Assembly (NCBI RefSeq): GCF_000688335.1
Contig: NZ_JHZX01000001.1
Coordinates: 558,001-622,000, forward strand
From: Sediminibacter sp. Hel_I_10
GTDB lineage: Bacteria > Bacteroidota > Bacteroidia > Flavobacteriales > Flavobacteriaceae
Reading direction: 5' to 3'
Length of the DNA: 64,000 nt
Positions 1 through 64,000 of the stretch are shown piece by piece; position 1 is the first letter of the stretch, and the number at the start of each line of letters is the position of its first letter. The translations under genes were made by a program, and so were the position numbers. Below the pieces are notes generated by a model that saw only the letters and a program-made list of their open reading frames with translations, made no database searches and was not told the origin of the DNA.

Positions 1-1130
1 GCAGCAGTGCCAAAATACCGCCGAAAGTAATAAATCACACTAGGGATGGGTCGGGGTGCAAAAAAAGTAGCAGGTCTAAAAGCATCCCAACTTCCCATTT
101 CACGAAGTCCTCCGGTACCAGCCTTCACATCAATACAAGAGGCCAGCGGATTTGAAATACTTCTAATACCCTCTAAATACACCCGCATTCCAAATTCGCC
201 ATCGCCCATGCGCTGTTTTTCAAATTGCCGATCGAATAAACCTACGCTTTTAAAAACAGATTTGTACAGCATGGCGTTACCAGTAGCGAATTGTGAGGCA
301 ATAGCAAAAAACGCTCGATCTTTAGGAATCTCTTGACCTGCTGGATGAAACACTCCTGCGGACACTTGAGCATCGAAAAAGTCTAAGCATTTGAGATGCA
401 AACGGATCCAATCAGAGGCAATACGTACATCATCTTCAGAAAGCGCAATGAGCGTTCCTTGAGCTTTTTCAATGGCGGTATTTCTAGCCAACCACAGCGC
501 TTTCTCCTCTTGACGGATGATGATCATCTTTAGATCAAAGTCCCTATAAAAATCATTTTGAAAAGGTTCGGATTGATCCACCACCACCACTTCAAAATGC
601 GGATAGTCTTGCCCCTCTAAATCCTTGAGCACATCTTTTAAATACTCATAACGGTTTAAGGTAGGAATGATAACACTCACTAGTGGGGCTTCTTTGATCA
701 ACTGAGATTCAAAATCATCCCATTTAGCGTCCAAAATAAGGGTATTATAATCAGCTCGTTTTATCCCTCGTGTGCCATACCAGGCCCTGCATTCTTTATA
801 AGGGTTATGAAAAGACAATAGCCTAATGAGGCATACAAAAAAAACCCAAACCGCATGAAAATGTTTACGGGCAAAAATATAATTATCCTTTAAAGGCAAG
901 CTATCAAATGCGCTGTAAGTTTCAGTGGTACCGGTATATCCTTTTTGAACCGCCTGCCATGATAAATCGTAATCTTGAGCCATTAACGAACTATATCTGC
1001 TATCAAACTCAAGACTAGACATTACAGATGATGGCAATAATGCCACTTTAGGAAAAACCGAAACGCCAGACTTATTCAAACGTCTAAAATAATGGGTGGG
1101 CTGTAAATAAGTTAAAAAGCTAAAAGGCAT
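1..1130 (-). CDS. GT2 family glycosyltransferase (partial, 3' end cut off by window edge)
   Basis: The minus strand is open from an ATG at 1130 to the window edge, about 376 codons; I translated it by hand. The first 140 residues have no obvious family match. From about residue 150 a GT-A fold starts with VSVIIPTLNRYEYL, followed by VVVVDQSEP and an acidic SEDD motif that would hold the metal and nucleotide-sugar. A later GDGEFGMR segment resembles the acceptor-side motif of GT2 enzymes. It should add a sugar to the growing surface glycan on the cytoplasmic side. It lies 60 bases downstream of two GT4 genes on the same strand and probably belongs to their operon. An ATG at 1138 is out of frame and runs straight into a stop. 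Confidence 0.85.
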   Translation of the reverse strand, partial: MPFSFLTYLQPTHYFRRLNKSGVSVFPKVALLPSSVMSSLEFDSRYSSLMAQDYDLSWQAVQKGYTGTTETYSAFDSLPLKDNYIFARKHFHAVWVFFVCLIRLLSFHNPYKECRAWYGTRGIKRADYNTLILDAKWDDFESQLIKEAPLVSVIIPTLNRYEYLKDVLKDLEGQDYPHFEVVVVDQSEPFQNDFYRDFDLKMIIIRQEEKALWLARNTAIEKAQGTLIALSEDDVRIASDWIRLHLKCLDFFDAQVSAGVFHPAGQEIPKDRAFFAIASQFATGNAMLYKSVFKSVGLFDRQFEKQRMGDGEFGMRVYLEGIRSISNPLASCIDVKAGTGGLREMGSWDAFRPATFFAPRPIPSVIYYFRRYFGTA

Positions 1131-1190
1131 ATGTTCATTTAACGTTTAGCGAAGATAAAAATTCAATCAAGAAAAGACCTTATTTTTAAA

Positions 1191-2276
1191 TCAAACCTCT
1201 TCTGAGCCAATGATAATACTATGTATCTTTTTGTAAATAACATCCTTATCAAAAGTAGCGTCATAGAGCATTTTAAAATCAATTAGCCCTATAGTCGAAC
1301 CTTCGATATAATGGCGAATTTTATCTTCCAATTCAGTTTTAGAGTTGGGGTCAAATGTAAACTCGCTTAAATCATACTTAGAGCGGTCAATAAAATTTAA
1401 TGCTCCAAATTTTGAAGACACGAGAATTGAAGCGCCTAAAGCAGCTGCCTCAATAAAAACCAGACCGAACGCTTCGTGATAACTCGGTAATACAATAACG
1501 TTCATACTTTTATAAAATCCAACCATATCTTCTGCTGATAAGCCGCCCAAAAACACTACTTCTTGTTCTAAATTCAAAGACTTCACTAAGTGCTTCAACT
1601 CTGGTTGATAAGAGCCCTCACCAGCAATAAACAGTTTGATCTTTTGAGCACTTGAAGTTTTGAGATCAGCCAAGGTCTTTATAACACTTTGATGATTTTT
1701 TTCAAACTCCAATCGACCAGGACAACCTATCTTAAAAACACTAGAGTCAAGATTTTTAAAAATGCTAACATTGGCTGTAGGAGTATCTAGAATATTCGTC
1801 CAAAATGGTACACTTCTGGTTTTAACTGGATCAACCCTATAGATAGCAGTTAACTCTTTCTGTAACTGCTGAGAATTAGCAATTACCACATCGGCTAGAT
1901 TCAAATAAATAGTTTTATTTATAACTTTTAATCTATTTGGTTTCGTAAATCCATAGGCCGTATGAAACCAAGCAATATTTCGTTTAACACCAAATAATCT
2001 TCCAAAAAGCACCGCAGGATTGATATAACCGAAATTAGAGACTACAATATCAGGTTTCACGCGTTTGATGATCTGAAATGTCGATATATAATTTTTTAAT
2101 AAACTCCCTCGCTTTTCAGAATAAAAAGTCACGTTAAATTTTTCAAACTGACCCGGTTTATGTTTTAAGTGAAAATTAAAGACCTCATGCCCCTCAGAAG
2201 ACAATCTGTAAGATAGATCTTTGTAAAACTCAGAGAGGAGCCCCTTATTAAACGTAAAGAAAATTAAAATTCTCAA
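1191..2276 (-). CDS. GT4 family glycosyltransferase (tandem paralogue A)
   Basis: 361 residues, the normal length for a GT-B glycosyltransferase. The N-terminal half starts MRILIFFTFNKG and carries the acceptor-side fold. The C-terminal half holds GCPGRLEFEKN, FIAGEGSY and the E-x7-E signature in EAFGLVFIE near residue 270, which binds the nucleotide-sugar. It is clearly related along its length to the next gene upstream (shared PDIVVSNF, NPAVL and WFHT blocks), so the two look like a tandem duplication that has diverged. Its ATG overlaps the stop of that gene by four bases, which points to coupled translation. The transferred sugar cannot be told from sequence. Confidence 0.92.
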   Translation of the reverse strand: MRILIFFTFNKGLLSEFYKDLSYRLSSEGHEVFNFHLKHKPGQFEKFNVTFYSEKRGSLLKNYISTFQIIKRVKPDIVVSNFGYINPAVLFGRLFGVKRNIAWFHTAYGFTKPNRLKVINKTIYLNLADVVIANSQQLQKELTAIYRVDPVKTRSVPFWTNILDTPTANVSIFKNLDSSVFKIGCPGRLEFEKNHQSVIKTLADLKTSSAQKIKLFIAGEGSYQPELKHLVKSLNLEQEVVFLGGLSAEDMVGFYKSMNVIVLPSYHEAFGLVFIEAAALGASILVSSKFGALNFIDRSKYDLSEFTFDPNSKTELEDKIRHYIEGSTIGLIDFKMLYDATFDKDVIYKKIHSIIIGSEEV

Positions 2277-3337
2277 GAGTTTGTATTTGGTTCTATATTG
2301 ATGATGTTCTCAAACTGTCTTGCAATTTTATCCATAGAGAAAAAACTGAAATATAAGTCTTCAAACGTTTTTTTATCAAAATCTGAAGATAATATTCTTA
2401 ATATCTTATGAGATAAATCCTTTGGGTCTTTCGGATCAAATGTAAAATGGGAAGTGTCTGTATTGATATAATCCAATGCACCGAATCGATGAGATACTAA
2501 GGTTTTACTCCCAGAAGCTAATGCTTCTATAAGAACAAGACCAAAAGACTCATTCAAGCTCGGTAACACCACCACATCCATTTTTTTATAAAAATCCACC
2601 ATTTCATATGCTGTAAGATTCCCTAAATAAATAATTTGCCTTTTGTATAGCTCATAGTTTGGATTCTTTTCAAGAATACTCAAGTCGCCCTTACCTGCGA
2701 AAACCATAACAAATCTTTCATCTTTTAAAACAGCAAGCACATCAATCAACAGATTCTGATTTTTGTCGTGATTGATCCTACCAGGACAACCTATATAGAT
2801 TAAGTCTGATTTTTTTTGAAACGCTAGAGATACTGCCTCTATGCGATGTATAGAGGTCGTAAAGGGAAGCGCATACACCTTATTTCTTTTCTGATTATAT
2901 TCAACAATAACCTCCTTTTGTAGTTCCTTTGAATTTGTTATTATAGCATTGGAGAGTCTCATAAAAACAGACTTAATGAAGATATTGCGCTTGCTAAAAT
3001 TCATTTGACTTTTTAGCGTATGAAACCAAATGAAATTATGTTTGATTTTCAGTAATTTAGAAGATAGTACAGCGGGATTCACAAAGCTAAAATTTGAAAC
3101 CACTACATCAGGGTTTTCTAATTTTATAACTCTGAATATGTTATAATAATTTTTTATTTTATGACTTTTTTTAATAATACGAATAGAAATCCCAGAAGGA
3201 AGCTCAATGTTTTGATTGCGAGATTTTAAACTACAAATCAAAATCTTATGACCGCGATTGGACAAGACCGTGCCCAATTCTAAAAAAAAACCTGAGAGAA
3301 AACTTTGATTATATGTATTAAAAAAAATAATTTTCAT
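2273..3337 (-). CDS. GT4 family glycosyltransferase (tandem paralogue B)
   Basis: 354 residues with a GT-B layout: MKIIFFNTYNQ at the start, GCPGRINHDKN and FAGKGDL in the donor domain, and the E-x7-E motif in ESFGLVLIE near residue 262. It is a paralogue of the following gene and overlaps it by four bases. The region upstream (3338-3475) is shared with a divergent methyltransferase, so a promoter facing each way is expected there, though no clean TAnnTTTG box was found. It probably adds one residue of the surface glycan. Confidence 0.92.
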   Translation of the reverse strand: MKIIFFNTYNQSFLSGFFLELGTVLSNRGHKILICSLKSRNQNIELPSGISIRIIKKSHKIKNYYNIFRVIKLENPDVVVSNFSFVNPAVLSSKLLKIKHNFIWFHTLKSQMNFSKRNIFIKSVFMRLSNAIITNSKELQKEVIVEYNQKRNKVYALPFTTSIHRIEAVSLAFQKKSDLIYIGCPGRINHDKNQNLLIDVLAVLKDERFVMVFAGKGDLSILEKNPNYELYKRQIIYLGNLTAYEMVDFYKKMDVVVLPSLNESFGLVLIEALASGSKTLVSHRFGALDYINTDTSHFTFDPKDPKDLSHKILRILSSDFDKKTFEDLYFSFFSMDKIARQFENIINIEPNTNS

Positions 3338-3475
3338 TTCACCTTAATAAGTTACCAAAACTAATTATAAAATCTAATTTGCGTTGTTTAATAAAGTTTA
3401 GTTTTTATAACATTACTTTTATTTCAAATTTTATTCTGAACTATTATCACTCATTAAGAGAAAGCCTATAAGGTC

Positions 3476-4321
3476 ATGAAAGCATCATTTACGAATACAA
3501 ATACTAAAAATGTTGGTCAAGTTTCCAAAAGTAATCCTGGCTGGAAAGGCAAAGGATCTCCTACATTGAAAAGTTTAATTTCCAAATTATTGACAAATCT
3601 CAAAACTTATGTTTTGAATGGTAATTTGAACTTGTTGATTAACAATTTAAAATCAACGGCTTCAAATATCTCTACTTTTATTCTCAAAAAGAATCAGAAA
3701 AAAGTAATCTGCCCTTGCTGTCATTGGAAAGGACCTGGTTTTATTACAACTTGCAATGCTAAAAGAGTAAATTACAATTCCAATTGTCCACAGTGTGACT
3801 CACGATCAAGACATCGCGGACTTTCTATCTTATTGAGCAAGATTTTTGAAAACAAACAGTTGTCACTTTTATTTTTTGCCCCAGAAAAAATATTGATGAA
3901 TGTGATCCAAAATAGTCTCGAGCAGATTGATGTCAAAACAACAGATTATTATTCTGTAGATGTTGACTACCCAAATGAAGATGTACAAAAACTTACATTC
4001 GCTAATGCTAGTTTTAACTATGTTCTCTGTAATCATGTTATTGAGCACGTCCCTAATGATGACGAAGCCTTTAAGGAAATCTCAAGAATATTAAAGAAAA
4101 ATGGTAAGGCTGTCATTACGATACCAGGAGACTACCACATCGCTAAAACCGTTGAATTTGAGCAAACAGATAGCAACGGTCACTTTAGACATTATGGTCT
4201 AGAAGTGATTGAAAAAATGCAGTTGTATTTCAGCGAGGTAGAAACTATAGATTTACATTCATTGTCTCAGTCAGAATACGGCATTAGAAAAAATGACTTA
4301 GCATTCATTTGTTTTAAATGA
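3476..4321 (+). CDS. SAM-dependent methyltransferase with N-terminal cysteine cluster
   Basis: 281 residues. Residues 79-107 hold six cysteines, as CPCC (79-82), C93 and CPQC (104-107), a probable zinc ribbon. After it comes a class I methyltransferase of the type 11 kind: YYSVDVDYP as the SAM-ribose acidic strand, VLCNHVIEHVPNDD as motif II and RILKKNGKAVITIP as motif III. The usual glycine-rich motif I is weak (LLFFAPEKIL). The first 70 residues are lysine- and asparagine-rich with no recognised domain, so a later start is possible. It is one of only three plus-strand genes inside the polysaccharide locus. It probably methylates a sugar or lipid intermediate, but the substrate is unknown. 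Confidence 0.82.
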   Translation: MKASFTNTNTKNVGQVSKSNPGWKGKGSPTLKSLISKLLTNLKTYVLNGNLNLLINNLKSTASNISTFILKKNQKKVICPCCHWKGPGFITTCNAKRVNYNSNCPQCDSRSRHRGLSILLSKIFENKQLSLLFFAPEKILMNVIQNSLEQIDVKTTDYYSVDVDYPNEDVQKLTFANASFNYVLCNHVIEHVPNDDEAFKEISRILKKNGKAVITIPGDYHIAKTVEFEQTDSNGHFRHYGLEVIEKMQLYFSEVETIDLHSLSQSEYGIRKNDLAFICFK

Positions 4322-4381
4322 ATAAAAAAGTCAGTCTAAACTTTGAAGTGAATATATTGCGAAATAGATCCATCGCTCAAA

Positions 4382-5032
4382 TCAATATTTCTTTTTGAAA
4401 TTCCAATAGAGCGAGCGGAGATCACGATATAATTTATAGTTTGGCAATTGACGTTTTTTATTATTTCTGGCATGGGGGAAAGCCATCTGCGGCACTTTGT
4501 CAATATTCAAAAAACCGCATAGAGTATCATAATCAAAGTTTAGACCTTGTTTCATAATTATAAAGTTAGGTTTGTTCTTAAAAAAAGCAATAACGTCATT
4601 ATTATGTTGGTTATAGACTTTTTTATAGACTACCTCGTGACCTTCGGCACAAGGTACTTTATAAATTTTTTGGTGTAAGGGAACTCTAATACTTGCAAAA
4701 TAGTTCACTACACTTTTAATCCATTGTTCGGTAGGTCTAATGGTAAGTATAAATTTAGCATCAGGATAAAGCTCGTACAGTTCTTTATAAAATAAAGGCC
4801 ATGGCATATCTTGAAAGGCGTCCCAGTTTTTGAGCAGGCTGACTAAATACTCTTGCAAGTCTTCGGAATGTTCAAAATCCATTAAATGTTTAACCCCGCC
4901 ACATACTCTATAATCCAAAAACTGAAGCGCATGTTCCAAGGAGGTAGTGCCCGTTTTTTGGAAGCCCAAAATAAAGACTTTATGTTTCCTTGCATTGGAA
5001 ACAATCTTTTGATTATTGAAATTTTGTTCCAA
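4382..5032 (-). CDS. Sulfotransferase family protein
   Basis: 216 residues. FILGFQKTGTTSLEHAL at residues 20-36 is the P-loop-like 5'-phosphosulfate loop that holds the PAPS donor. KFILTIRPTEQWIKSV further on is the 3'-phosphate loop with its Arg and Ser. The protein is short for the family but has both donor motifs. It lies 43 bases after a methyltransferase gene on the same strand and ends towards a convergent methyltransferase gene. It most likely sulfates a sugar of the surface glycan. Some members of this P-loop family act on other targets, so the reaction is inferred. Confidence 0.8.
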   Translation of the reverse strand: MEQNFNNQKIVSNARKHKVFILGFQKTGTTSLEHALQFLDYRVCGGVKHLMDFEHSEDLQEYLVSLLKNWDAFQDMPWPLFYKELYELYPDAKFILTIRPTEQWIKSVVNYFASIRVPLHQKIYKVPCAEGHEVVYKKVYNQHNNDVIAFFKNKPNFIIMKQGLNFDYDTLCGFLNIDKVPQMAFPHARNNKKRQLPNYKLYRDLRSLYWNFKKKY

Positions 5033-5075
5033 TACTTTTAAAAATTATTTTATAACAATCTGGCAAATTCCTCAT

Positions 5076-5864
5076 TCACTTATAGGCTACAGCAATCAAA
5101 TGGGCCGTTTCCATAGATGTATTTTCAAGCCCTTTAGACTGAAAACCATTTATGATATTGGCAGAAGCTGTTTTTATTATCCCAAGAGGATTTGAGGCTT
5201 TGATACCTTTTAATCCCATCACTCTATAAGTTCCTGTTTTAACTGCATACCGTACCTCTACTTTTTTAAAATAGCGGTCAAGTAAAGATTGTAATTCAGA
5301 TTTAGTATAGTGCCGCACGTGATCCATGTTACGGTCAGGACCTTCGTTTTTTATAAAATCACCATTTGGTGTGGTAAAGTAAGCCCATCCACCGGGTTTG
5401 ATCACTTTAGAAATATTGGCTACAAAGTCTTCATCATTGGGAACGTGCTCTATGACCTCAATACAGGTAACAGCATCATAGCTGGCATCAGTGAGTGTTG
5501 ATGTGGTCATGTCTTGAATAATTAAGTCTGAGATATTAGAACGTTTTTTTTGAATAGTCTTTAAAATAGACTCGGTAAAACCAAGATTAAGATCCTGTTT
5601 AGTGCCTTGCTCTTGGGGCACATCCAAAAGGGTAATCGATGCTGATAATCCGATAGTATAAGGAGATTTTCGACCACCAACATCCAAAATTGAAACGGAT
5701 CTACGGGTCTTTTTTAAGGATTTTACCAGATGCCTAACATCACGCCTTACGGTCTGTAAGTGTACCGTCATTACAGGAAACGTTAACCAACGTAACAGCT
5801 CATAGTTTGTCATTGATAAGAGGTTATAGTGCTCAACTTCAATTATTGTACAATAATAGGTCAT
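5076..5864 (-). CDS. Class I SAM-dependent methyltransferase
   Basis: 262 residues. Motif I is SILDVGGRKSPYTIGL, which binds SAM, followed by VTCIEVIEHVPNDE and VIKPGGWAYFTTPNGDF, the usual type 11 layout. An in-frame Met at 5813 (MTNYELLRWL) is an alternative start. It sits between a sulfotransferase and a GT4 gene, all on the minus strand with short gaps. It should methylate an intermediate or the end of the surface polysaccharide; the acceptor is not visible in the sequence. Confidence 0.87.
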   Translation of the reverse strand: MTYYCTIIEVEHYNLLSMTNYELLRWLTFPVMTVHLQTVRRDVRHLVKSLKKTRRSVSILDVGGRKSPYTIGLSASITLLDVPQEQGTKQDLNLGFTESILKTIQKKRSNISDLIIQDMTTSTLTDASYDAVTCIEVIEHVPNDEDFVANISKVIKPGGWAYFTTPNGDFIKNEGPDRNMDHVRHYTKSELQSLLDRYFKKVEVRYAVKTGTYRVMGLKGIKASNPLGIIKTASANIINGFQSKGLENTSMETAHLIAVAYK

Positions 5865-5940
5865 ATTGTATAAAATTCCGCAGTAAAATCACAAAAGCTA
5901 AACCTTAAAAGAAAAGATTTAATAAAATAAAATACGCTTA

Positions 5941-7131
5941 CTACGCATAGAACTGCTCAAATTCTATTTGTTGTTTTGAAAGATTAAATTCTTCTTGAAC
6001 CCGTCTACTCGCAGTTGTTTTAATTTTCTGCTGCTCTGCCTTCGACAACTTGAGGATGTTCATAATCTGATCTGCAAGTAAGCTCGGTTGGCGTTTAGGT
6101 ACAACCCAACCCGTTTTATTGTGCAAGACATTTTCGGAAAGGCCTTCGGCATCACTCACCACGCATAAAAGACGCATGGCTTGAGCTTCAAGAACGGCAT
6201 TGCAAAACCCTTCTTGAATACTGTATTGCAAATACAAATCCGACTGCGCCAACTGTTCTCTAATGGCTTTTGGGGTTAATTGGCCTAAAAACTTAACCGA
6301 CTCTAAAACACCTAATTGATATGCAGCAAACACCAAACGCTCCTGTTCCTCTCCCGCTCCAATAATCGAGTATTGAAACACCACGCCAGATTGAGCTAGC
6401 TGCGCCAAAGCCTCCAAAGTATATTCTAAGCCCTTTTTCCAATGTAGTCTGGCAATTGTTACGATTCGAAGCACACTCTTCTGTTCTTCTTGAATCACAT
6501 TTTTGAAAAATTCAGTATCAATAGCTGGAGTAATCACGGTGATATGTTCTGAAGACACTTTTTGCGCTATTAAGGTGTTTTTCATTTCATGAGAGAGCAC
6601 ATGATAACAGACTTGTTTTTTAAACAGTAAATCATAGCACCCTGGATGCTTAAGAGGCGACAAATATAAATCGAATCCCCTAAAGCTTACCGCCATTTGC
6701 GCTCCAATAGCTGTGGCAACATTTTCTCTTTGATAAGCCAACATACCAAACCCAAAATGGAGCCAGTCTAAGGAATAATTGAGTAAAAACTCATTCAAAA
6801 TAAGATTTCTAGCACGAGACTTTAAAGGAAGTCCATCGGCTCGATCCAATTGATAAAGTTGAGCGCTCTTCCTAAAATGTAAAAAAAGTGTACGCAGGAA
6901 AATACCTAATAATCCTATAAACCGTTTTACAAAAGCACCATCCAATTGCGCATTTGTAACAACTAGACAAGGATAATTTTGATTTGGATCTGGAGCATAA
7001 TCCACAAATAAAATCACATCATGTCCTTGAGCTTGTAGTCCATTGATTTTATTTCGAAAAAAAGTCTCAGAATACCCAGGAGCAGAAGACAGCACCAAAC
7101 CAATTCTTTTTTTTTGAGCTTTATGTTTCAT
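5941..7131 (-). CDS. GT4 family glycosyltransferase (colanic-acid WcaL-like)
   Basis: 396 residues, full length for a GT-B enzyme. It opens with RIGLVLSSAPGYSETFFRNKI, a pattern common in WcaL/AmsK-type transferases. The donor domain has IVTIARLHWKKGLEYTLEAL, IIGAGEE and the E-x7-E signature EGFCNAVLE near residue 306. It resembles the next gene upstream in overall plan (both carry RLHWKKG or RPHWIKG blocks) and is separated from it by about 50 bases. It probably extends the glycan on the cytoplasmic face. Confidence 0.92.
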   Translation of the reverse strand: MKHKAQKKRIGLVLSSAPGYSETFFRNKINGLQAQGHDVILFVDYAPDPNQNYPCLVVTNAQLDGAFVKRFIGLLGIFLRTLFLHFRKSAQLYQLDRADGLPLKSRARNLILNEFLLNYSLDWLHFGFGMLAYQRENVATAIGAQMAVSFRGFDLYLSPLKHPGCYDLLFKKQVCYHVLSHEMKNTLIAQKVSSEHITVITPAIDTEFFKNVIQEEQKSVLRIVTIARLHWKKGLEYTLEALAQLAQSGVVFQYSIIGAGEEQERLVFAAYQLGVLESVKFLGQLTPKAIREQLAQSDLYLQYSIQEGFCNAVLEAQAMRLLCVVSDAEGLSENVLHNKTGWVVPKRQPSLLADQIMNILKLSKAEQQKIKTTASRRVQEEFNLSKQQIEFEQFYA

Positions 7132-7183
7132 GTCAATTTTAGAATTTTAATAGTGCCTTAAGGTGAATTTTTAAACTTAAACC

Positions 7184-8392
7184 TTACAGATTATTAGCAA
7201 CCACATCAGCATAAAGAGCCATCATCTTAGAAATCATTAAGGGCTCTGTATGTTGGGCTGTTATGGTTTGAATAGCATTACGTTTTAGTTTTGTTTTTTC
7301 TTCTGTTGATAACTTAGAAATATGCTGTAAGCGTTCTGCCATATGTTTGAAGTCTCGAATAGGCGTTAAAAAACCATTTTCGCCATCAACAACCACCTCG
7401 TTCATCCCACCACAATCTGTAGACAGAACTAAAGTTCCCATAGCCATAGCTTCTAATACCACATTAGCAACACCTTCCTTATGACTTGGTAAAAGTAATA
7501 CATCAGCATTTTCAATAAGCATCTGTACGGCTTGGTATGATTGATGCTCTGTCAAAGTCACTTCCCCGTTGAGTTCTAAATCATTGATTTGATACAGCAA
7601 TTCTATATCACTATTTCCTCCAACAATTGTATAAGTAAAAGGTATTCCTAAACGCTTCAGTTGCTTACAAGCGTCGAGCGCATGAACATAACCTTTGATC
7701 CAATGGGGACGGCCCACTGAAATAATGTGTAAGGTCTTTATATCGAGATTATCCAATCCTGAAGCTTCCCGTTCCGTTTCAATTTCAGTTTGAATGTCTG
7801 CCAAAGGCAACCCACTATAGACCACCTTAATCAAATCTGCAGGAGCTCCATAGGTTACAGCAACCTTAGCGATTGCTTTCGACACCGCGTGAAATCCAGA
7901 GATTTTAGGGAAATATGTTTTATACTCATCTGCTAACTCAGCATCTGCAATGGGTGAATAATTAATATGTGCGCCTCTAAGACTCACTATCAAACGTATT
8001 CCAAAATCTTCAACCCAAGCCCATTCACCAATTCCCTTAGCCCACTGCAAATGAAAAACGTCTGGTTGATAATAGAGCACTGGATAATATTTGACTTTAC
8101 TATATAAATCATTGCGTCCTTCAGATTTCAAAAAACGATCAAATTGTTTTTTCTGAGCGGCTTTAGTAAAAAAAAGCAAACTATTATATTTTAACAAATA
8201 GAGGAGTTTAAAAAGTCTATTTTGACGATAGCCGAGCAGCTTTACCGACGCATTATAAGACATCCGTTGAGACAAAACTCCGAATAGATAAACTTTACAA
8301 TCCTTTTTAGAAAGTCCTACAATGAGGCGCTCAATAAAGGTAGTACTTGGAATTTCCCCAGAATACACAGCAATTTTTAATACTTTCGACAT
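7184..8392 (-). CDS. GT4 family glycosyltransferase
   Basis: 402 residues with a GT-B fold. The donor half shows IISVGRPHWIKGYVHAL, IVGGNSDIELL and the E-x7-E motif EGVANVVLE near residue 305, then DCGGMNEVV. Its start overlaps the stop of the SGNH-like gene by one base as TAATG, a typical coupling arrangement. Together with the MBOAT and SGNH genes it looks like part of one module that builds and acetylates a side branch, although that link rests on position only. Confidence 0.92.
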   Translation of the reverse strand: MSKVLKIAVYSGEIPSTTFIERLIVGLSKKDCKVYLFGVLSQRMSYNASVKLLGYRQNRLFKLLYLLKYNSLLFFTKAAQKKQFDRFLKSEGRNDLYSKVKYYPVLYYQPDVFHLQWAKGIGEWAWVEDFGIRLIVSLRGAHINYSPIADAELADEYKTYFPKISGFHAVSKAIAKVAVTYGAPADLIKVVYSGLPLADIQTEIETEREASGLDNLDIKTLHIISVGRPHWIKGYVHALDACKQLKRLGIPFTYTIVGGNSDIELLYQINDLELNGEVTLTEHQSYQAVQMLIENADVLLLPSHKEGVANVVLEAMAMGTLVLSTDCGGMNEVVVDGENGFLTPIRDFKHMAERLQHISKLSTEEKTKLKRNAIQTITAQHTEPLMISKMMALYADVVANNL

Positions 8393-9294
8393 TAGTGCTG
8401 CGTTTTAAAATAATCTTCCAAATCTATCGCTATTTGTTCACTTACTACTTGACGCCCTAAATGATTTACATGAATGGTATCATAAAAATACATCTCGTTA
8501 TTCAGAATACTGGTATGATTAATCACATGATAGCTTGTATTTAAACCCTCTACAGACTGATATTTTAAAGGGGACAAATAACAAATGAGCGTTATATCAT
8601 TTGCATCGCACAATTGCTTCATTTTCTCCAAATACAGGTTTTTAAACTCTAGATTTATAATCTCACGATTATCAATTTGCGCATCGATGAGATGGCGAGC
8701 GGGATACGTATAATTTCCATATTGGTCAAAGCGATTGTGCTTATTAGGTTGGATGAAACTGGCCATAGCGGGATAAAATAGTTCTGCATTAAAATAAGAG
8801 ACACCGAGCATGGGCTGCCATTGACTCAAATAAAGTAAACGCGCTTCATTTTCCGAATACTCACCGAAATACCTAGACACATAACTTTCACTAACATAGG
8901 GTAGAAATCGATAGTCATTATCGCTTAAGCTGTTATAATTTGACGCATATGTATTAACACTTGGAGCAATGATGCAAACTGAAGTTGATTTGCCCTGAGC
9001 CAAAAAATGCTCTAACATGAGATAATGACTTGACAATGTAGTATCGTCCATCGAGAGGTTGATTCCTATTTTTCCAGATACAGAATCAATAACCTTGGTA
9101 TTCAATGTCGTTAAACCCGTACTCGCTCCTAAAACAATATAATCAAAATTTTGCGTTTTAATCTCATTTATCAAATAACTGGGCTTATAAAAACTGCCTT
9201 GTCGCAATGCCCATAAACTCAAATACGATAGCAAATTGGCGATTATAAAAATGCCTATAAAAATGACTCCAATACGTTTTAAAAAGCGCTGCAT
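8392..9294 (-). CDS. MBOAT-associated SGNH-like membrane-anchored protein
   Basis: 300 residues when started at the ATG at 9294, one base after the stop of the MBOAT gene; the frame stays open to 9363 but that start would lie inside the MBOAT gene. Residues 7-29 form one membrane segment, leaving most of the protein in the periplasm. VLGAST at 55-60 supplies a candidate catalytic Ser58, and DTIH at 272-275 supplies the Asp/His pair of SGNH hydrolases. Proteins of this kind (as AlgJ, AlgX and DltD) work with MBOAT proteins to pass acyl groups to extracellular polymers. It is likely to complete O-acetylation of the surface glycan. Confidence 0.8.
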   Translation of the reverse strand: MQRFLKRIGVIFIGIFIIANLLSYLSLWALRQGSFYKPSYLINEIKTQNFDYIVLGASTGLTTLNTKVIDSVSGKIGINLSMDDTTLSSHYLMLEHFLAQGKSTSVCIIAPSVNTYASNYNSLSDNDYRFLPYVSESYVSRYFGEYSENEARLLYLSQWQPMLGVSYFNAELFYPAMASFIQPNKHNRFDQYGNYTYPARHLIDAQIDNREIINLEFKNLYLEKMKQLCDANDITLICYLSPLKYQSVEGLNTSYHVINHTSILNNEMYFYDTIHVNHLGRQVVSEQIAIDLEDYFKTQH

Positions 9295-9295
9295 A

Positions 9296-10723
9296 TCAAA
9301 ACTGAAAATAAATAAAATCTGATGGATTTTTGAATACCCCCATAAAGATGATAAGCATTGCAATAAAAATCGCGGTACCCGACGTCAATTTCACTTCTCG
9401 TTGCTCCCTTTGTACAGCTAAAAACTCAAACCCAAAAAGTATTAAAAGTGAAAATAAAATAATTCCACTAAAAAGTATCATTTTCGAAGACTTATAAAAC
9501 AAATGCAAGGATAAATCTGAGAATTTAAGCATATTAGTCATATATCCATAGGCAATAGTGATCGAGTCTGCTCTAAAAAAAACCCAAGCCAATACCACAA
9601 TAGCAAAAGTGAATAAGACACTGGGGATCTGATGCCATTTTAATCTTGTTGTCGACACAAAAGTACGATTACGCTGACTTAGTAATAACGGTAAAAACAG
9701 CAACCCATGAATACATCCCCAAATGACAAAGGTCCAATTGGCACCGTGCCAAAGTCCGCTCACCAAGAACACTAGCATCACATTACGCAATTTCATAGAT
9801 AAAGGCCCTCTAGAACCACCCAATGGAATATAAAGATAATCTCGAAACCAAGTCGATAAAGAAATGTGCCAACGTCTCCAAAACTCCGCTATGGTTCTAG
9901 AAAAATAAGGAAATGAAAAATTCGTCATCAAGGAAAAACCAAATAATCGGGCCACCCCTATCGCAATATCTGAATATCCAGAAAAATCACAATAAATTTG
10001 AAATCCAAATAAAACAGCACCTAACACCAACTCCAAACTAGAATAACCGGAAGGCATATCAAAAATCTGATTCACAAAAAACGCACAGTTGTCTGCAACC
10101 ACCACTTTTTTAAACAAACCCCAAATGATCAAATAAAACCCGCTCATGGCGAATTTACTATCAAAACACCTTTTGCTTTGAAATTGAGGAAGCAAACTTG
10201 TGGCGCGCTCAATGGGTCCGGCCACTAATTGCGGAAAAAAGGACACATAAGCCATAAATTGGATGAAGTTATGAGTCGGCTTTAAGTCTCTTCGATATAC
10301 ATCTATGGTATAACTCAAGGTTTGAAAGGTATAAAAGGAAATACCTACCGGCAAGATAATCTTAAGCGTATTGGATTGCATATGGACACCAAGAGTATCC
10401 CAAGCGCCGATCCAACTCTCTATAAAAAAATTGTAATATTTAAAAAAACCGAGTAAGCCCAAATTAAAAAGCAGGCTAATACCCAACCATAACTTCCTAC
10501 GTTTAATTGTGACCTCTTTAGCGAGTTGTTTCGCTACGAGATAATCCACCAGAGTACTTAAAACAATAAGGCCTAAAAACCGATAATCCCACCAAGCATA
10601 AAACACGTAGCTGGCACACACAATTAAAAGGTTTTGCCATCGAAGAGATCGATCTGTAACAAACCAGTACAATAAGAATACCACTGGCAAAAACAAAGCA
10701 AAATCTAGGGAGTTGAAGAGCAT
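9296..10723 (-). CDS. MBOAT family O-acyltransferase (AlgI-like)
   Basis: 475 residues, the usual length for AlgI-type proteins, with about 10-12 hydrophobic segments. Diagnostic stretches are WRRWHISLSTWFRDYLYIPL and SGLWHGANWTF, the second holding the invariant catalytic His near residue 323. It carries acetyl groups from the cytoplasm across the inner membrane for attachment to a polysaccharide. The SGNH-like partner starts one base after its stop codon. The gene lies inside the glycosyltransferase cluster, so the target is most likely the glycan made here. Confidence 0.94.
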   Translation of the reverse strand: MLFNSLDFALFLPVVFLLYWFVTDRSLRWQNLLIVCASYVFYAWWDYRFLGLIVLSTLVDYLVAKQLAKEVTIKRRKLWLGISLLFNLGLLGFFKYYNFFIESWIGAWDTLGVHMQSNTLKIILPVGISFYTFQTLSYTIDVYRRDLKPTHNFIQFMAYVSFFPQLVAGPIERATSLLPQFQSKRCFDSKFAMSGFYLIIWGLFKKVVVADNCAFFVNQIFDMPSGYSSLELVLGAVLFGFQIYCDFSGYSDIAIGVARLFGFSLMTNFSFPYFSRTIAEFWRRWHISLSTWFRDYLYIPLGGSRGPLSMKLRNVMLVFLVSGLWHGANWTFVIWGCIHGLLFLPLLLSQRNRTFVSTTRLKWHQIPSVLFTFAIVVLAWVFFRADSITIAYGYMTNMLKFSDLSLHLFYKSSKMILFSGIILFSLLILFGFEFLAVQREQREVKLTSGTAIFIAMLIIFMGVFKNPSDFIYFQF

Positions 10724-10774
10724 GGTATTAAGGTGGTCTTTTAAGAGCTGTTGAAATCACTTAAGATTTAAATG

Positions 10775-11635
10775 CTAGCGATAGTGTCTTGGATATAGTT
10801 TAGTGTCAAATATATCCAAAATCTTATTGATGTCCTTCAATTCTTGAGAGGTGAATGTCTCTGAGATATTTTGTTGCTTTGCAACCACACCTTGGCTATG
10901 AGCTTTTGAAGATGGTAATTTGTAAAAAGCTTCAATGTTGTCCCTAAATTCAATTTTAAATTGTTGGCAGATATCATAAAACAATTTCAGATCCTTTACC
11001 AATTCTTCATAGTAAACCACTCTGTACGTATCTGATGAATGTTCAAAAATTTCTAATGGTAACACATTTTCAATGCACCAGCGCAGCGCTCTCAATTGTA
11101 AAACAGAAAGCTGATCCATCTGTCTTAAATCAAAATTAAAATTTATCTTGATAAAATCTCTTAAGCCATCCTGTTGAGCAAACAAAGACAAATCCTCTAA
11201 CCACGGAAAATTCACCCGATGCTGTGAAGCTAAGAGTTCATAAGGATTTCTTATCAAATGTAACACTGGAATCCCGAAGGTTTCATTCATGTATTTTGCC
11301 GCTAAATTACAGCGTACAAACTTGATTATAAACTTTTTAGGTATTAAAGGCCAGAGGTGCCGCTTGAATTTACGATTACTGTTTTGGGCAATCCAATCAC
11401 AGTCTACACGATTGGCAAAAACTTGCTTCAAATACCGATGCGCTTCTGGAGAGCTTTTTTCAGATTTAAGCCATTGATCACAAAGCAAGTAGCCACGTTT
11501 AGTACGGGTGTTTTGCTCGGGCTCAAATAACATGCGATAACGAGGCTGTTGGGCCATGGTCTCAGATAACCAACTGGTACCACTTCTTGCTGTTCCAACA
11601 ATAATGATATGTTTATTAAACCTAGACATTGGCAC
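10775..11635 (-). CDS. Sulfotransferase family protein
   Basis: 286 residues. GTARSGTSWLSETM at residues 14-27 is the 5'-phosphosulfate loop and LHLIRNPYELLASQHR near 125-139 is the 3'-phosphate loop, giving a complete PAPS site. It resembles the Sulfotransfer_3 group that acts on carbohydrates. Its start overlaps the end of a GT4 gene by 14 bases. It is not close in sequence to the other two sulfotransferases of the locus, so they probably modify different positions. Confidence 0.87.
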   Translation of the reverse strand: MPMSRFNKHIIIVGTARSGTSWLSETMAQQPRYRMLFEPEQNTRTKRGYLLCDQWLKSEKSSPEAHRYLKQVFANRVDCDWIAQNSNRKFKRHLWPLIPKKFIIKFVRCNLAAKYMNETFGIPVLHLIRNPYELLASQHRVNFPWLEDLSLFAQQDGLRDFIKINFNFDLRQMDQLSVLQLRALRWCIENVLPLEIFEHSSDTYRVVYYEELVKDLKLFYDICQQFKIEFRDNIEAFYKLPSSKAHSQGVVAKQQNISETFTSQELKDINKILDIFDTKLYPRHYR

Positions 11636-12722
11636 GAGTTATCAATTTATTATAAAGCCTTTCATGAGCATTGATAAAAAGATCAAGGCTAAACTCATCT
11701 TTACAATATTGCCTTAAGCTCATCCCAAGTTGGTGTCGATCTTCTATAGATTTGTCCATCATATGTGCAATACTGTCTTTAAGCGCATAAATATCTCCAG
11801 CATTAAACAACAAATTTTGGAAATCTCTCAGAACAAACTGTATTCCCGAAATACGAGAACCTAAAACAGGAATTGCCATGCTCATGGCCTCAACAAGCGC
11901 CATAGGCATTCCTTCTTTTCTGCCCTCATCAAGTGTTGGAATCACATAGAGATCAGACGCCTTAATATAAGGTCTTACATCTGGTTGATTCTGTATAAAA
12001 GTAACCTGATGATTAATTTTTAAATCTTTACAAAGCGATTTCAAGTAGTCTCCATAAGCATTGTCATTAGTGCCTAAAACGGTCAATTTTATAGAATGAT
12101 TTTGCAGAAGGTGTACCGCTTTAATCAATACTTCAATCCCTTTTACGGGAACTAAGTTAGCTACGGTTATAATTTTAAATGTATTGGTATCATTAGGTAT
12201 TTCAAAAAATGTAGGATTATAGTAATCGGTATCTATACCTAGTGGAATAAGTGCTTGATTTTTTTTGTAAGGAAAATAATCACGCATCTCATCGTTAATG
12301 GTAATGATAAAATTAGCCAGATAACTTTTTATTTGCCAATGTTTACTTTTAAAACCCATCGCTTTTTTAGTGTAAATCCATTTGGCTCCCCCCATCCTAG
12401 AAGATAAAGCTTCCGTCCAGTCATTACTCCATTGCCAGGAATGAACAATATCATACTTATGGGCTCTAATAAAACTTGATAAACGTTTTAATCTAAAACA
12501 CAAAGTTGCATATGGGCGATACTGCGTTTTGGTACTGAAAACATGTATTGGCAACCCCAATTCTGTAATAGTTTTGAAGAATTCACCCCCATCGCGTCCG
12601 CAAGCAATTTCTATCTCAAACTTGCTTTTATCTAAACCCTTAACTAAATCATAAATCACCTTACCACTGCCAGCTGTTTTAAAATTAGAGGTTGTAAATA
12701 AAATTTTAATACGCTTAGCCAT
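11622..12722 (-). CDS. GT4 family glycosyltransferase
   Basis: 366 residues. The start [26 protein letters not shown] is typical of GT4 enzymes with an N-terminal glycine loop. The donor domain has [25 protein letters not shown] and the motif EGMPMALVE near residue 270, followed by [10 protein letters not shown]. It overlaps the acetyltransferase gene upstream by eight bases and the sulfotransferase gene downstream by 14, so this is a tightly coupled block. Confidence 0.92.
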
Positions 12723-13314
12723 GATCTAGATATCTAATGATTTTTGCTGGATTACCAGCAACAATAACGTTAGATGGTACATCTTTAACAACAACAGATC
12801 CTGCTCCTATAATCACATTGTTGCCAATAGTAATGTCGCCAATGATGACCACATTAGCGCCTACGGTAACATCATCCCCTATTGTTGGAAGCTGACTATT
12901 ATCGTTTCCTTTATTTCCAATTGTCAAACCATTACGAAATTGAAAATTCTTACCAATAGATGTTGCATTAATTACCGTTGCGAAAGGATGATAGCACATT
13001 AAACCGCCATCAATTTTGGTGCTTCCAAATATTTTGCAATGAAATGATTTACTGAATAATTTTTTCCAACGATAATTTGATGTTTTAATTCGCCAAAAAA
13101 ATATAAAAGCAAACTCAGGATAGTAGTGCATGAGATGATAAAATTGTTCTTTGAGAGATTTTGAAGCTACCTTACTACCTCTTACCGATAATGTTTGATG
13201 TATATCAGCAGCAATAATCTCATTTTCTGCCACATAAGTCTTGTATAGAGAAGGCAATACCAATTTTTTTAAAAGATGTTTCAGTTTTAAATTCATAAAA
13301 ACAACTAGGTTCAA
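12715..13314 (-). CDS. Left-handed beta-helix acyltransferase (serine O-acetyltransferase-like)
   Basis: 199 residues. The second half is a run of hexapeptide repeats ([20 protein letters not shown], then [15 protein letters not shown]), ending in the [12 protein letters not shown] signature of CysE/NodL-like acetyltransferases. The N-terminal 70 residues are helical and basic. It probably moves an acetyl group from acetyl-CoA to a sugar hydroxyl or amine before polymer export. A serine acetyltransferase role is unlikely here because both neighbours are glycosyltransferases. Its ATG overlaps the preceding stop by four bases, which favours this start over Met7. Confidence 0.88.
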
Positions 13315-14297
13315 TTTGATCTATTTTTAATAACTGCTGGAACAATATAGTAACTATAGATTTTTCGAACAGGTGCGAAAGAAAAAAATACCAAAATATT
13401 TAAATAAAATTTAATCAAAACGGGAACGTTAATAGAATTAATATCGTCTAGTAAAACCGATTTTAACTTTTTACGCTCACTTAAACCCTTAGTATATTCA
13501 ATTTGGCGCCCCATAGATTGATAAATTTGAGTAAAGAGCAAATGTTTAAAACAAATGGGGACCTCATTTGTTAAATAGAATGGCAGATGCTCCTTTACCA
13601 ATCTTGGCCAGACCATAAAAGCTCTTGGCATTTGTCTTTTGGAAGTTTGTATTGTAGATGATTCGTGCTTAAAGTATAAATACACATACCTATCTAAAAA
13701 GGCAACTGTACATGTCATTCCTAATTTAATATCAAATGCGGTATCTTCATTGTTCCTTATTGCTTCGTTGTACGTACCTATAGATTTAAATACCGATCTT
13801 CTATATAGAAATGCAGGTGGCCCAACCACAATGCTTAAATCTGCAAACCATGCCAAACCCCAGTAAGGCTTTTCTTTAATGATAACTTCATTTGTCTCGT
13901 CTTCCGGTTTTATGGTCTTTGCAATACTATGTTTAGACTTGACCATTTTGCCGAAAACAGCATGAGCTTTGGGGTGACTATCCAAAACACATATCATGGC
14001 ATTGAGTGCATTTGGATAGATTTCATCATCAACATCAAACACGTAGATATAATCACCATGAGCTTCTTCAATCCCCAAATTACGAGCTGCGGCAGCTCCT
14101 TGTTTCGGTTGTTCTATTAGTTTTACTCGCTTATCATTAGTGAGAATTTTATTTATTTTCTTTATCGAATTGTCAATTGAATTATTATTCACATAGATAA
14201 TTTCGAAATCTTTAAGGTTTTGTTCTGCAATTGAACGATAGGATTTCTCAATAAACTCAGCAGCATTATAGACAGGAATTACGACCGATAATTTCAT
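13311..14297 (-). CDS. GT2 family glycosyltransferase
   Basis: 328 residues with a standard GT-A domain: [15 protein letters not shown] at the start, [39 protein letters not shown], where DVDDE supplies the metal-binding DxD. The C-terminal 100 residues are helical with a hydrophobic stretch near the end ([14 protein letters not shown]) that may touch the membrane. It lies two bases after the asparagine-synthetase-like gene and overlaps the acetyltransferase gene by four bases. Confidence 0.93.
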
Positions 14298-14299
14298 AA

Positions 14300-15688
14300 T
14301 TACTTATTATAAAAATGTTTACACCACAAAGACATCGTGAGCAGCATGCTTAGAGCGTGTGCGTTATGGACATAGTTTTTACCATTAAAATTTCTATAAC
14401 AATCTTCTACAATAGATTTTGGTATAAAATTTAAAAACTCTTGATCAAATATATAATGCTTAAGCTGCGCATCATTATTTGCTCCTAAAAATTGCAACTC
14501 AAAATTACGTTGTATATAAGGGTTCCCAATTATGCCATTAAACGTGCGATGTAATTTAGAGCCAATCCTGTAAGGTAAATTATAAGGCAGTTTATTATTG
14601 GTGTACGTATTGATATTAAATGGCTTTTGTGCGTGCCACGTAATATTTGACAAAGCTTTACCTTGTTTTAAATGGGCTATTTGCAAACGGCGATCGGCCA
14701 AATAAGCCTCTGGAACAGTGCAAATAAATTGGCACATGCGGTCATCGTAATAGGGTAACGTAATGGGGTGTGCTGATTTAAACACACTCAAATTGGTCGT
14801 TGTCCAGCGATGTGCCCACTGAGAAGTTTTAAAAGCTCTTACTTTTGCGCTTAGGTTATCAATTTCTATTTTTGCCAATGAAACCTCTAATCGCGACACA
14901 AAATAGTCTTTAAAATTACCCTCTAGATTCCAATACGCCCATAACCGTTCTGCTAATGCCAAACCGTCTGGTTTTACCATTTTTTTAAAAAGCATCGGGA
15001 TAACATCAGCTTCTGTAGTACCCTCCGGAACACCGCGATCAAAAAACACATCACCCCAATGGCCTAAAGAAAAAACACCTTCCATCTCTTTTAATTGTGG
15101 CAACACCCCCATTTGTCGAGGGTGGGTAAATTCTGAATAACATTGATTTATTTTGGCTAATTCATCAATACAGTTCCATAAGTATCCTTTAGAAATTTCA
15201 AATCCGGTAAACTTAAATCCGCAAACATCTGCGATTTGCTGACTTATTTTATGTTCAGGATATCCCCCTTTAAAACTATAACTATAGGCTTGAACCGAAT
15301 TATCAAAATTTTTAAGAATCATGGCTTGACTTCTGCTGTCTAACCCTCCGGATAAGGGTAAAATAACATTATTATCACCAATTTGATCTTTCGTGATTTG
15401 TGCAAATAACTCAATATACTCTTCTAGAGCTTGATCAAATGAAATATCACGAGGATTATAACTCCACTGAAACCAAGGTCTCTTTTCTTTTAAAGATCCA
15501 TTATCCTCAAAATCATAGCGATGGCCAGGCAAAGCACAACGTTTTCCCTTCCAAAAGGTGTCCTCCCCCATAAAAAAACCTGTAGTCACATAAACACAGA
15601 TAGCTTCTAGATGAAGGTCATTGTGATTACCGACCTCATCTATAAAGGTTTGTTTAGTTGGAAGAATAGGTGTTTTAATGGATTTCAT
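14300..15688 (-). CDS. Asparagine-synthetase-like amidotransferase lacking the glutaminase half
   Basis: 462 residues. SGGLDSRS at 113-120 is the pyrophosphate loop of the asparagine synthetase ATP-PPase domain. The N-terminal glutaminase domain of normal AsnB, which begins with a catalytic Cys2, is missing; only its last strands (GFFMGEDTFWKGKRCALPGH) seem to remain. In surface-glycan loci such proteins (for example WbpS in Pseudomonas O6) amidate uronic acids. This fits the UDP-HexNAc uronate pathway encoded at 28-30 kb. How it would get ammonia is unclear. It starts the run of coupled genes that continues down to 10775. Confidence 0.82.
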   Translation of the reverse strand: MKSIKTPILPTKQTFIDEVGNHNDLHLEAICVYVTTGFFMGEDTFWKGKRCALPGHRYDFEDNGSLKEKRPWFQWSYNPRDISFDQALEEYIELFAQITKDQIGDNNVILPLSGGLDSRSQAMILKNFDNSVQAYSYSFKGGYPEHKISQQIADVCGFKFTGFEISKGYLWNCIDELAKINQCYSEFTHPRQMGVLPQLKEMEGVFSLGHWGDVFFDRGVPEGTTEADVIPMLFKKMVKPDGLALAERLWAYWNLEGNFKDYFVSRLEVSLAKIEIDNLSAKVRAFKTSQWAHRWTTTNLSVFKSAHPITLPYYDDRMCQFICTVPEAYLADRRLQIAHLKQGKALSNITWHAQKPFNINTYTNNKLPYNLPYRIGSKLHRTFNGIIGNPYIQRNFELQFLGANNDAQLKHYIFDQEFLNFIPKSIVEDCYRNFNGKNYVHNAHALSMLLTMSLWCKHFYNK

Positions 15689-15934
15689 ATGGTGAACGAA
15701 TATAATACAATAATGCCTTTTGATTAAAACTTATACTTTAAAAATGACAATTACCATATGTGTTGTAAAAAATTAAGTTTACACGCTCATGTGAAAAGGA
15801 TTGTAATATAATTTTGAAAACATATTCTTGAGAATATGAACTACATAAATCTTTCGTCATAAAAATTCAATATTGCTTTGCTTTTAAGAAAATTAAAAGC
15901 ACTTTAGAGGCCATCTAATGAAATTATTTTATTC

Positions 15935-16804
15935 ATGCCAATTGATACTTTATTAAATAATGATGTTACAGTAATTATAAGATCATCCAAAGAACGATCA
16001 ATAGAGGTATGTTTGAATAGCGTACTAAAGGAAATTGATAAAACTAATGTTTTTCTCATTGAAGAAGTCCCTTTTATTAAAGCTGTACAAAAAACATTTG
16101 AAATAGGGTTAGCCGAAAATAGAAAATGGACTTTAGCCATCGATGCCGATTTGCTATTACTGCCTCATTCTATTTCCATAATGGTCAACCAAGCCCAATT
16201 AAAATCTGAAAAATTATATGTTTACCAAGGGTTTATACTAGATAAGTTTAGATGTGGGATTCGCCAAGGTGGACCTCACCTTTACAAAACAGAACATCTA
16301 AAAACGGCCCTCGACTTAATAGACAATGAAGGAAATAATTTAAGACCCGAGTCTGCTATTTATAATCAAATGATTAAACGTGGTTATGATGTGATAGTAG
16401 AAAAAAAGATTTTTGCCCTTCATGATTTTGAACAAAATTATAAAGACATCTATAGAAAGGCCTATTTTCACGGAATCAAACATAAAGGATGGAGAAGTCT
16501 TTTGGCATCTTGGCTAGAAAAGAGCGCTACAGATCATGATTATAAAATAGCTTCCAGTGGATTTTTAGACGGCTATTTTTCTGACAAAAGACAATACCCA
16601 TCTCCCGAAGAATTTGATCAAAAAACAATAGAGTTATTGCAAAAAAAATTCAACATCAAAGAAAAACCTGCTCTAGCTTCTGTTAAGAACGAATTCACAG
16701 AAGAGATCTTAAACAGCTACGGGATAAACTACAGTAAAGATTTAGACTTGATTCCTAAGAAAAAACCGCTAATCGCTAAAATTAAAAGCAAATTTTTTCA
16801 ATAA
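15935..16804 (+). CDS. Glycosyltransferase-like protein (GT-A type)
   Basis: 289 residues. NDVTVIIRSSKERSIEVCLNSVL resembles the first strand and helix of GT-A enzymes. WTLAIDADLLLLPHSISIM carries a DxD metal site near residue 70. The rest lacks the usual GT2 acceptor motifs and has no clear subfamily. It is read on the plus strand, against the main operon, and is followed by a second plus-strand gene. It is probably a glycosyltransferase of the same glycan. A small overlapping minus-strand frame at 15904-16140 was judged a shadow. Confidence 0.7.
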   Translation: MPIDTLLNNDVTVIIRSSKERSIEVCLNSVLKEIDKTNVFLIEEVPFIKAVQKTFEIGLAENRKWTLAIDADLLLLPHSISIMVNQAQLKSEKLYVYQGFILDKFRCGIRQGGPHLYKTEHLKTALDLIDNEGNNLRPESAIYNQMIKRGYDVIVEKKIFALHDFEQNYKDIYRKAYFHGIKHKGWRSLLASWLEKSATDHDYKIASSGFLDGYFSDKRQYPSPEEFDQKTIELLQKKFNIKEKPALASVKNEFTEEILNSYGINYSKDLDLIPKKKPLIAKIKSKFFQ

Positions 16805-16900
16805 ACTACGAAGACAATTCCGAGTAATTAGATAAGCTCTAGTTTAGAAACTAAAATATGAGCCGAATAAAGGATTAAAAGATTTTTTATTGCAATGAAG

Positions 16901-16931
16901 CAAACCGCTTTAAATTACCGTTAGCGGTTTG
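16901..16931 (+). other. Stem-loop with nine-base arms
   Basis: CAAACCGCT at 16901-16909 pairs exactly with AGCGGTTTG at 16923-16931 across a 13-base loop. It lies between two plus-strand genes, 97 bases past one stop and 46 bases before the next start. There is no T-run directly after it, so a simple terminator is doubtful; a leader structure or operator is equally possible. Confidence 0.55.
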
Positions 16932-16977
16932 TGGCAAAATTAATTATTTTTAAAGTATAACTATTTGAAAAGAACGC

Positions 16978-17697
16978 ATGGGCAGAGATGAATATTATGA
17001 CAATATCGATCGTGTTTTCAGACTCCCTAGAGTTTGGAGCAATCGAGAGCTATCTAAATTTGCACACTTATTCTCTGGAGATATTGCCAATGTAAGTGGT
17101 TGGAAAGATATTGATAAAGAAGGTAATACCTATAAGAACTATTTTTATAATGCTAGTAATTATATAATTACCAATTACAAAAGTGAAGCTAGAGGTTTTC
17201 AAGATATGGAAAATGAAATCTTTCTTGATCTCTCCTCTGAACTTCCACAAAATTTGATAAACAGATTTGACGTTGTATTTAACCATACTGTGCTAGAACA
17301 TATTTACCAAGTACAAATTGCTGTAAAAAATTTGTGTTTAATGACTAAGGATATCGCTATTGTCGTAGTTCCATTTTTACAAGAAATGCATGCAGACTAC
17401 GGTGATTATTGGAGATTTACACCCCAAACCATGGATAATTTATTTAAGGAGAATGGCATGGATCTCATGTACTGTTCCTTTAATTCTCATAAAAATGCAT
17501 CTGTTTATCTTTTTTGTATTGCTTCCAAACAAAAAAATAAATGGATAGATCTCATACCTCAAAGCAAATCTCATATAGATCCATTTAGCGATGGCAATCA
17601 CCAAAATTGGGTGGGCTGTCATGCCATTGACAATTCGAAGAAAAAACTAAATATATTAAAACGAATACTTAATAAAATAAAACGAAGTCTAAAATAA
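16978..17697 (+). CDS. Putative SAM-dependent methyltransferase
   Basis: 239 residues. FDVVFNHTVLEHIYQVQIAV matches motif II of type 11 methyltransferases, and DYGDYWRFTPQTMDNLF is a block often found in glycan-locus methyltransferases. The SAM-binding glycine loop is degenerate or absent: the first 100 residues hold no GxGxG. It could therefore be a poorly conserved methyltransferase or a non-catalytic relative. It is read on the plus strand and lies convergent to the GT2 gene at 17823. Confidence 0.65.
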   Translation: MGRDEYYDNIDRVFRLPRVWSNRELSKFAHLFSGDIANVSGWKDIDKEGNTYKNYFYNASNYIITNYKSEARGFQDMENEIFLDLSSELPQNLINRFDVVFNHTVLEHIYQVQIAVKNLCLMTKDIAIVVVPFLQEMHADYGDYWRFTPQTMDNLFKENGMDLMYCSFNSHKNASVYLFCIASKQKNKWIDLIPQSKSHIDPFSDGNHQNWVGCHAIDNSKKKLNILKRILNKIKRSLK

Positions 17698-17822
17698 CAC
17701 CTTATTTTCGCTATTCAATTATGCTTATCAAACTATAAAAGAAAAAGTTGTTACAAATTCATTGACTATTATTTATAGTCTCGCAAACGTTTAAATGATT
17801 ATTCTATATACACTTAAAGCTT

Positions 17823-18824
17823 TTATTTCGAACTTAACATAGAAGCGAAAACAGCTTTAACATAATCAATTTCAACAACAGCAGTTTCACTTCGCTTTAA
17901 AAGGTTAAAAAATCTGGTTTTGTAAAAACATTTTAGTTTTTTTTCATCCACTAATAAATTTTCAACAAAGTAATTTTCTAAATATAAGTCATCAAAATTT
18001 GGGTCATTCACTAAATTTCTCCAAATTAAGGCCATTCTAGGTAACTTCTTCCCGTTTAAAAATACGTCTGGTCGGTGCTTTATATTGTGAAACTTTTTTT
18101 TGAAGTCATCAAAATCATATAATGAATAATGCAGTAAACGCCCCTTGGAAATGGTGTTCAGTTTACGTTCATCTATAGAAACAAAGCGATGAACGTTTCG
18201 AGGTCTTAAGTTAGAATTTACATTGATGGCACATTTGCCCATGGTATGACCAAGCCACGCTTGGTGAGAAAAGGTCTCATCATTATAAGGATCATAAAAT
18301 TTAAAATATATACGATCATTCCAATATTTAAAGCGTGGTTGAGACTTAAATAAGGTTTCCTGAGTAAAGACATTCTCGTAGCTCTTTTTTCTAGAAATAA
18401 CCTCTAAAGGCTTTAGCTTTATAATATCAAAGCTGCTGTTTTGCTCAAAAAAGGTAGTGACATCTGTAGGATGCTCTGTATCAGATAAAAACAATTCATC
18501 TGCATCCATCGCCAATAACCAATCTATCTTTAATGCTTTACAGCGTTGGGTAGCGTCATAAATATTTAGACACTGTCTTGCCGTATGCATCGAAGCTGCT
18601 TGTGCAGTAAATTTTTTCAAAAAATCAAATTGCTTATATTTTTCAGAAGAAACGGATTCAAGACAGCAAACATTTTCCAAATCTTCTATGGACGCTCTAC
18701 TATTATCTGTAGATCCGTCAAAATAAATGAAGATATTTGACACACCAATAGCGCTATGATACAACAAATTATCACGTAAAATACGTTCTTCATTCTTTAT
18801 TGTAATCACTAGGCCCACTTTCAT
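17823..18824 (-). CDS. GT2 family glycosyltransferase (Glyco_tranf_2_4 / GT92-like)
   Basis: 333 residues. It opens VGLVITIKNEERILRDNLLYH, then IFIYFDGSTDNS and WLLAMDADELFL, whose DADE is the metal site. The order of motifs and the later RNVHRFVSIDER segment match the group of GT2 proteins that resemble GT92 enzymes. The gene ends close to the convergent methyltransferase gene, with a small GACTAT/ATAGTC inverted repeat between them. It lies 23 bases after the next GT2 gene and is probably co-transcribed with it. Confidence 0.88.
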   Translation of the reverse strand: MKVGLVITIKNEERILRDNLLYHSAIGVSNIFIYFDGSTDNSRASIEDLENVCCLESVSSEKYKQFDFLKKFTAQAASMHTARQCLNIYDATQRCKALKIDWLLAMDADELFLSDTEHPTDVTTFFEQNSSFDIIKLKPLEVISRKKSYENVFTQETLFKSQPRFKYWNDRIYFKFYDPYNDETFSHQAWLGHTMGKCAINVNSNLRPRNVHRFVSIDERKLNTISKGRLLHYSLYDFDDFKKKFHNIKHRPDVFLNGKKLPRMALIWRNLVNDPNFDDLYLENYFVENLLVDEKKLKCFYKTRFFNLLKRSETAVVEIDYVKAVFASMLSSK

Positions 18825-18847
18825 ATTGCAAGTTTAAGGTATATAAA

Positions 18848-19792
18848 TTATAGCTTTAAATAATTGGCTTTTTCTTGGGTATTTAAATTTCGACTTTGTA
18901 AGATTTCGCGCTCTATTGTTTTTAAAATACGTCGTTTTAAAACTGATTCTGAAACTTCATGTCTGTTACATTTTAAAATCCCCTTTAATAAAAGACCGTT
19001 TAAAAATCGGAATCTAAATTTCAATTGCTTAGAGATGTCATTACGATTTATATTTGCCAGAACTAATTTTTGGTGGCGCTCATACTTTGTGTAGTACGCT
19101 CTTGAAAAAGGTTTTGGTATTTCCTTGGTCCGCGCTTCTCTATCATGTATGACATATGTGTTTGGTATAATCCCTATTTTGAATTTATGAAATAACACGC
19201 GTTGGCAATAGTTGACGTCTTCTCCATAATGAAAGAAGATGGGGTCAAACCCTCCCACAGTTTCAAGACATCTTTTAGAAATAAGCCAGGCAGCCGCGTT
19301 AATAAATGGCACATCATAAACCGGTTTCAGCAACTTATCCATCACGCTGTCTGATATAAAGTTATCTTTTTCAGCTTTTAGGGCATATTTAAAAAAACCT
19401 CGATCTAATTTGTTTTGTTCGCCATTAATATGAATGGGACTCAAAATACCATATTCTTGGTTATTTTTTTGGAAAGCTTTCAATCGTTCTATCACATCAT
19501 CTACCAGATAGGCATCTTGATTAAGCAGAAATACATGTTCAGCACCATTTTTTAGAGCGTGTGCCATACCGACGTTATTGGCTTGACCAAAACCGAGATT
19601 CTCCTCCATCTCGAACATGATCACTTCTGGAAACTTTCGTTTTATTGTTGCCACGGTAGCATCTGTAGAGCCATTATCAACAACAATGATGTTATGATGA
19701 GCACAACTGCTTAAACAGCGTTCTATCCATAACGTGCCGTTATAAGATACAATGATGATAAAAAGATTTTCATTTCTTTTTTTTGAATCCAT
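18848..19792 (-). CDS. GT2 family glycosyltransferase (rhamnosyltransferase WbbL-like)
   Basis: 314 residues. It shows FIIIVSYNGTLWIERCL, NIIVVDNGSTDATV, ENLGFGQANNVGMAHAL and VFLLNQDAYL, the classical pattern of WbbL/RfbN-type transferases. GGFDPIFFHYGEDVNYCQRV is the acceptor-side motif with the catalytic base region. Related enzymes add rhamnose, but no dTDP-rhamnose genes are in the window, so the donor is uncertain. The 170 bases upstream hold no clear promoter box. Confidence 0.91.
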   Translation of the reverse strand: MDSKKRNENLFIIIVSYNGTLWIERCLSSCAHHNIIVVDNGSTDATVATIKRKFPEVIMFEMEENLGFGQANNVGMAHALKNGAEHVFLLNQDAYLVDDVIERLKAFQKNNQEYGILSPIHINGEQNKLDRGFFKYALKAEKDNFISDSVMDKLLKPVYDVPFINAAAWLISKRCLETVGGFDPIFFHYGEDVNYCQRVLFHKFKIGIIPNTYVIHDREARTKEIPKPFSRAYYTKYERHQKLVLANINRNDISKQLKFRFRFLNGLLLKGILKCNRHEVSESVLKRRILKTIEREILQSRNLNTQEKANYLKL

Positions 19793-19964
19793 TTTGATAA
19801 GATCTTTAACAGTACTAATTGTTTTTACACCTCGTACAGATCGACATTAGACCTATTTTATAAATTAATCACAATGCTTTTCACTTAAATCAATTAGTCT
19901 CTTATGATTTTTTAATGTGTCTAATGCAAAACATAAATTATTAAAACTAGAAAATTTTCAACTA

Positions 19965-20882
19965 TTATTTGGAATGAATTATATTATTATATTGAATGAG
20001 TACTTTGGATATATAAAATTTAAATACGTATAGTATAAAATAGCTCCATTGCTTTTCATCTTTAGATAATCTCACTATTTTTTTATATAATTTACTCTTT
20101 AAACTTATAACAGAAGCTGTTGCTTCTCCGTCAAAGTAATCATTCCAATAGTTTGCTTTTCTTATTTTTGATTTTATATAACCTATCTTTTCGAGGAAAT
20201 TTGGATTCAAAGCACGTCTTTTACCAGTTAAACTGCTATCATGTCGTCTATATACCACATTAATTTCATCCATTTTCATTCCTTTAGCATTTTTACCCAA
20301 AACCCTTATCCACAACTGTCTATCTGCTCCTAAATTCTTTAATAATTTAAACGGCTCAGTGTCATTAAAAATATTTCTAAACATTGTAGAACATGTAGAA
20401 CAATGATTTTGATAAATCATATCACGAAAATCAAAAGATAACTTTTCGTAAACAAGAGGGTCTTTAAACAAATTATCATTTTGAAAATATTGGCGTGCGT
20501 AACCTGTGATTAAATTATAATTGGGGTTTTTGTTAAGAAAATCAACTTGTTTTTGTAATTTAAGGTTATCTATCCAATAATCATCACCCTCACAAACAGC
20601 TACATACTGTCCCTTACATTTGTTTAATGCAAATTCAAAGTTTGCATGGACTCCAATATTTTTAGCGTGAGAATAATAATTAATTAAATATCCTTTATCA
20701 TGAGATGCTTTGATATCATCAATAATTTTATCTGTATTATCTGGAGAACAATCGTTTGCAATAATCAAATTATAAGAAAACGACACTTGCTGATTTAAAA
20801 TACTTATAACTGATTCATAAATATAATCTTCATGATTATAGGTAATCATACAGACGCTTACTACTGGTGGGGTATTAATCAT
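19965..20882 (-). CDS. GT2 family glycosyltransferase
   Basis: 305 residues. It starts PVVSVCMITYNHEDYIYESV, with ANDCSPDNTDKI and CEGDDYWIDNLKLQKQ, where EGDDYW is the metal and nucleotide site of a well-known GT2 subgroup. The gene is AT-rich, more than the export genes at 27-33 kb. Gaps of about 170 to 190 bases on either side suggest its own transcription unit rather than a tightly coupled operon member. Confidence 0.91.
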   Translation of the reverse strand: MINTPPVVSVCMITYNHEDYIYESVISILNQQVSFSYNLIIANDCSPDNTDKIIDDIKASHDKGYLINYYSHAKNIGVHANFEFALNKCKGQYVAVCEGDDYWIDNLKLQKQVDFLNKNPNYNLITGYARQYFQNDNLFKDPLVYEKLSFDFRDMIYQNHCSTCSTMFRNIFNDTEPFKLLKNLGADRQLWIRVLGKNAKGMKMDEINVVYRRHDSSLTGKRRALNPNFLEKIGYIKSKIRKANYWNDYFDGEATASVISLKSKLYKKIVRLSKDEKQWSYFILYVFKFYISKVLIQYNNIIHSK

Positions 20883-21072
20883 TATAAATTGAACAAATTA
20901 AATTAGATTTTTTTAATGGTTAATTTCTTGAAAAAAAATTCAAAATATAAATGAATCGTAATTGATTTTAATTAAACCAATTAGCATTATTAATCATCCT
21001 AATTATTAGCAAAGTCTGACAATTATGAAATAAAGGTTTAGTGTTCATAAATATGAATCATTCCAGAAACAT

Positions 21073-21891
21073 TTATTTAGTTAAAAATTTTATTTGTCTT
21101 AAAAATTTTCGAAAAATAGAAGCATTTTTACGAATTCGAAGTTTATTAAACTCATTATAAAGATCATTATACGTTTCGAAGTAAAGTTCTTTATTTTTAT
21201 TTTTTATGTAAAACCTATTATCCTCAAACATCTTTTTGTCAAATGATCGAATCATTGAATTTTTGACCACTCGATAATCAAAAGTTATTTCATCCAAATA
21301 ATGAAATTTATATTTAGAATTCAGTACCCTAAGCCATAAATCCCAATCCTCATTGCCTTGGTGAGGCATGTTTACGTCATATCCTCCTAAATTATCAAAC
21401 ACTTCCTTTTTAATTATGGCACAAGCGTCAATATAATTTTTTCTCAACAATCTAAATTTATCGAAACCACCAACCTTCCATATCCCCTGTTTCTCGCCAA
21501 AATACATTGCATCACCATACACAACACCTAGTCCACTATCCTTTTGAAAAACAAGTAATGCCTGTTTGGCAAATTGAGGCCTAATCGTGTTGTCTGCATC
21601 TAATGGTAGAATATATTGACCTAAAGCCTTTGCAATACCAAAATTTCTTGCAGAGCCTAAACCGCCATTCGGCTTTTTAAAATATTTAAAGTGGGCATCA
21701 TGTTTTACAAATTTTAGAGCTATGGCTTCTGAGTTATCCGTTGAGCCATCATTTACAATAATAGCTTCCCAAGAGTCAAAATCTTGGACTTTTAAAGAAC
21801 TCAAGGTGTCCTCAAGAGTGTGTTCAGAGTTGTAACAGGGGATGATTACCGATATTAAAATTTCATCTTTCAAATTTTCGATATTTTTCAA
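21073..21891 (-). CDS. GT2 family glycosyltransferase
   Basis: 272 residues. ISVIIPCYNSEHTLEDTLSSL, WEAIIVNDGSTDNSE, GLGSARNFGIAKALGQYILPLDADN and GNEDWDLWLRVL give a complete GT-A catalytic domain, with DAD as the metal motif. Its first codons overlap the end of the next gene upstream by 29 bases, so the two are co-translated. The sugar and linkage are unknown. Confidence 0.92.
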   Translation of the reverse strand: MKNIENLKDEILISVIIPCYNSEHTLEDTLSSLKVQDFDSWEAIIVNDGSTDNSEAIALKFVKHDAHFKYFKKPNGGLGSARNFGIAKALGQYILPLDADNTIRPQFAKQALLVFQKDSGLGVVYGDAMYFGEKQGIWKVGGFDKFRLLRKNYIDACAIIKKEVFDNLGGYDVNMPHQGNEDWDLWLRVLNSKYKFHYLDEITFDYRVVKNSMIRSFDKKMFEDNRFYIKNKNKELYFETYNDLYNEFNKLRIRKNASIFRKFLRQIKFLTK

Positions 21892-22669
21892 ATATGTTTT
21901 TCATGATAGCCGCAATTTTAAAAAACCTAGAATTCATTAGTCTTGTTTGATTTTTTTTAAAATCAAGCAGAGATGCTATTTCAGGATAAATGTATTTAAA
22001 TTCACTATTTAGTGTAAGCATCCTTTCGTTTTTAAGTAATTTTCTATTTTCGGGTAAACTGCTTATACCATGGCCATATTCAAATATCCCTATAACATAA
22101 TCAATAAGTCTATAACTATAACCTTTCTTGAATAGAGCTATAACACTCCATTTCCAATCGGCCATAATCTTTAAATTAATATCATAAAAAGACAATTCTT
22201 CAACAAAACAACTTTTTTTAAAAAATCCTGCTCCTGAATGTGGTAAACTATCTTTAATAAAATATGAGAACATCAATACTTTAGGATAAGTTTTGATCCA
22301 ACTACGATGTTCTTTTTGAATTTCTAAATGGCCATAAACGATATCTTCTACAGGGTTACTACTCACAAAAGTTTGTATTACTGATCCATCGTATAGTAAA
22401 TCACCACTATTTAGGAAAAATATGTAATCACCTGAAGTTTTTGCTATGCCTTTATTCATTGCATTATATATACCGGCATCAGCTTCACTTATCCAGAAGC
22501 TTAACTTTTCTTGATGCTTTTCAATATATGCCGCACTACCATCATCACTGCCACCATCAATGACGATATACTCCAAATCTTGGTAGGACTGCTCCAAAAC
22601 ACTTGTCATTGTTTTTTTTAAACCCTCTAGATTATTATAATTGATGGTAACTATTGAAATAAGCATCAA
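21863..22669 (-). CDS. GT2 family glycosyltransferase (WcaA-like)
   Basis: 268 residues. ISIVTINYNNLEGLKKTM, YIVIDGGSDDGS, DAGIYNAMNKGIAKTSGDYIFFLNSGD follow the pattern of PssE/WcaA-like GT2 proteins in which the metal motif reads NSGD. It begins one base after the stop of the GT4 gene upstream and overlaps the following GT2 gene. It is a coupled member of the AT-rich glycosyltransferase block. Confidence 0.92.
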   Translation of the reverse strand: MMLISIVTINYNNLEGLKKTMTSVLEQSYQDLEYIVIDGGSDDGSAAYIEKHQEKLSFWISEADAGIYNAMNKGIAKTSGDYIFFLNSGDLLYDGSVIQTFVSSNPVEDIVYGHLEIQKEHRSWIKTYPKVLMFSYFIKDSLPHSGAGFFKKSCFVEELSFYDINLKIMADWKWSVIALFKKGYSYRLIDYVIGIFEYGHGISSLPENRKLLKNERMLTLNSEFKYIYPEIASLLDFKKNQTRLMNSRFFKIAAIMKNIFEKYRKFER

Positions 22670-22670
22670 A

Positions 22671-23945
22671 TTAGTTGTTTATAATGTCATGAAATAAGTT
22701 CATATAATTTGTAGCCTGAATATTCAAACTATATTTTAATAACGCTCTAGATCTTATATCAGTCTTATCAAAAGCTTCAATTGATTCCAAAAATTCATTT
22801 AAAGTTTCAGAAAGGGATGGAGCGTCAACAGTTTTGGTTAACAATCCATTTACTCCATGCTCAATCATATCTGGCATACCTCCTATTGGAAAACCAATCA
22901 CCGGTGTGCCACACATTAAAGATTCTAATACTGTATTCGGTAAGTTATCCATCAATGAGGGGATCACAAAAACATCGGCTGCAGAAAAAGCTAAACTCAT
23001 CAACCGTTCATCAACAATAGCACCTAATTCAATCACGTTACTCGTAGTTTCCAAATCATTCTTTTTGGATCCAATAGCACATAAAACCACATCACTTCGA
23101 TTAAGCATATTAAAAGCTCTTTTCAAAAATACGTATCCTTTACGATGGTTACTAATGGAGTCTGCCACAAAAAGAATAACCTTTTTATCGCTCGGTATTT
23201 GGAACATTAACCTAGAAAAAACGCTATCCCTCGGCTGAAAAATATCGGGATTGATACCATAGGGTATACAATGGATTGGTCTGTTTTTAAAAAGCGCACT
23301 TTTTCTAGCTTCTTTAGCTAACCATCGTGATGGCGTCACAATGGTCAAATTACTCACCATAGCTAGGGCTTTTTCCTTGATATCTAAATTCTTTTGAAAA
23401 ACATTGCGTTCACTTGTAGTCAGTTTTCGAGTAATCGGAAATCCATCATCTTTCATACCTAAAATAGTTTCATTGTAATGTTCACCTCCTGTAAAAGGAT
23501 TCATATCGTGCAAAGTCCAAACTACAGGCTTAGTGTTTTTCTCAAAAAAACTTTTATAGTCTAAAAAATTGGCAACCCAATGTAGATTGATAATGTCAGC
23601 CTCTTGATAAAACTCAGATTGTGTGATGTCAAAAGAACTGTTTGGAAAACTAAAGAACTCTAAACCCTGATTTCTAGTTTTTCTAAATGTATGTTGCTCT
23701 ATTACGGCTTTTTTTTCAAATATCCCAAGTAATCTTAAAGCACTTATAAATTTAGAGCTTATAATTTGCCATTTATTTTTGGATTTAGAAATTGGCTTAA
23801 AGCTATAAGTGCTAGGTAATGATTTAATGCGGTGCTTTAATAATAAACTAACATTGACATTCTGCTCTAAAAGCCCTTCATGCAAACGAAGGCAAGCATT
23901 AGCTGCTCCTCCGGTATCAAATGTATTTACAATGAGTATTTTCAT
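22671..23945 (-). CDS. GT4 family glycosyltransferase (WcaC-like)
   Basis: 424 residues. KILIVNTFDTGGAANACLRL at the N-terminus is the glycine-rich acceptor loop typical of WcaC/AmsD-like enzymes. PVVWTLHDMNPFTGGEHY is a conserved block of this group, and the donor half has VLFVADSISNHRKGYVFL and DNLPNTVLESL near residue 330. It overlaps the methyltransferase gene upstream by four bases. Confidence 0.92.
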   Translation of the reverse strand: MKILIVNTFDTGGAANACLRLHEGLLEQNVNVSLLLKHRIKSLPSTYSFKPISKSKNKWQIISSKFISALRLLGIFEKKAVIEQHTFRKTRNQGLEFFSFPNSSFDITQSEFYQEADIINLHWVANFLDYKSFFEKNTKPVVWTLHDMNPFTGGEHYNETILGMKDDGFPITRKLTTSERNVFQKNLDIKEKALAMVSNLTIVTPSRWLAKEARKSALFKNRPIHCIPYGINPDIFQPRDSVFSRLMFQIPSDKKVILFVADSISNHRKGYVFLKRAFNMLNRSDVVLCAIGSKKNDLETTSNVIELGAIVDERLMSLAFSAADVFVIPSLMDNLPNTVLESLMCGTPVIGFPIGGMPDMIEHGVNGLLTKTVDAPSLSETLNEFLESIEAFDKTDIRSRALLKYSLNIQATNYMNLFHDIINN

Positions 23946-24862
23946 TTTGTTTTAGTAAATACCGCCAGCATAGTATGACCTTTAATATACTTTCTATTTG
24001 TTGCGATAATTTTTTTTAGTGCATTTTTGATCTTTTGTTTTTTAAGTAGTCCTTTAAAAAATCTATTTTTCTGTATCCATTTTCCATAGAAAGTGTCAAA
24101 ATACCATTTAACATGATAATCTTGAAGCGGTTCAAAATATATTTTATTTAATTTAACATTGAAATGTTTTTCTAAAAGAGATATTGACTTTGGATTCCAC
24201 AATCCCATGTGATGCGGCGGTTTATTGAGCACACCTCCTTCGGTGTGTTTTATAAAAGAATCATTGTTTGGGACTGCAATAATCATTTTACCACCTGTTT
24301 TCAAACAATCAATAGAAGATTTTAGAAAAGAGTTGACATCACTAATATGTTCTAAAACTTGATACGAACATACAATATCGTATGTTTCTTGATTTAATTC
24401 GGCATGTTGTTGAATAGTTTCTCCAATAACATTAAGATTTTTTTTCCTAGCTTGACTAATGCTCTTTTGATTCAGTTCTAGACCTGTAACCATATAATCT
24501 TCATTTTGTAATTTTTCAAGAAAGCCCATGCCTCCACTGCCAATTTCTAAAATATGTTCATCAAGCCTGAACAAATTTTTAGAAATTTCATGTTCCCATT
24601 TCCAAGGCATATAATACCAATCAAAATTTTGTAAACTCTCATAAAATTCACTATTACCGTCAATGTCAAAAGGGAAAAAAAATTGATATTGAGTTTCATT
24701 ACATTGGTAAATTCCAATTTCATCTAACCCTTCAAAATATTCTGAAACATCAATTTTCAAATACTTCTCATACTCCCAAATAAGGTGTGATATATTGATT
24801 TTTTTTATCAATTGAGCATTCGCTTCGGGAACTAGGGTAGATTTCAAAGTATTATTTAACAT
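23942..24862 (-). CDS. Class I SAM-dependent methyltransferase
   Basis: 306 residues. ILEIGSGGMGFLEKL is motif I, YDIVCSYQVLEHISDVNSFL motif II and CLKTGGKMIIAVPNNDSF motif III, a complete type 11 domain. An N-terminal extension of about 90 residues precedes it. The start overlaps the sulfotransferase gene by 11 bases, which itself overlaps the exporter ATPase gene. In related ABC-exported glycans a methyl or methyl-phosphate group caps the chain end, so this enzyme is a candidate for chain termination. It could as well methylate internal sugars. Confidence 0.9.
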   Translation of the reverse strand: MLNNTLKSTLVPEANAQLIKKINISHLIWEYEKYLKIDVSEYFEGLDEIGIYQCNETQYQFFFPFDIDGNSEFYESLQNFDWYYMPWKWEHEISKNLFRLDEHILEIGSGGMGFLEKLQNEDYMVTGLELNQKSISQARKKNLNVIGETIQQHAELNQETYDIVCSYQVLEHISDVNSFLKSSIDCLKTGGKMIIAVPNNDSFIKHTEGGVLNKPPHHMGLWNPKSISLLEKHFNVKLNKIYFEPLQDYHVKWYFDTFYGKWIQKNRFFKGLLKKQKIKNALKKIIATNRKYIKGHTMLAVFTKTK

Positions 24863-25667
24863 ATAAATAATTAAAATAATTTAATTCAGCTTGAGCTTCA
24901 TTTTCAAAAAAGGCGATTAGTTCTATTGCCATTTCTTCCTTATAAGATCCAACCTTACCTTTTCTTATAAACTCCTCCTTTTTATCCCAATCTTGATTGT
25001 TCCAACCAAGCTCACGTTCCTTTCGTTTCATCTCATTAAATGAATTTCCATTTATGGAACGTAAAAGGGTTTCTTCACTTCGGTCAATTTTTAAAAACGA
25101 CATGACACGCTTCATCTCACTTAAAGGATCATTAATTAAATCTTCATATTTTAAAGCTAAAATATCAGCATTATACGGGTTACTGATCCACTGCCTAGTA
25201 TGTTCATACCATTTTGAAGGGATGACTTCTTTTCCATTAATTACCATTTCCTCCAAGGTTACACTCTTTTTCATGGCTCTTTGCATAGCATAATAGGAAA
25301 CCATAACATCACGACCATCACGCACCAAATGAATGACTCTTTTCATATGAGGCCTAGGCAAATCATGGCTTTTAAAGAACGTTATGTTGTGAAATCGCTT
25401 GTAAAAAGATTTTCCATGAACATCTGGAACGAGTTCTTGAGTCAAACTATCTGGTAACAGGGCTGTGTCTATTCCAAAAACAACACCCGCTATAAGGTTT
25501 TGCATCCACGTATTTCCAGATTTTGGAAAGCCAGCGATATAAATATCTTGAGGCTCTGTTTTTTCGATTGGAATAAACTGATTAGCAGCCATTACCCTAT
25601 TCAGGTTTTGCTGTACGTACTTATCAAGCTTTATAATGCTTTTTATCTTTTTTCTAATGGTCTTCAT
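24852..25667 (-). CDS. Sulfotransferase domain protein next to the exporter ATPase
   Basis: 271 residues with the best-preserved PAPS site of the three: FPKSGNTWMQ at 47-56 (5'-phosphosulfate loop) and VIHLVRDGRDVMVSYY at 111-126 (3'-phosphate loop with Arg116 and Ser124). The later RKGKVGSYKEE matches the second PAPS-contact motif RKGxxGDW of cytosolic sulfotransferases. It overlaps the Wzt gene by 14 bases upstream and the methyltransferase gene by 11 bases downstream. Its tight link to the exporter suggests that sulfation happens on the finished chain before export; that is inference. Confidence 0.92.
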   Translation of the reverse strand: MKTIRKKIKSIIKLDKYVQQNLNRVMAANQFIPIEKTEPQDIYIAGFPKSGNTWMQNLIAGVVFGIDTALLPDSLTQELVPDVHGKSFYKRFHNITFFKSHDLPRPHMKRVIHLVRDGRDVMVSYYAMQRAMKKSVTLEEMVINGKEVIPSKWYEHTRQWISNPYNADILALKYEDLINDPLSEMKRVMSFLKIDRSEETLLRSINGNSFNEMKRKERELGWNNQDWDKKEEFIRKGKVGSYKEEMAIELIAFFENEAQAELNYFNYLYVK

Positions 25668-26949
25668 TTAGCATCCAATTTAATTTAGGCGACACTATAC
25701 CCGGCCATTTTTCTACGAAGGTAGAGCCACTAGCATGTTCACCTTCAATATCTACATACAAAACATCAAAAGGATCAATTAAAACCTCTTGTCCTGGTAC
25801 ACCTGCATTGAGAGCCAAAGTATACCTTGTCTTATTTAGCAAGTAACCAGGAATTATCAATTCTAAATAATGTCTTCCTTTTCCGAGTCCATTTTGAGTT
25901 AACTCGTGTGAACTGGTCGCAAAAGCAACTACTCCTGCTGGATTTTTTACTGCAATATTAAATCGAAAACCTTTTAAAACATCAGATAATTCAAAAATCA
26001 ACTCAATCCGTATTGCTTCAGACTGCATAAAAGTAGACCGTATTTTTAATTTTGTGTCTGTTGTTGCACAAGTAACTAATTTTAAAATTTTGTTTTTGGA
26101 ATAGATCTCTGTAAAACTAACTTTCCCTGAATTTGTATTTTGATTCTCATTATTCAAATAAAAATCTACAGCCTCATCCGTTCCTCCTTCAAAAACACTA
26201 ATCCCATTTTCTAAAACAATTGCTCTAGTACACAAACTCTTTACCGCTGCCATGTTATGACTCACAAACAACACCGTTCTCCCATCGCCTTTACTAATAT
26301 CCTGCATCTTCCCGATGGCCTTTTTTTGAAACTCGGCATCACCTACGGCCAAGACCTCATCAATCACCAAAATATCAGGCTCTAAATGGGCCGCTACCGC
26401 AAAGGCCAAACGTACCCGCATCCCAGAGGAATAGCGTTTTACAGGCGTATCTACATAACGTTGGCAACCAGAGAACTCAATAATTTCTTCTTCTTTGGCT
26501 TTAATTTCGCTTTTGCTCATGCCTAGAATGGCACCATTCAGGTAGATATTTTCACGTCCCGTCAATTCTGGGTGAAAACCGGTACCTACTTCCAATAAGG
26601 ACGCAATACGTCCTTTGGTCTTAATTTCTCCTGTGGTTGGGCTAGTAACCCGTGATAATATTTTTAAAAGGGTTGATTTTCCAGCACCATTTTTACCGAT
26701 AATACCCAGTATCTCACCACGTTGTACTTCAAAATTAATATCTCGCAACGCCCAAGCATAGTCACTATCGGCCTTGGCGCTACGGTCATTAACAGAACCC
26801 ACCTTTAAAAAAGGATCTTCCTTACCACGCACCCGATGCCACCAGCGGTTCAGGTCATGACTGAGCGTCCCAGTGCCCACCAAACCCAAGCGGTACTGCT
26901 TGCTGATGTTTTCTGCTTTTAAAATGATATCGTTACTATCTTCTTTCAT
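25654..26949 (-). CDS. wzt: Polysaccharide ABC exporter ATPase with C-terminal glycan-binding domain
   Basis: 431 residues. The nucleotide-binding domain spans about 1-255: Walker A GKNGAGKST near 84-92, signature YSSGMRVRLAF near 168, Walker B DILVIDEVLAVGD near 192 and the switch His in FVSHNMA. Residues about 275-431 form a beta-rich domain like Wzt_C, which in O9a-type systems binds the cap at the end of the finished chain. The enzyme powers export of undecaprenol-linked polysaccharide across the inner membrane. The permease gene ends 81 bases upstream on the same strand, with a small hairpin between them. Confidence 0.95.
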   Translation of the reverse strand: MKEDSNDIILKAENISKQYRLGLVGTGTLSHDLNRWWHRVRGKEDPFLKVGSVNDRSAKADSDYAWALRDINFEVQRGEILGIIGKNGAGKSTLLKILSRVTSPTTGEIKTKGRIASLLEVGTGFHPELTGRENIYLNGAILGMSKSEIKAKEEEIIEFSGCQRYVDTPVKRYSSGMRVRLAFAVAAHLEPDILVIDEVLAVGDAEFQKKAIGKMQDISKGDGRTVLFVSHNMAAVKSLCTRAIVLENGISVFEGGTDEAVDFYLNNENQNTNSGKVSFTEIYSKNKILKLVTCATTDTKLKIRSTFMQSEAIRIELIFELSDVLKGFRFNIAVKNPAGVVAFATSSHELTQNGLGKGRHYLELIIPGYLLNKTRYTLALNAGVPGQEVLIDPFDVLYVDIEGEHASGSTFVEKWPGIVSPKLNWMLNEDH

Positions 26950-27005
26950 TGTCCTCTTCTAAATTCAAAAACTTTACATAAAGCCTATCCAAATGCCTTC
27001 TTTTA

Positions 27006-27024
27006 AAGTCCCCTTCGGGGATTT
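27006..27024. repeat. Small GC-rich palindrome between wzm and wzt
   Basis: TCCCC at 27009-27013 pairs with GGGGA at 27017-27021 around a TTC loop, extended by A-T and G-T pairs to about 27006-27024. It sits in the 81-base gap between the permease stop and the ATPase start. Its form is like short dispersed intergenic palindromes seen in flavobacterial genomes. It could also tune the ratio of permease to ATPase message. I cannot tell these apart here. Confidence 0.5.
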
Positions 27025-27030
27025 AGGGTA

Positions 27031-27897
27031 TTACACAGTATCAATAAACGTCTTCTCCGTTTTATTGAACACCACAATCCCTATTAAAAATAAGACCACA
27101 CTACATAACAGGGTGTATAAAAAACCAGCCCAACTAAATGTGCCTGTACTCAATAGCATATACCGAAACCCCTCAATAATTTGACTTACGGGATTGTATT
27201 CTACAAAATTAGCGACAAGTTCTGGGAATTTTTTACGCGCTTCTGACAAAGGGTAAGGTACTGCCGACATGTACATTAACAAGGATACTGCAAACCCAAT
27301 GACCACGCTCATATCCCGATATTTTGTGGTCATGGAAGATAAGATCATCCCGGCACCCAGACCCAATAAGGCCATCATGATGACATACACGGGAAAGAGC
27401 AAGAGATTACTGCTAAGGGACACCTCGGCCCCATTGCTATAGTAATAAATATAAAAACCCGTAAATATAAATAACTGTATAAAGAATTTTAACAAGTTGG
27501 AGATGGTCACCGACATAGGCATGATGACCCTTGGGAAATAAACCTTCCCGAAAATCCCAGCGTTCTGTTTAAAAGTATCACTAGTTCCAGATAAACAGCT
27601 GTTAAAGTAATTCCAAGCTGTAATTCCTGCAAGGTTAAACAAAAATGGCGGAACTCCGTCAGTGCTGATACTGCCAAGGTTGTTAAATACCAAGGTAAAG
27701 ATCACCGAGGTAAACAAGGGCTGTATCAAATACCACAGCGGCCCCAAAATGGTCTGCTTATAGACGGTAACAATATCCCGTTTTACAAAGAGTAAAAGCA
27801 GATCCCTATACCGCCAGATTTCTTTAAAGTTAAGGTCTATTAACTTTCGTTTTGAGGATATTGTATAAAGCCAATCGTCGTTTTGGGCAGTGTTCAA
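27031..27897 (-). CDS. wzm: Polysaccharide ABC exporter permease
   Basis: 288 residues with six hydrophobic segments. YRDLLLLFVKRDIVTVYKQTILGPLWYLIQPL is read in two halves here: the coupling region RDIVTVYKQT and the first membrane segment LGPLWYLIQPL, both hallmarks of ABC-2 type polysaccharide permeases. YNPVSQIIEGFRYMLL near the C-terminus is the other family signature. With Wzt it moves the lipid-linked glycan to the periplasmic face. Upstream, about 200 bases separate it from the epimerase gene. Confidence 0.94.
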   Translation of the reverse strand: MNTAQNDDWLYTISSKRKLIDLNFKEIWRYRDLLLLFVKRDIVTVYKQTILGPLWYLIQPLFTSVIFTLVFNNLGSISTDGVPPFLFNLAGITAWNYFNSCLSGTSDTFKQNAGIFGKVYFPRVIMPMSVTISNLLKFFIQLFIFTGFYIYYYSNGAEVSLSSNLLLFPVYVIMMALLGLGAGMILSSMTTKYRDMSVVIGFAVSLLMYMSAVPYPLSEARKKFPELVANFVEYNPVSQIIEGFRYMLLSTGTFSWAGFLYTLLCSVVLFLIGIVVFNKTEKTFIDTV

Positions 27898-28095
27898 AAT
27901 AGCAGGTTTATGATAGGGCTAAGATAACAATAACCCAAAGAAATAGAAATTTGAGTCTTAAAATTATTGAAGTAGATCTAAATCAAGAAAATAACAAAAT
28001 GAATTAAGTAATAAAAAACTCATCGACATACTCGATTTGATCAATTGCACTCTAATGATATTTTATGACACTTAAAAGTAGATGAACTTAGCAAT

Positions 28096-29085
28096 TTAGC
28101 GCATATGCTCAATCCACCAATCCCAAGTGATTTTCAGTCCTTCTCCTACCGAATATTCGGGATCATACCCCAATAAACGTTGGGCTTTAGAAATATTGGC
28201 CAAAGAATCGCGAACATCGCCTTGACGTTCGGGACCATATTGGGCAGAAATCTTCTTGTTGGCGGCAGTGTTTAGAGAGGCCCATAGGCCATTAACACTA
28301 ATGCGTTCTCCGCAAGCCACGTTAAACACCTCATTTTTGGCATCCTTAGATGCAAAAAATGCTTTGACATTGGCTTGAACCGCATTGGCAACGAATGTAA
28401 AATCACGAGTTTGCTCACCATCGCCATTGATTTGAGGAGAGGTGTCGTCTTTTAAAGCTTGCATAAACAAGGGAATCACTGCCGCATAAGCCCCTTCTGA
28501 GCTTTGGTTTGGGCCAAACACATTAAAATACCGCAACCCAATCACATCGGTATCATAGGTGCTACCGAAGACCTCAGCATAGAGTTCATTGACGTATTTG
28601 GTAACAGCATAAGGTGATAAGGGGCTACCAATGGTCTCTTCAACTTTAGGTAAATTTTTGCTATCGCCATAAGTAGAACTAGAGGCAGCATACACCATAC
28701 GCTTCACGCTATCGCTATCCTTTAAGGCAATCAGCATATTTAAAAAGCCACTGATATTAACCGCATTAGTCGTTGCAGGATCATGAATAGAACGTGGCAC
28801 CGAACCCAAAGCCGCTTGGTGAGACACATAATCCATCCCTTCCATCGCGCTTTTACAGGTTTCTAAATCGCGAATATCGCCTTCCACCAATTCAAAATTA
28901 GGCAGATCGCTAAAATCAGTCAGATTGTGCCGATGTCCGTTAGAAAAATCATCAAGCACACGTACTTTTTTAACGCCATGCTTTAATAAATAACGCACCA
29001 AGTTAGAACCGATAAAGCCTGCGCCACCGGTGACTAAAATTTGAAGTTTTGAAAGGTCGCAGTTGTGATAATTAGTGTTATACAT
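28096..29085 (-). CDS. UDP-N-acetylhexosamine C4-epimerase (WbpP/TviC-like)
   Basis: 329 residues, an extended short-chain dehydrogenase. ILVTGGAGFIGSNLV at 16-30 binds NAD. AASSSTYGDSKNLPK and SPYAVTKYVNELYAEVFG supply the catalytic Ser/Tyr/Lys set, Tyr near 158. The later GDGEQTRDFTFVANAVQ block is shared by WbpP, TviC and Gne-type enzymes. It is expected to interconvert UDP-GlcNAc and UDP-GalNAc or their uronic acids. Its start overlaps the stop of the dehydrogenase gene by one base, the same pairing as in Pseudomonas O6 and Salmonella Vi loci. Confidence 0.92.
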   Translation of the reverse strand: MYNTNYHNCDLSKLQILVTGGAGFIGSNLVRYLLKHGVKKVRVLDDFSNGHRHNLTDFSDLPNFELVEGDIRDLETCKSAMEGMDYVSHQAALGSVPRSIHDPATTNAVNISGFLNMLIALKDSDSVKRMVYAASSSTYGDSKNLPKVEETIGSPLSPYAVTKYVNELYAEVFGSTYDTDVIGLRYFNVFGPNQSSEGAYAAVIPLFMQALKDDTSPQINGDGEQTRDFTFVANAVQANVKAFFASKDAKNEVFNVACGERISVNGLWASLNTAANKKISAQYGPERQGDVRDSLANISKAQRLLGYDPEYSVGEGLKITWDWWIEHMR

Positions 29086-30383
29086 TATAATCTGGCATCT
29101 GATAGGTGATAAGGCAATAAGGACTTGACGTCAAAGATAACCCCAATGTCCGACTTCAACGCTTGAAGGTCCATACTTAAAAATTCATTGTGAGCAACCG
29201 CTAGAACAATGGCATCATAATCAGATCGTAACTGTTTGGCTTCTGTAATAAGATCTAGCTTATATTCGTGCTGTACCTCTTCAGCAGATGCCCAAGGATC
29301 ATAAACGTCCACATCGACATCGTAGGTTTTAAATTCTTCAATAATATCAATCACTCGAGAGTTTCTGATATCTGGACAGTTCTCTTTAAAAGTAATCCCT
29401 AATACCAATACACGCGCATCTTTAATACGCGCGCCTTTCTTAATCATCAGCTTGATGGTTTCGGTAGCCACGTAAGGCCCCATACTATCGTTTAATTTAC
29501 GGCCTGCCAATATGATCTCAGGGTCATAGCCAGACTCAATGGCCTTTTGGGCTAAATAATAGGGATCTACCCCAATACAATGCCCGCCAACCAAACCTGG
29601 TGAGAACTTAATAAAGTTCCACTTAGTGCCCGCAGCTTCCAATACTGCTTTGGTATCAATATCTAACAATCTAAAGATTTTAGACAGCTCATTTACAAAA
29701 GCAATATTGATGTCGCGTTGGGAATTCTCAATCACTTTGGCTGCTTCGGCTACCTTTATAGACGCCGCCTTAAACGTACCTGCGGTGATAATGGATTGAT
29801 ACAATTGATCCACCTCTTCGGCAATCTCTGGCGTGGAGCCTGAGGTCACTTTAAGGATTTTAGTGACCGTATGAAATTTATCGCCTGGGTTGATGCGTTC
29901 TGGCGAATAGCCTGCAAAGAAATCGGTATTAAAGCTTAAGCCTGACTGTTCTTCTAAAATGGGCACACAAAGTTCTTCGGTAACACCTGGGTATACTGTA
30001 GATTCATAAATAACGATATTGCCTTGAGACAATACCCGCCCTACGGTTTCACTAGATTTGATAAGCGGCGTAAACACCGGTTTCTTTAGGGCATCTGTAG
30101 GTGTTGGCACCGTCACAATGTATATATCAGAATCGGCAATAGCCGCAACCTCATCAGAAACTAATAAACCATGTGCCGCTTCATGTGCCGTCACTAGAAC
30201 CGATTTTAGGTCTTCCGAAGTAACTTCCAAGGTTTTATCGCGCCCCGCATTCAATTCGGTAACGCGTTGGCTATTGATATCAAACCCCACCACCTGGTAT
30301 TTCTTGGCAAATTCTACGGCTAAGGGCAGCCCCACATAGCCTAAACCAATAATGGTGATTTTCTTGTGTTGCATATGGCTCAT
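29085..30383 (-). CDS. UDP-N-acetylhexosamine 6-dehydrogenase (WbpO/TviB-like)
   Basis: 432 residues from the ATG at 30383, which overlaps the sugar transferase stop as ATGA. The frame is open to 30434, but that start would sit deep in the upstream gene. IIGLGYVGLPLAVEFA at 11-26 binds NAD, and GGHCIGVDPYYLAQKA near 264-279 holds the catalytic Cys in the form typical of WbpO/TviB. The enzyme oxidises UDP-GlcNAc or UDP-GalNAc at C6 to the uronic acid. It supplies an acidic sugar for the glycan together with the epimerase. Confidence 0.93.
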   Translation of the reverse strand: MSHMQHKKITIIGLGYVGLPLAVEFAKKYQVVGFDINSQRVTELNAGRDKTLEVTSEDLKSVLVTAHEAAHGLLVSDEVAAIADSDIYIVTVPTPTDALKKPVFTPLIKSSETVGRVLSQGNIVIYESTVYPGVTEELCVPILEEQSGLSFNTDFFAGYSPERINPGDKFHTVTKILKVTSGSTPEIAEEVDQLYQSIITAGTFKAASIKVAEAAKVIENSQRDINIAFVNELSKIFRLLDIDTKAVLEAAGTKWNFIKFSPGLVGGHCIGVDPYYLAQKAIESGYDPEIILAGRKLNDSMGPYVATETIKLMIKKGARIKDARVLVLGITFKENCPDIRNSRVIDIIEEFKTYDVDVDVYDPWASAEEVQHEYKLDLITEAKQLRSDYDAIVLAVAHNEFLSMDLQALKSDIGVIFDVKSLLPYHLSDARL

Positions 30384-30970
30384 GATGCTTTTATGGATTT
30401 TATAATAAGTTTCAAATCTAAGGAAAAACTCCAATTCTGCACGTAGTGTTTATTGATTTCCACCTTATCTTTCCAAATTACCAAACGGTTATATAGCTCT
30501 GGGTCTTTTTGCTGAGATAACAACTTTTCCTCATGCCTGTATTTAAGTGTGGCCGGTCCCGTAATCCCAGGTTTGACCTTTAGAATGATACGATCTTCTC
30601 CTTCAAGCAGATCGGCAAACCCAAACAGATCGGGTCTCGGTCCCACAAAACTCATCTGCCCTAAGATAACGTTAAACAATTGCGGTAATTCATCCAGCTT
30701 ATACCGCCGTATCAACCGCCCCAACGGCGTCGCCGCTTTCTCAAGATGCCCGAGCTGATGCACGTCATTATTAAGCGTTCTGATTTTATAAATTTGAAAG
30801 GGACGTCCAAATTGACCCACACGTTGTTGTACAAAAATCCCAAAGGCTTTAGTCTCTACTATAGATAAAATGATAAGCAGTACTATAGGAACTATCAAAA
30901 CGGGCAGCAAGAATACGCTAAGTACGAGATCAAAGGCACGCTTGAAAACTAACTGTTTTGAAGTGATCAT
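30380..30970 (-). CDS. Undecaprenyl-phosphate sugar-1-phosphate transferase (short WcaJ/PglC type)
   Basis: 196 residues, the minimal monotopic form with one hydrophobic segment at residues about 11-35. QRVGQFGRPFQIYKIRTLN, the catalytic RRYKLDELPQLFNVI and MSFVGPRPD are the family signatures. It places the first sugar phosphate on undecaprenyl phosphate and so starts the repeat unit or primer. It lies nine bases after the Wzc gene and overlaps the dehydrogenase gene by four bases. Confidence 0.94.
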   Translation of the reverse strand: MITSKQLVFKRAFDLVLSVFLLPVLIVPIVLLIILSIVETKAFGIFVQQRVGQFGRPFQIYKIRTLNNDVHQLGHLEKAATPLGRLIRRYKLDELPQLFNVILGQMSFVGPRPDLFGFADLLEGEDRIILKVKPGITGPATLKYRHEEKLLSQQKDPELYNRLVIWKDKVEINKHYVQNWSFSLDLKLIIKSIKAS

Positions 30971-30978
30971 TTAAAAAG

Positions 30979-33468
30979 TTAAATCTGCTCTCTAAAGAAG
31001 CGTTTCAAACGCCTAAAGATGGATCGTTTTCCGTCACCCTCATGATAGGCGTTCCCATAGACCCCATAACCATAACCGTAACCATAGCCGTAGCCATAGC
31101 CATAGCCATAATTATGGTTGGTCTTGTGTTTGTAAAAGTTTAGAACAAAACTGATGTTTTTGACCTCACCAACACGGTGTTTTGCGTTAATTAAAGAGAG
31201 CATCCCCTTCTTGGTATAATCCAAACGTACCATAAAAATGGTAGCGTCTGCGTACTGGGTTAATTCCAGTGCATCGGTCACCAAGCCCAAAGGTGGGGTA
31301 TCCAAAACAATCATGTCATAGGTTTGACGTAATTGAGTGATGAGTTCTTTTAATTGATCAGACATTAATAATTCTGAAGGATTTGGCGGTACAGGACCTG
31401 ATGGAATTACATCGAGATTGGCTATTTGAGTATTGGTTCTAATCTCCTCCAAGCTGCTTTCCCCGATCAAATAATTGACCATTCCCAAATCATTAGTGAT
31501 CTCAAAATCACCAAAGATTTTTGGTTTTCTTAAATCCAGACCCAATAAAATGGTTTTTTTACCGCTTAGGGCATATACTGTAGCAATATTAATAGAGGTA
31601 AAGGTCTTCCCTTCCCCACTCACCGAAGAGGTAATCATCAAAGTTTTACCGAGATTACCTTCCCCCTGTTTTTTATACAAAAACTGTAAACTAGATCGGA
31701 TGGCCCTAAAAGACTCCGCCACGGCAGACTTTGGCTTTTCAAAAACCACTAGGTTGTTTTTGTAATTGTACTTTCCAATCAAACCTAGGATGGGAATGTT
31801 AGACAAACGTTCCACCTCGTCAGAACCATGAATGGTATTATCTAACAAAAACACCACAAAAATTAAGAACATGGGACTAAAAAAACCAATCATCAAAGCC
31901 ATCATATAGTTCAAACTATGATTTGGTCCTATGCGACCACCCCCAATATCCTTAGCCTCATCAATAGAGGTAATATCCGAAACGTTTGCCGCCTTTACAA
32001 TAGCCGCCTCACCACGTTTGGTAAGATAGACATTGTAAGCTTCTTGACTCATATTCAACTTCCGTTGAATCTTTAAATATTGTTGTTGATCTTCAGGAAG
32101 GTCATTGAGATCAGCCTCTAATCGGGCAATGGTTTTATTAAGCGAGTTTAAATTAAGACCAATAGTTTGCTTAGTGGTATTGATGGTTTCTAACAGCACA
32201 TTTTTTTCAGCATCAATTTGGCGATCAATATCCTTAAAAATCAAATTTCCTTCTTGTACCGTATATTCCTTTGCCTGTCGTTCAGTAGCCAAAGCCTGTA
32301 TTTTAGCAACGCTCGAGATGATATTATTTTCATCTATCCCTACAGATGTAGGTGCTGCAATTTTGGTGTAGTCGGTTTTGGTTCGAAGATAATTTTCTAG
32401 GAAATTAAGATAATTGAGTTTCATCTCCTCTTCTTCCTTTCGTACATCAAACCCTCTCAGCTTTTCGGTGATCATGGTCATTTCAGCAGTGACGTCAAAC
32501 AGCTGGTTTTCCTTTCTAAAACTGTTCATTTCGTCCGTAACATCCTTTAAGTCATCGTTAACAGCATTTAAGCTACTGTCAATAAATTTAATGGTATTTG
32601 TAGCGTACAAGTTTTTACGCTCTAACTCTGTACTACTTAAAATCGCCGTGGTAGCATTTAGATAATCTACAATTTTGGATTTATTATTTCCAGACAAACT
32701 TAACTGCAGTACTGAGGATGCATTACCGGAAAAGGGATTGATAATCATCCCGTTTTGATATTGATTAACCACCGAATCAAAATTAAGAAATCTAAAAAAG
32801 TAGATATCTCCCTTTTTTGGAGATTTACCAATACGTGGTATAATCATCCCATTAAAAAAAGGCAGATTGATGGGCTCCCCGATGGAAAACGCTTGCCTAA
32901 ACAAACCAAGAGGCACTTTTGCTGCAGCTTTTAACTTGTCACCATAACGTTGAGTTTGAATTCCCTCAGACTCAAACTCTACAAACAATTCGAAACGATC
33001 ATTACTCAAGAACTCAATACCTATTGGTGTGCCCAGCATTTGACCTTTGCTATTGTCTAATTGCAGCTCAAAGGGGGCATTTTTATAGATGTCCTCTAGG
33101 CGGTATTTGCCTTCTCTTAAGTATTCCATATAATACTTTAAGGAGTCCATCACCAATTCATTATGGGTACGGGTTTTTACCGTCGTCATCACCTTGCCCG
33201 TTTTACCAGATACCCCACCCCAATTAAAGGAAATACTGGTATTTGCGGTAAAAAATGGATTTTGATCACTTTCTACATTAATCAGGGAGCTTAATCTGTA
33301 AACGCTCTGTTTTCTCACATTTATCAAATATGCAACAATGAGGGCCACACCAATGCATACCAAGACAAACTTCCAAAGATTTAAGACTTTGAAGAGATAG
33401 CCTCTAAAATCGAAGCTCGTTCCTCCTGGTTCGGCCTGATCATGATCTTGATGTTCAAATTCTGACAT
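30979..33468 (-). CDS. wzc: Wzc-like polysaccharide co-polymerase / BY tyrosine kinase
   Basis: 829 residues. A Wzz domain with a membrane segment near 30-50 is followed by a long periplasmic coiled-coil region (about 280-500), a second membrane segment near 515-540, and a cytoplasmic BY-kinase domain. That domain has Walker A SSVSGEGKT near 607-616, GLDLRKPKI as Walker A' and MIVLDTPPLGL as Walker B. The C-terminal tail holds eight tyrosines alternating with glycines, the likely autophosphorylation cluster. With Wza it controls chain length and passage through the envelope. It is more usual with Wzx/Wzy systems than with Wzm/Wzt. Confidence 0.94.
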   Translation of the reverse strand: MSEFEHQDHDQAEPGGTSFDFRGYLFKVLNLWKFVLVCIGVALIVAYLINVRKQSVYRLSSLINVESDQNPFFTANTSISFNWGGVSGKTGKVMTTVKTRTHNELVMDSLKYYMEYLREGKYRLEDIYKNAPFELQLDNSKGQMLGTPIGIEFLSNDRFELFVEFESEGIQTQRYGDKLKAAAKVPLGLFRQAFSIGEPINLPFFNGMIIPRIGKSPKKGDIYFFRFLNFDSVVNQYQNGMIINPFSGNASSVLQLSLSGNNKSKIVDYLNATTAILSSTELERKNLYATNTIKFIDSSLNAVNDDLKDVTDEMNSFRKENQLFDVTAEMTMITEKLRGFDVRKEEEEMKLNYLNFLENYLRTKTDYTKIAAPTSVGIDENNIISSVAKIQALATERQAKEYTVQEGNLIFKDIDRQIDAEKNVLLETINTTKQTIGLNLNSLNKTIARLEADLNDLPEDQQQYLKIQRKLNMSQEAYNVYLTKRGEAAIVKAANVSDITSIDEAKDIGGGRIGPNHSLNYMMALMIGFFSPMFLIFVVFLLDNTIHGSDEVERLSNIPILGLIGKYNYKNNLVVFEKPKSAVAESFRAIRSSLQFLYKKQGEGNLGKTLMITSSVSGEGKTFTSINIATVYALSGKKTILLGLDLRKPKIFGDFEITNDLGMVNYLIGESSLEEIRTNTQIANLDVIPSGPVPPNPSELLMSDQLKELITQLRQTYDMIVLDTPPLGLVTDALELTQYADATIFMVRLDYTKKGMLSLINAKHRVGEVKNISFVLNFYKHKTNHNYGYGYGYGYGYGYGYGVYGNAYHEGDGKRSIFRRLKRFFREQI
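31064..31115 (-). repeat. Six-base tandem repeat coding the Gly-Tyr tail of Wzc
   Basis: On the minus strand the unit GGCTAT is repeated with third-base changes (GGT, TAC), giving Y(GY)7 in the protein. A repeat of this type can gain or lose units by slippage without shifting the frame. This would change the number of phosphorylatable tyrosines in the kinase tail. Confidence 0.85.
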
Positions 33469-33479
33469 AACTCTTTTAA

Positions 33480-34274
33480 CTATAAACGGTCGATTAGCAA
33501 AATGGTAGTTCCCAAGAAACTTAGAATAGTAACTGCAGTTCTAAACGTATCGATACCAGTAATCCCTGTACCATAGGTTTTTTCTTTTAAAGGCATTACA
33601 TAAATCATATCATTGGGCTGGATGTAATAATAGGGGGATTGCATGACGTTAATATCGGTTAAATCCAACATATGAATTTGTTGTCCTTGGGGATACTGCC
33701 TAATAATCTTGACCTGCTTCCGATCTCCCGTAACGGGGATCTCTCCTACATTGGCGATGGCTTGAAAGATATTCACCCGGTCTTGAAATAAAACCTGACT
33801 CCCAGGACTGCCCACTTCACCCATAGCCGTGTAACGTAAACCCGCCAATTTAACGGTGATAAAGATATTGGCCGTTTCCTTAAACTGCTCTTCTAAAAGC
33901 TTGGCTTTAATCCTTTTTTCTATAGCCTCAGTAGTAAATCCCAACACATTCAACTCCCCAAGTTCAGGGATTCTTATCATACCATGCAAATCAACCGTAA
34001 AACCGTCAAAATAAGCCCTTTCAGCAGCACTTGCGCTCAAATTACCCTCACCTATAGGATTAAAAATAGTCACATCATCTTGATCCAAGACTTTGATTCT
34101 AATATTGAGAATATCATTAATTTGTACACGGTAGGGCTTTGGCTGCTCTACCATAACTTGTAAAGAATCTGTTGTCGTGTTTTTTTCTTGAAGATAGACA
34201 ATGTCTTTGTGGGGAATACAGGAGGTTGATATCATACACAATATCAATCCTATAATCAGTAAAATTCTATTCAT
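33480..34274 (-). CDS. wza: Wza-like outer-membrane polysaccharide export lipoprotein
   Basis: 264 residues from the ATG at 34274. MNRILLIIGLILCMISTSC is a lipoprotein signal with Cys19 as the acylated residue. The frame remains open to 34358 but that would place the promoter box at 34297 inside the gene and bury the signal. After the signal comes the polysaccharide export domain (YRVQINDILNIRIKVLDQDD) and a soluble ligand-binding beta-grasp domain (YTAMGEVGSPGSQVLF). A C-terminal hydrophobic segment replaces the amphipathic helix of E. coli Wza. It forms the outer-membrane exit, and is the first gene of the export operon. Confidence 0.92.
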   Translation of the reverse strand: MNRILLIIGLILCMISTSCIPHKDIVYLQEKNTTTDSLQVMVEQPKPYRVQINDILNIRIKVLDQDDVTIFNPIGEGNLSASAAERAYFDGFTVDLHGMIRIPELGELNVLGFTTEAIEKRIKAKLLEEQFKETANIFITVKLAGLRYTAMGEVGSPGSQVLFQDRVNIFQAIANVGEIPVTGDRKQVKIIRQYPQGQQIHMLDLTDINVMQSPYYYIQPNDMIYVMPLKEKTYGTGITGIDTFRTAVTILSFLGTTILLIDRL

Positions 34275-34296
34275 GCCAAAGTCGCTTGTTGCGTCA

Positions 34297-34304
34297 CAAA
34301 TATA
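34297..34304 (-). promoter_or_regulatory. Bacteroidota -7 box for the wza-wzc operon
   Basis: Read on the minus strand the bases are TATATTTG, an exact fit to TAnnTTTG, about 23 bases before the wza ATG. No clear TTG was seen about 20 bases further upstream, so the -33 element is weak. It is the probable main promoter of the polysaccharide export genes. Confidence 0.55.
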
Positions 34305-34587
34305 GGTGTTCGCCCTTAATATTAAAACTAAAGGGCATTTTTTTGAAATCATAACCATAAATAGATTTGATGCATTACCATCCTTATTAAAGATCCGTCT
34401 TCAGTTTTGAATACAACCTCCGCCTTGCCAGTATCCCATAGTTAGCATTCAACTTTAGCTATTGCTCTACTCACAATTGACAAGGCCAAGTCTCGCCATT
34501 CAAATCCATGCATTTAGATGAACTTAAAACGCACCGCGTCCATATTATCTAATCTCTAATACCCAGAAAACACGCCTCTCATGGAAC

Positions 34588-34664
34588 AGGTCTTGATACT
34601 GAATACTTAATACTCAGTTCTTGATTCTAAGTACTAGTTTCTTTGTTCTTTGTTCCAAATACTT
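34588..34664. repeat. Degenerate heptanucleotide tandem array, 11 units
   Basis: Reading from 34588 in steps of seven gives AGGTCTT, GATACTG, AATACTT, AATACTC, AGTTCTT, GATTCTA, AGTACTA, GTTTCTT, TGTTCTT, TGTTCCA, AATACTT. Positions 5 and 6 are CT in all but one unit, and position 3 is T in all but the first. The consensus is close to RNTWCTN. Units are diverged, so the array is old or under selection for the core only. Confidence 0.75.
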
Positions 34665-34740
34665 TTAAACCCATTCGCTCTTCTATGGAAAAAAATACCC
34701 ATCAACCAAATAATATCGTTTTCTTTGCAAAAAAATTGCT

Positions 34741-36609
34741 TTGAACTACGTCAACGTCGAAAACATCTCAAAATCTTATGGAGAGCTAGAACTCTTTCAA
34801 GATCTTTCCTTTAGCATCCACAAAGATGATAAGATTGCTTTTGTTGCAAAAAATGGCAGCGGAAAAACCTCAATCCTAAACATACTCTCTGGAGATGACA
34901 CCCCAGATACGGGACAGATCGTTATGCGTAACGGCCTTCGCGTCTCCTTTTTGTCACAATCACCAGAGTTCAACCCCGAGTTAACTATTGAGCAAGCCAT
35001 TTTTGATGGTGATATGCCCATTCTTAAGATCATTGAGAGCTATGAAAAAGCACTCCTTAATCCTGAGGATACCGAAAATTACCAAAAGGCCTTTGAACTT
35101 ATGGACCTGCACAATGCTTGGGAATTTGAAGTGCGCTTCAAGCAAATTCTCTTTCAGTTGCAATTGGAACACCTCGATCAAAAGATCAAGACCATGTCTG
35201 GCGGACAAATAAAACGCCTCGCTCTGGCCCAAGCACTCATTAGCAATCCCGACCTCTTGGTACTTGATGAACCTACCAACCACTTAGATCTCGAAATGAT
35301 TGAGTGGCTAGAGCAATACTTCGCCAAGTCGCAATTCACATTATTTATGGTAACACACGACCGTTATTTTTTAGAGCGCGTGTGCAACGAAATTATAGAA
35401 TTAGACCAAGGCCAACTTTATACCTATAAAGGCAATTACTCTTACTATCTGGAACAAAAAGAGAGCCGAATTTCCCAAGAACAGGTAGAGACGGGTAAAG
35501 CCAAACAACTCTTTAAAAAAGAGCTGGACTGGATGCGTCGCCAACCAAAGGCGCGTACCACCAAGTCAAAGTCTCGTATTGATGACTTTACAGACATTAA
35601 AAAACGGGCACACCAACGCCGAAAGGATCATACCATTCAGCTAGAAATCAATATGGAACGTTTGGGCAGTAAAACTGTGGAGTTTCATAATGTCTCTAAA
35701 TCCTTTAAAGATAAAGTGATCTTAGATGGCTTTAATTACAACTTTAAGCGTGGCGAACGGATCGGTATCATTGGAAAAAACGGCACCGGAAAATCCACCT
35801 TCCTCAATATGTTAACCAATAGCATGGAACCTGATGGCGGCAAGATCGTACTCGGAGAAACAGTAAAGTTTGGTTATTATACCCAAGGGGGCATCAAGGT
35901 GAAGCCACAACAAAAGGTGATTGATGTGATCAAAGCTTATGGTGAATTCATTCCATTGGCCAAAGGCCGACAAATTAGTGCCAAGCAACTTTTGGAACGT
36001 TTTTTATTTGACGGAAAAAAGCAGCATGACTTTGTAGAAAAATTGAGTGGAGGTGAACAAAAGCGTTTGTACCTCTGTACCGTCTTGATTCAAAACCCTA
36101 ACTTTTTGATTTTAGATGAGCCTACAAACGATTTAGACATCATTACCTTAAACATTCTGGAGGATTTTCTTTTAGACTTCCCAGGTTGTTTATTAGTGGT
36201 ATCACACGATCGTTATTTCATGGATAAAATTGTAGATCACCTATTCGTTTTCAAAGGAGATGGTGAAGTACAGGATTTCCCCGGAAATTACTCCGACTAT
36301 AGGGATTATGCGGCAGATTTACCTTCGGAAACTGAAACAAACCAGACCGAGACGTCTTCAACCGAAAGCCAAGAACAAAAAAACCAAGCCGAAAAATTAT
36401 CTTATAACGAACAAAAGGAATACAAAAATCTTGAAAGCAAAATCAGGTCTTTAGAACTGGATAAAAAAGCCATGGAGGCCAAGTTTACAGATGCTTCATT
36501 GTCTCAAGACCAAATCAATGCGCTTTCCCAAAAACTGCAAGTTATTATTGACGACATTGCAGAGAAGGAAGCACGCTGGTTTGAACTCGCAGAAAAGTTG
36601 GGCTTATAA
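34741..36609 (+). CDS. ABC-F family ATPase (Uup-like)
   Basis: 622 residues with a TTG start, as no ATG lies nearby and MNYVNVENISKSYGE aligns with family N-termini. There are two ABC domains and no membrane segment. The first has Walker A AKNGSGKT at 37-44 and signature LSGG-like MSGGQIKRLALAQAL. The second has GKNGTGKST, LSGGEQKRLYL and LILDEPTNDLD. A charged linker and a C-terminal coiled coil (LESKIRSLELDKKAMEAKF) match Uup rather than EttA. Such proteins act on ribosomes or on DNA structures in E. coli; the role here is not shown. It leads a small plus-strand group. Confidence 0.92.
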   Translation: MNYVNVENISKSYGELELFQDLSFSIHKDDKIAFVAKNGSGKTSILNILSGDDTPDTGQIVMRNGLRVSFLSQSPEFNPELTIEQAIFDGDMPILKIIESYEKALLNPEDTENYQKAFELMDLHNAWEFEVRFKQILFQLQLEHLDQKIKTMSGGQIKRLALAQALISNPDLLVLDEPTNHLDLEMIEWLEQYFAKSQFTLFMVTHDRYFLERVCNEIIELDQGQLYTYKGNYSYYLEQKESRISQEQVETGKAKQLFKKELDWMRRQPKARTTKSKSRIDDFTDIKKRAHQRRKDHTIQLEINMERLGSKTVEFHNVSKSFKDKVILDGFNYNFKRGERIGIIGKNGTGKSTFLNMLTNSMEPDGGKIVLGETVKFGYYTQGGIKVKPQQKVIDVIKAYGEFIPLAKGRQISAKQLLERFLFDGKKQHDFVEKLSGGEQKRLYLCTVLIQNPNFLILDEPTNDLDIITLNILEDFLLDFPGCLLVVSHDRYFMDKIVDHLFVFKGDGEVQDFPGNYSDYRDYAADLPSETETNQTETSSTESQEQKNQAEKLSYNEQKEYKNLESKIRSLELDKKAMEAKFTDASLSQDQINALSQKLQVIIDDIAEKEARWFELAEKLGL

Positions 36610-36661
36610 ACCCATATAGAATGTCGCTATTACCGTTCTTTAAGGCATGTAAAACCAAAAC

Positions 36662-37432
36662 GTGTACCAGATCATTCAATACATAAAATTCTTGCGCGCT
36701 GCCACCAATCAACATGGGGTGCACTCCCCTTTTGTGTATAATTTGGTCACCAAGTGCTTTTATGACCGTAAAAGACACAAGGCTTATCCACAACTCAAGG
36801 CTTATAGAGCGGCATTGTTACAAACAAAGACCAGCATAGACATTACAGACTTTGGTTCTGGTTCCAAAGTCTTCAAGTCTTCTAAAAGGTCCATTTCCAA
36901 AATGGCAAAAACGGCGGGAACGTCCTTAAAACGTGCCAAATTAGCCTATAGACTAGCTGGTTATTTTAAGCCTTCGGAAACTTTAGAGCTGGGCACCTCC
37001 TTAGGGATTGCAACTCATGCCCTAGCTTTAGGTCATGATACCAGTAAGGTCACCTCTGTTGAAGGCTGCCCACAAACACATGCCGTTGCCAAACAACAGC
37101 TTGACAACTTCCAAATTAAAAATGTGACGCTTATCAATGATACTTTTGAAACCAGCCTTCCGAAGTTAAAAGAAAAGCGCTTTGATCTTATGTTTATAGA
37201 CGGACATCACAACGGTGCAGCAACCTTGCACTATTTTGAAGAGCTCCTCACAACCGCTCATAATGACAGCCTTTTTATTTTTGACGATATTTATTGGTCT
37301 AAAGACATGACCAATGCTTGGGAACGCATCAAAAACCATCCAAAGGTTAGCGTCACCTTAGATACGTTTTTTTGGGGTTTTGTTTTCTTCAGAAAAGAGC
37401 AAGCCAAAGAACATTTTAAAATTAGAGTGTAA
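36662..37432 (+). CDS. Class I SAM-dependent methyltransferase (O-methyltransferase-like)
   Basis: 256 residues from a GTG start. ETLELGTSLGIATHALAL is motif I, KVTSVEGCPQT the acidic strand, and RFDLMFIDGHHNGAATLHYF the catalytic and metal region typical of caffeoyl-CoA-type O-methyltransferases. The preceding 95 residues begin YQIIQYIKFLRAATNQHGVHSP, a block conserved in flavobacterial homologues. It follows the ABC-F gene by 52 bases. The substrate is unknown. Confidence 0.88.
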   Translation: MYQIIQYIKFLRAATNQHGVHSPFVYNLVTKCFYDRKRHKAYPQLKAYRAALLQTKTSIDITDFGSGSKVFKSSKRSISKMAKTAGTSLKRAKLAYRLAGYFKPSETLELGTSLGIATHALALGHDTSKVTSVEGCPQTHAVAKQQLDNFQIKNVTLINDTFETSLPKLKEKRFDLMFIDGHHNGAATLHYFEELLTTAHNDSLFIFDDIYWSKDMTNAWERIKNHPKVSVTLDTFFWGFVFFRKEQAKEHFKIRV

Positions 37433-37521
37433 CAGATGGCGTCTTAAAGCGTCATATTCATTGGAAAAGGGTAACTTTACTTTCCATAAATCAGTAGCAG
37501 TTTAGACTTAAGCAAGGCAAT

Positions 37522-38205
37522 ATGGGCAACGTCATAGAAATTAGAAACATCATCCGTAATTTTCAACTCGGGCAAGAGACCGTGCACGTTTTAAAAGGGA
37601 TAGACCTCGATATCAAGACCGGCGAATATGTGGCCATTATGGGACCTTCAGGCTCTGGAAAATCTACCTTGATGAACTTACTGGGCTGCTTAGACACCCC
37701 AACTTCTGGCTCTTATATTTTAAACGGTAAGGATGTGAGCCAAATGGGCGATGATGATTTGGCCGATATTAGAAATACCGATATTGGTTTTGTATTTCAA
37801 ACCTTTAACCTCTTACCAAGAACTACCGCTTTAGACAACGTGGCCCTACCGATGGTCTATGCCGGAAAATCTAAAGCAGAACGGGTCAAACGCGCCCAAG
37901 AAGTGCTTACCGATGTGGGTCTTGCAGACCGTATGGACCATAAGCCCAACCAACTTTCTGGTGGCCAACGCCAGCGTGTTGCCGTAGGTAGAGCCTTAGT
38001 TAACAAACCGTCTATTATTTTGGCCGATGAGCCCACAGGAAATCTCGATTCTAAAACGGGCTTTGAAATCATGAACCTCTTTGATGAGATTCATAAAGCA
38101 GGCAACACCGTCATTATGGTGACACACGAAGAAGACATTGCCGCACATGCCAAGCGGGTCATTAGATTGCGAGATGGCATTATTGAAAGTGATACCTACA
38201 ACTAA
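37522..38205 (+). CDS. LolD/MacB-type ABC transporter ATPase
   Basis: 227 residues, a single ABC domain. Walker [10 protein letters not shown] at 41-49, Q-loop [11 protein letters not shown], signature [15 protein letters not shown] and Walker [13 protein letters not shown] are all intact. The form matches LolD and MacB ATPases, which power lipoprotein release or export with FtsX-like permeases. No permease gene is adjacent, so the partner must be encoded elsewhere. A 45-residue membrane protein follows after 23 bases. Confidence 0.93.
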
Positions 38206-38228
38206 TCCAAACGATCCTTCCTTACAGC

Positions 38229-38366
38229 ATGCTCGTCATTTTTATCATTGCTTTTGTGATCATTACTTTTGTTATTGGTAGCACCAGAAACCCTAAAGAC
38301 CGGGATCTGTTTAAAGAAGCTTACCGTAAAAAAAGAACAGACGCCGTTTTAAATAGGCTGGTTTAG
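38229..38366 (+). CDS. Small single-pass membrane protein of 45 residues
   Basis: ATG at 38229 to TAG at 38364-38366. MLVIFIIAFVIITFVIG forms one membrane segment, followed by a basic charged tail (RNPKDRDLFKEAYRKKR) that should lie in the cytoplasm. It lies 23 bases after the ATPase gene and could be translated from the same message. I do not recognise a family. The clear membrane-plus-charged-tail pattern makes it more likely than a chance frame. Confidence 0.55.
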   Translation: MLVIFIIAFVIITFVIGSTRNPKDRDLFKEAYRKKRTDAVLNRLV

Positions 38367-38534
38367 AACATCTTTGCCATGATCTCTTACAATTCCTCGC
38401 TTACAATCATTCAGCTTCAAAAGCACTATTGCTAGAATCTCATCTTCTATTTTTGGCTTAAATCTGTAATGATTTCAAATACAAAATCAGAGATTCCTAT
38501 TCTAAAATCTTCGGAAAACCCTTAAATTGCAGTC

Positions 38535-39110
38535 ATGAAAATTTATACAAGAACAGGAGATAAAGGCACCACCGCTTTATTTGGTGGAACCCGTGTGCCT
38601 AAGCACCATATAAGAATTGAAAGTTACGGCACCGTAGATGAGCTCAACTCTCATCTGGGTTTGATTAGAGACCAAGAGATCAACGACCACCACAAACAGG
38701 TTTTGATGAATATTCAAAACAAATTATTTACTGTGGGCGCCATTCTTGCGACAGATCCTGAAAAGTCAACCCTTAAAAACGGTAAAGAACGGTTGAACAT
38801 CCCTAAAATTTCCGAAGAAGATATTACCCAATTGGAAACTGAAATGGATGCCATGGATGCCAAACTTCCACAGATGACACATTTTGTATTGCCTGGCGGA
38901 CATCAAACCGTGTCATTCTGTCACATCGCCCGCTGTGTCTGCAGACGTGCTGAACGTTTAGCAAGTGCTCTTAATGATCTTGAGCCATTTCAACCCGAAA
39001 GTTTAACCTATCTCAACCGACTTTCTGACTACCTCTTTGTGTTGGCACGAATGTTGACCCAAGAGTTAAACGCTGAAGAGGTAAAATGGATCCCTGAGAA
39101 GCAGGATTAA
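38535..39110 (+). CDS. Cob(I)alamin adenosyltransferase, PduO type
   Basis: 191 residues. KIYTRTGDKGTTALFGG at the N-terminus binds ATP, RIESYGTVDELNSHLG follows, and VCRRAERLASAL plus YLNRLSDYLFVLARM complete the PduO-type signature set. The enzyme moves the adenosyl group of ATP to cob(I)alamin to make coenzyme B12. No other cobalamin gene is nearby. It is commonly found alone in flavobacterial genomes and may serve methylmalonyl-CoA mutase or ribonucleotide reductase. Confidence 0.94.
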   Translation: MKIYTRTGDKGTTALFGGTRVPKHHIRIESYGTVDELNSHLGLIRDQEINDHHKQVLMNIQNKLFTVGAILATDPEKSTLKNGKERLNIPKISEEDITQLETEMDAMDAKLPQMTHFVLPGGHQTVSFCHIARCVCRRAERLASALNDLEPFQPESLTYLNRLSDYLFVLARMLTQELNAEEVKWIPEKQD

Positions 39111-39206
39111 AATTGGCATTCTTTTATAGAATGACTTGAAATGAGACTCAAAAACAGCAAAAATCATAAGTTCTTTTAAATTATTGTGAATTAATTCGTT
39201 TTTTCC

Positions 39207-39236
39207 TTGACAGTTTCAAGTATAATTTTATTTTTG
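39207..39236 (+). promoter_or_regulatory. Bacteroidota-type promoter of the DUF2795 gene
   Basis: TTG at 39207-39209 and TATTTTTG at 39229-39236 are 19 bases apart, an exact match to the TTG / TAnnTTTG pattern of the Bacteroidota housekeeping sigma factor. The leader to the ATG at 39259 would be about 15 bases. Confidence 0.75.
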
Positions 39237-39258
39237 CAAAAAATTAAACACACAACAC

Positions 39259-39480
39259 ATGTATTGGACATTAGAACTGGCATCTTATTTAAGCGATGCA
39301 CCTTGGCCGGCTACTAAAGACGAATTAATTGACTACGCTATTAGAACAGGTGCCCCTTTAGAGGTGGTTGAAAACTTGCAGGCGATAGAAGATGAAGGCG
39401 ATTCTTACGATTCCATTGAGGAAATTTGGTCCGATTATCCAACAGATGAAGACTATCTGTGGAATGAAGATGAATATTAA
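39259..39480 (+). CDS. DUF2795 domain protein
   Basis: 73 residues. WTLELASYLSDAPWPATKDEL and IDYAIRTGAPLEVVENLQ match the DUF2795 family, small helical proteins of unknown role common in Bacteroidota. The C-terminal 25 residues are strongly acidic (EIWSDYPTDEDYLWNEDEY). It has its own promoter and a clean terminator, so it is a single-gene unit and likely well expressed. Confidence 0.9.
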   Translation: MYWTLELASYLSDAPWPATKDELIDYAIRTGAPLEVVENLQAIEDEGDSYDSIEEIWSDYPTDEDYLWNEDEY

Positions 39481-39520
39481 ACAACTTGACGATCAAGTTA
39501 TTTTAAGCATACGTACAATC

Positions 39521-39547
39521 AAAAAGTCTCTTCTAGAGACTTTTTTT
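39521..39547 (+). terminator. Intrinsic terminator after the DUF2795 gene
   Basis: AAGTCTC pairs with GAGACTT around a short TTCTA loop and is followed by a run of seven T. It lies 41 bases after the stop codon. Confidence 0.85.
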
Positions 39548-39650
39548 GTGCCTTTTTCTACGGAAATGGAACACAACATCAGCCCCGTTAGAAAAGGGTA
39601 TTGGACTAATAATTATTAAGGAGAAACTATCGTAAAAAGACAACAACTAT

Positions 39651-39658
39651 TATATTTG
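39651..39658 (+). promoter_or_regulatory. Probable -7 box of secA
   Basis: TATATTTG fits TAnnTTTG exactly. No TTG is seen at the expected -33 distance. If used, the secA leader is about 170 bases and contains all four inverted repeats listed at 39705-39820. Confidence 0.5.
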
Positions 39659-39704
39659 ATCCCTAATTGCGTATAGCACTGAAGATGCCATCACAATAGC
39701 CAAA

Positions 39705-39820
39705 GTAACCTCATAACAACGGTTACACCGTATATAAAAAAAGGTATTGATAGATACCGCCAAATCATATTGGTATACAAGTATACCTTAGAAATAGATA
39801 TAAAAACACGCCATTGGCGT
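39705..39820 (+). promoter_or_regulatory. Structured secA leader with four inverted repeats
   Basis: Four perfect inverted repeats follow one another: GTAACC/GGTTAC (39705-39726, loop 10), GGTAT/ATACC (39743-39758, loop 6), GGTATAC/GTATACC (39772-39787, loop 2) and ACGCC/GGCGT (39808-39820, loop 3). The last ends 16 bases before the secA ATG and could cover the ribosome site. SecA is regulated at its own message in E. coli; whether this leader does the same is inference. Confidence 0.6.
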
Positions 39821-39836
39821 CATAAACAACATAGTA

Positions 39837-42800
39837 ATGAGCTTTTTAGATTCCGTATTAAAAGTATTTGTGGGAGACAAATCAAAACAGGACGTCAAGT
39901 CCATCTCTCCTATCGTAGAACAGGTTAAGTCTTTTGAAAAAGCTTTAGAGCAATTATCCCATGATGGATTAAGAGCCAAGACGAACGAATTCAAATCTAA
40001 AATAGCACAAGCACAACAGCCTCTTCAAGAGCGCATTGAAAAGTTAATGGTTGATGCTGAAGCTACTGAAGATATCGATGAGCGTGAAGAGTACTACATG
40101 GAAATTGACAAAATCCAAGACGAGATCTACACCACCACCGAAGAAGTGCTCAACGACATTCTACCAGAAGCCTTTGCTGTAGTTAAGGAAACCGCTAAGC
40201 GTTTTGTTAACAATACCGAAATCAGTGTTCAGGCCAATGAGTTTGATCGACTTATTTCCGGTGAAAAAACATATGTTACTTTAAATGATGAACAGGCCGT
40301 GTGGTCCAACTCTTGGGATGCTGCTGGTAAGCCCATCACTTGGGATATGATTCACTATGATGTGCAATTGATAGGTGGTGTGGCCATGCACCAAGGTAAA
40401 ATTGCAGAGATGCACACAGGTGAAGGTAAAACCCTGGTAGCAACACTTCCTGTATATCTTAATGCACTTGCTGGTAAAGGTGTGCATTTGGTAACCGTAA
40501 ATGATTATTTGGCGAAACGAGATAGCGCTTGGATGGCTCCTATCTTTGAGTTTCACGGGATGAGTGTCGATTGTATCGATTACCATAGACCCAATAGTGA
40601 AGCGCGTCGTAAAGCATATCGTGCCGATATTACTTATGGAACCAATAATGAATTTGGTTTTGATTATCTAAGAGATAATATGGCGCACTCGCCAGATGAT
40701 TTGGTACAACGCCCACACAACTATGCCATCGTAGATGAGGTGGATTCTGTTTTGGTAGATGATGCCAGAACACCATTGATCATCTCTGGTCCTATTCCAC
40801 AAGGTGATCGTCATGAGTTTACAGAACTCAAACCTAAAGTAGATGATATTGTTACGGTACAACGTAAATATTTAACTGGCGTTTTAGCCGAAGCCAAAAA
40901 ATTAATCACAGAAGGTGATACCAAAGAAGGTGGATTTCTATTGTTGAGAGCGTATCGCGGAATCCCTAAGAATAAGGCCTTAATTAAATTCTTAAGTGAG
41001 GAAGGGGTTAAACAACTGCTTCAAAAGACCGAGAATTTTTACATGCAAGATAACAACCGCGAAATGCCTAAGGTAGATGCGGAATTGTACTATGTTATTG
41101 AAGAAAAAAACAACCAAGTAGAGTTAACAGATAAAGGTGTAGATTACCTATCTGGAAGTGATAACCCTGACTTTTTTGTAATGCCAGAAATTGGCATGGA
41201 AATCTCAAAAATTGAAAGTAAAAACCTTTCAAAAGAAGAGGAAGCTGCCGAAAAAGAAGATCTGTTTAGAGAATTCGGGATCAAATCTGAGCGTATCCAT
41301 ACTTTGAATCAATTATTGAAGGCTTATGCTTTGTTTGAAAAAGACATTCAATATGTGGTCATGGAAAACAAGGTGATGATTGTTGATGAGCAAACTGGTC
41401 GTATTATGGATGGTCGTCGTTACAGTGACGGACTTCACCAAGCTATTGAAGCCAAAGAAAATGTAAAAATTGAAGATGCCACCCAAACTTTTGCAACCGT
41501 TACACTTCAAAATTACTTTAGAATGTACCGTAAGTTGTCTGGTATGACGGGTACTGCTGTAACAGAAGCAGGTGAGTTTTGGGAAATCTATAAGTTGGAT
41601 GTGGTTGAAATTCCTACCAACAAACCTATCTCTAGAGATGATAAGGAAGATTTGGTATATAAAACCAAACGTGAAAAATACAATGCCGTGATTGATGAAG
41701 TCACCAAACTTTCACAATCGGGTAGACCGGTATTAATTGGTACCACATCTGTAGAAATCTCAGAGCTGTTAGGGAAAATGCTTTCCATTAGAAAAGTACC
41801 CCACAACGTATTAAATGCAAAACAACATAAAAAAGAGGCTGAAATTGTTGATCAAGCCGGTAAGCCAGGACAAGTTACCATTGCAACCAATATGGCTGGT
41901 CGTGGTACAGATATTAAATTACCAAAAGAAGTTAAGGATGTTGGTGGTTTGGCCATTGTTGGTACAGAGCGTCATGATTCCCGTCGTGTAGACAGACAGT
42001 TGCGTGGTCGTGCTGGTCGTCAAGGAGATGTTGGTAGCTCTCAGTTTTACGTATCATTAGAAGATAATTTGATGCGTTTATTTGGTAGCGAGCGTATTGC
42101 CAAGATGATGGATAAAATGGGATTGAAGGAAGGTGAAGTGATTCAGCATTCCATGATTTCTAAATCTATTGAACGCGCTCAGAAAAAAGTAGAAGAAAAT
42201 CAATTTGGTGTTCGTAAGCGTTTGCTAGAATATGATGATGTGATGAATGCGCAACGTGAGGTGGTTTACAAACGTCGCCGTCACGCATTACAAGGCGAAC
42301 GTCTCCGTGTAGATTTGGCCAATATGATTTATGACACTTCAGAAGGCATCACAGAAACCAACAAAGGTGCAGGAGATTATAAGAACTTCGAATTTGAATT
42401 GATTCGTTACTTCTCTATGAGTTCTCCTATTTCCGAAGCAGAATTTAATAAAGGTTCTGTTCAAGATATTGCTGGTAAGGTTTACAAAGCTGCCTTTACG
42501 CACTATCGTGAGAAAATGCAACGCAATGCAGATTTGGCATTTCCTGTGATTGAGAATGTCTATTTGAACCAGCGCGATAAATTTAAGCGTATTGTAGTAC
42601 CATTTACCGATGGCGTTAAAAACCTTCAAGTGGTTACAGACCTTGAAAAAGCTTATGAATCTAAGGGAACACAATTAATCAATGACTTTGAAAAGAACAT
42701 CACTTTAGCCATTGTAGATGATGCCTGGAAAACCCATTTACGTAAAATGGACGAATTAAAGCAGTCGGTACAATTGGCTGTGCATGAGCAAAAAGACCCG

Positions 42801-43193
42801 TTATTAATCTATAAGTTTGAGGCTTTTGAGTTATTCAAGCAAATGATTGACGAGGTGAATAAGGACGTGATTTCTTTCTTGTTTAAAGGCGAATTACCTT
42901 CGGAAACACAAGATACCATTCAAGAAGCTAAAGCTAGAACACAAGAAAAACTAGAAACTCAAAAAGAGGAAATCCCAAATATGGATGAGCGTGCCGCTCA
43001 AAGCAGATCTGCTGGTGAAAGCGCACAACGTCGTCCAGAAACAGTGGAAACCATCGTTAGAGATAAGCCAAAAATAGGGCGTAATGACCGTGTCACGATT
43101 AAGCACGTCATGAGCGGCGAAAATAAGAGCGTTAAATTTAAACAAGCAGAACCCTTATTAGCCAAAGGCGAATGGGTGTTGGTTGAAGATTAA
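39837..43193 (+). CDS. secA: Preprotein translocase ATPase SecA
   Basis: 1118 residues, longer than the 901 of E. coli SecA, as usual in Bacteroidota. The motor starts with MHTGEGKTLVATLPVY, DEVDSVLVDDARTPLI as the DEAD-box region, and later GTDIKLPKEV and RQLRGRAGRQGDVGSSQFY as helicase motifs V and VI. An insertion of about 120 residues lies near 330-450, in the first nucleotide-binding domain. The C-terminus keeps IGRND but continues RVTIKHVMSGENK instead of the CPCGSG zinc-binding tail. It drives Sec export through SecYEG. Confidence 0.97.
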   Translation: MSFLDSVLKVFVGDKSKQDVKSISPIVEQVKSFEKALEQLSHDGLRAKTNEFKSKIAQAQQPLQERIEKLMVDAEATEDIDEREEYYMEIDKIQDEIYTTTEEVLNDILPEAFAVVKETAKRFVNNTEISVQANEFDRLISGEKTYVTLNDEQAVWSNSWDAAGKPITWDMIHYDVQLIGGVAMHQGKIAEMHTGEGKTLVATLPVYLNALAGKGVHLVTVNDYLAKRDSAWMAPIFEFHGMSVDCIDYHRPNSEARRKAYRADITYGTNNEFGFDYLRDNMAHSPDDLVQRPHNYAIVDEVDSVLVDDARTPLIISGPIPQGDRHEFTELKPKVDDIVTVQRKYLTGVLAEAKKLITEGDTKEGGFLLLRAYRGIPKNKALIKFLSEEGVKQLLQKTENFYMQDNNREMPKVDAELYYVIEEKNNQVELTDKGVDYLSGSDNPDFFVMPEIGMEISKIESKNLSKEEEAAEKEDLFREFGIKSERIHTLNQLLKAYALFEKDIQYVVMENKVMIVDEQTGRIMDGRRYSDGLHQAIEAKENVKIEDATQTFATVTLQNYFRMYRKLSGMTGTAVTEAGEFWEIYKLDVVEIPTNKPISRDDKEDLVYKTKREKYNAVIDEVTKLSQSGRPVLIGTTSVEISELLGKMLSIRKVPHNVLNAKQHKKEAEIVDQAGKPGQVTIATNMAGRGTDIKLPKEVKDVGGLAIVGTERHDSRRVDRQLRGRAGRQGDVGSSQFYVSLEDNLMRLFGSERIAKMMDKMGLKEGEVIQHSMISKSIERAQKKVEENQFGVRKRLLEYDDVMNAQREVVYKRRRHALQGERLRVDLANMIYDTSEGITETNKGAGDYKNFEFELIRYFSMSSPISEAEFNKGSVQDIAGKVYKAAFTHYREKMQRNADLAFPVIENVYLNQRDKFKRIVVPFTDGVKNLQVVTDLEKAYESKGTQLINDFEKNITLAIVDDAWKTHLRKMDELKQSVQLAVHEQKDPLLIYKFEAFELFKQMIDEVNKDVISFLFKGELPSETQDTIQEAKARTQEKLETQKEEIPNMDERAAQSRSAGESAQRRPETVETIVRDKPKIGRNDRVTIKHVMSGENKSVKFKQAEPLLAKGEWVLVED

Positions 43194-43242
43194 ATGACAT
43201 ACGCGAGTTGAATATCATCTTTGGGACATAAATCCCGATATT

Positions 43243-43277
43243 AAAAAGTCCCGATAGTTTTTCTATCGGGACTTTTT
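43243..43277 (+). terminator. Strong intrinsic terminator of secA
   Basis: A 15-base perfect stem (AAAAAGTCCCGATAG with its complement) around a TTTTT loop, ending in a T-run. It lies 50 bases after the secA stop codon. Confidence 0.93.
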
Positions 43278-43427
43278 GTTGCTGTTAAAGTAACGCGTAC
43301 TAATTTTAATGGCTTCTCATAACTTAGAGATTATCAAATTTAAACTGTCCTAATAGCTCTAGATTTTTCAGCTTAATCTGAATACATACTTTAGTTCTTT
43401 TTTAGAGGAATACATTTCTAAGAATAG

Positions 43428-43435
43428 TAAATTTG
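43428..43435 (+). promoter_or_regulatory. -7 box of the SMP-30 gene
   Basis: TAAATTTG matches TAnnTTTG. A possible TTG start codon at 43433 lies inside this box, which argues for the later ATG at 43538. Confidence 0.5.
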
Positions 43436-43537
43436 TACTTCACAATGGTCCGTAAGATCCTGGCAGCGCATTTTGATATCAGGCGATTGCATCTTAAAGA
43501 CCATATATACTTTTTTTTAATAAGTCAGATCTACATT

Positions 43538-44500
43538 ATGAAACCACTACTCTACTCTATAATCACTATCTTAAGTATGACCCATAGCATGACAGGACAA
43601 TCACAGATAGACACCAAACACTATGACGCCACACTAGAACTGGAGGCAAACGCCTTACTAGGCGAAGGTGCCATTTGGAATTATGAAACCGAAGTCTTGT
43701 ATTGGGTAGACATCGAAGGTAAATCCTTAAACCTCTACGATCCAGAGACCAAATCGAATCGTAGCCTCCCGACGCCATCTACCATTGGAACGGTTGTGCC
43801 TTCCGAAGAAAAAAATAAAGCGGTCGTCGCACTTCAAGACGGGATCTACACGATGGATACCAACACTGGAGGGCTTGAACTCTTGTCTGACGTAGAGCGA
43901 GACATTCCTGCAAATCGTTTTAACGATGGCAAATGCGATCCTTCAGGTCGTTTTTGGGTAGGTTCTATGGCATTTAGTCAAAACATGCATGAAGCCAATC
44001 TTTATATGATAGATGAAAAAGGACATGCCGCACTTAAGAAAGATAGTGTCACCATTTCAAATGGTATTGTTTGGACCAAGGATAAAAAAACAATGTATTA
44101 TATTGATACGCCAACCGCCGAAATTAAAGCTTACGATTATAACGATGCAAATGGTGCCATATCTAATGAACGTGTTGTAGTAAAAGTTGACAGTGCTTTA
44201 GGCTATCCTGATGGCATGACGATTGACAGCAACGATAACCTTTGGGTTGGGATGTGGAATGGTAACGCCGTAATTCAATTTGATCCTAAAACCGGGAAGG
44301 TACTTTCTAAGGTAAACGTTCCTGCGCATAATGTGACCTCTTGCGCTTTTGGCGGAGCACATTTAAAAACGCTTTATATCACCACCTCCAGTCTTGACAT
44401 GACTGAAGAAGAACAAAACACATATCCAAAAGCAGGCTCAGTTTTCAAGGTGGATCTTGACGTTAGTGGGCTTAAAAGCAACTTCTACAAAGCCAAATAA
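43538..44500 (+). CDS. Secreted SMP-30/gluconolactonase family protein
   Basis: 320 residues from the ATG at 43538. MKPLLYSIITILSMTHSMTGQ looks like a signal peptide, so export to the periplasm is expected. The six-bladed propeller shows GEGAIWNYETEVLYWVDIEG (metal-binding Glu), NRFNDGKCDPSGRFWVGSM and YPDGMTIDSNDNLWVGMW, the three metal and substrate blocks of SMP-30. It probably opens a sugar or other lactone. An upstream frame extension to 43433 would bury the signal peptide and the promoter. Confidence 0.9.
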   Translation: MKPLLYSIITILSMTHSMTGQSQIDTKHYDATLELEANALLGEGAIWNYETEVLYWVDIEGKSLNLYDPETKSNRSLPTPSTIGTVVPSEEKNKAVVALQDGIYTMDTNTGGLELLSDVERDIPANRFNDGKCDPSGRFWVGSMAFSQNMHEANLYMIDEKGHAALKKDSVTISNGIVWTKDKKTMYYIDTPTAEIKAYDYNDANGAISNERVVVKVDSALGYPDGMTIDSNDNLWVGMWNGNAVIQFDPKTGKVLSKVNVPAHNVTSCAFGGAHLKTLYITTSSLDMTEEEQNTYPKAGSVFKVDLDVSGLKSNFYKAK

Positions 44501-44566
44501 TCTAAAAATAATTAGCCTTAGGTAGGAATAAGTAGTTATAAGCTGTTCTATGCATGAATTAAAGTT

Positions 44567-45463
44567 ATGACAAGAGAACAACTTATAGAAAAATGGTTGG
44601 ATTACGACCTCAACGCACATGAGCTTGAAGCTTTCAAACAGCTTGAAGATTATGACGCGTTGCTGCAAATGAATGAAGCCCTTCAAGGCTTTAAAGCAGG
44701 AGCGTTCGATCATGATTTGGCCTATAAAACCATCTCCCAGCGTATCGCATCTAAACCTAAGAAAACAACATGGGTATCGGTACTATCAAAAATAGCTGCC
44801 GTCCTCCTTATGTGTTTTGGTCTTTACTATTTTATGCAAGACCTAAGTCTCAGCACCAATGAAACACTAGTGGCTCAACAAGAAACCGTTATTTTGCCCG
44901 ACGCCTCTTCTGTTCAATTAAACGCCATGTCTAGCTTGACGTTCCAAGAACAAGATTGGGACAATCACCGAGTACTTAAACTCAACGGCGAAGCTTATTT
45001 TAAAGTCGCTAAAGGTTCTAAATTTGAAGTACAAACCCAACTGGGAACGGTTACGGTTTTAGGAACACAGTTTAACGTAAAACAACGCGGCGATCTTTTT
45101 GAAGTGGTTTGTTTTGAAGGTAAGGTTGCTGTGGTTTCTGAAAAGAAAGAACAAATTTTACTACCAGGTGATACCTTCTTGATTCGTGACGGTAATTATG
45201 TGAGCACCGACAAAGAACGTTTTAAACAACCGTCTTGGTTAAATCACGCCAGCACCTTTAAGAGTGTGCCTTACAAAGAAGTCATTGAAGAGTTTGAAAG
45301 ACAGTATGACGTTAAGATTCAATTAAACCAAATTAATACCAACCAGCTTTTTACTGGAAGTTTCACACATAATGATATTGGAATTGCTTTAAAATCCATT
45401 ACTTTACCATTACAATTAAAGTATGTAAAAAAAGACAAGACCATTATATTAACGGGTGTGTAA
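44567..45463 (+). CDS. FecR family anti-sigma factor
   Basis: 298 residues. A short cytoplasmic part (1-70) leads to a membrane segment at about 72-89, then a FecR domain (ILPDASSVQLNAMSSLTF, LNGEAYFKVAKGSKFEVQT, VLGTQFNVKQ) and a C-terminal DUF4974 domain (VPYKEVIEEFERQYDVKIQL). These proteins pass a signal from a TonB receptor to an ECF sigma factor. The receptor gene follows and overlaps by eight bases, but no sigma factor gene precedes it; the upstream neighbour is SMP-30. Confidence 0.93.
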   Translation: MTREQLIEKWLDYDLNAHELEAFKQLEDYDALLQMNEALQGFKAGAFDHDLAYKTISQRIASKPKKTTWVSVLSKIAAVLLMCFGLYYFMQDLSLSTNETLVAQQETVILPDASSVQLNAMSSLTFQEQDWDNHRVLKLNGEAYFKVAKGSKFEVQTQLGTVTVLGTQFNVKQRGDLFEVVCFEGKVAVVSEKKEQILLPGDTFLIRDGNYVSTDKERFKQPSWLNHASTFKSVPYKEVIEEFERQYDVKIQLNQINTNQLFTGSFTHNDIGIALKSITLPLQLKYVKKDKTIILTGV

Positions 45464-47765
45464 ACAAATAATCACTTTACTTTTTATCAGTATCATTGGA
45501 GGCTTTTTTTGGGGCTTAAACGCCCAAAATACTGCCAACACTAATGCGCCGCTTTCGGACGTATTGGACGTGTTAGAAAAACGCTACGAGATTACATTTT
45601 CTTACGTTGATCTTACTATAGCTAACAAGACCATGAGTTTTCCAGATGAAAACTTGTCGCTAGCGGAAGTGATTTCACTCTTGAGTACCTCCACAAATTT
45701 AGATTTCATTGTTGTTGACAACACCAATATTGTCATCTCAAAAAGACGCAATCCACTTAGTGATTTCATTACCCAAAAACTGGAAGAAGTGGTCATTACC
45801 AATTATTTGACCCAAGGTATTTCTAAGAAGAGTGACGGAAAAATCGTTATCAATACCGAAGATTCTAAACTTCTGCCAGGGCTCATTGAACCTGACATCT
45901 TACAAACCATTCAAGCGCTCCCTGGGATCTTAAGCGTTGATGAACGTATTTCTAACATCAATGTTCGCGGTGGTACCCACGATCAAAATTTAATTCTGTG
46001 GGAAGGCATCAAGATGTATCAATCTGGACATTTCTTTGGTTTGGTATCTGCGTTCAACCCCTACTTAACTAAAGATATTAACGTTTCCAAAAACGGAACA
46101 AGTGTCAAATATGGCGATGGCGTTTCTAGCGTTATTGACATTAGACAATCCAATACCCTAGATCAAGATTTTAAAGCTGGGGCAGGGTTCAATCTGATTC
46201 ATGCCGATGGTTTCGCTAAATTACCGCTTAATAAAGAAAGTGAACTTCAGGTTTCGGCAAGACGGTCTATTACAGATTTGGTGCTAACGCCTACATATGA
46301 CCAATATCTGCAACGTGTATTTCAAGATTCCGACTTTTCTAACACTCAAAACAATGCCGTGGTCTCCAATAATGAGCGCTTTTATTTTTATGACATCGCC
46401 CTTAAGTTTTTATATGATATTTCAGACAAAGACCAACTACGGATTAACTTCTCAACCATTAACAACAGCTTAGATTATGATCAAAAGCTAAACAGCGACG
46501 CTGCTATGCCACTTAAAAATACGCTTAACCAGAATAACTTGGCAACTGGCATTACCTATCTTAAATATTGGAACAATAAATTAACTACGACCGCCCAACT
46601 CTATTTGAGCAATTATGATTTAAAGGCGAGTAACTTCAACCTCATCAACGAACAGCAACTACAACAAGACAATGCCGTTAACGATGTTGGCATTAAAATT
46701 AATGCAACCAATCATATTGACAATAACTTAAAATTGCACGGCGGCTACCAGTTTAGCGAGATTAGCATTGAAAATGCTGAAATTGTTGACCAACTCAATT
46801 TTACAAGCTTCACCAAAGAAATCAATAGATCTCATGCCTTTTATGGTGAAGCAGAATTTACCTCATTAAATAGAGACACCTATGCCCGCATTGGTTTACG
46901 AACCAACTATATTGAAAAATTTTCTGAAATCTTTACCGAGCCTCGAATTTCAGTAAGTCATAAACTGAGCAATGATTTTAGATTAGAATTTCTAGCGGAA
47001 TTTAAAAGTCAAACCACATCTCAAGTGATCGATTTCCAAAATGATTTTTTAGGCATTGAAAAGCGACGTTGGATGCTGTCTAATGATGAGGATATTCCCA
47101 TCATTAAAAGCAAACAAGGTGCTGTAGGCATTCATTACAATAAAAACAAGCTCTTGATTAGCTTAGAGGCTTTTGTAAAATCTGTTGAGAACATTACCGC
47201 ACAGAGTCAAGGCTTTCAAAACCAGTTTCAATTTGAGAATGCCATAGGCGCTTATGAAACCAAAGGGATTGATTTCTTAATTAACAAACAGTTTCAACAA
47301 TTGAGCACCTGGTTAAGTTATTCTTTTTCAAATAACGACTATCGGTTTGCCGATTTAAATGAGGGACAAACCTTCCCTAACAATCTTGACATTAGACATG
47401 CCCTGACCTTTGCCACAACCTATTCTATGGAAGCTATCGATTTTGCATTCGGTCTCAATTGGAGAAGCGGCAAACCGGCTACAAACCCAACGACCAACCA
47501 AAATACCACTAACAATACTATTGAGTATGAGGCCCCAAATAGCAGCCGGCTTAACGATTATATTAGAGCAGACCTCTCGGTATCTTACCAACTAAAAGTA
47601 AGCACTAAGACCAAGGCTTCTGTAGCCGCGTCTATATGGAATGTGTTTGACAGACGAAATGTAATCAATAGGTATTTTGTAGAAGACGAGAACAATTTGC
47701 TTATTGCCATAGAAAACCTGTCACTTGGCATTACGCCTAACGTAAGTTTTAGACTTAGCTTTTGA
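45456..47765 (+). CDS. TonB-dependent outer-membrane receptor with STN-like domain
   Basis: 769 residues from a GTG start that overlaps the FecR stop. Residues 1-23 are a signal peptide ending LNAQ. About 30-90 form a secretin/TonB short N-terminal domain (VLDVLEKRYEITFSYVD) of the kind that talks to FecR. A plug follows (DILQTIQALPGILSVDERIS, INVRGGTHDQNLILWEGI), then a 22-strand type barrel ending in an aromatic residue (VSFRLSF). It takes up an unknown ligand. No SusD gene is adjacent, so it is not a standard polysaccharide-utilisation pair. Confidence 0.92.
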   Translation: MCKQIITLLFISIIGGFFWGLNAQNTANTNAPLSDVLDVLEKRYEITFSYVDLTIANKTMSFPDENLSLAEVISLLSTSTNLDFIVVDNTNIVISKRRNPLSDFITQKLEEVVITNYLTQGISKKSDGKIVINTEDSKLLPGLIEPDILQTIQALPGILSVDERISNINVRGGTHDQNLILWEGIKMYQSGHFFGLVSAFNPYLTKDINVSKNGTSVKYGDGVSSVIDIRQSNTLDQDFKAGAGFNLIHADGFAKLPLNKESELQVSARRSITDLVLTPTYDQYLQRVFQDSDFSNTQNNAVVSNNERFYFYDIALKFLYDISDKDQLRINFSTINNSLDYDQKLNSDAAMPLKNTLNQNNLATGITYLKYWNNKLTTTAQLYLSNYDLKASNFNLINEQQLQQDNAVNDVGIKINATNHIDNNLKLHGGYQFSEISIENAEIVDQLNFTSFTKEINRSHAFYGEAEFTSLNRDTYARIGLRTNYIEKFSEIFTEPRISVSHKLSNDFRLEFLAEFKSQTTSQVIDFQNDFLGIEKRRWMLSNDEDIPIIKSKQGAVGIHYNKNKLLISLEAFVKSVENITAQSQGFQNQFQFENAIGAYETKGIDFLINKQFQQLSTWLSYSFSNNDYRFADLNEGQTFPNNLDIRHALTFATTYSMEAIDFAFGLNWRSGKPATNPTTNQNTTNNTIEYEAPNSSRLNDYIRADLSVSYQLKVSTKTKASVAASIWNVFDRRNVINRYFVEDENNLLIAIENLSLGITPNVSFRLSF

Positions 47766-47804
47766 CAGGTATTTCAATTGGCATTAGGCTGACATTAGTT
47801 TCCT

Positions 47805-49460
47805 CTAGTTTATTTTCTTCCCCGTCAGTTCTTGTCCTCCTTGAAAAAGGGTCAAACTTTCAATTTCGTTTGCTTCATTTCTGTTGAAGACGATTTCCGC
47901 AGGAACTACCTTTAAAAAGAATTTATCTTGTTCTGATGCATAAATCTCAATTTCTGATTGTCCGGTAGCGGTGGTATAGACCTTAGCATCCCTCACCTCA
48001 ATTTTTATATGAAAGGTGGGCATCAACTCGTAAGTACCTACATAATCCTCTAAAACATCTTCTGATAAATCAATTGAAACCTGCTCAGCAGGAGCCGCTT
48101 TTTCAATACCTTGCCCTGTAATGGTATTACCGTTGGCCGTGAATTTTGCCATACGCTTCCCGTTTTCCATGTAGAAATCATAAGCGATAGTACCTTCTTC
48201 AAAGATGAAATGTGTCTCGGTCATAGGATAAATTTTCATATTAGTACTGCCTTCTCGTTGACTATACAGTTGTTGATCTTTTAAAGTGATGTGGCGAATA
48301 ACCCCTTCATCAAACGCATAGGCGCCCACCCATTTTTCTAATTCTGCTGGCTCTAACGCAATAGCATCCTCAATTTTTGGAAAGGGTTTCCCGATAGCCA
48401 TAGCGGCAATATTGGTTGTGAAACCACCAACATTTCCACAGTCGCAATTGGTAAGTCCAATCACATACACCTGTTCATCTGGCAGAAATATACCGTTTGA
48501 GCTATATCCAAAAATACCACCAGAGTGTTCTACCGTTTTAGAGCCATTAATACTACCAGTAGTCCAGCCATAACCATAGTCTATGGTGTCCCCATTGGAA
48601 AGTTGAGAGCCATTAATTGCCTTTTCTAAACTGCTTCTTTTGATAAGCGTATTTGCAGAAATTGCGTTTTGCCATTTTAAAAGATCTTCTGTGGTAGACA
48701 TGATAGAGCCAGCAGCATAAGGCAGCGTTAAACTGAGGTAAGCGGCATTAGCATAGCCGTTTTCGGTTTCAGAATATCCGCTGGCACGATTGGAAATAAT
48801 AGCAGACATACTGCCGTAATAGGAATTGCTCATTCCCAACCTGTCAAAAATATTGGATTTTATAAATTCAGCATAGGTTTTACCAGAAACGACCTCTATA
48901 ATATGACCCAATAAAATATAACCGGAGTTATTATAATTAAAGGCAGTGCCTGGATCAAAATCCATGGGCTCATTTTTAAACACATCGATAAGCTCTGTTG
49001 GGGTCATGTCTTTTCGTGCATTTGAAATGAAACTAGGCATATTTGTATAACTCTTGATGCCCGAAGTATGATTTAATAAGTGATGAATGGTAATGACCTT
49101 ACCTTTTGTAGGATAATCTGGAATGTATGTTGTGATCTCATCAGATGTTTTCAGTTTTCCTTGTTCTTCTAACATCAAAATACACACCGCTGTAAACTGT
49201 TTGGTGATAGAGCCAATTTCAAAAACATGCTTAGGCTCTGCTTTAACCTCCAATTCAAGGTTAGCCATACCAAAGCCTTTATTATAAATAGCCTTACCAT
49301 CTTTAGCAACCAAAATACTCATGCCTGGCATTTCAGAATTGAAGTTGGCGTTGAGATAGTTGTCAATCTCTTGGCTTAGATCTTGTGATTGTGCATTTAC
49401 CTTCAAAAAGCAGAACGTCAAAAAAACGACGAGGGATACATACAATGGTTTGGTTTTCAT
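47805..49460 (-). CDS. Secreted serine hydrolase of the beta-lactamase (class C / PBP4*) family
   Basis: 551 residues. Residues 1-23 are a signal peptide. The serine nucleophile is Ser84 in SITK (84-87), and YNN at 176-178 is the second motif; HSGGIFGYSSN near 315 replaces the KTG motif. A C-terminal beta domain of about 170 residues follows, as in many Bacteroidota homologues. The family includes esterases, D-aminopeptidases and beta-lactamases, so activity on antibiotics should not be assumed. It is a single gene, convergent with the TonB receptor. Confidence 0.9.
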   Translation of the reverse strand: MKTKPLYVSLVVFLTFCFLKVNAQSQDLSQEIDNYLNANFNSEMPGMSILVAKDGKAIYNKGFGMANLELEVKAEPKHVFEIGSITKQFTAVCILMLEEQGKLKTSDEITTYIPDYPTKGKVITIHHLLNHTSGIKSYTNMPSFISNARKDMTPTELIDVFKNEPMDFDPGTAFNYNNSGYILLGHIIEVVSGKTYAEFIKSNIFDRLGMSNSYYGSMSAIISNRASGYSETENGYANAAYLSLTLPYAAGSIMSTTEDLLKWQNAISANTLIKRSSLEKAINGSQLSNGDTIDYGYGWTTGSINGSKTVEHSGGIFGYSSNGIFLPDEQVYVIGLTNCDCGNVGGFTTNIAAMAIGKPFPKIEDAIALEPAELEKWVGAYAFDEGVIRHITLKDQQLYSQREGSTNMKIYPMTETHFIFEEGTIAYDFYMENGKRMAKFTANGNTITGQGIEKAAPAEQVSIDLSEDVLEDYVGTYELMPTFHIKIEVRDAKVYTTATGQSEIEIYASEQDKFFLKVVPAEIVFNRNEANEIESLTLFQGGQELTGKKIN

Positions 49461-49648
49461 ATAAAATGGTTTTAATGCCTATTAAGCAATGGTTTATTTG
49501 TAAGACTTAAAAACTACAATTTGGTTACAAACTGTATATAATTTATAATATTTCAGTTTAATCACAAATGCCATAAACTGTTAAAGATTTGAGAATATCA
49601 ACTTTTAAAACTTCAGAAATAATTATCTTGAACTGTAAAATCATAACG

Positions 49649-49966
49649 ATGATACAGATCAACATCATTACGAAAAATGTATTGCAAGCTCAAGAAATTA
49701 CATCTTTGCTATACCAAGAAAAGCTTGTTTTAAATGAGTACATTTTAAAAGAAGTGGTAGGACGTCTACCTAACGATGCTGGAGAACTTTCTAACGTGGA
49801 CGAAGTACTTATTGTAGGAACGACTAAAGCCCTATTATTTAAAACCATTGTAGAATTACTCAAGGAAAAATATGGAGATAAAATCCCAATAATATATGCC
49901 GTGCCTATAGTTTATATGGAAGAAACACAAACTGAAACCTTAAGATCTGGAACGGCCAAAGTTTAA
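49649..49966 (+). CDS. CutA-like small protein
   Basis: 105 residues from the ATG at 49649; the frame extends upstream to 49589 without family resemblance. MIQINIITKNVLQAQEITSLLYQEKLV, VDEVLIVGTTKALLFKTIVELLKEKYG (read in parts) and IPIIYAVPIVYM follow the ferredoxin-like strand order of CutA divalent-ion tolerance proteins. The usual HPYE motif is not present (YGDK instead). The function is unproven. Confidence 0.6.
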   Translation: MIQINIITKNVLQAQEITSLLYQEKLVLNEYILKEVVGRLPNDAGELSNVDEVLIVGTTKALLFKTIVELLKEKYGDKIPIIYAVPIVYMEETQTETLRSGTAKV

Positions 49967-50055
49967 TATTACTATCTGTATAATATCAAAAAGAGTTAGT
50001 TACTATTTAAAACGTATCGAGCTCTTAGTATTTCGCATTTAAATAATAAGAACAT

Positions 50056-50090
50056 AAAAAAACCACCTTGCATTTGCAAAGTGGTTTTTT
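50056..50090. terminator. Bidirectional terminator between cutA-like gene and htpG
   Basis: AAAAAACCAC and GTGGTTTTTT pair around an inner TTGC/GCAA stem, with A-runs on one side and T-runs on the other, so it works for both convergent genes. Confidence 0.88.
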
Positions 50091-50137
50091 GTATTGAATT
50101 TATATGTCACTCCTCGTTAAAAGAGCGTTTGCAGTAC

Positions 50138-52051
50138 TTACTTAATCATTTCGTAACTGCGTTTCACAAATTCGGTAAGCTCTTTACCTTTGAGCAACCC
50201 TTGAGATAAACGTGCTAAATCTAAACTTTGAGTAATTAAGCGCTCTTGCTTTTTCTTGGTCTTGGTCGTTAAAATTTCATTGACCAACTCTGAGTTGGTG
50301 TTCACGATCAAGTTATACATCTCTGGCATATTACCCATACCAAACATACCGCCACCGCCGCCGGTTTGCTGCATCTCTTTCATACGACGCATAAACTCAG
50401 GTTGCGTGATGATAAATGGAGACGCACTGCTATCCATGGCTTCTAACTGTACCATAAATTTTTCTGAAGGCACCACTTCCTTTAAAATGTCTTCTAAAGA
50501 TTTTTTCTCATCTTCGGTAAGTTTAGAAATAGCCGTATCTTCTTTCTTGATCAAATTGTCAATATGATCTCCATCGACTCTTGCAAAAGAAATATGTTCT
50601 TTACTGCTCTCTAGCTTTTGGATCAAGTGCGATACAATTGGAGAATCTAGCAATAAAACTTCATAACCTTTGTCTTTGGCAGCTTCAATGTAAGAATACT
50701 GCTCATCCATATTAGAAGCATAAAGAATCACCAACTTATCATCCTTATCAGTCTGTTTTGCCTTGATTTTATCATGCAATTCTTGGTAGGTATAAAAACT
50801 ACCATCAACCGTTGGATATAATGCAAATGCATCTGCCTTTTCAAAGAATTTATCTTCGGAAAGCATACCATACTCGATCACGATTTTAATATCATTCCAT
50901 TTTTTCTCAAAATCCTCACGACTATTATTGAATAGCGATTTCAACTTATCTGCCACCTTACGGGTGATGTAAGACGAAATTTTCTTCACGGCACCATCTG
51001 CTTGCAAGTAAGAACGAGAAACGTTCAATGGGATGTCTGGAGAATCAATTACACCACGAAGCATGGTCAAGAATTCTGGCACAATACCTTCAACGTTATC
51101 GGTTACAAATACTTGGTTTTGATACAACTGAATTTTATCCTTTTGGATGTTCAAGTCGTTATTCATTTTTGGAAAATACAAGATTCCCGTCAAGTTGAAT
51201 GGGTAATCCACATTTAAATGAATGTGGAATAAAGGCTCCTCAAACTGCATTGGGTAGAGCTCTCTGTAGAAGCTATTATAATCGGCTTCCTTTAAATCTG
51301 TAGGCTGCTTCGTCCAGGCAGGATTAGGGTTGTTAATAATATCATCAACCTTGATTTTTTTGTGTGGCTCAGTAGTTTCCTTACCATCTTTATCCTTTAT
51401 TTTCTTTGGAGTAAACTCAGGATCATTAATTTCCTTCGTTCCAAATTTAATTGGGATAGGCATGAACTTGTTATACTTGGTCAACAGTTCACGTATTTTA
51501 CCCTCTTCTAAAAACTCTGTAGAATCTTCAGCAATGTGTAAAATGATTTCGGTTCCTCTTTCGGTTTTATCGGCTTTCTCTAAAGAAAACTCAGGTGACC
51601 CGTCACATATCCAATGGGCTGCTGGCTCATCTTTATAAGATTTAGTAATGATCTCCACTTTACTAGCGACCATAAAAGCAGAATAGAAACCAAGACCAAA
51701 ATGACCTATAATTCCAGAGTCCTTACCTGCTTCTTTGTACTTGTCTAAAAACTCCTCAGCACCAGAAAACGCAATTTGGTTGATATACTTTTCTACTTCT
51801 TCAGCAGTCATACCAACGCCTTGATCTGTAATATGCAATTTTTTCCCTTCCTTATCGATTTTAATCTCAATTTTGGGATTGCCATACGCAACATCAACCT
51901 CACCAATACTGGTAAGGTGCTTTAATTTTAAAGTAGCATCTGTTGCATTACTAATTAGCTCACGTAAAAAGATTTCGTGATCGCTGTACAAAAACTTCTT
52001 AATCAGCGGAAAAATATTCTCTACCGATACGTTAATGTTTCCTTTACTCAT
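50138..52051 (-). CDS. htpG: Molecular chaperone HtpG (Hsp90)
   Basis: 637 residues, near the E. coli length of 624. The N-terminal ATPase domain starts with VENIFPLIKKFLYSDHEIFLRELISNA (read in parts), DQGVGMTAEEVEKYI and HFGLGFYSAFMVA. The middle domain has the catalytic Arg in NVSRSYLQADGAVKKI. A Gly-Gly-Met segment (TGGGGGMFGMGNMPE) lies in the C-terminal dimerisation part. It helps fold client proteins in the cytoplasm. Its promoter must lie in the 354-base region shared with fabH. Confidence 0.97.
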   Translation of the reverse strand: MSKGNINVSVENIFPLIKKFLYSDHEIFLRELISNATDATLKLKHLTSIGEVDVAYGNPKIEIKIDKEGKKLHITDQGVGMTAEEVEKYINQIAFSGAEEFLDKYKEAGKDSGIIGHFGLGFYSAFMVASKVEIITKSYKDEPAAHWICDGSPEFSLEKADKTERGTEIILHIAEDSTEFLEEGKIRELLTKYNKFMPIPIKFGTKEINDPEFTPKKIKDKDGKETTEPHKKIKVDDIINNPNPAWTKQPTDLKEADYNSFYRELYPMQFEEPLFHIHLNVDYPFNLTGILYFPKMNNDLNIQKDKIQLYQNQVFVTDNVEGIVPEFLTMLRGVIDSPDIPLNVSRSYLQADGAVKKISSYITRKVADKLKSLFNNSREDFEKKWNDIKIVIEYGMLSEDKFFEKADAFALYPTVDGSFYTYQELHDKIKAKQTDKDDKLVILYASNMDEQYSYIEAAKDKGYEVLLLDSPIVSHLIQKLESSKEHISFARVDGDHIDNLIKKEDTAISKLTEDEKKSLEDILKEVVPSEKFMVQLEAMDSSASPFIITQPEFMRRMKEMQQTGGGGGMFGMGNMPEMYNLIVNTNSELVNEILTTKTKKKQERLITQSLDLARLSQGLLKGKELTEFVKRSYEMIK

Positions 52052-52283
52052 AATATTTCTGTATTTGGTTTTTCCGCAGAACTAAAAACAATTAGCCTAA
52101 GCGAAAACAATTTTAAATTGAATTTATAATCTACTCTGAAAGTTCAAAAAAAGTACCAAGAGAACGAAAGTGACAAACTGACATAAAAATTTCTCTTCGG
52201 AAATGAGACGAGCAGCACAACTGTAATCCAAAAATATGACGCATGTATCTAAATTTAAGCGACAAAGACATCGCGTTTGTTTA

Positions 52284-52297
52284 TTATGCGCGCATAA
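52284..52297. promoter_or_regulatory. 14-base perfect palindrome upstream of fabH
   Basis: TTATGCGCGCATAA reads the same on both strands. It has the form of an operator for a dimeric regulator and lies about 110 bases before the fabH ATG. Confidence 0.5.
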
Positions 52298-52338
52298 CGA
52301 TTGGGTTTGGGTTTAAAACCAGATAGCTTCGAAATGGT

Positions 52339-52367
52339 TAAATTGCAAGACAGTTTAACGCAATTTA
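52339..52367. promoter_or_regulatory. Inverted repeat near the fabH start
   Basis: TAAATTGC and GCAATTTA, eight-base arms, 13-base spacer, ending 38 bases before the fabH ATG. It may be an operator or the stem of a leader hairpin. Confidence 0.45.
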
Positions 52368-52405
52368 TTTCCGGTTTTTAGGAGAAGCAACATAAAAAAA
52401 ATAAG

Positions 52406-53416
52406 ATGTATAATTCCAAAATAATAGGCCTGGGACATTATGTTCCTGATAATGTGGTGACCAATTCAGATTTATCTAAGATGATGGACACCAACGACGA
52501 ATGGATCCAGGAGCGTACTGGAATTAAAGAAAGACGCTGGGTAAAGGATGGTGACGATGATACTACGGCCACTATGGGTGTAAAAGCCGCCAAAGTTGCT
52601 ATTGAACGTGCTGGCATTGATAAAGATGATATTGATTTTATTGTCTTTGCCACCTTGAGTCCAGACATGTATTTTCCCGGACCAGGAGTTCAAGTACAAC
52701 ACGCATTAGACATTAAGACGGTGGGTGCGCTTGACGTAAGAAATCAATGTTCTGGGTTTGTGTATGCAATTTCCGTAGCAGATAATTTTATCAAATCTGG
52801 AATGTATAAAAACGTGCTGGTTATTGGGAGTGAATTGCATTCTCGTGGCTTAGACAAAACAACCAGAGGCCGTAGCGTGTCTGTTATTTTTGGAGACGGT
52901 GCAGGTGCCGCAATTTTAACCCGAGAAGAAGATCATAATAAAGGAATTTTATCTACACATTTACACAGTCAAGGCGAACACGCAGAAGAATTAGTGGTAA
53001 AAGCGCCAGGAATGGGAACGCGTTGGGTAACGGATATTTTAGAAGAGAATGATCCCAACGATGAAAGCTATTTTCCATACATGAACGGACAATTTGTATT
53101 TAAAAATGCCGTGGTTCGTTTTAGTGAGGTTATTATGGAAGGGTTGACCAAAAACAATTTGGACGTGAGTGCTATTGATATGTTGATTCCGCATCAAGCG
53201 AATTTGCGTATTTCACAATTTATTCAGAAGAAATTCAATTTAAACGACGATCAAGTCTTTAATAACATTCAAAAGTATGGCAATACCACTGCCGCATCCA
53301 TACCAATCGCGTTAACCGAAGCTTGGGAAGAAGGCAAAATCAAGGAAGGTGATGTTGTAGTTCTTGCTGCCTTTGGTAGTGGATTTACTTGGGGAAGTGT
53401 GGTGATAAGGTGGTAA
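52406..53416 (+). CDS. fabH: 3-oxoacyl-ACP synthase III family protein (FabH-like)
   Basis: 336 residues. The catalytic Cys115 is in DVRNQCSGFVYA; His in PHQANLRI and Asn in YGNTTAAS complete the triad of type III ketoacyl synthases. It normally condenses acetyl-CoA with malonyl-ACP to start fatty acids. Flavobacteria often carry several FabH-type proteins, so this copy may use branched starters or another acyl pathway. No other fab gene is adjacent. It has its own terminator. Confidence 0.92.
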   Translation: MYNSKIIGLGHYVPDNVVTNSDLSKMMDTNDEWIQERTGIKERRWVKDGDDDTTATMGVKAAKVAIERAGIDKDDIDFIVFATLSPDMYFPGPGVQVQHALDIKTVGALDVRNQCSGFVYAISVADNFIKSGMYKNVLVIGSELHSRGLDKTTRGRSVSVIFGDGAGAAILTREEDHNKGILSTHLHSQGEHAEELVVKAPGMGTRWVTDILEENDPNDESYFPYMNGQFVFKNAVVRFSEVIMEGLTKNNLDVSAIDMLIPHQANLRISQFIQKKFNLNDDQVFNNIQKYGNTTAASIPIALTEAWEEGKIKEGDVVVLAAFGSGFTWGSVVIRW

Positions 53417-53447
53417 ATACCCACTATGTATATAATCTTAAAAAATC

Positions 53448-53480
53448 AAAAGAGGCTGTTTTAAAAACAGCCTCTTTTTT
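53448..53480 (+). terminator. Intrinsic terminator of fabH
   Basis: AAAAGAGGCTGTTTT pairs with its complement and ends in a six-T run, 32 bases after the stop codon. Confidence 0.92.
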
Positions 53481-53536
53481 CATTTAATGACGCTACAGTA
53501 ACACTAACCATCAACTATTATGAAGGTCATTAAATG
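53481..53536. repeat. Inverted repeat with 11-base arms
   Basis: CATTTAATGAC at 53481-53491 is the exact reverse complement of GTCATTAAATG at 53526-53536, with a 34-base spacer. It begins at the end of the fabH terminator. Its role is unknown. Confidence 0.6.
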
Positions 53537-53721
53537 GTGTTTATTTTGAGTTTATAAAAGCTACTAATCAAAGTAAAGACGATGATGCCTTACATCTGTT
53601 ACACTCTTTTAAAGTCTTAACAGGCTTTTAACAGCGGCGATTGCACAAATATTTGTAATTTGATGTGGCTTTTACGTCTATAGTAAAAGCGCAAATCTAT
53701 TTATCATTTCAACAACATCTT

Positions 53722-54084
53722 ATGCAGAAAAAAACATTAGTTATAGGAGCATCTAACAATACCAATAGATATTCTAACATCGCCATAAACAGACTAAAAC
53801 AATATGATCAAGAAACCGTTGCTTTTGGACTTCGGGAAGGAACCGTAGCAGGTGTAGAGATTGACACCAATCTCATGCCTTATAAAGATATTGATACGGT
53901 AACCCTGTACTTAAACCCACAACGCCAAAAATCGTATTACGATTATATCATTTCGCTACATCCAAAGCGCGTGATTTTTAATCCAGGTACAGAAAACCCT
54001 GAATTTCAAAATATGCTAAAAACAGAAGGTATCGCTTTTGAAGAATCCTGTACCTTGGTTTTACTTTCTACGAATCAATACTAA
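53722..54084 (+). CDS. CoA-binding (YccU-like) protein
   Basis: 120 residues from the ATG at 53722; a GTG-started frame from 53665 adds residues with no likeness. KTLVIGASNNTNRYSNIAI is the Rossmann-type CoA-binding start, and KRVIFNPGTENPEF and ESCTLVLLST complete the family pattern. Proteins of this type bind CoA, but their cellular role is not settled. The last 24 bases overlap the end of the convergent symporter gene. Confidence 0.9.
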   Translation: MQKKTLVIGASNNTNRYSNIAINRLKQYDQETVAFGLREGTVAGVEIDTNLMPYKDIDTVTLYLNPQRQKSYYDYIISLHPKRVIFNPGTENPEFQNMLKTEGIAFEESCTLVLLSTNQY

Positions 54085-55497
54085 CCCCAAGAAAGTCAAA
54101 AGTCCGTTGAGTATTAAAATAAAAAAACCAAACTCAAAGCCAAACCATTTTAAACTGTTTACGCTAATGATGTAAGATACTATTGGAGATGCGACTGCAA
54201 TAATTGGCACGATGCGATCTTTGACCTTCCATTTTGTAAAAAGCCCAAAGGCGTAAAGGCCCAACAATGGTCCGTAAGTATATCCTGCAAACACAAAGAG
54301 TTTAGCGATCACACTGTCATCTTTGATCACATATTTAAAGGCCACAATAACCAAGATCAATACCAACGAGATGCCAATGTGAATTTGCTTTCTTGTTCGT
54401 ACTTGTTTTTCTTCTGAATATTTTTTTTCAATATCGAGAATATCAATACTAAACGATGTGGTAAGTGATGTCAACGCGCTATCTGCACTGCTATAGGCGG
54501 CAGCGATAAGTCCCAAGAGAAAAAACACAAACACCCCTATCCCCAAATGGTTTTTTGCCAAGAGCGGAAACAAATCATCTTTATGGGCATCAATTCCATT
54601 TTCTTGAGCATAAACCGTAAGAAGCAAGCCGAGACACAAAAAGAAAAAATTGACAATGGTCAATACAATCGTAAACCAAAACATGTTTTTTTGAGCATCC
54701 TTTAAGGTTCTACAGGTCAAATTCTTTTGCATCATATCTTGGTCTAAACCTGTCATTACAATGGCGATAAATGCACCAGAAATAAACTGTTTCCAAAACC
54801 AATCTGCCGATTTATAGTCATCAAAGAAAAAGGTCTTCGACATGTCATTATCCAATACAAAACTTAAAATCTCATTACCTGCCAATCCCAACTCATCACT
54901 CACAAAATAGATAGCCACGCCAACAGAAATCAACATAAAGAGCGTTTGCAATGTATCTGTCCAAACAATCGTTTTAATTCCCGATTTAAATGTATACAGC
55001 CATATTAATAGCACCGTAATAGTAACGGTTTGCCAAAATGAAATTCCAAGATCATCAAATAATATAATTTGTAAGACATTCGCAACGAGGTACAGTCTAA
55101 AACTCGCCCCTACTACTCGAGATAGTAAAAAGAAAGAGGCTCCTGTTTTATATGAATAATCTCCAAAACGATTTTCTAAATAGGTGTATATCGAAGTCAG
55201 GTTTAACTTGTAATACAAGGGCAAAAGCACTGCACCAATAACAAAATAGCCTACGATATAGCCCAAAACCACTTGCATATAGCTAAACGAAGAGGCCTCA
55301 ATCCAGCCAGGAACAGAAATAAAAGTCACCCCAGAAAGTGAAGCGCCAATCATTCCAAAAGCCACAACAAACCATGGGGACTGTTTATTTCCCTTAAAAA
55401 AGGCATCATTTCCAGATCGTCTTCCGGTGAGATAAGATATTAAAATCAATACCCCAAAATAAGATGCTATTAATAAAATGATAAGCGTTGAAGACAT
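54061..55497 (-). CDS. Sodium:solute symporter family protein
   Basis: 478 residues with about 13 membrane segments. SWVVAFGMIGASLSGVTF-like residues (FVVAFGMIGASLSGVTFISV region) form the unwound first helix, and LLGLIAAAYSSADSALTSL carries the Ser/Thr residues of the second sodium site. It should import an unknown small solute with sodium at the inner membrane. The gene is divergent from the T9SS protein gene and overlaps the CoA-binding gene tail to tail. Confidence 0.92.
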   Translation of the reverse strand: MSSTLIILLIASYFGVLILISYLTGRRSGNDAFFKGNKQSPWFVVAFGMIGASLSGVTFISVPGWIEASSFSYMQVVLGYIVGYFVIGAVLLPLYYKLNLTSIYTYLENRFGDYSYKTGASFFLLSRVVGASFRLYLVANVLQIILFDDLGISFWQTVTITVLLIWLYTFKSGIKTIVWTDTLQTLFMLISVGVAIYFVSDELGLAGNEILSFVLDNDMSKTFFFDDYKSADWFWKQFISGAFIAIVMTGLDQDMMQKNLTCRTLKDAQKNMFWFTIVLTIVNFFFLCLGLLLTVYAQENGIDAHKDDLFPLLAKNHLGIGVFVFFLLGLIAAAYSSADSALTSLTTSFSIDILDIEKKYSEEKQVRTRKQIHIGISLVLILVIVAFKYVIKDDSVIAKLFVFAGYTYGPLLGLYAFGLFTKWKVKDRIVPIIAVASPIVSYIISVNSLKWFGFEFGFFILILNGLLTFLGLVLIRRK

Positions 55498-55571
55498 ACA
55501 GTATTAATTAAATAATATATCCCGAAAAGTAGTATTTTTAGCAAAAATCCCAACCATTTACAGCCATTATT

Positions 55572-58550
55572 ATGAAAAAGTTCTACACAACCTTAATTGT
55601 TTTTACCTTCACTTTTTCCGGATTTGCACAGGAATACCTGCGTATGATTTCTTCAGGAGATTACAGTGTTCAGGACATTCAAGTGGTGGCTGAAGCGTAT
55701 TTTGATCAAGTAGGACGAGAACGAGGCAAAGGTTATAAGCCTTACAAACGGTGGGAATATCAAGCCTTAAGACGAATGGATGAGAATGGCATGCTCAAGT
55801 CTCCAGAGTTTTACTTTAATGTATTAGAAAATTATAACAGCTATCTTAATACTAATTTTTCCGCAGCAAGAACAACAGTAGGCAGCTGGGAACAGTTAGG
55901 TCCCTTAGATTGGAATCAAACTAGCGGATGGAATCCTGGTGTTGGACGTATTACTGCGCTTTCTTCGGAAAGTGGAAACTCCGAACACCTTATCATAGGG
56001 GCTAATACAGGCGGTGTCTGGAAAACTCTAGATGGTGGTAATTCTTGGACGGTTCTCACTGACAATATGTCGAACTTAACCGTATTTGCATTGGCCATTG
56101 ACCCTACCAATCCCTCCAATTATTTCTGGGGATCTTCGGAAGGCACCTTGTTTAAATCTGAAGATGCTGGTGCGACGTGGAATCTCTTATCAGATTTAGG
56201 CGATGGCAACATTAATAAAATCATAATTGACCCTAGTAGCCCGAATAAAATGTACTGTACAGCACAATACGGCGGGATCTTTAAATCTACAGATAGTGGT
56301 GCAACTTGGGATTTAATTGACGGCAACCCTTCCAATGGCTATGATGTAGAATTTAAACCTGGTGACTACAATACCATATACGCTTCTGGCAATACGTTTT
56401 ATAAATCTACAGATGGTGGCAATACCTTTGTATCCCCAAACGGCTTAAACCAATGGTCACAAGCATACCTCTCAGGTTCAAACAATTGGTCTACTGCTAG
56501 CACTAATCAAAATAATTCGGTAACACCAAGAACGGGTAATGCCATGGGGTTTTTATACGTAGGTGATTTTTCAATACCAATTACCCAACTCATTAGCCCA
56601 GAGCTTAATCTTGCTGGCATGGCAACACCTCAACTCCATTTTTCGTTCACCAACGTCAATTGGGAGGGAGATATCGATAGTTTACGAATTCTTTATAAAA
56701 CCTCGGTGAACGGTGCTTGGATAGAATTGGCTAATTATACTGAAGAATCAACTGCTTGGAATGACATTACACTCCCACTCCCAAACCCATCGGCAACTTA
56801 CTATATTGCTTTTGAAGGTACTGCTAATTACGGAAGGGGGATTACTCTTGATGACATTTCTGTGGAAGATGCTACTGCTGGAATTATTTTTGAGGACGGA
56901 TTTGAATCTGCCACCAACACCTTTGGAGGTGGACCAAAAATGATTGCGGTCTCCCCAGCCGATCCTGAAGCCGTTTTTGTTTTAGAAGCCTTAGGAAATT
57001 ACTTTGGAGGCTTGCACAAGTCCTCAGACGGCGGTGAAAGCTTCTCAAAATTAGATCATACAGGCAAAAACTATTTTGGTTACAGCTCAGACGCTCAAGA
57101 TCCTGGTGATGCCACTTCTGGCCAAGCACCTCGAGATATGGATATTGCCATAAGCCAGAGCAATATTGATGATGTGCACATCGCTGGTGTCAACTCTTGG
57201 CGTAGCACCGATGGCGGTCTATCTTTCACCATTACGTCTCAATGGACGCCCTCCGGTGCCCTCAATGGAAACATTGGTTATTGTCATGCAGACATTGATT
57301 TATTGGAGTTTATTGGCAATGAATTATATGTTTGTAGTGATGGCGGTATTTTTGTGGCCGAAGCTCCTACCAACGTGAGCTCCTCATATTACACAGATTT
57401 GACCACTGGATTAGGTATTCGTCAATTTTATAAGCTTGGCATTAGTCAAACAGATCCCGTTATCGTTACGGGAGGTTCTCAAGATAATGGAAGCTCTATT
57501 TTAGGCACAGACGGCATCTGGAGAGAATGGCTAGGTGCAGATGGATTTGAATGCTTTGTCGATAAAAATAATAACAACATCATTTATGGAGAGATCTACA
57601 ACGGCTTGTTATACAAATCTCTTGACGGCGGAAACACCTCCTTTGGGCTTCCATCCCCTGAAGGAAAATCTGGAAATTGGTTGACACCATTTGAACAAGA
57701 TCCTATTGCAGCGAATACAGTTTATACAGGCTACGACGAAGTTTACAAGTCTGTAGATGGCGGGTTTAGTTGGACTTCAGTATCACAAAATTTTGGAGCG
57801 AATCTTGATCATTTAAAAATTGCCCCGTCAAATGGTAATTTTCAATACGCTGCTAGCGGTATTAATTTATATAGAAACAGCAATGTTGGCACTACTACAA
57901 ACTGGACCACCTTAAGCGGTTTCGACGGATACATCACCTCCATAGCAGTACATCCAACAAATCCGAGTAAGGTCGCGATCGCTACATCTGGTTCTGAAAA
58001 AGTATATGTGTCCTCAGACGCTGGAAACACTTGGGTATCTTATGCCCTTAACTTACCCGATTTTAGCGCTCAGGCTTTAATTTGGGACAACAATGACACA
58101 GACGGCTTTTATTTAGGCATGAATTACGGTGTATTCTATATTGATAATACCTTAACCGAATGGCAGCCCTTTAGCAACAATCTGCCCAACGTCACTATTA
58201 GTGAACTCGAAATCAATCACGTCAACAATAAAATTTATGCTGCTACCTATGGTCGTGGCTTATGGGCTTCCGACCTCTATGACGAGACTCTAAGCGCCTC
58301 TACTTTTCAATTGAACTCACTTACCGTGTACCCCAATCCAGCAACCAATGCACTGAATCTTAAATGGGATCAAAACAACAAGGTCACCATTAACATCTTT
58401 AATGCTTTGGGTAAAGTGATGTATTATGAAAAAGATCAAAACATCCAGAACGAACTAAAAATAGATATTTCCAATTATGCTGCAGGACTCTATTTTGTAA
58501 AAGTCAACACCACCAAAGGTTCAATGACCAAAAAAATAATTGTGGAATAA
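55572..58550 (+). CDS. Secreted VPS10/BNR-repeat beta-propeller protein with T9SS sorting domain
   Basis: 992 residues. Residues 1-19 are a signal peptide ending SGFAQ. Several SxDGGxTW Asp-box repeats (TLDGGNSWTV, SEDAGATWNL, STDSGATWDL, SVDGGFSWTS, SSDAGNTWVS) mark sortilin-like propellers. Residues about 290-455 hold an inserted jelly-roll-like domain (PQLHFSFTNVNWEGDIDSL, GITLDDISVEDA) of MAM / choice-of-anchor type. From about 915, LTVYPNPATNALNLKW to the end MTKKIIVE is a type A C-terminal sorting domain for the type IX system. It is thus exported to the cell surface. Its ligand or activity is unknown. Confidence 0.92.
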   Translation: MKKFYTTLIVFTFTFSGFAQEYLRMISSGDYSVQDIQVVAEAYFDQVGRERGKGYKPYKRWEYQALRRMDENGMLKSPEFYFNVLENYNSYLNTNFSAARTTVGSWEQLGPLDWNQTSGWNPGVGRITALSSESGNSEHLIIGANTGGVWKTLDGGNSWTVLTDNMSNLTVFALAIDPTNPSNYFWGSSEGTLFKSEDAGATWNLLSDLGDGNINKIIIDPSSPNKMYCTAQYGGIFKSTDSGATWDLIDGNPSNGYDVEFKPGDYNTIYASGNTFYKSTDGGNTFVSPNGLNQWSQAYLSGSNNWSTASTNQNNSVTPRTGNAMGFLYVGDFSIPITQLISPELNLAGMATPQLHFSFTNVNWEGDIDSLRILYKTSVNGAWIELANYTEESTAWNDITLPLPNPSATYYIAFEGTANYGRGITLDDISVEDATAGIIFEDGFESATNTFGGGPKMIAVSPADPEAVFVLEALGNYFGGLHKSSDGGESFSKLDHTGKNYFGYSSDAQDPGDATSGQAPRDMDIAISQSNIDDVHIAGVNSWRSTDGGLSFTITSQWTPSGALNGNIGYCHADIDLLEFIGNELYVCSDGGIFVAEAPTNVSSSYYTDLTTGLGIRQFYKLGISQTDPVIVTGGSQDNGSSILGTDGIWREWLGADGFECFVDKNNNNIIYGEIYNGLLYKSLDGGNTSFGLPSPEGKSGNWLTPFEQDPIAANTVYTGYDEVYKSVDGGFSWTSVSQNFGANLDHLKIAPSNGNFQYAASGINLYRNSNVGTTTNWTTLSGFDGYITSIAVHPTNPSKVAIATSGSEKVYVSSDAGNTWVSYALNLPDFSAQALIWDNNDTDGFYLGMNYGVFYIDNTLTEWQPFSNNLPNVTISELEINHVNNKIYAATYGRGLWASDLYDETLSASTFQLNSLTVYPNPATNALNLKWDQNNKVTINIFNALGKVMYYEKDQNIQNELKIDISNYAAGLYFVKVNTTKGSMTKKIIVE

Positions 58551-58584
58551 CAACAGATCTTCAAATTACCATAATCCAGAATGC

Positions 58585-58619
58585 ACTGCCACGCTTGTTT
58601 ATGAGCTGGCAGTTTTTTT
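58585..58619 (+). terminator. Intrinsic terminator after the T9SS protein gene
   Basis: ACTGCCA pairs with TGGCAGT, with an inner GCT/AGC stem, followed by seven T. It lies 34 bases after the stop. Confidence 0.85.
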
Positions 58620-58672
58620 ATCCTATCGTTTAATGCATGCTTAAAAGTGATATTTTTCACTAAATTCGCAGC

Positions 58673-59290
58673 ATGGAATTTTCTTCAAAACTTTTAGGAA
58701 ATGCGGTCAACGAAATGTCACAATTACCAGGTATTGGTAAGCGTACCGCTTTAAGACTAGTGCTTCACCTATTGCGGCAACCAAAAGAACAAACACTCAG
58801 TTTTACAAGTGCCTTGAGTACCATGCGTACAGAGATCAAACTTTGTAAAAAGTGCTATAATATTAGTGACCATGACCTTTGTGATATTTGCGCAAACCCC
58901 AACCGGCTGGATGATATTGTTTGCGTTGTGGAAGACATTAGAGACGTGATGGCCATAGAGAACACCAGTTCTTTTAGAGGTCTTTACCATGTGCTTGGCG
59001 GAAAAATTTCTCCTATGGATGGTATTGGCCCAAATGATTTGAACATTCAACCTTTAGTAGACAAAGTGAAATCTGGGACGGTAAAAGAGCTCATTTTTGC
59101 CTTGGGATCTACTATGGAAGGCGATACTACCAACTTCTATATTTACAGACAAATTCAAGACTTTGGAGTAAAAACCTCGACTATTGCTCGTGGTATTTCT
59201 GTAGGTAATGAATTAGAATACACAGACGAAGTGACTTTAGGCCGAAGCATTATCAATCGCATTCCTTTTGAAGGCTCCCTAAAATCTTAA
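58673..59290 (+). CDS. recR: Recombination mediator RecR
   Basis: 205 residues, the standard length. [17 protein letters not shown] at 18-34 is the helix-hairpin-helix, four cysteines (58, 61, 70, 73) form the zinc finger, and the Toprim domain follows ([15 protein letters not shown]). With RecF and RecO it loads RecA at gaps. A TAAATTCG box, one base off the TAnnTTTG pattern, lies about 10 bases upstream. A glycosyltransferase gene starts three bases after the stop. Confidence 0.97.
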
Positions 59291-59293
59291 ATT

Positions 59294-60391
59294 TTGAAAC
59301 TTTCAGTCGTCATCCTCAACTATAATGTACGCTACTTTTTAGAACTCTGTCTTAAGAGTGTAGAAGCTGCATTGGTTGGTATTTCCGCTGAAATCATCGT
59401 GGTGGATAATGCTTCAAAAGATGAAAGCTGCGATATGGTTGAAAGTAAATTTCCTAAGGTCAAGTTGATACAAAACACTGAGAATCTTGGTTTTTCTAAA
59501 GGAAACAATCAAGGTGTTGCTGTAGCTAAAGGAGAATATATTTGTATTCTTAATCCCGATACTGTAGTTGCTGAAGACAGCTTTAAAATTCTTTTGAACT
59601 TTGCCGAAGATCAGCCTAATATGGGGATTTTAGGTTGCAAATTGATTGATGGTCAAGGTCAATTTTTACCGGAGAGCAAACGTCATATCCCAACACCTAA
59701 AGTTTCCGTAGAAAAAATGTTAGGCCGTACAGATGGCTATTACGTGCCAGAACTTGCTAATGACGCTATAGGCACCGTAGATATTTTAGTAGGTGCTTTT
59801 ATGGTATTGAAAAAAGAAGTTTATGATCGTGTTGGCGGTTTTGATGAAGATTATTTTATGTACGGTGATGACATAGACCTCTCTTATAAGATTCTAAAAT
59901 TAGGATATCAAAACATGTATAATGGCCAAACTACGGTCATTCATTACAAGGGAGAAAGTACCTTAAAAGATAAAGTCTATGCACAACGTTTTTATGGCGC
60001 CATGCAAATATTTTATAAAAAGCATTTCAAGTCCAATTTAGGATTCAATATGCTTGTTTGGCTGGGCGTTCGCGCGGCAACCTTAATGCAAAAACCAGAA
60101 AAGACGAGCAATAAGAGGCAAAAGCATGCTGTATTTATTTCAAAAGACAAACATAGCGCCCTAGAAAAGGTTTTTGGTACTAATTTGAAAGTAAGTGCCA
60201 ACTTAGAAAACTATCAAAAGCACACCACCTATATTCTTGATAATAATCACCTCAGTTTTAAACAGATGATCGCCACACTGGAGCATGCGCCCAAAAATAG
60301 CGACGTGACATTTAAAATTCTACCAAAAAGCTCTAACTTTATCCTCGGAAGCAATAGCGCTAAGCATCAAGGCGAAGTCCTAAGCTTCTAA
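59294..60391 (+). CDS. GT2 family glycosyltransferase with C-terminal extension
   Basis: 365 residues from a TTG start three bases after the recR stop, so the pair is co-transcribed. KLSVVILNYNVRYFLELCL, IIVVDNASKDES, ENLGFSKGNNQGVAVAKGEYICILNPDTVV and GGFDEDYFMYGDDIDLSYKI give a full WbbL-like catalytic domain. The last 100 residues form an extra region of unknown fold. It lies outside the polysaccharide locus and may serve another glycan. The recR link looks like chance or conserved flavobacterial order. Confidence 0.9.
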   Translation: MKLSVVILNYNVRYFLELCLKSVEAALVGISAEIIVVDNASKDESCDMVESKFPKVKLIQNTENLGFSKGNNQGVAVAKGEYICILNPDTVVAEDSFKILLNFAEDQPNMGILGCKLIDGQGQFLPESKRHIPTPKVSVEKMLGRTDGYYVPELANDAIGTVDILVGAFMVLKKEVYDRVGGFDEDYFMYGDDIDLSYKILKLGYQNMYNGQTTVIHYKGESTLKDKVYAQRFYGAMQIFYKKHFKSNLGFNMLVWLGVRAATLMQKPEKTSNKRQKHAVFISKDKHSALEKVFGTNLKVSANLENYQKHTTYILDNNHLSFKQMIATLEHAPKNSDVTFKILPKSSNFILGSNSAKHQGEVLSF

Positions 60392-60436
60392 ATGTAAAAA
60401 ATTAAATAAAACACAATAAAATAGTCGGTTTTTAAG

Positions 60437-60444
60437 TAATTTTG
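60437..60444 (+). promoter_or_regulatory. -7 box of the E2 gene
   Basis: TAATTTTG matches TAnnTTTG, 37 bases before the ATG. No TTG was found at -33. Confidence 0.5.
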
Positions 60445-60481
60445 CAACCACTAATAAAAAACAAGGCTTTAGATTACAGAT

Positions 60482-61822
60482 ATGGCAAAATTTGAACTCA
60501 AACTCCCAAAAATGGGCGAAAGTGTTGCGGAAGCAACGATAACCTCATGGCTTAAAGAAGTTGGCGATACCATTGAAGCTGATGAAGCCGTTTTTGAAAT
60601 TGCTACAGACAAGGTGGATAGCGAGGTACCAAGTGAAGTAGATGGTGTACTTATCGAAAAACTTTATAATGTAGACGACGTCGTTAAAGTAGGAGAAACC
60701 ATTGCCATTATTGAGATTGAAGGCGAAGGCTCTAATCAGGGTTCAAGTGAAACTGGATCTGCTTCTGAGAATCAAGAGGAAGAACACGAGCCAGCAGCTG
60801 TTGCAGAAGTTTCAAAATCTGTAGAAAAAGCAAAAGAAAGCACCGCGCCAGTAACAAGTTCTGATGAGCGTTTTTATTCTCCATTAGTTAAGAATATTGC
60901 TCAAAAAGAAAATATTTCTCAAGACGAGCTTGATGCAATTGAAGGCACCGGTAAAGACAACCGTGTTACCAAAAATGATATTTTAGATTACGTAGAAGGT
61001 AGAAATTCAAAACCAGCCTCTAAAGCTCAAGACACAACATCTGCACCTAAATTAGCTACCCAAAAAACAAGTTCACCAGCTAAACAACAAGCATCACCTG
61101 TAGTTGCTTCTGGAGATGATGAGATTATTGAAATGACCAGAATGGGCAAACTTGTAGCGCATCACATGGTACAATCTGTTCAAACTTCTGCACACGTACA
61201 AAGCTTTATAGAAGCCGATGTTACCAATATTTGGAACTGGCGTAAAAAAGTAAAATCAGATTTCGCCAAACGAGAAGGTGAGAATTTGACCTTCACTCCT
61301 ATTTTTATGGAAGCTGTAGCAAAAGCATTGCGTGATTTCCCGATGATGAACATCTCTCTACAAGGAGAGACCATTGTTAAGAAAAAACACATCAACTTAG
61401 GGATGGCAGCAGCATTACCAGACGGTAACCTAATTGTTCCCGTTATTAAGGATGCTGATCAGCTTAATCTTGTGGGCATGACCAAAAAAGTAAATGACCT
61501 TGCTTTACGTGCCAGAGAAAACAAATTAAAACCAGACGATATCCAAGGAGGCACCTATACTGTGACCAACGTAGGCACTTTTGGCAGCATCATGGGCACA
61601 CCAATTATAAATCAACCACAAGTGGGTATTCTTGCACTTGGTGCTATTAGAAAAGTCCCTGCGGTTGTAGAAACTCCTGATGGCGATTTTATAGGCATAC
61701 GTTACCGCATGTTCCTTTCGCATTCTTATGATCACCGCGTAGTTAATGGTGCTCTTGGAGGACAATTTGTAAAGGCGGTCAAAGATTATTTAGAAGCTTG
61801 GGATGCTAATCGCGAGATATAA
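60482..61822 (+). CDS. 2-oxoacid dehydrogenase E2 (dihydrolipoamide acyltransferase)
   Basis: 446 residues. A lipoyl domain (1-77) carries Lys44 in EIATDKVDSEVPSEV. After a Glu/Ser/Ala-rich linker, a peripheral-subunit-binding domain (FYSPLVKNIAQKENISQDEL) spans about 130-170. The catalytic domain (about 220-446) ends in HSYDHRVVNGALGGQF, where the usual HxxxDG motif reads HRVVNG. The form suits branched-chain or related 2-oxoacid complexes. The E1 and E3 genes are not adjacent. A terminator follows. Confidence 0.92.
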   Translation: MAKFELKLPKMGESVAEATITSWLKEVGDTIEADEAVFEIATDKVDSEVPSEVDGVLIEKLYNVDDVVKVGETIAIIEIEGEGSNQGSSETGSASENQEEEHEPAAVAEVSKSVEKAKESTAPVTSSDERFYSPLVKNIAQKENISQDELDAIEGTGKDNRVTKNDILDYVEGRNSKPASKAQDTTSAPKLATQKTSSPAKQQASPVVASGDDEIIEMTRMGKLVAHHMVQSVQTSAHVQSFIEADVTNIWNWRKKVKSDFAKREGENLTFTPIFMEAVAKALRDFPMMNISLQGETIVKKKHINLGMAAALPDGNLIVPVIKDADQLNLVGMTKKVNDLALRARENKLKPDDIQGGTYTVTNVGTFGSIMGTPIINQPQVGILALGAIRKVPAVVETPDGDFIGIRYRMFLSHSYDHRVVNGALGGQFVKAVKDYLEAWDANREI

Positions 61823-61850
61823 ATAACTCTTCAGCTTATTAAACATAAAC

Positions 61851-61892
61851 GTATTGCTTCTTATCATCATAAGGAGCAATACTTTTTTTAGG
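61851..61892 (+). terminator. Intrinsic terminator of the E2 gene
   Basis: GTATTGCTTCTTAT pairs with ATAAGGAGCAATAC (one T-G pair) around a CATC loop and is followed by seven T. Confidence 0.92.
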
Positions 61893-61980
61893 GAATCATG
61901 TATTGCTCAAATTGAGCTTTTCAAAACCTATAGATCACTCCTTAATATATATCCAATAAAATCATCAAGAGATTGTGATG

Positions 61981-62670
61981 TTATAAGCTGTTTAAATACA
62001 TGGCAAGCACTACGCCAAGAGCTGTAGCAATACCAGAATAATAACTATCTTTTTTAAAGGCTTTGGGAAATACTTCAATAGCAAGCGAGGCAATCACGGC
62101 ACCAGCGGCAAAGCATCGGATATCTGCCAACACACCTTCTGAAACATGAGACAACAGTTGATTGCCAATGAAGGCACAAGCTGAAAGCAATACCGCAGTG
62201 CCACCCCATAATAGCAAAATAGTTTTTTTCGAAATATCCTGTTCTGCCATTTCCTTAGCACCTCCGGCCGCTTCTGGAAGATTAGACAAAAAAATAGAAC
62301 CTGATAGGGCTGCTGCTGCCATTGGATTTGCTCCAATAAGAGCCACACCTAAGGCGAGATTTTCTGGTATTCCATCTAGTGTTATCGCTGCTAAGAGGCC
62401 TCCTCCACTATCACTGCCCCATTTTTTCTTTATAAAATAATCCAACACACAAAAGATAGCGGCACCCAGCAATACAAATACCAATGACCAAACTATTGAC
62501 GATTTTTCAATAGAAGGCTCTATAAGCTCTAATATTGCAGAAACCATAAGGGCACCTCCTGCGACTGCCACAAGAAAACCTTCGGTCTTTTTAGATAGAT
62601 TACCGTAAATACCCCATAATGCACCCAAAAGAAGAGCAAAAGAAACCGCCAAAATCACAATTAGTGTCAT
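61981..62670 (-). CDS. ZIP family metal transporter
   Basis: 229 residues with about seven or eight membrane segments. TLDGIPENLALGVALIGAN is the fourth-segment metal motif, with DGIPEN in place of the common HNxPEG. A second motif, SNLPEAAGGAKEMAE, fits the fifth segment. Members carry zinc, iron or manganese into the cytoplasm. The changed first motif leaves metal choice open. It is a single gene. Confidence 0.85.
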   Translation of the reverse strand: MTLIVILAVSFALLLGALWGIYGNLSKKTEGFLVAVAGGALMVSAILELIEPSIEKSSIVWSLVFVLLGAAIFCVLDYFIKKKWGSDSGGGLLAAITLDGIPENLALGVALIGANPMAAAALSGSIFLSNLPEAAGGAKEMAEQDISKKTILLLWGGTAVLLSACAFIGNQLLSHVSEGVLADIRCFAAGAVIASLAIEVFPKAFKKDSYYSGIATALGVVLAMYLNSL

Positions 62671-62876
62671 AAAATTAAAATGATAACGTTATTAAAATTT
62701 TTCTAAAGACTGTCAATTTACTTCATGTTGAAACTATGACAGTGTTCTTTTAAAATCAATTGTATCGCTAAAACGAGTCGAACCCATCTTTTAAAAGATT
62801 TTAAACTCTAAAGCACAAGTTTTTTATATTCTTAGTGAGTTCCTTTTAAAAACAAATCCCATTCTCCATATTATTT

Positions 62877-62884
62877 TATCTTTG
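62877..62884 (+). promoter_or_regulatory. -7 box of the exonuclease gene
   Basis: TATCTTTG fits TAnnTTTG, 18 bases before the ATG at 62903. A possible TTG start at 62882 lies inside it and is therefore unlikely to be used. Confidence 0.6.
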
Positions 62885-62902
62885 CCTAAAACTCCAATAC
62901 AA

Positions 62903-63679
62903 ATGCAACTCAACCTTAGTAAGCCCATCTGTTTTTTTGATTTAGAAACTACTGGCATTAATATTTCAAAAGATAGAATTGTTGAAATTTCCATCTTAAA
63001 AGTACACCCTAATGGTAAAGAAGAGACCTATACAAAACGGGTGAATCCAGAAATGAAAATCCCTGCGGAAGTCACTTTGGTGCATGGTATTTCTGATGAA
63101 GATGTTGCAGACGCTCCGACGTTTAAGGACATTTCAAAAGAAGTATATCATATTGTAAAGGATTCTGATCTCGCTGGCTTCAACTCCAATCGGTTTGACA
63201 TCCCAGTGCTTGCCGAAGAAATGCTGCGTGCTGAGATTGATTTTGATATGAAAAACACAAAATCCATTGACGTGCAAACCATATTTCATAAAATGGAACA
63301 ACGAACCCTAAGCGCCGCCTATAAGTTCTATTGCGATAAAAATCTGGATGATGCCCATAGTGCCGAAGCAGATACAAAAGCGACTTACGAGGTCTTAAAG
63401 TCACAGTTAGATCGCTATGACGATCTTGAGAATGACGCCTCCTTTTTGGCCGAGTTTAGTTCAAGAAAGCGGTTTGCAGATTTTGCTGGCTTTATTGCAT
63501 ACAATAAAAAAGACGAAGAGTGCTTTGCCTTCGGAAAACACAAAGGCAAGCTCGTTACAGAAATTCTGGATAAAGAACCGGGTTATTTTGGCTGGTTGCT
63601 TAATGCAGATTTCCCTTTGTACACCAAAAAAGTACTCACGGCAATTAAACTCAGAGCATTTAACAATAAGTTGAGTTGA
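62903..63679 (+). CDS. DnaQ-like 3'-5' exonuclease
   Basis: 258 residues from the ATG at 62903. FFDLETTGI gives Asp13 and Glu15 of motif Exo I, AGFNSNRFDIPVL Exo II, and DAHSAEADTKATYEVL the Exo III His and Asp: a complete DEDDh set. A C-terminal region, FAFGKHKGKLVTEIL and GYFGWLL, resembles the small domain found at the end of exonuclease X. It should degrade DNA from the 3' end in repair or proofreading. Confidence 0.92.
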   Translation: MQLNLSKPICFFDLETTGINISKDRIVEISILKVHPNGKEETYTKRVNPEMKIPAEVTLVHGISDEDVADAPTFKDISKEVYHIVKDSDLAGFNSNRFDIPVLAEEMLRAEIDFDMKNTKSIDVQTIFHKMEQRTLSAAYKFYCDKNLDDAHSAEADTKATYEVLKSQLDRYDDLENDASFLAEFSSRKRFADFAGFIAYNKKDEECFAFGKHKGKLVTEILDKEPGYFGWLLNADFPLYTKKVLTAIKLRAFNNKLS

Positions 63680-63748
63680 TAACTCACACAGCGTATTAAA
63701 GATAACATTTAAATAAAGAGTCCTGTTTCCGCAGGATTGATCAAATCT

Positions 63749-64000
63749 ATGAAACTCATTTGCATCGGTCGTAATTATACAGATCACATTAAAGAGCTCG
63801 AGAATGAAAGACCAACAGATCCGGTGGTTTTTCTCAAACCAGATACGGCCATACTTCTTAAAAAGCAGCCTTTTTTTATTCCAGATTTTTCAGATGATGT
63901 ACACCATGAGGTTGAAATTTTGGTTAAGATCAAAAAAGTAGGAAAGCACATTGATAAAAAATTTGCAAAAAACTATTACGATGAAATTGGTTTGGGTATT
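63749..64000 (+). CDS. Fumarylacetoacetate hydrolase family protein (partial, cut by window edge)
   Basis: 84 codons are visible, open to the edge. MKLICIGRNYTDHIKEL, PVVFLKPDTAIL and HHEVEILVKIKKVGK match the start of FAH-family proteins, where the HHEVE segment supplies a metal ligand. Members split C-C bonds of acylpyruvates or dicarbonyl acids. Its start is 69 bases after the exonuclease stop, so the two could share a message. Confidence 0.88.
   Translation, partial: MKLICIGRNYTDHIKELENERPTDPVVFLKPDTAILLKKQPFFIPDFSDDVHHEVEILVKIKKVGKHIDKKFAKNYYDEIGLGI

Follow-up and report, generated by a model that had tools for sequence, protein, structure and literature searches.

Genes at the exporter locus

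The window, the whole 64,000-nucleotide stretch of Sediminibacter sp. Hel_I_10 DNA analysed here, carries a polysaccharide cluster with an ABC exporter. The genes and domains considered below all lie on the minus strand and are listed in the direction of transcription.

33480-34358, minus strand: Wza-like (NCBIfam match)
30979-33468, minus strand: Wzc-like (NCBIfam match)
30380-30970, minus strand: short sugar-phosphate transferase (NCBIfam match)
29085-30434, minus strand: TviB-like dehydrogenase, a UDP-sugar enzyme (best NCBIfam match, below the equivalog cut-off)
28096-29085, minus strand: TviC-like epimerase, a UDP-sugar enzyme (best NCBIfam match, below the equivalog cut-off)
27031-27897, minus strand: Wzm, exporter membrane subunit, beside Wzt (ABC2_membrane, E 2.3e-17)
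25654-26949, minus strand: Wzt, ATPase subunit of the ABC-2 polysaccharide exporter, 431 aa (ABC_tran, E 2.7e-23; closest PDB entry by sequence 8dku, A. aeolicus WzmWzt, E 8.8e-65)
Wzt residues ~1-267, minus strand: nucleotide-binding domain
25657-26148, minus strand, Wzt residues ~268-431: C-terminal carbohydrate-binding-type domain by predicted fold, the proposed chain-end reader
24852-25667, minus strand: sulfotransferase of the PF00685 (cytosolic SULT) family, 271 aa, the proposed chain-end writer (Sulfotransfer_1, E 3e-35)
23942-24862, minus strand: class I SAM-dependent methyltransferase, 306 aa, a possible second writer (Methyltransf_23, E 1.4e-14)
22671-23945, minus strand: glycosyltransferase (GT4-like), after the methyltransferase gene (Glyco_trans_1_4, E 2.2e-22)
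10775-11635, minus strand: third sulfotransferase-like gene of the cluster (Sulfotransfer_3, E 8.3e-06; 26.6 bits against a cut-off of 27)
4382-5032, minus strand: second sulfotransferase of the cluster (Sulfotransfer_4, E 4e-30)

The original prediction placed Wzt, sulfotransferase and methyltransferase genes in a series overlapping by 14 and 11 bases, and its coordinates, strand and gene identities are confirmed. Wzt and the sulfotransferase gene share 25654-25667 (14 bases), the sulfotransferase and methyltransferase genes share 24852-24862 (11 bases), and the methyltransferase gene overlaps the following glycosyltransferase gene by 4 bases.

The PF00685 domain of the sulfotransferase scores 122.3 bits against a curated cut-off of 22. 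PKSGNT, RDGR....SY, H101 and F.RKG, which we take to be the PAPS-binding and catalytic motifs of the enzyme, are invariant in an alignment of five sequences, and an APS kinase for PAPS is encoded in the same genome. The methyltransferase scores below the cut-off of the UbiG model. A Wzy_C protein is encoded ~5 kb beyond the window start. For Polysacc_synt (PF01943), the one flippase family searched, there are six matches genome-wide and none in or near the cluster.

The two additional sulfotransferase-like genes mean that the glycan may be sulfated internally. They favour an alternative to sulfate at the chain end: the sulfotransferase would decorate internal sugars and the C-terminal domain would read some other cap, most simply a methyl group added by the product of 23942-24862, as in A. 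aeolicus. This alternative appears rather unlikely, and further evidence on it is given below.

The Wzt C-terminal domain and known exporters

Wzt combines a nucleotide-binding domain (NBD) and a C-terminal jelly-roll of the Wzt type in one protein, the jelly-roll fold being taken from a predicted model. The AlphaFold2 model of the C-terminal domain, built from five sequences, has a mean pLDDT of 82.7, and its 16 best Foldseek matches are all Wzt carbohydrate-binding domains or full-length WzmWzt. The PDB matches are 6o14, 8dky, 5hno, 5hnp, 2r5o, 8dl0, 8dne, 8dku and 7k2t. Their sources include A. aeolicus, O12 and 2r5o, presumably the E. coli O9a Wzt domain. Against Pfam Wzt_C (PF14524), the window's domain reaches 20.5 bits, under the cut-off of 30.4; a Wzt_C search of the window's own genome gave no match at E 1e-8, and PDB sequences searched with a profile of the C-terminal alignment yielded no helpful match. 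The earlier assignment of this domain to the cap-binding Wzt type is supported by predicted fold. Membership in the class of capped-glycan exporters rests on this modelled fold, and formal membership in Pfam Wzt_C is not claimed.

The introduction of PMC9445017 names three sorts of cap for ABC-exported O antigens: methyl groups, (methyl)phosphate and added sugars, Kdo being an example. The word "sulfate" is absent from that text, as is "sulf" from the text of PMC11231755. Among the matches listed from the open-licence literature, titles and the openings of abstracts contain no proposal of a sulfate cap read by Wzt.

The best match to the window Wzt in both sequence and fold is A. aeolicus WzmWzt (8dky, 8dku), which likewise has an NBD and a C-terminal jelly-roll, and whose end sugar is described as 3-O-methylated (PMC9445017). 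Unlike this methyl-cap system, the window Wzt has both a sulfotransferase and a methyltransferase as neighbours. The cap-pocket residues also differ between the two proteins, in a low-identity alignment that ends before the methyl-stacking Trp362. The thirty residues of the window Wzt past the aligned part hold no Trp, which argues against a methyl cap. Residues 329, 331, 345, 348 and 381 of this Wzt characterise its C-terminal type and fall at or close to the cap-contact positions of A. aeolicus. An hhalign comparison of the domain with the A. aeolicus fragment gives a 9% probability and agrees with the sequence alignment where both cover.

The C-terminal fold is also shared with Wzt of E. 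coli O9a and K. pneumoniae O3 (2r5o), which is paired with WbdD and a methyl-phosphate cap. WbdD is described as a kinase and a methyltransferase in one protein (PMC3482155), with a coiled-coil ruler (PMC11231755). As in WbdD systems, two modifying activities accompany the exporter at the window locus; unlike WbdD, they are encoded by separate sulfotransferase and methyltransferase genes, and the arrangement is not of the WbdD type.

Two further systems bear on the nature of the mark. The window C-terminal fold resembles that of O12 Wzt (5hno), whose cap is a Kdo sugar added by the glycosyltransferase domain of WbbB (PMC11231755). A parallel in gene order is the ABC-type wbsalmo cluster of Aeromonas salmonicida, in which a conserved gene with a sulfotransferase domain (ORF19) directly follows wzt (ORF18). 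According to PMC4483657, the O-antigen structure as known shows no residue of this kind, and ORF19 is not among the mutants listed there. This case counts in favour of the chain-end reading proposed for the window. This cluster differs from the window in also encoding a WbbB-like protein (PMC4483657). By analogy, the mark could be an unrelated end sugar, with the sulfotransferase modifying that sugar and being dispensable for export. Kdo caps and the WbbB-like protein of A. salmonicida speak for this, but no such gene was recognised among the first genes after Wzt at the six loci of the window's C-terminal type, and we consider it highly improbable.

The gene position directly after Wzt

Wzt genes were compared at 141 places: the window's own, 120 places forming the best-E-value head of a longer list (G149, near a contig end, omitted; G028, obtained separately, included), and 20 from another search. 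One locus, L073 (G037), represents another family of the same order; all remaining loci belong to the window's family. Downstream comparisons use 140 loci, L161 having no downstream gene on its contig. Wzt genes with a distant ATPase domain (~50% identity; for example G008, G010, G014 and G016) were excluded, and loci that are nearly identical, L063 and L064 for example, count separately. First genes were grouped by single linkage, with both gene ends called by rule; chemistry was assigned by scanning representatives from 47 of the 60 clusters against Pfam, the rest counting as other unless named.

By this classification, the first gene after Wzt encodes a sulfotransferase in 38/140 loci, a methyltransferase in 37/140 and a kinase-like protein in 3/140. 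Sulfotransfer_1 is found in 25/140 first, 8/139 second and 7/137 third genes, and Sulfotransfer_3 in 29/140, 9/139 and 8/137; both are enriched in first genes as compared with second and third genes together (Fisher p 1.4e-4 and 2e-5). Glycos_transf_2 shows the reverse distribution (4/140, 34/139 and 51/137; depleted in first genes, p 4e-13). FkbM methyltransferases occupy the first slot in 18/140 loci and the RfbT profile matches in 7/140, while fused sulfotransferase-FkbM proteins also occur among the compared loci. Of the three kinase-like first genes, one is fused to a methyltransferase and one falls just below the Pfam cut-off; they resemble WbdD in domain content. WbdD is absent among the PDB matches listed for L157 and L138. 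A family of 240-residue proteins after Wzt (9 loci), without a Pfam match in the one member scanned and without a PDB match, was left out of the methyltransferase count.

The encoded proteins differ in charge as well. The mean net charge of the N-terminal 30 residues is +3.75 for first genes, +1.37 for second and +0.85 for third, and that of the window sulfotransferase is +7. Basic N-termini would be expected if these enzymes act at the membrane surface. Taken together, the position after Wzt is a specialised, terminator-like slot in the compared loci.

Gene overlap was considered as evidence for functional pairing and rejected. The first downstream gene overlaps Wzt in 69/140 loci, by at least 10 bases in 37/140 (counts that are approximate because start codons were chosen by rule), and where overlaps are this common an overlap proves little.

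Six loci are known to carry the window's C-terminal type, and in five the next gene encodes a sulfotransferase of the same family. One of these, L177, was identified solely by its C-terminal domain. The sixth, L034, has an FkbM-cluster gene next, then a protein without a Pfam match. Type members score 240-270 bits against the profile of this type and the next locus 58, the high scores being partly by construction, as the profile was built from five members. Judged by pairwise blastp score, the values are 0.61, 0.57, 0.52 and 0.27, followed by 0.14. In L036 the third gene after Wzt is 62% identical to the window's glycosyltransferase 22671-23945. The sulfotransferase cluster itself is not tied to this C-terminal type, since four of its eight first-gene members (L038, L079, L121 and L166) stand beside other types.

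These loci also bear on the methyl-cap alternative. In its favour, the window, L036 (FkbM cluster) and L177 (by eye) each have a gene resembling a methyltransferase further on, the first gene of L034 is of the FkbM cluster, and methyl caps are known (PMC9445017). Set against this, a sulfotransferase accompanies this type more regularly, as first gene in 5/6 loci, whereas the methyltransferases differ in kind, and L054 and L043 have none in their first two genes.

Coupling of the C-terminal domain with its neighbour

The C-terminal domain tracks the presence of a sulfotransferase, and the ATPase domain hardly does. On a FastTree tree of the C-terminal domain, whose alignment is very divergent, sulfotransferase state requires 13 changes, as compared to a mean of 33.6 and a minimum of 27 in 300 shuffles; on the corresponding ATPase-domain tree it requires 28 (shuffled mean 33.7, minimum 26; 300 shuffles). 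Among the 38 loci with a sulfotransferase, the closest other C-terminal domain again has a sulfotransferase next to it in 37, and the closest other ATPase domain in 26. With neighbours restricted to ATPase identity <0.85, the count for the C-terminal domain is 27/38. The excess of coupling over chance is 0.52, 0.35 and 0.22 at the first, second and third genes, a decay that linkage would likewise give.

Because the C-terminal domain adjoins the next gene, co-transfer alone yields some coupling. If recombination exchanges serotype regions with a breakpoint near the end of the ATPase domain, the C-terminal domain and the gene after it would move jointly, with no recognition between their products. 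The decay with distance is consistent with such hitch-hiking, as is the conservation of ATPase but not C-terminal domains (median identity over 140 loci, window included, 79% and 15%). So is the result for non-homologous first genes: beside similar C-terminal domains their chemistry is not significantly better matched than after shuffling of chemistry among gene clusters (p 0.16-0.44 for pairs of sulfotransferases, p 0.30-0.69 for pairs of methyltransferases). Hitch-hiking leaves unexplained the enrichment of sulfotransferases and FkbM proteins in the slot, the scarcity of glycosyltransferases there and the basic N-termini of first-gene proteins; we judge it an unlikely explanation. The largest C-terminal type (21 loci) has mixed neighbours, namely sulfotransferase, DegT aminotransferase and FkbM. 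The idea that C-terminal domains beside sulfotransferases are more basic was rejected (-1.97 vs -1.91, p 0.77).

The best explanation, which we hold with about even confidence, is that the Wzt C-terminal domain and the directly following enzyme form a swappable reader-writer pair. The writer would mark the lipid-linked glycan at its non-reducing end, on the inner membrane face, and the C-terminal domain would read this mark, restricting export to finished chains. At the window locus, the writer would be the PAPS-dependent sulfotransferase, with the adjacent methyltransferase probably acting alongside it, and the mark an end sugar that carries sulfate and perhaps methyl as well. The analysis itself shows the genes, the predicted fold, the specialised slot and the way the C-terminal domain tracks sulfotransferase presence. 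That sulfate sits at the chain end, stops growth and is bound by the C-terminal domain is what we infer from there, by analogy with methyl or phosphate marks in known systems. The joint travel of the C-terminal domain and its neighbour gene suggests that chain-end sulfate may be a "ready for export" mark, and with the adjacent methyltransferase the cap may instead be methyl, or combine sulfate with methyl. The original proposal of sulfate as an export signal read by Wzt stands in part: C-terminal fold, terminator-like slot and coupling favour it, and the gene overlaps weigh little.

More tentatively, and with somewhat less than even confidence, the C-terminal domain and its neighbour may be an exchangeable cassette across Flavobacteriaceae, using sulfate (one of the commonest), sulfate plus methyl, methyl, acetyl, pyruvyl or kinase-made marks, with sulfate as a new class of export signal. 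If true, a sulfate cap would be a new chemical class of signal for ABC glycan export, and could account for sulfotransferase genes next to wzt in systems whose repeat units show no sulfate. The naturally exchanged C-terminal domains would be a ready panel for learning cap choice.

Beyond the family, a sulfotransferase after Wzt was seldom seen. Among 296 genomes of the phylum, Wzt_C matched at E 1e-8 at 23 places outside the family, of which 20 were compared (G498 and one G644 place were left out, and G037 was already present as L073). At five of these, the next called gene is >170 bases away, making gene order less sure. A sulfotransferase-like first gene was seen by eye at 1/20 (L202); the family-trained profiles missed it and may miss others. 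Methyltransferase first genes were found at four of the 20 places by profiles and at about three more by eye.

Covariation of the Wzt C-terminal domain with its neighbour gene

Of the family's 397 genomes, 200 carry a close match to the ATPase domain of the window Wzt (E up to 1e-60). The comparison covers 141 Wzt genes, comprising the window and 140 further loci; 140 of these genes have a downstream gene. All but the window and L073, a locus from another family of the same taxonomic order, are relatives within the family (139/141). Median pairwise identity across these genes is 79% for the ATPase domain but falls to 15% for the C-terminal domain.

The presence of a sulfotransferase directly after Wzt tends to follow the variable domain. 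At the 38 loci where this first gene is a sulfotransferase, the nearest C-terminal domain also lies beside a sulfotransferase in 37, as compared to 26 for the nearest ATPase domain; the 11 loci that differ do so in one direction (p 0.001). When neighbours are limited to ATPase identity below 0.85, the nearest C-terminal domain lies beside a sulfotransferase in 27/38. On trees, the sulfotransferase state changes 13 times for the C-terminal domain (shuffled mean 33.6) and 28 times for the ATPase domain (33.7). The methyltransferase state changes 22 (shuffled 32.9) and 29 times (32.8), respectively. For a sulfotransferase as second gene (10 loci), there is no contrast between the domains (8 versus 9 changes). 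For the C-terminal domain, the excess of same-cluster neighbours over chance is 0.52 at the first gene, 0.35 at the second and 0.22 at the third; the corresponding values for the ATPase domain are 0.14, 0.18 and 0.13.

Linkage of adjacent sequences can mimic such coupling. In a comparison meant to tell the two apart, similar C-terminal domains showed no significant tendency to adjoin non-homologous first genes of the same chemistry. Of the 8 first-gene members of the window's sulfotransferase cluster, 4 adjoin a C-terminal domain of a different type, and neighbours of several chemistries occur within the largest C-terminal type. Taken in aggregate, the sequence comparisons offer good support for the reading that the C-terminal domain and its neighbour gene tend to be exchanged jointly.

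Composition of the gene position after Wzt

The first gene lies within 60 bases of Wzt in 134/140 loci. In first, second and third place, respectively, Sulfotransfer_1 is found in 25/140, 8/139 and 7/137 loci, Sulfotransfer_3 in 29/140, 9/139 and 8/137, and Glycos_transf_2 in 4/140, 34/139 and 51/137. FkbM is found in 18/140 first and 7/139 second genes; the third-gene list of 25 families does not include it. General methyltransferase models show no first-place specificity (e.g., Methyltransf_11: 12/140, 20/139, 6/137). The distinct composition of the first gene, as compared to the second and third, makes this place look like a terminator slot. Sulfotransferases are among its commonest fillings: the 140 first genes cluster as sulfotransferase (38), methyltransferase (37), DegT aminotransferase (11), hexapeptide (9), SAM-like without assignment (9), pyruvyl transferase (8), glycosyltransferase or likely so (5), kinase-like (3) and other (20). 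Outside the family the filling differs, with 1 sulfotransferase-like gene (by eye) among 20 first genes.

Several first genes encode fusions. L120:3472-4980 (domain scan) and L148:3470-4978 (assigned by clustering) encode a 503-residue sulfotransferase-FkbM methyltransferase, combining in one protein the two activities that the window encodes separately. Hexapeptide transferase-Sulfotransfer_3 fusions occur at L065 (scanned), L067, L068 and L124 (clustering), and radical SAM-pyruvyl transferase fusions of 723-726 residues at L051:2809-4986 (scanned), L082:2816-4984 and L083:2503-4680 (clustering). Protein-kinase-like first genes occur at L157:3181-5010, L126:2817-5012 and L138:3115-5004, the last just under the Pfam cut-off; that of L157 recalls WbdD, with hexapeptide, kinase and methyltransferase parts in a single protein. 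A 240-residue family follows Wzt in 9/140 loci (L104:2463-3182 and eight more), all with one C-terminal type (12 loci); one scanned member has no Pfam match, and the family has no PDB match.

Predicted fold and candidate cap-contact residues of the C-terminal domain

A Pfam Wzt_C scan of the window Wzt gave only a match below cut-off. The 16 best PDB matches of an AlphaFold2 model of the C-terminal domain, built from five sequences (mean pLDDT 82.7), are Wzt carbohydrate-binding domains or full-length WzmWzt (6o14, 8dky, 5hno, 5hnp, 2r5o and others); 8dky contains 3-O-methyl-mannose. This predicted fold bears out the original assignment to the cap-binding type, and by fold the exporter would belong with the capped exporters.

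Five loci of the set share the window's C-terminal type: the window, L036, L034, L054 and L043 (pairwise scores 0.61, 0.57, 0.52 and 0.27, versus 0.14 for the next locus). A profile built from five type members also gives them high scores, partly by construction. A scan of named genomes returned four loci: L034, L054 and L043 (on the contigs already in the set) and a new one, L177 (32% identical). Judged by their titles, four of these six loci come from metagenome bins, and the L043 contig spans only 3,885 bases.

Genes after Wzt, in order, at the six loci of the window's C-terminal type
Window: sulfotransferase, methyltransferase, GT4
L036: sulfotransferase, FkbM-cluster gene, GT4
L177: sulfotransferase, methyltransferase-like, sulfotransferase-like (last two by eye)
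L054: sulfotransferase, hexapeptide
L043: sulfotransferase, sulfotransferase-like (second by eye)
L034: FkbM-cluster gene, protein without Pfam match

The L043 and L177 sulfotransferases pair clearly (54% identity versus 31-39% to others), and their C-terminal domains weakly (33% versus 25-30%).

In A. aeolicus Wzt, Asn313, His350 and Ile299 hold the cap, and the methyl group of the cap sits in a pocket of Leu300, Thr346, Ala348 and Trp362 (PMC9445017). In a low-identity alignment (chain numbers are the paper's plus 1), Asn313, His350, Ile299, Leu300, Thr346 and Ala348 align with window S346, N381, I332, A333, T377 and A379, and Trp362 is not placed on a window residue; a second alignment agrees where it covers these positions. 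Residues common to the five type members and rare elsewhere lie at or near the cap-contact positions: N331 (3/136 others), H348 (3/130), N381 (3/136), T345 (9/136) and R329 (15/136). L177, outside this count, has Q in place of N381. This placement is no more than suggestive. C-terminal domains beside sulfotransferases are no more basic than the others.

The window cluster and sulfate as a candidate export mark

The exporter genes lie in a minus-strand cluster encoding, in sequence: Wza-like, Wzc-like, short sugar-phosphate transferase, TviB-like, TviC-like, Wzm, Wzt, sulfotransferase, methyltransferase and several glycosyltransferases. Further along are additional glycosyltransferases, an MBOAT acyltransferase, an asparagine-synthase-like gene and a hexapeptide transferase. 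Gene coordinates confirm that the sulfotransferase adjoins Wzt and precedes the methyltransferase, with the overlaps of 14 and 11 bases as originally described:

25654-26949, minus strand, Wzt
24852-25667, minus strand, sulfotransferase
23942-24862, minus strand, methyltransferase
4382-5032, second sulfotransferase-like gene of the cluster
10775-11635, third sulfotransferase-like gene of the cluster

Sulfotransfer_1 matches fall in three places genome-wide, the gene beside Wzt being one, and the genome encodes an APS kinase. This sulfotransferase looks functional: PKSGNT, RDGR....SY, H101 and F.RKG, which we take to be the PAPS-binding and catalytic motifs of the SULT family, are invariant across five sequences 37-60% identical to it. 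The genome has six matches to PF01943 (Wzx-type), all of them away from the cluster. About 5 kb past the window start, on the cluster's strand, there is a Wzy_C protein (ligase or polymerase).

The original prediction was that sulfate could be part of an export signal. This idea gains from the tendency to joint exchange; a sulfate-bearing mark is the best-supported reading of these sequences, with a chance of being right close to that of a coin toss. In Aeromonas salmonicida, too, the gene right after wzt has a sulfotransferase domain and is conserved, and the study's authors report no such residue in the known O-antigen structure (PMC4483657). Sulfate at the chain end could be missed by repeat-unit analysis. 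By fold this exporter groups with the capped exporters, and its neighbour is a sulfotransferase, a kind of enzyme for which we found no description as a cap writer in the literature surveyed.

Two plus-strand genes at 15935-17697, in A+T-rich surroundings and neither with a family above cut-off, interrupt the cluster and are possibly a later insertion. The Wzc-like protein (30979-33468) carries an alternating Tyr/Gly run close to its C-terminus, likely the tyrosine-rich tail typical for such kinases.
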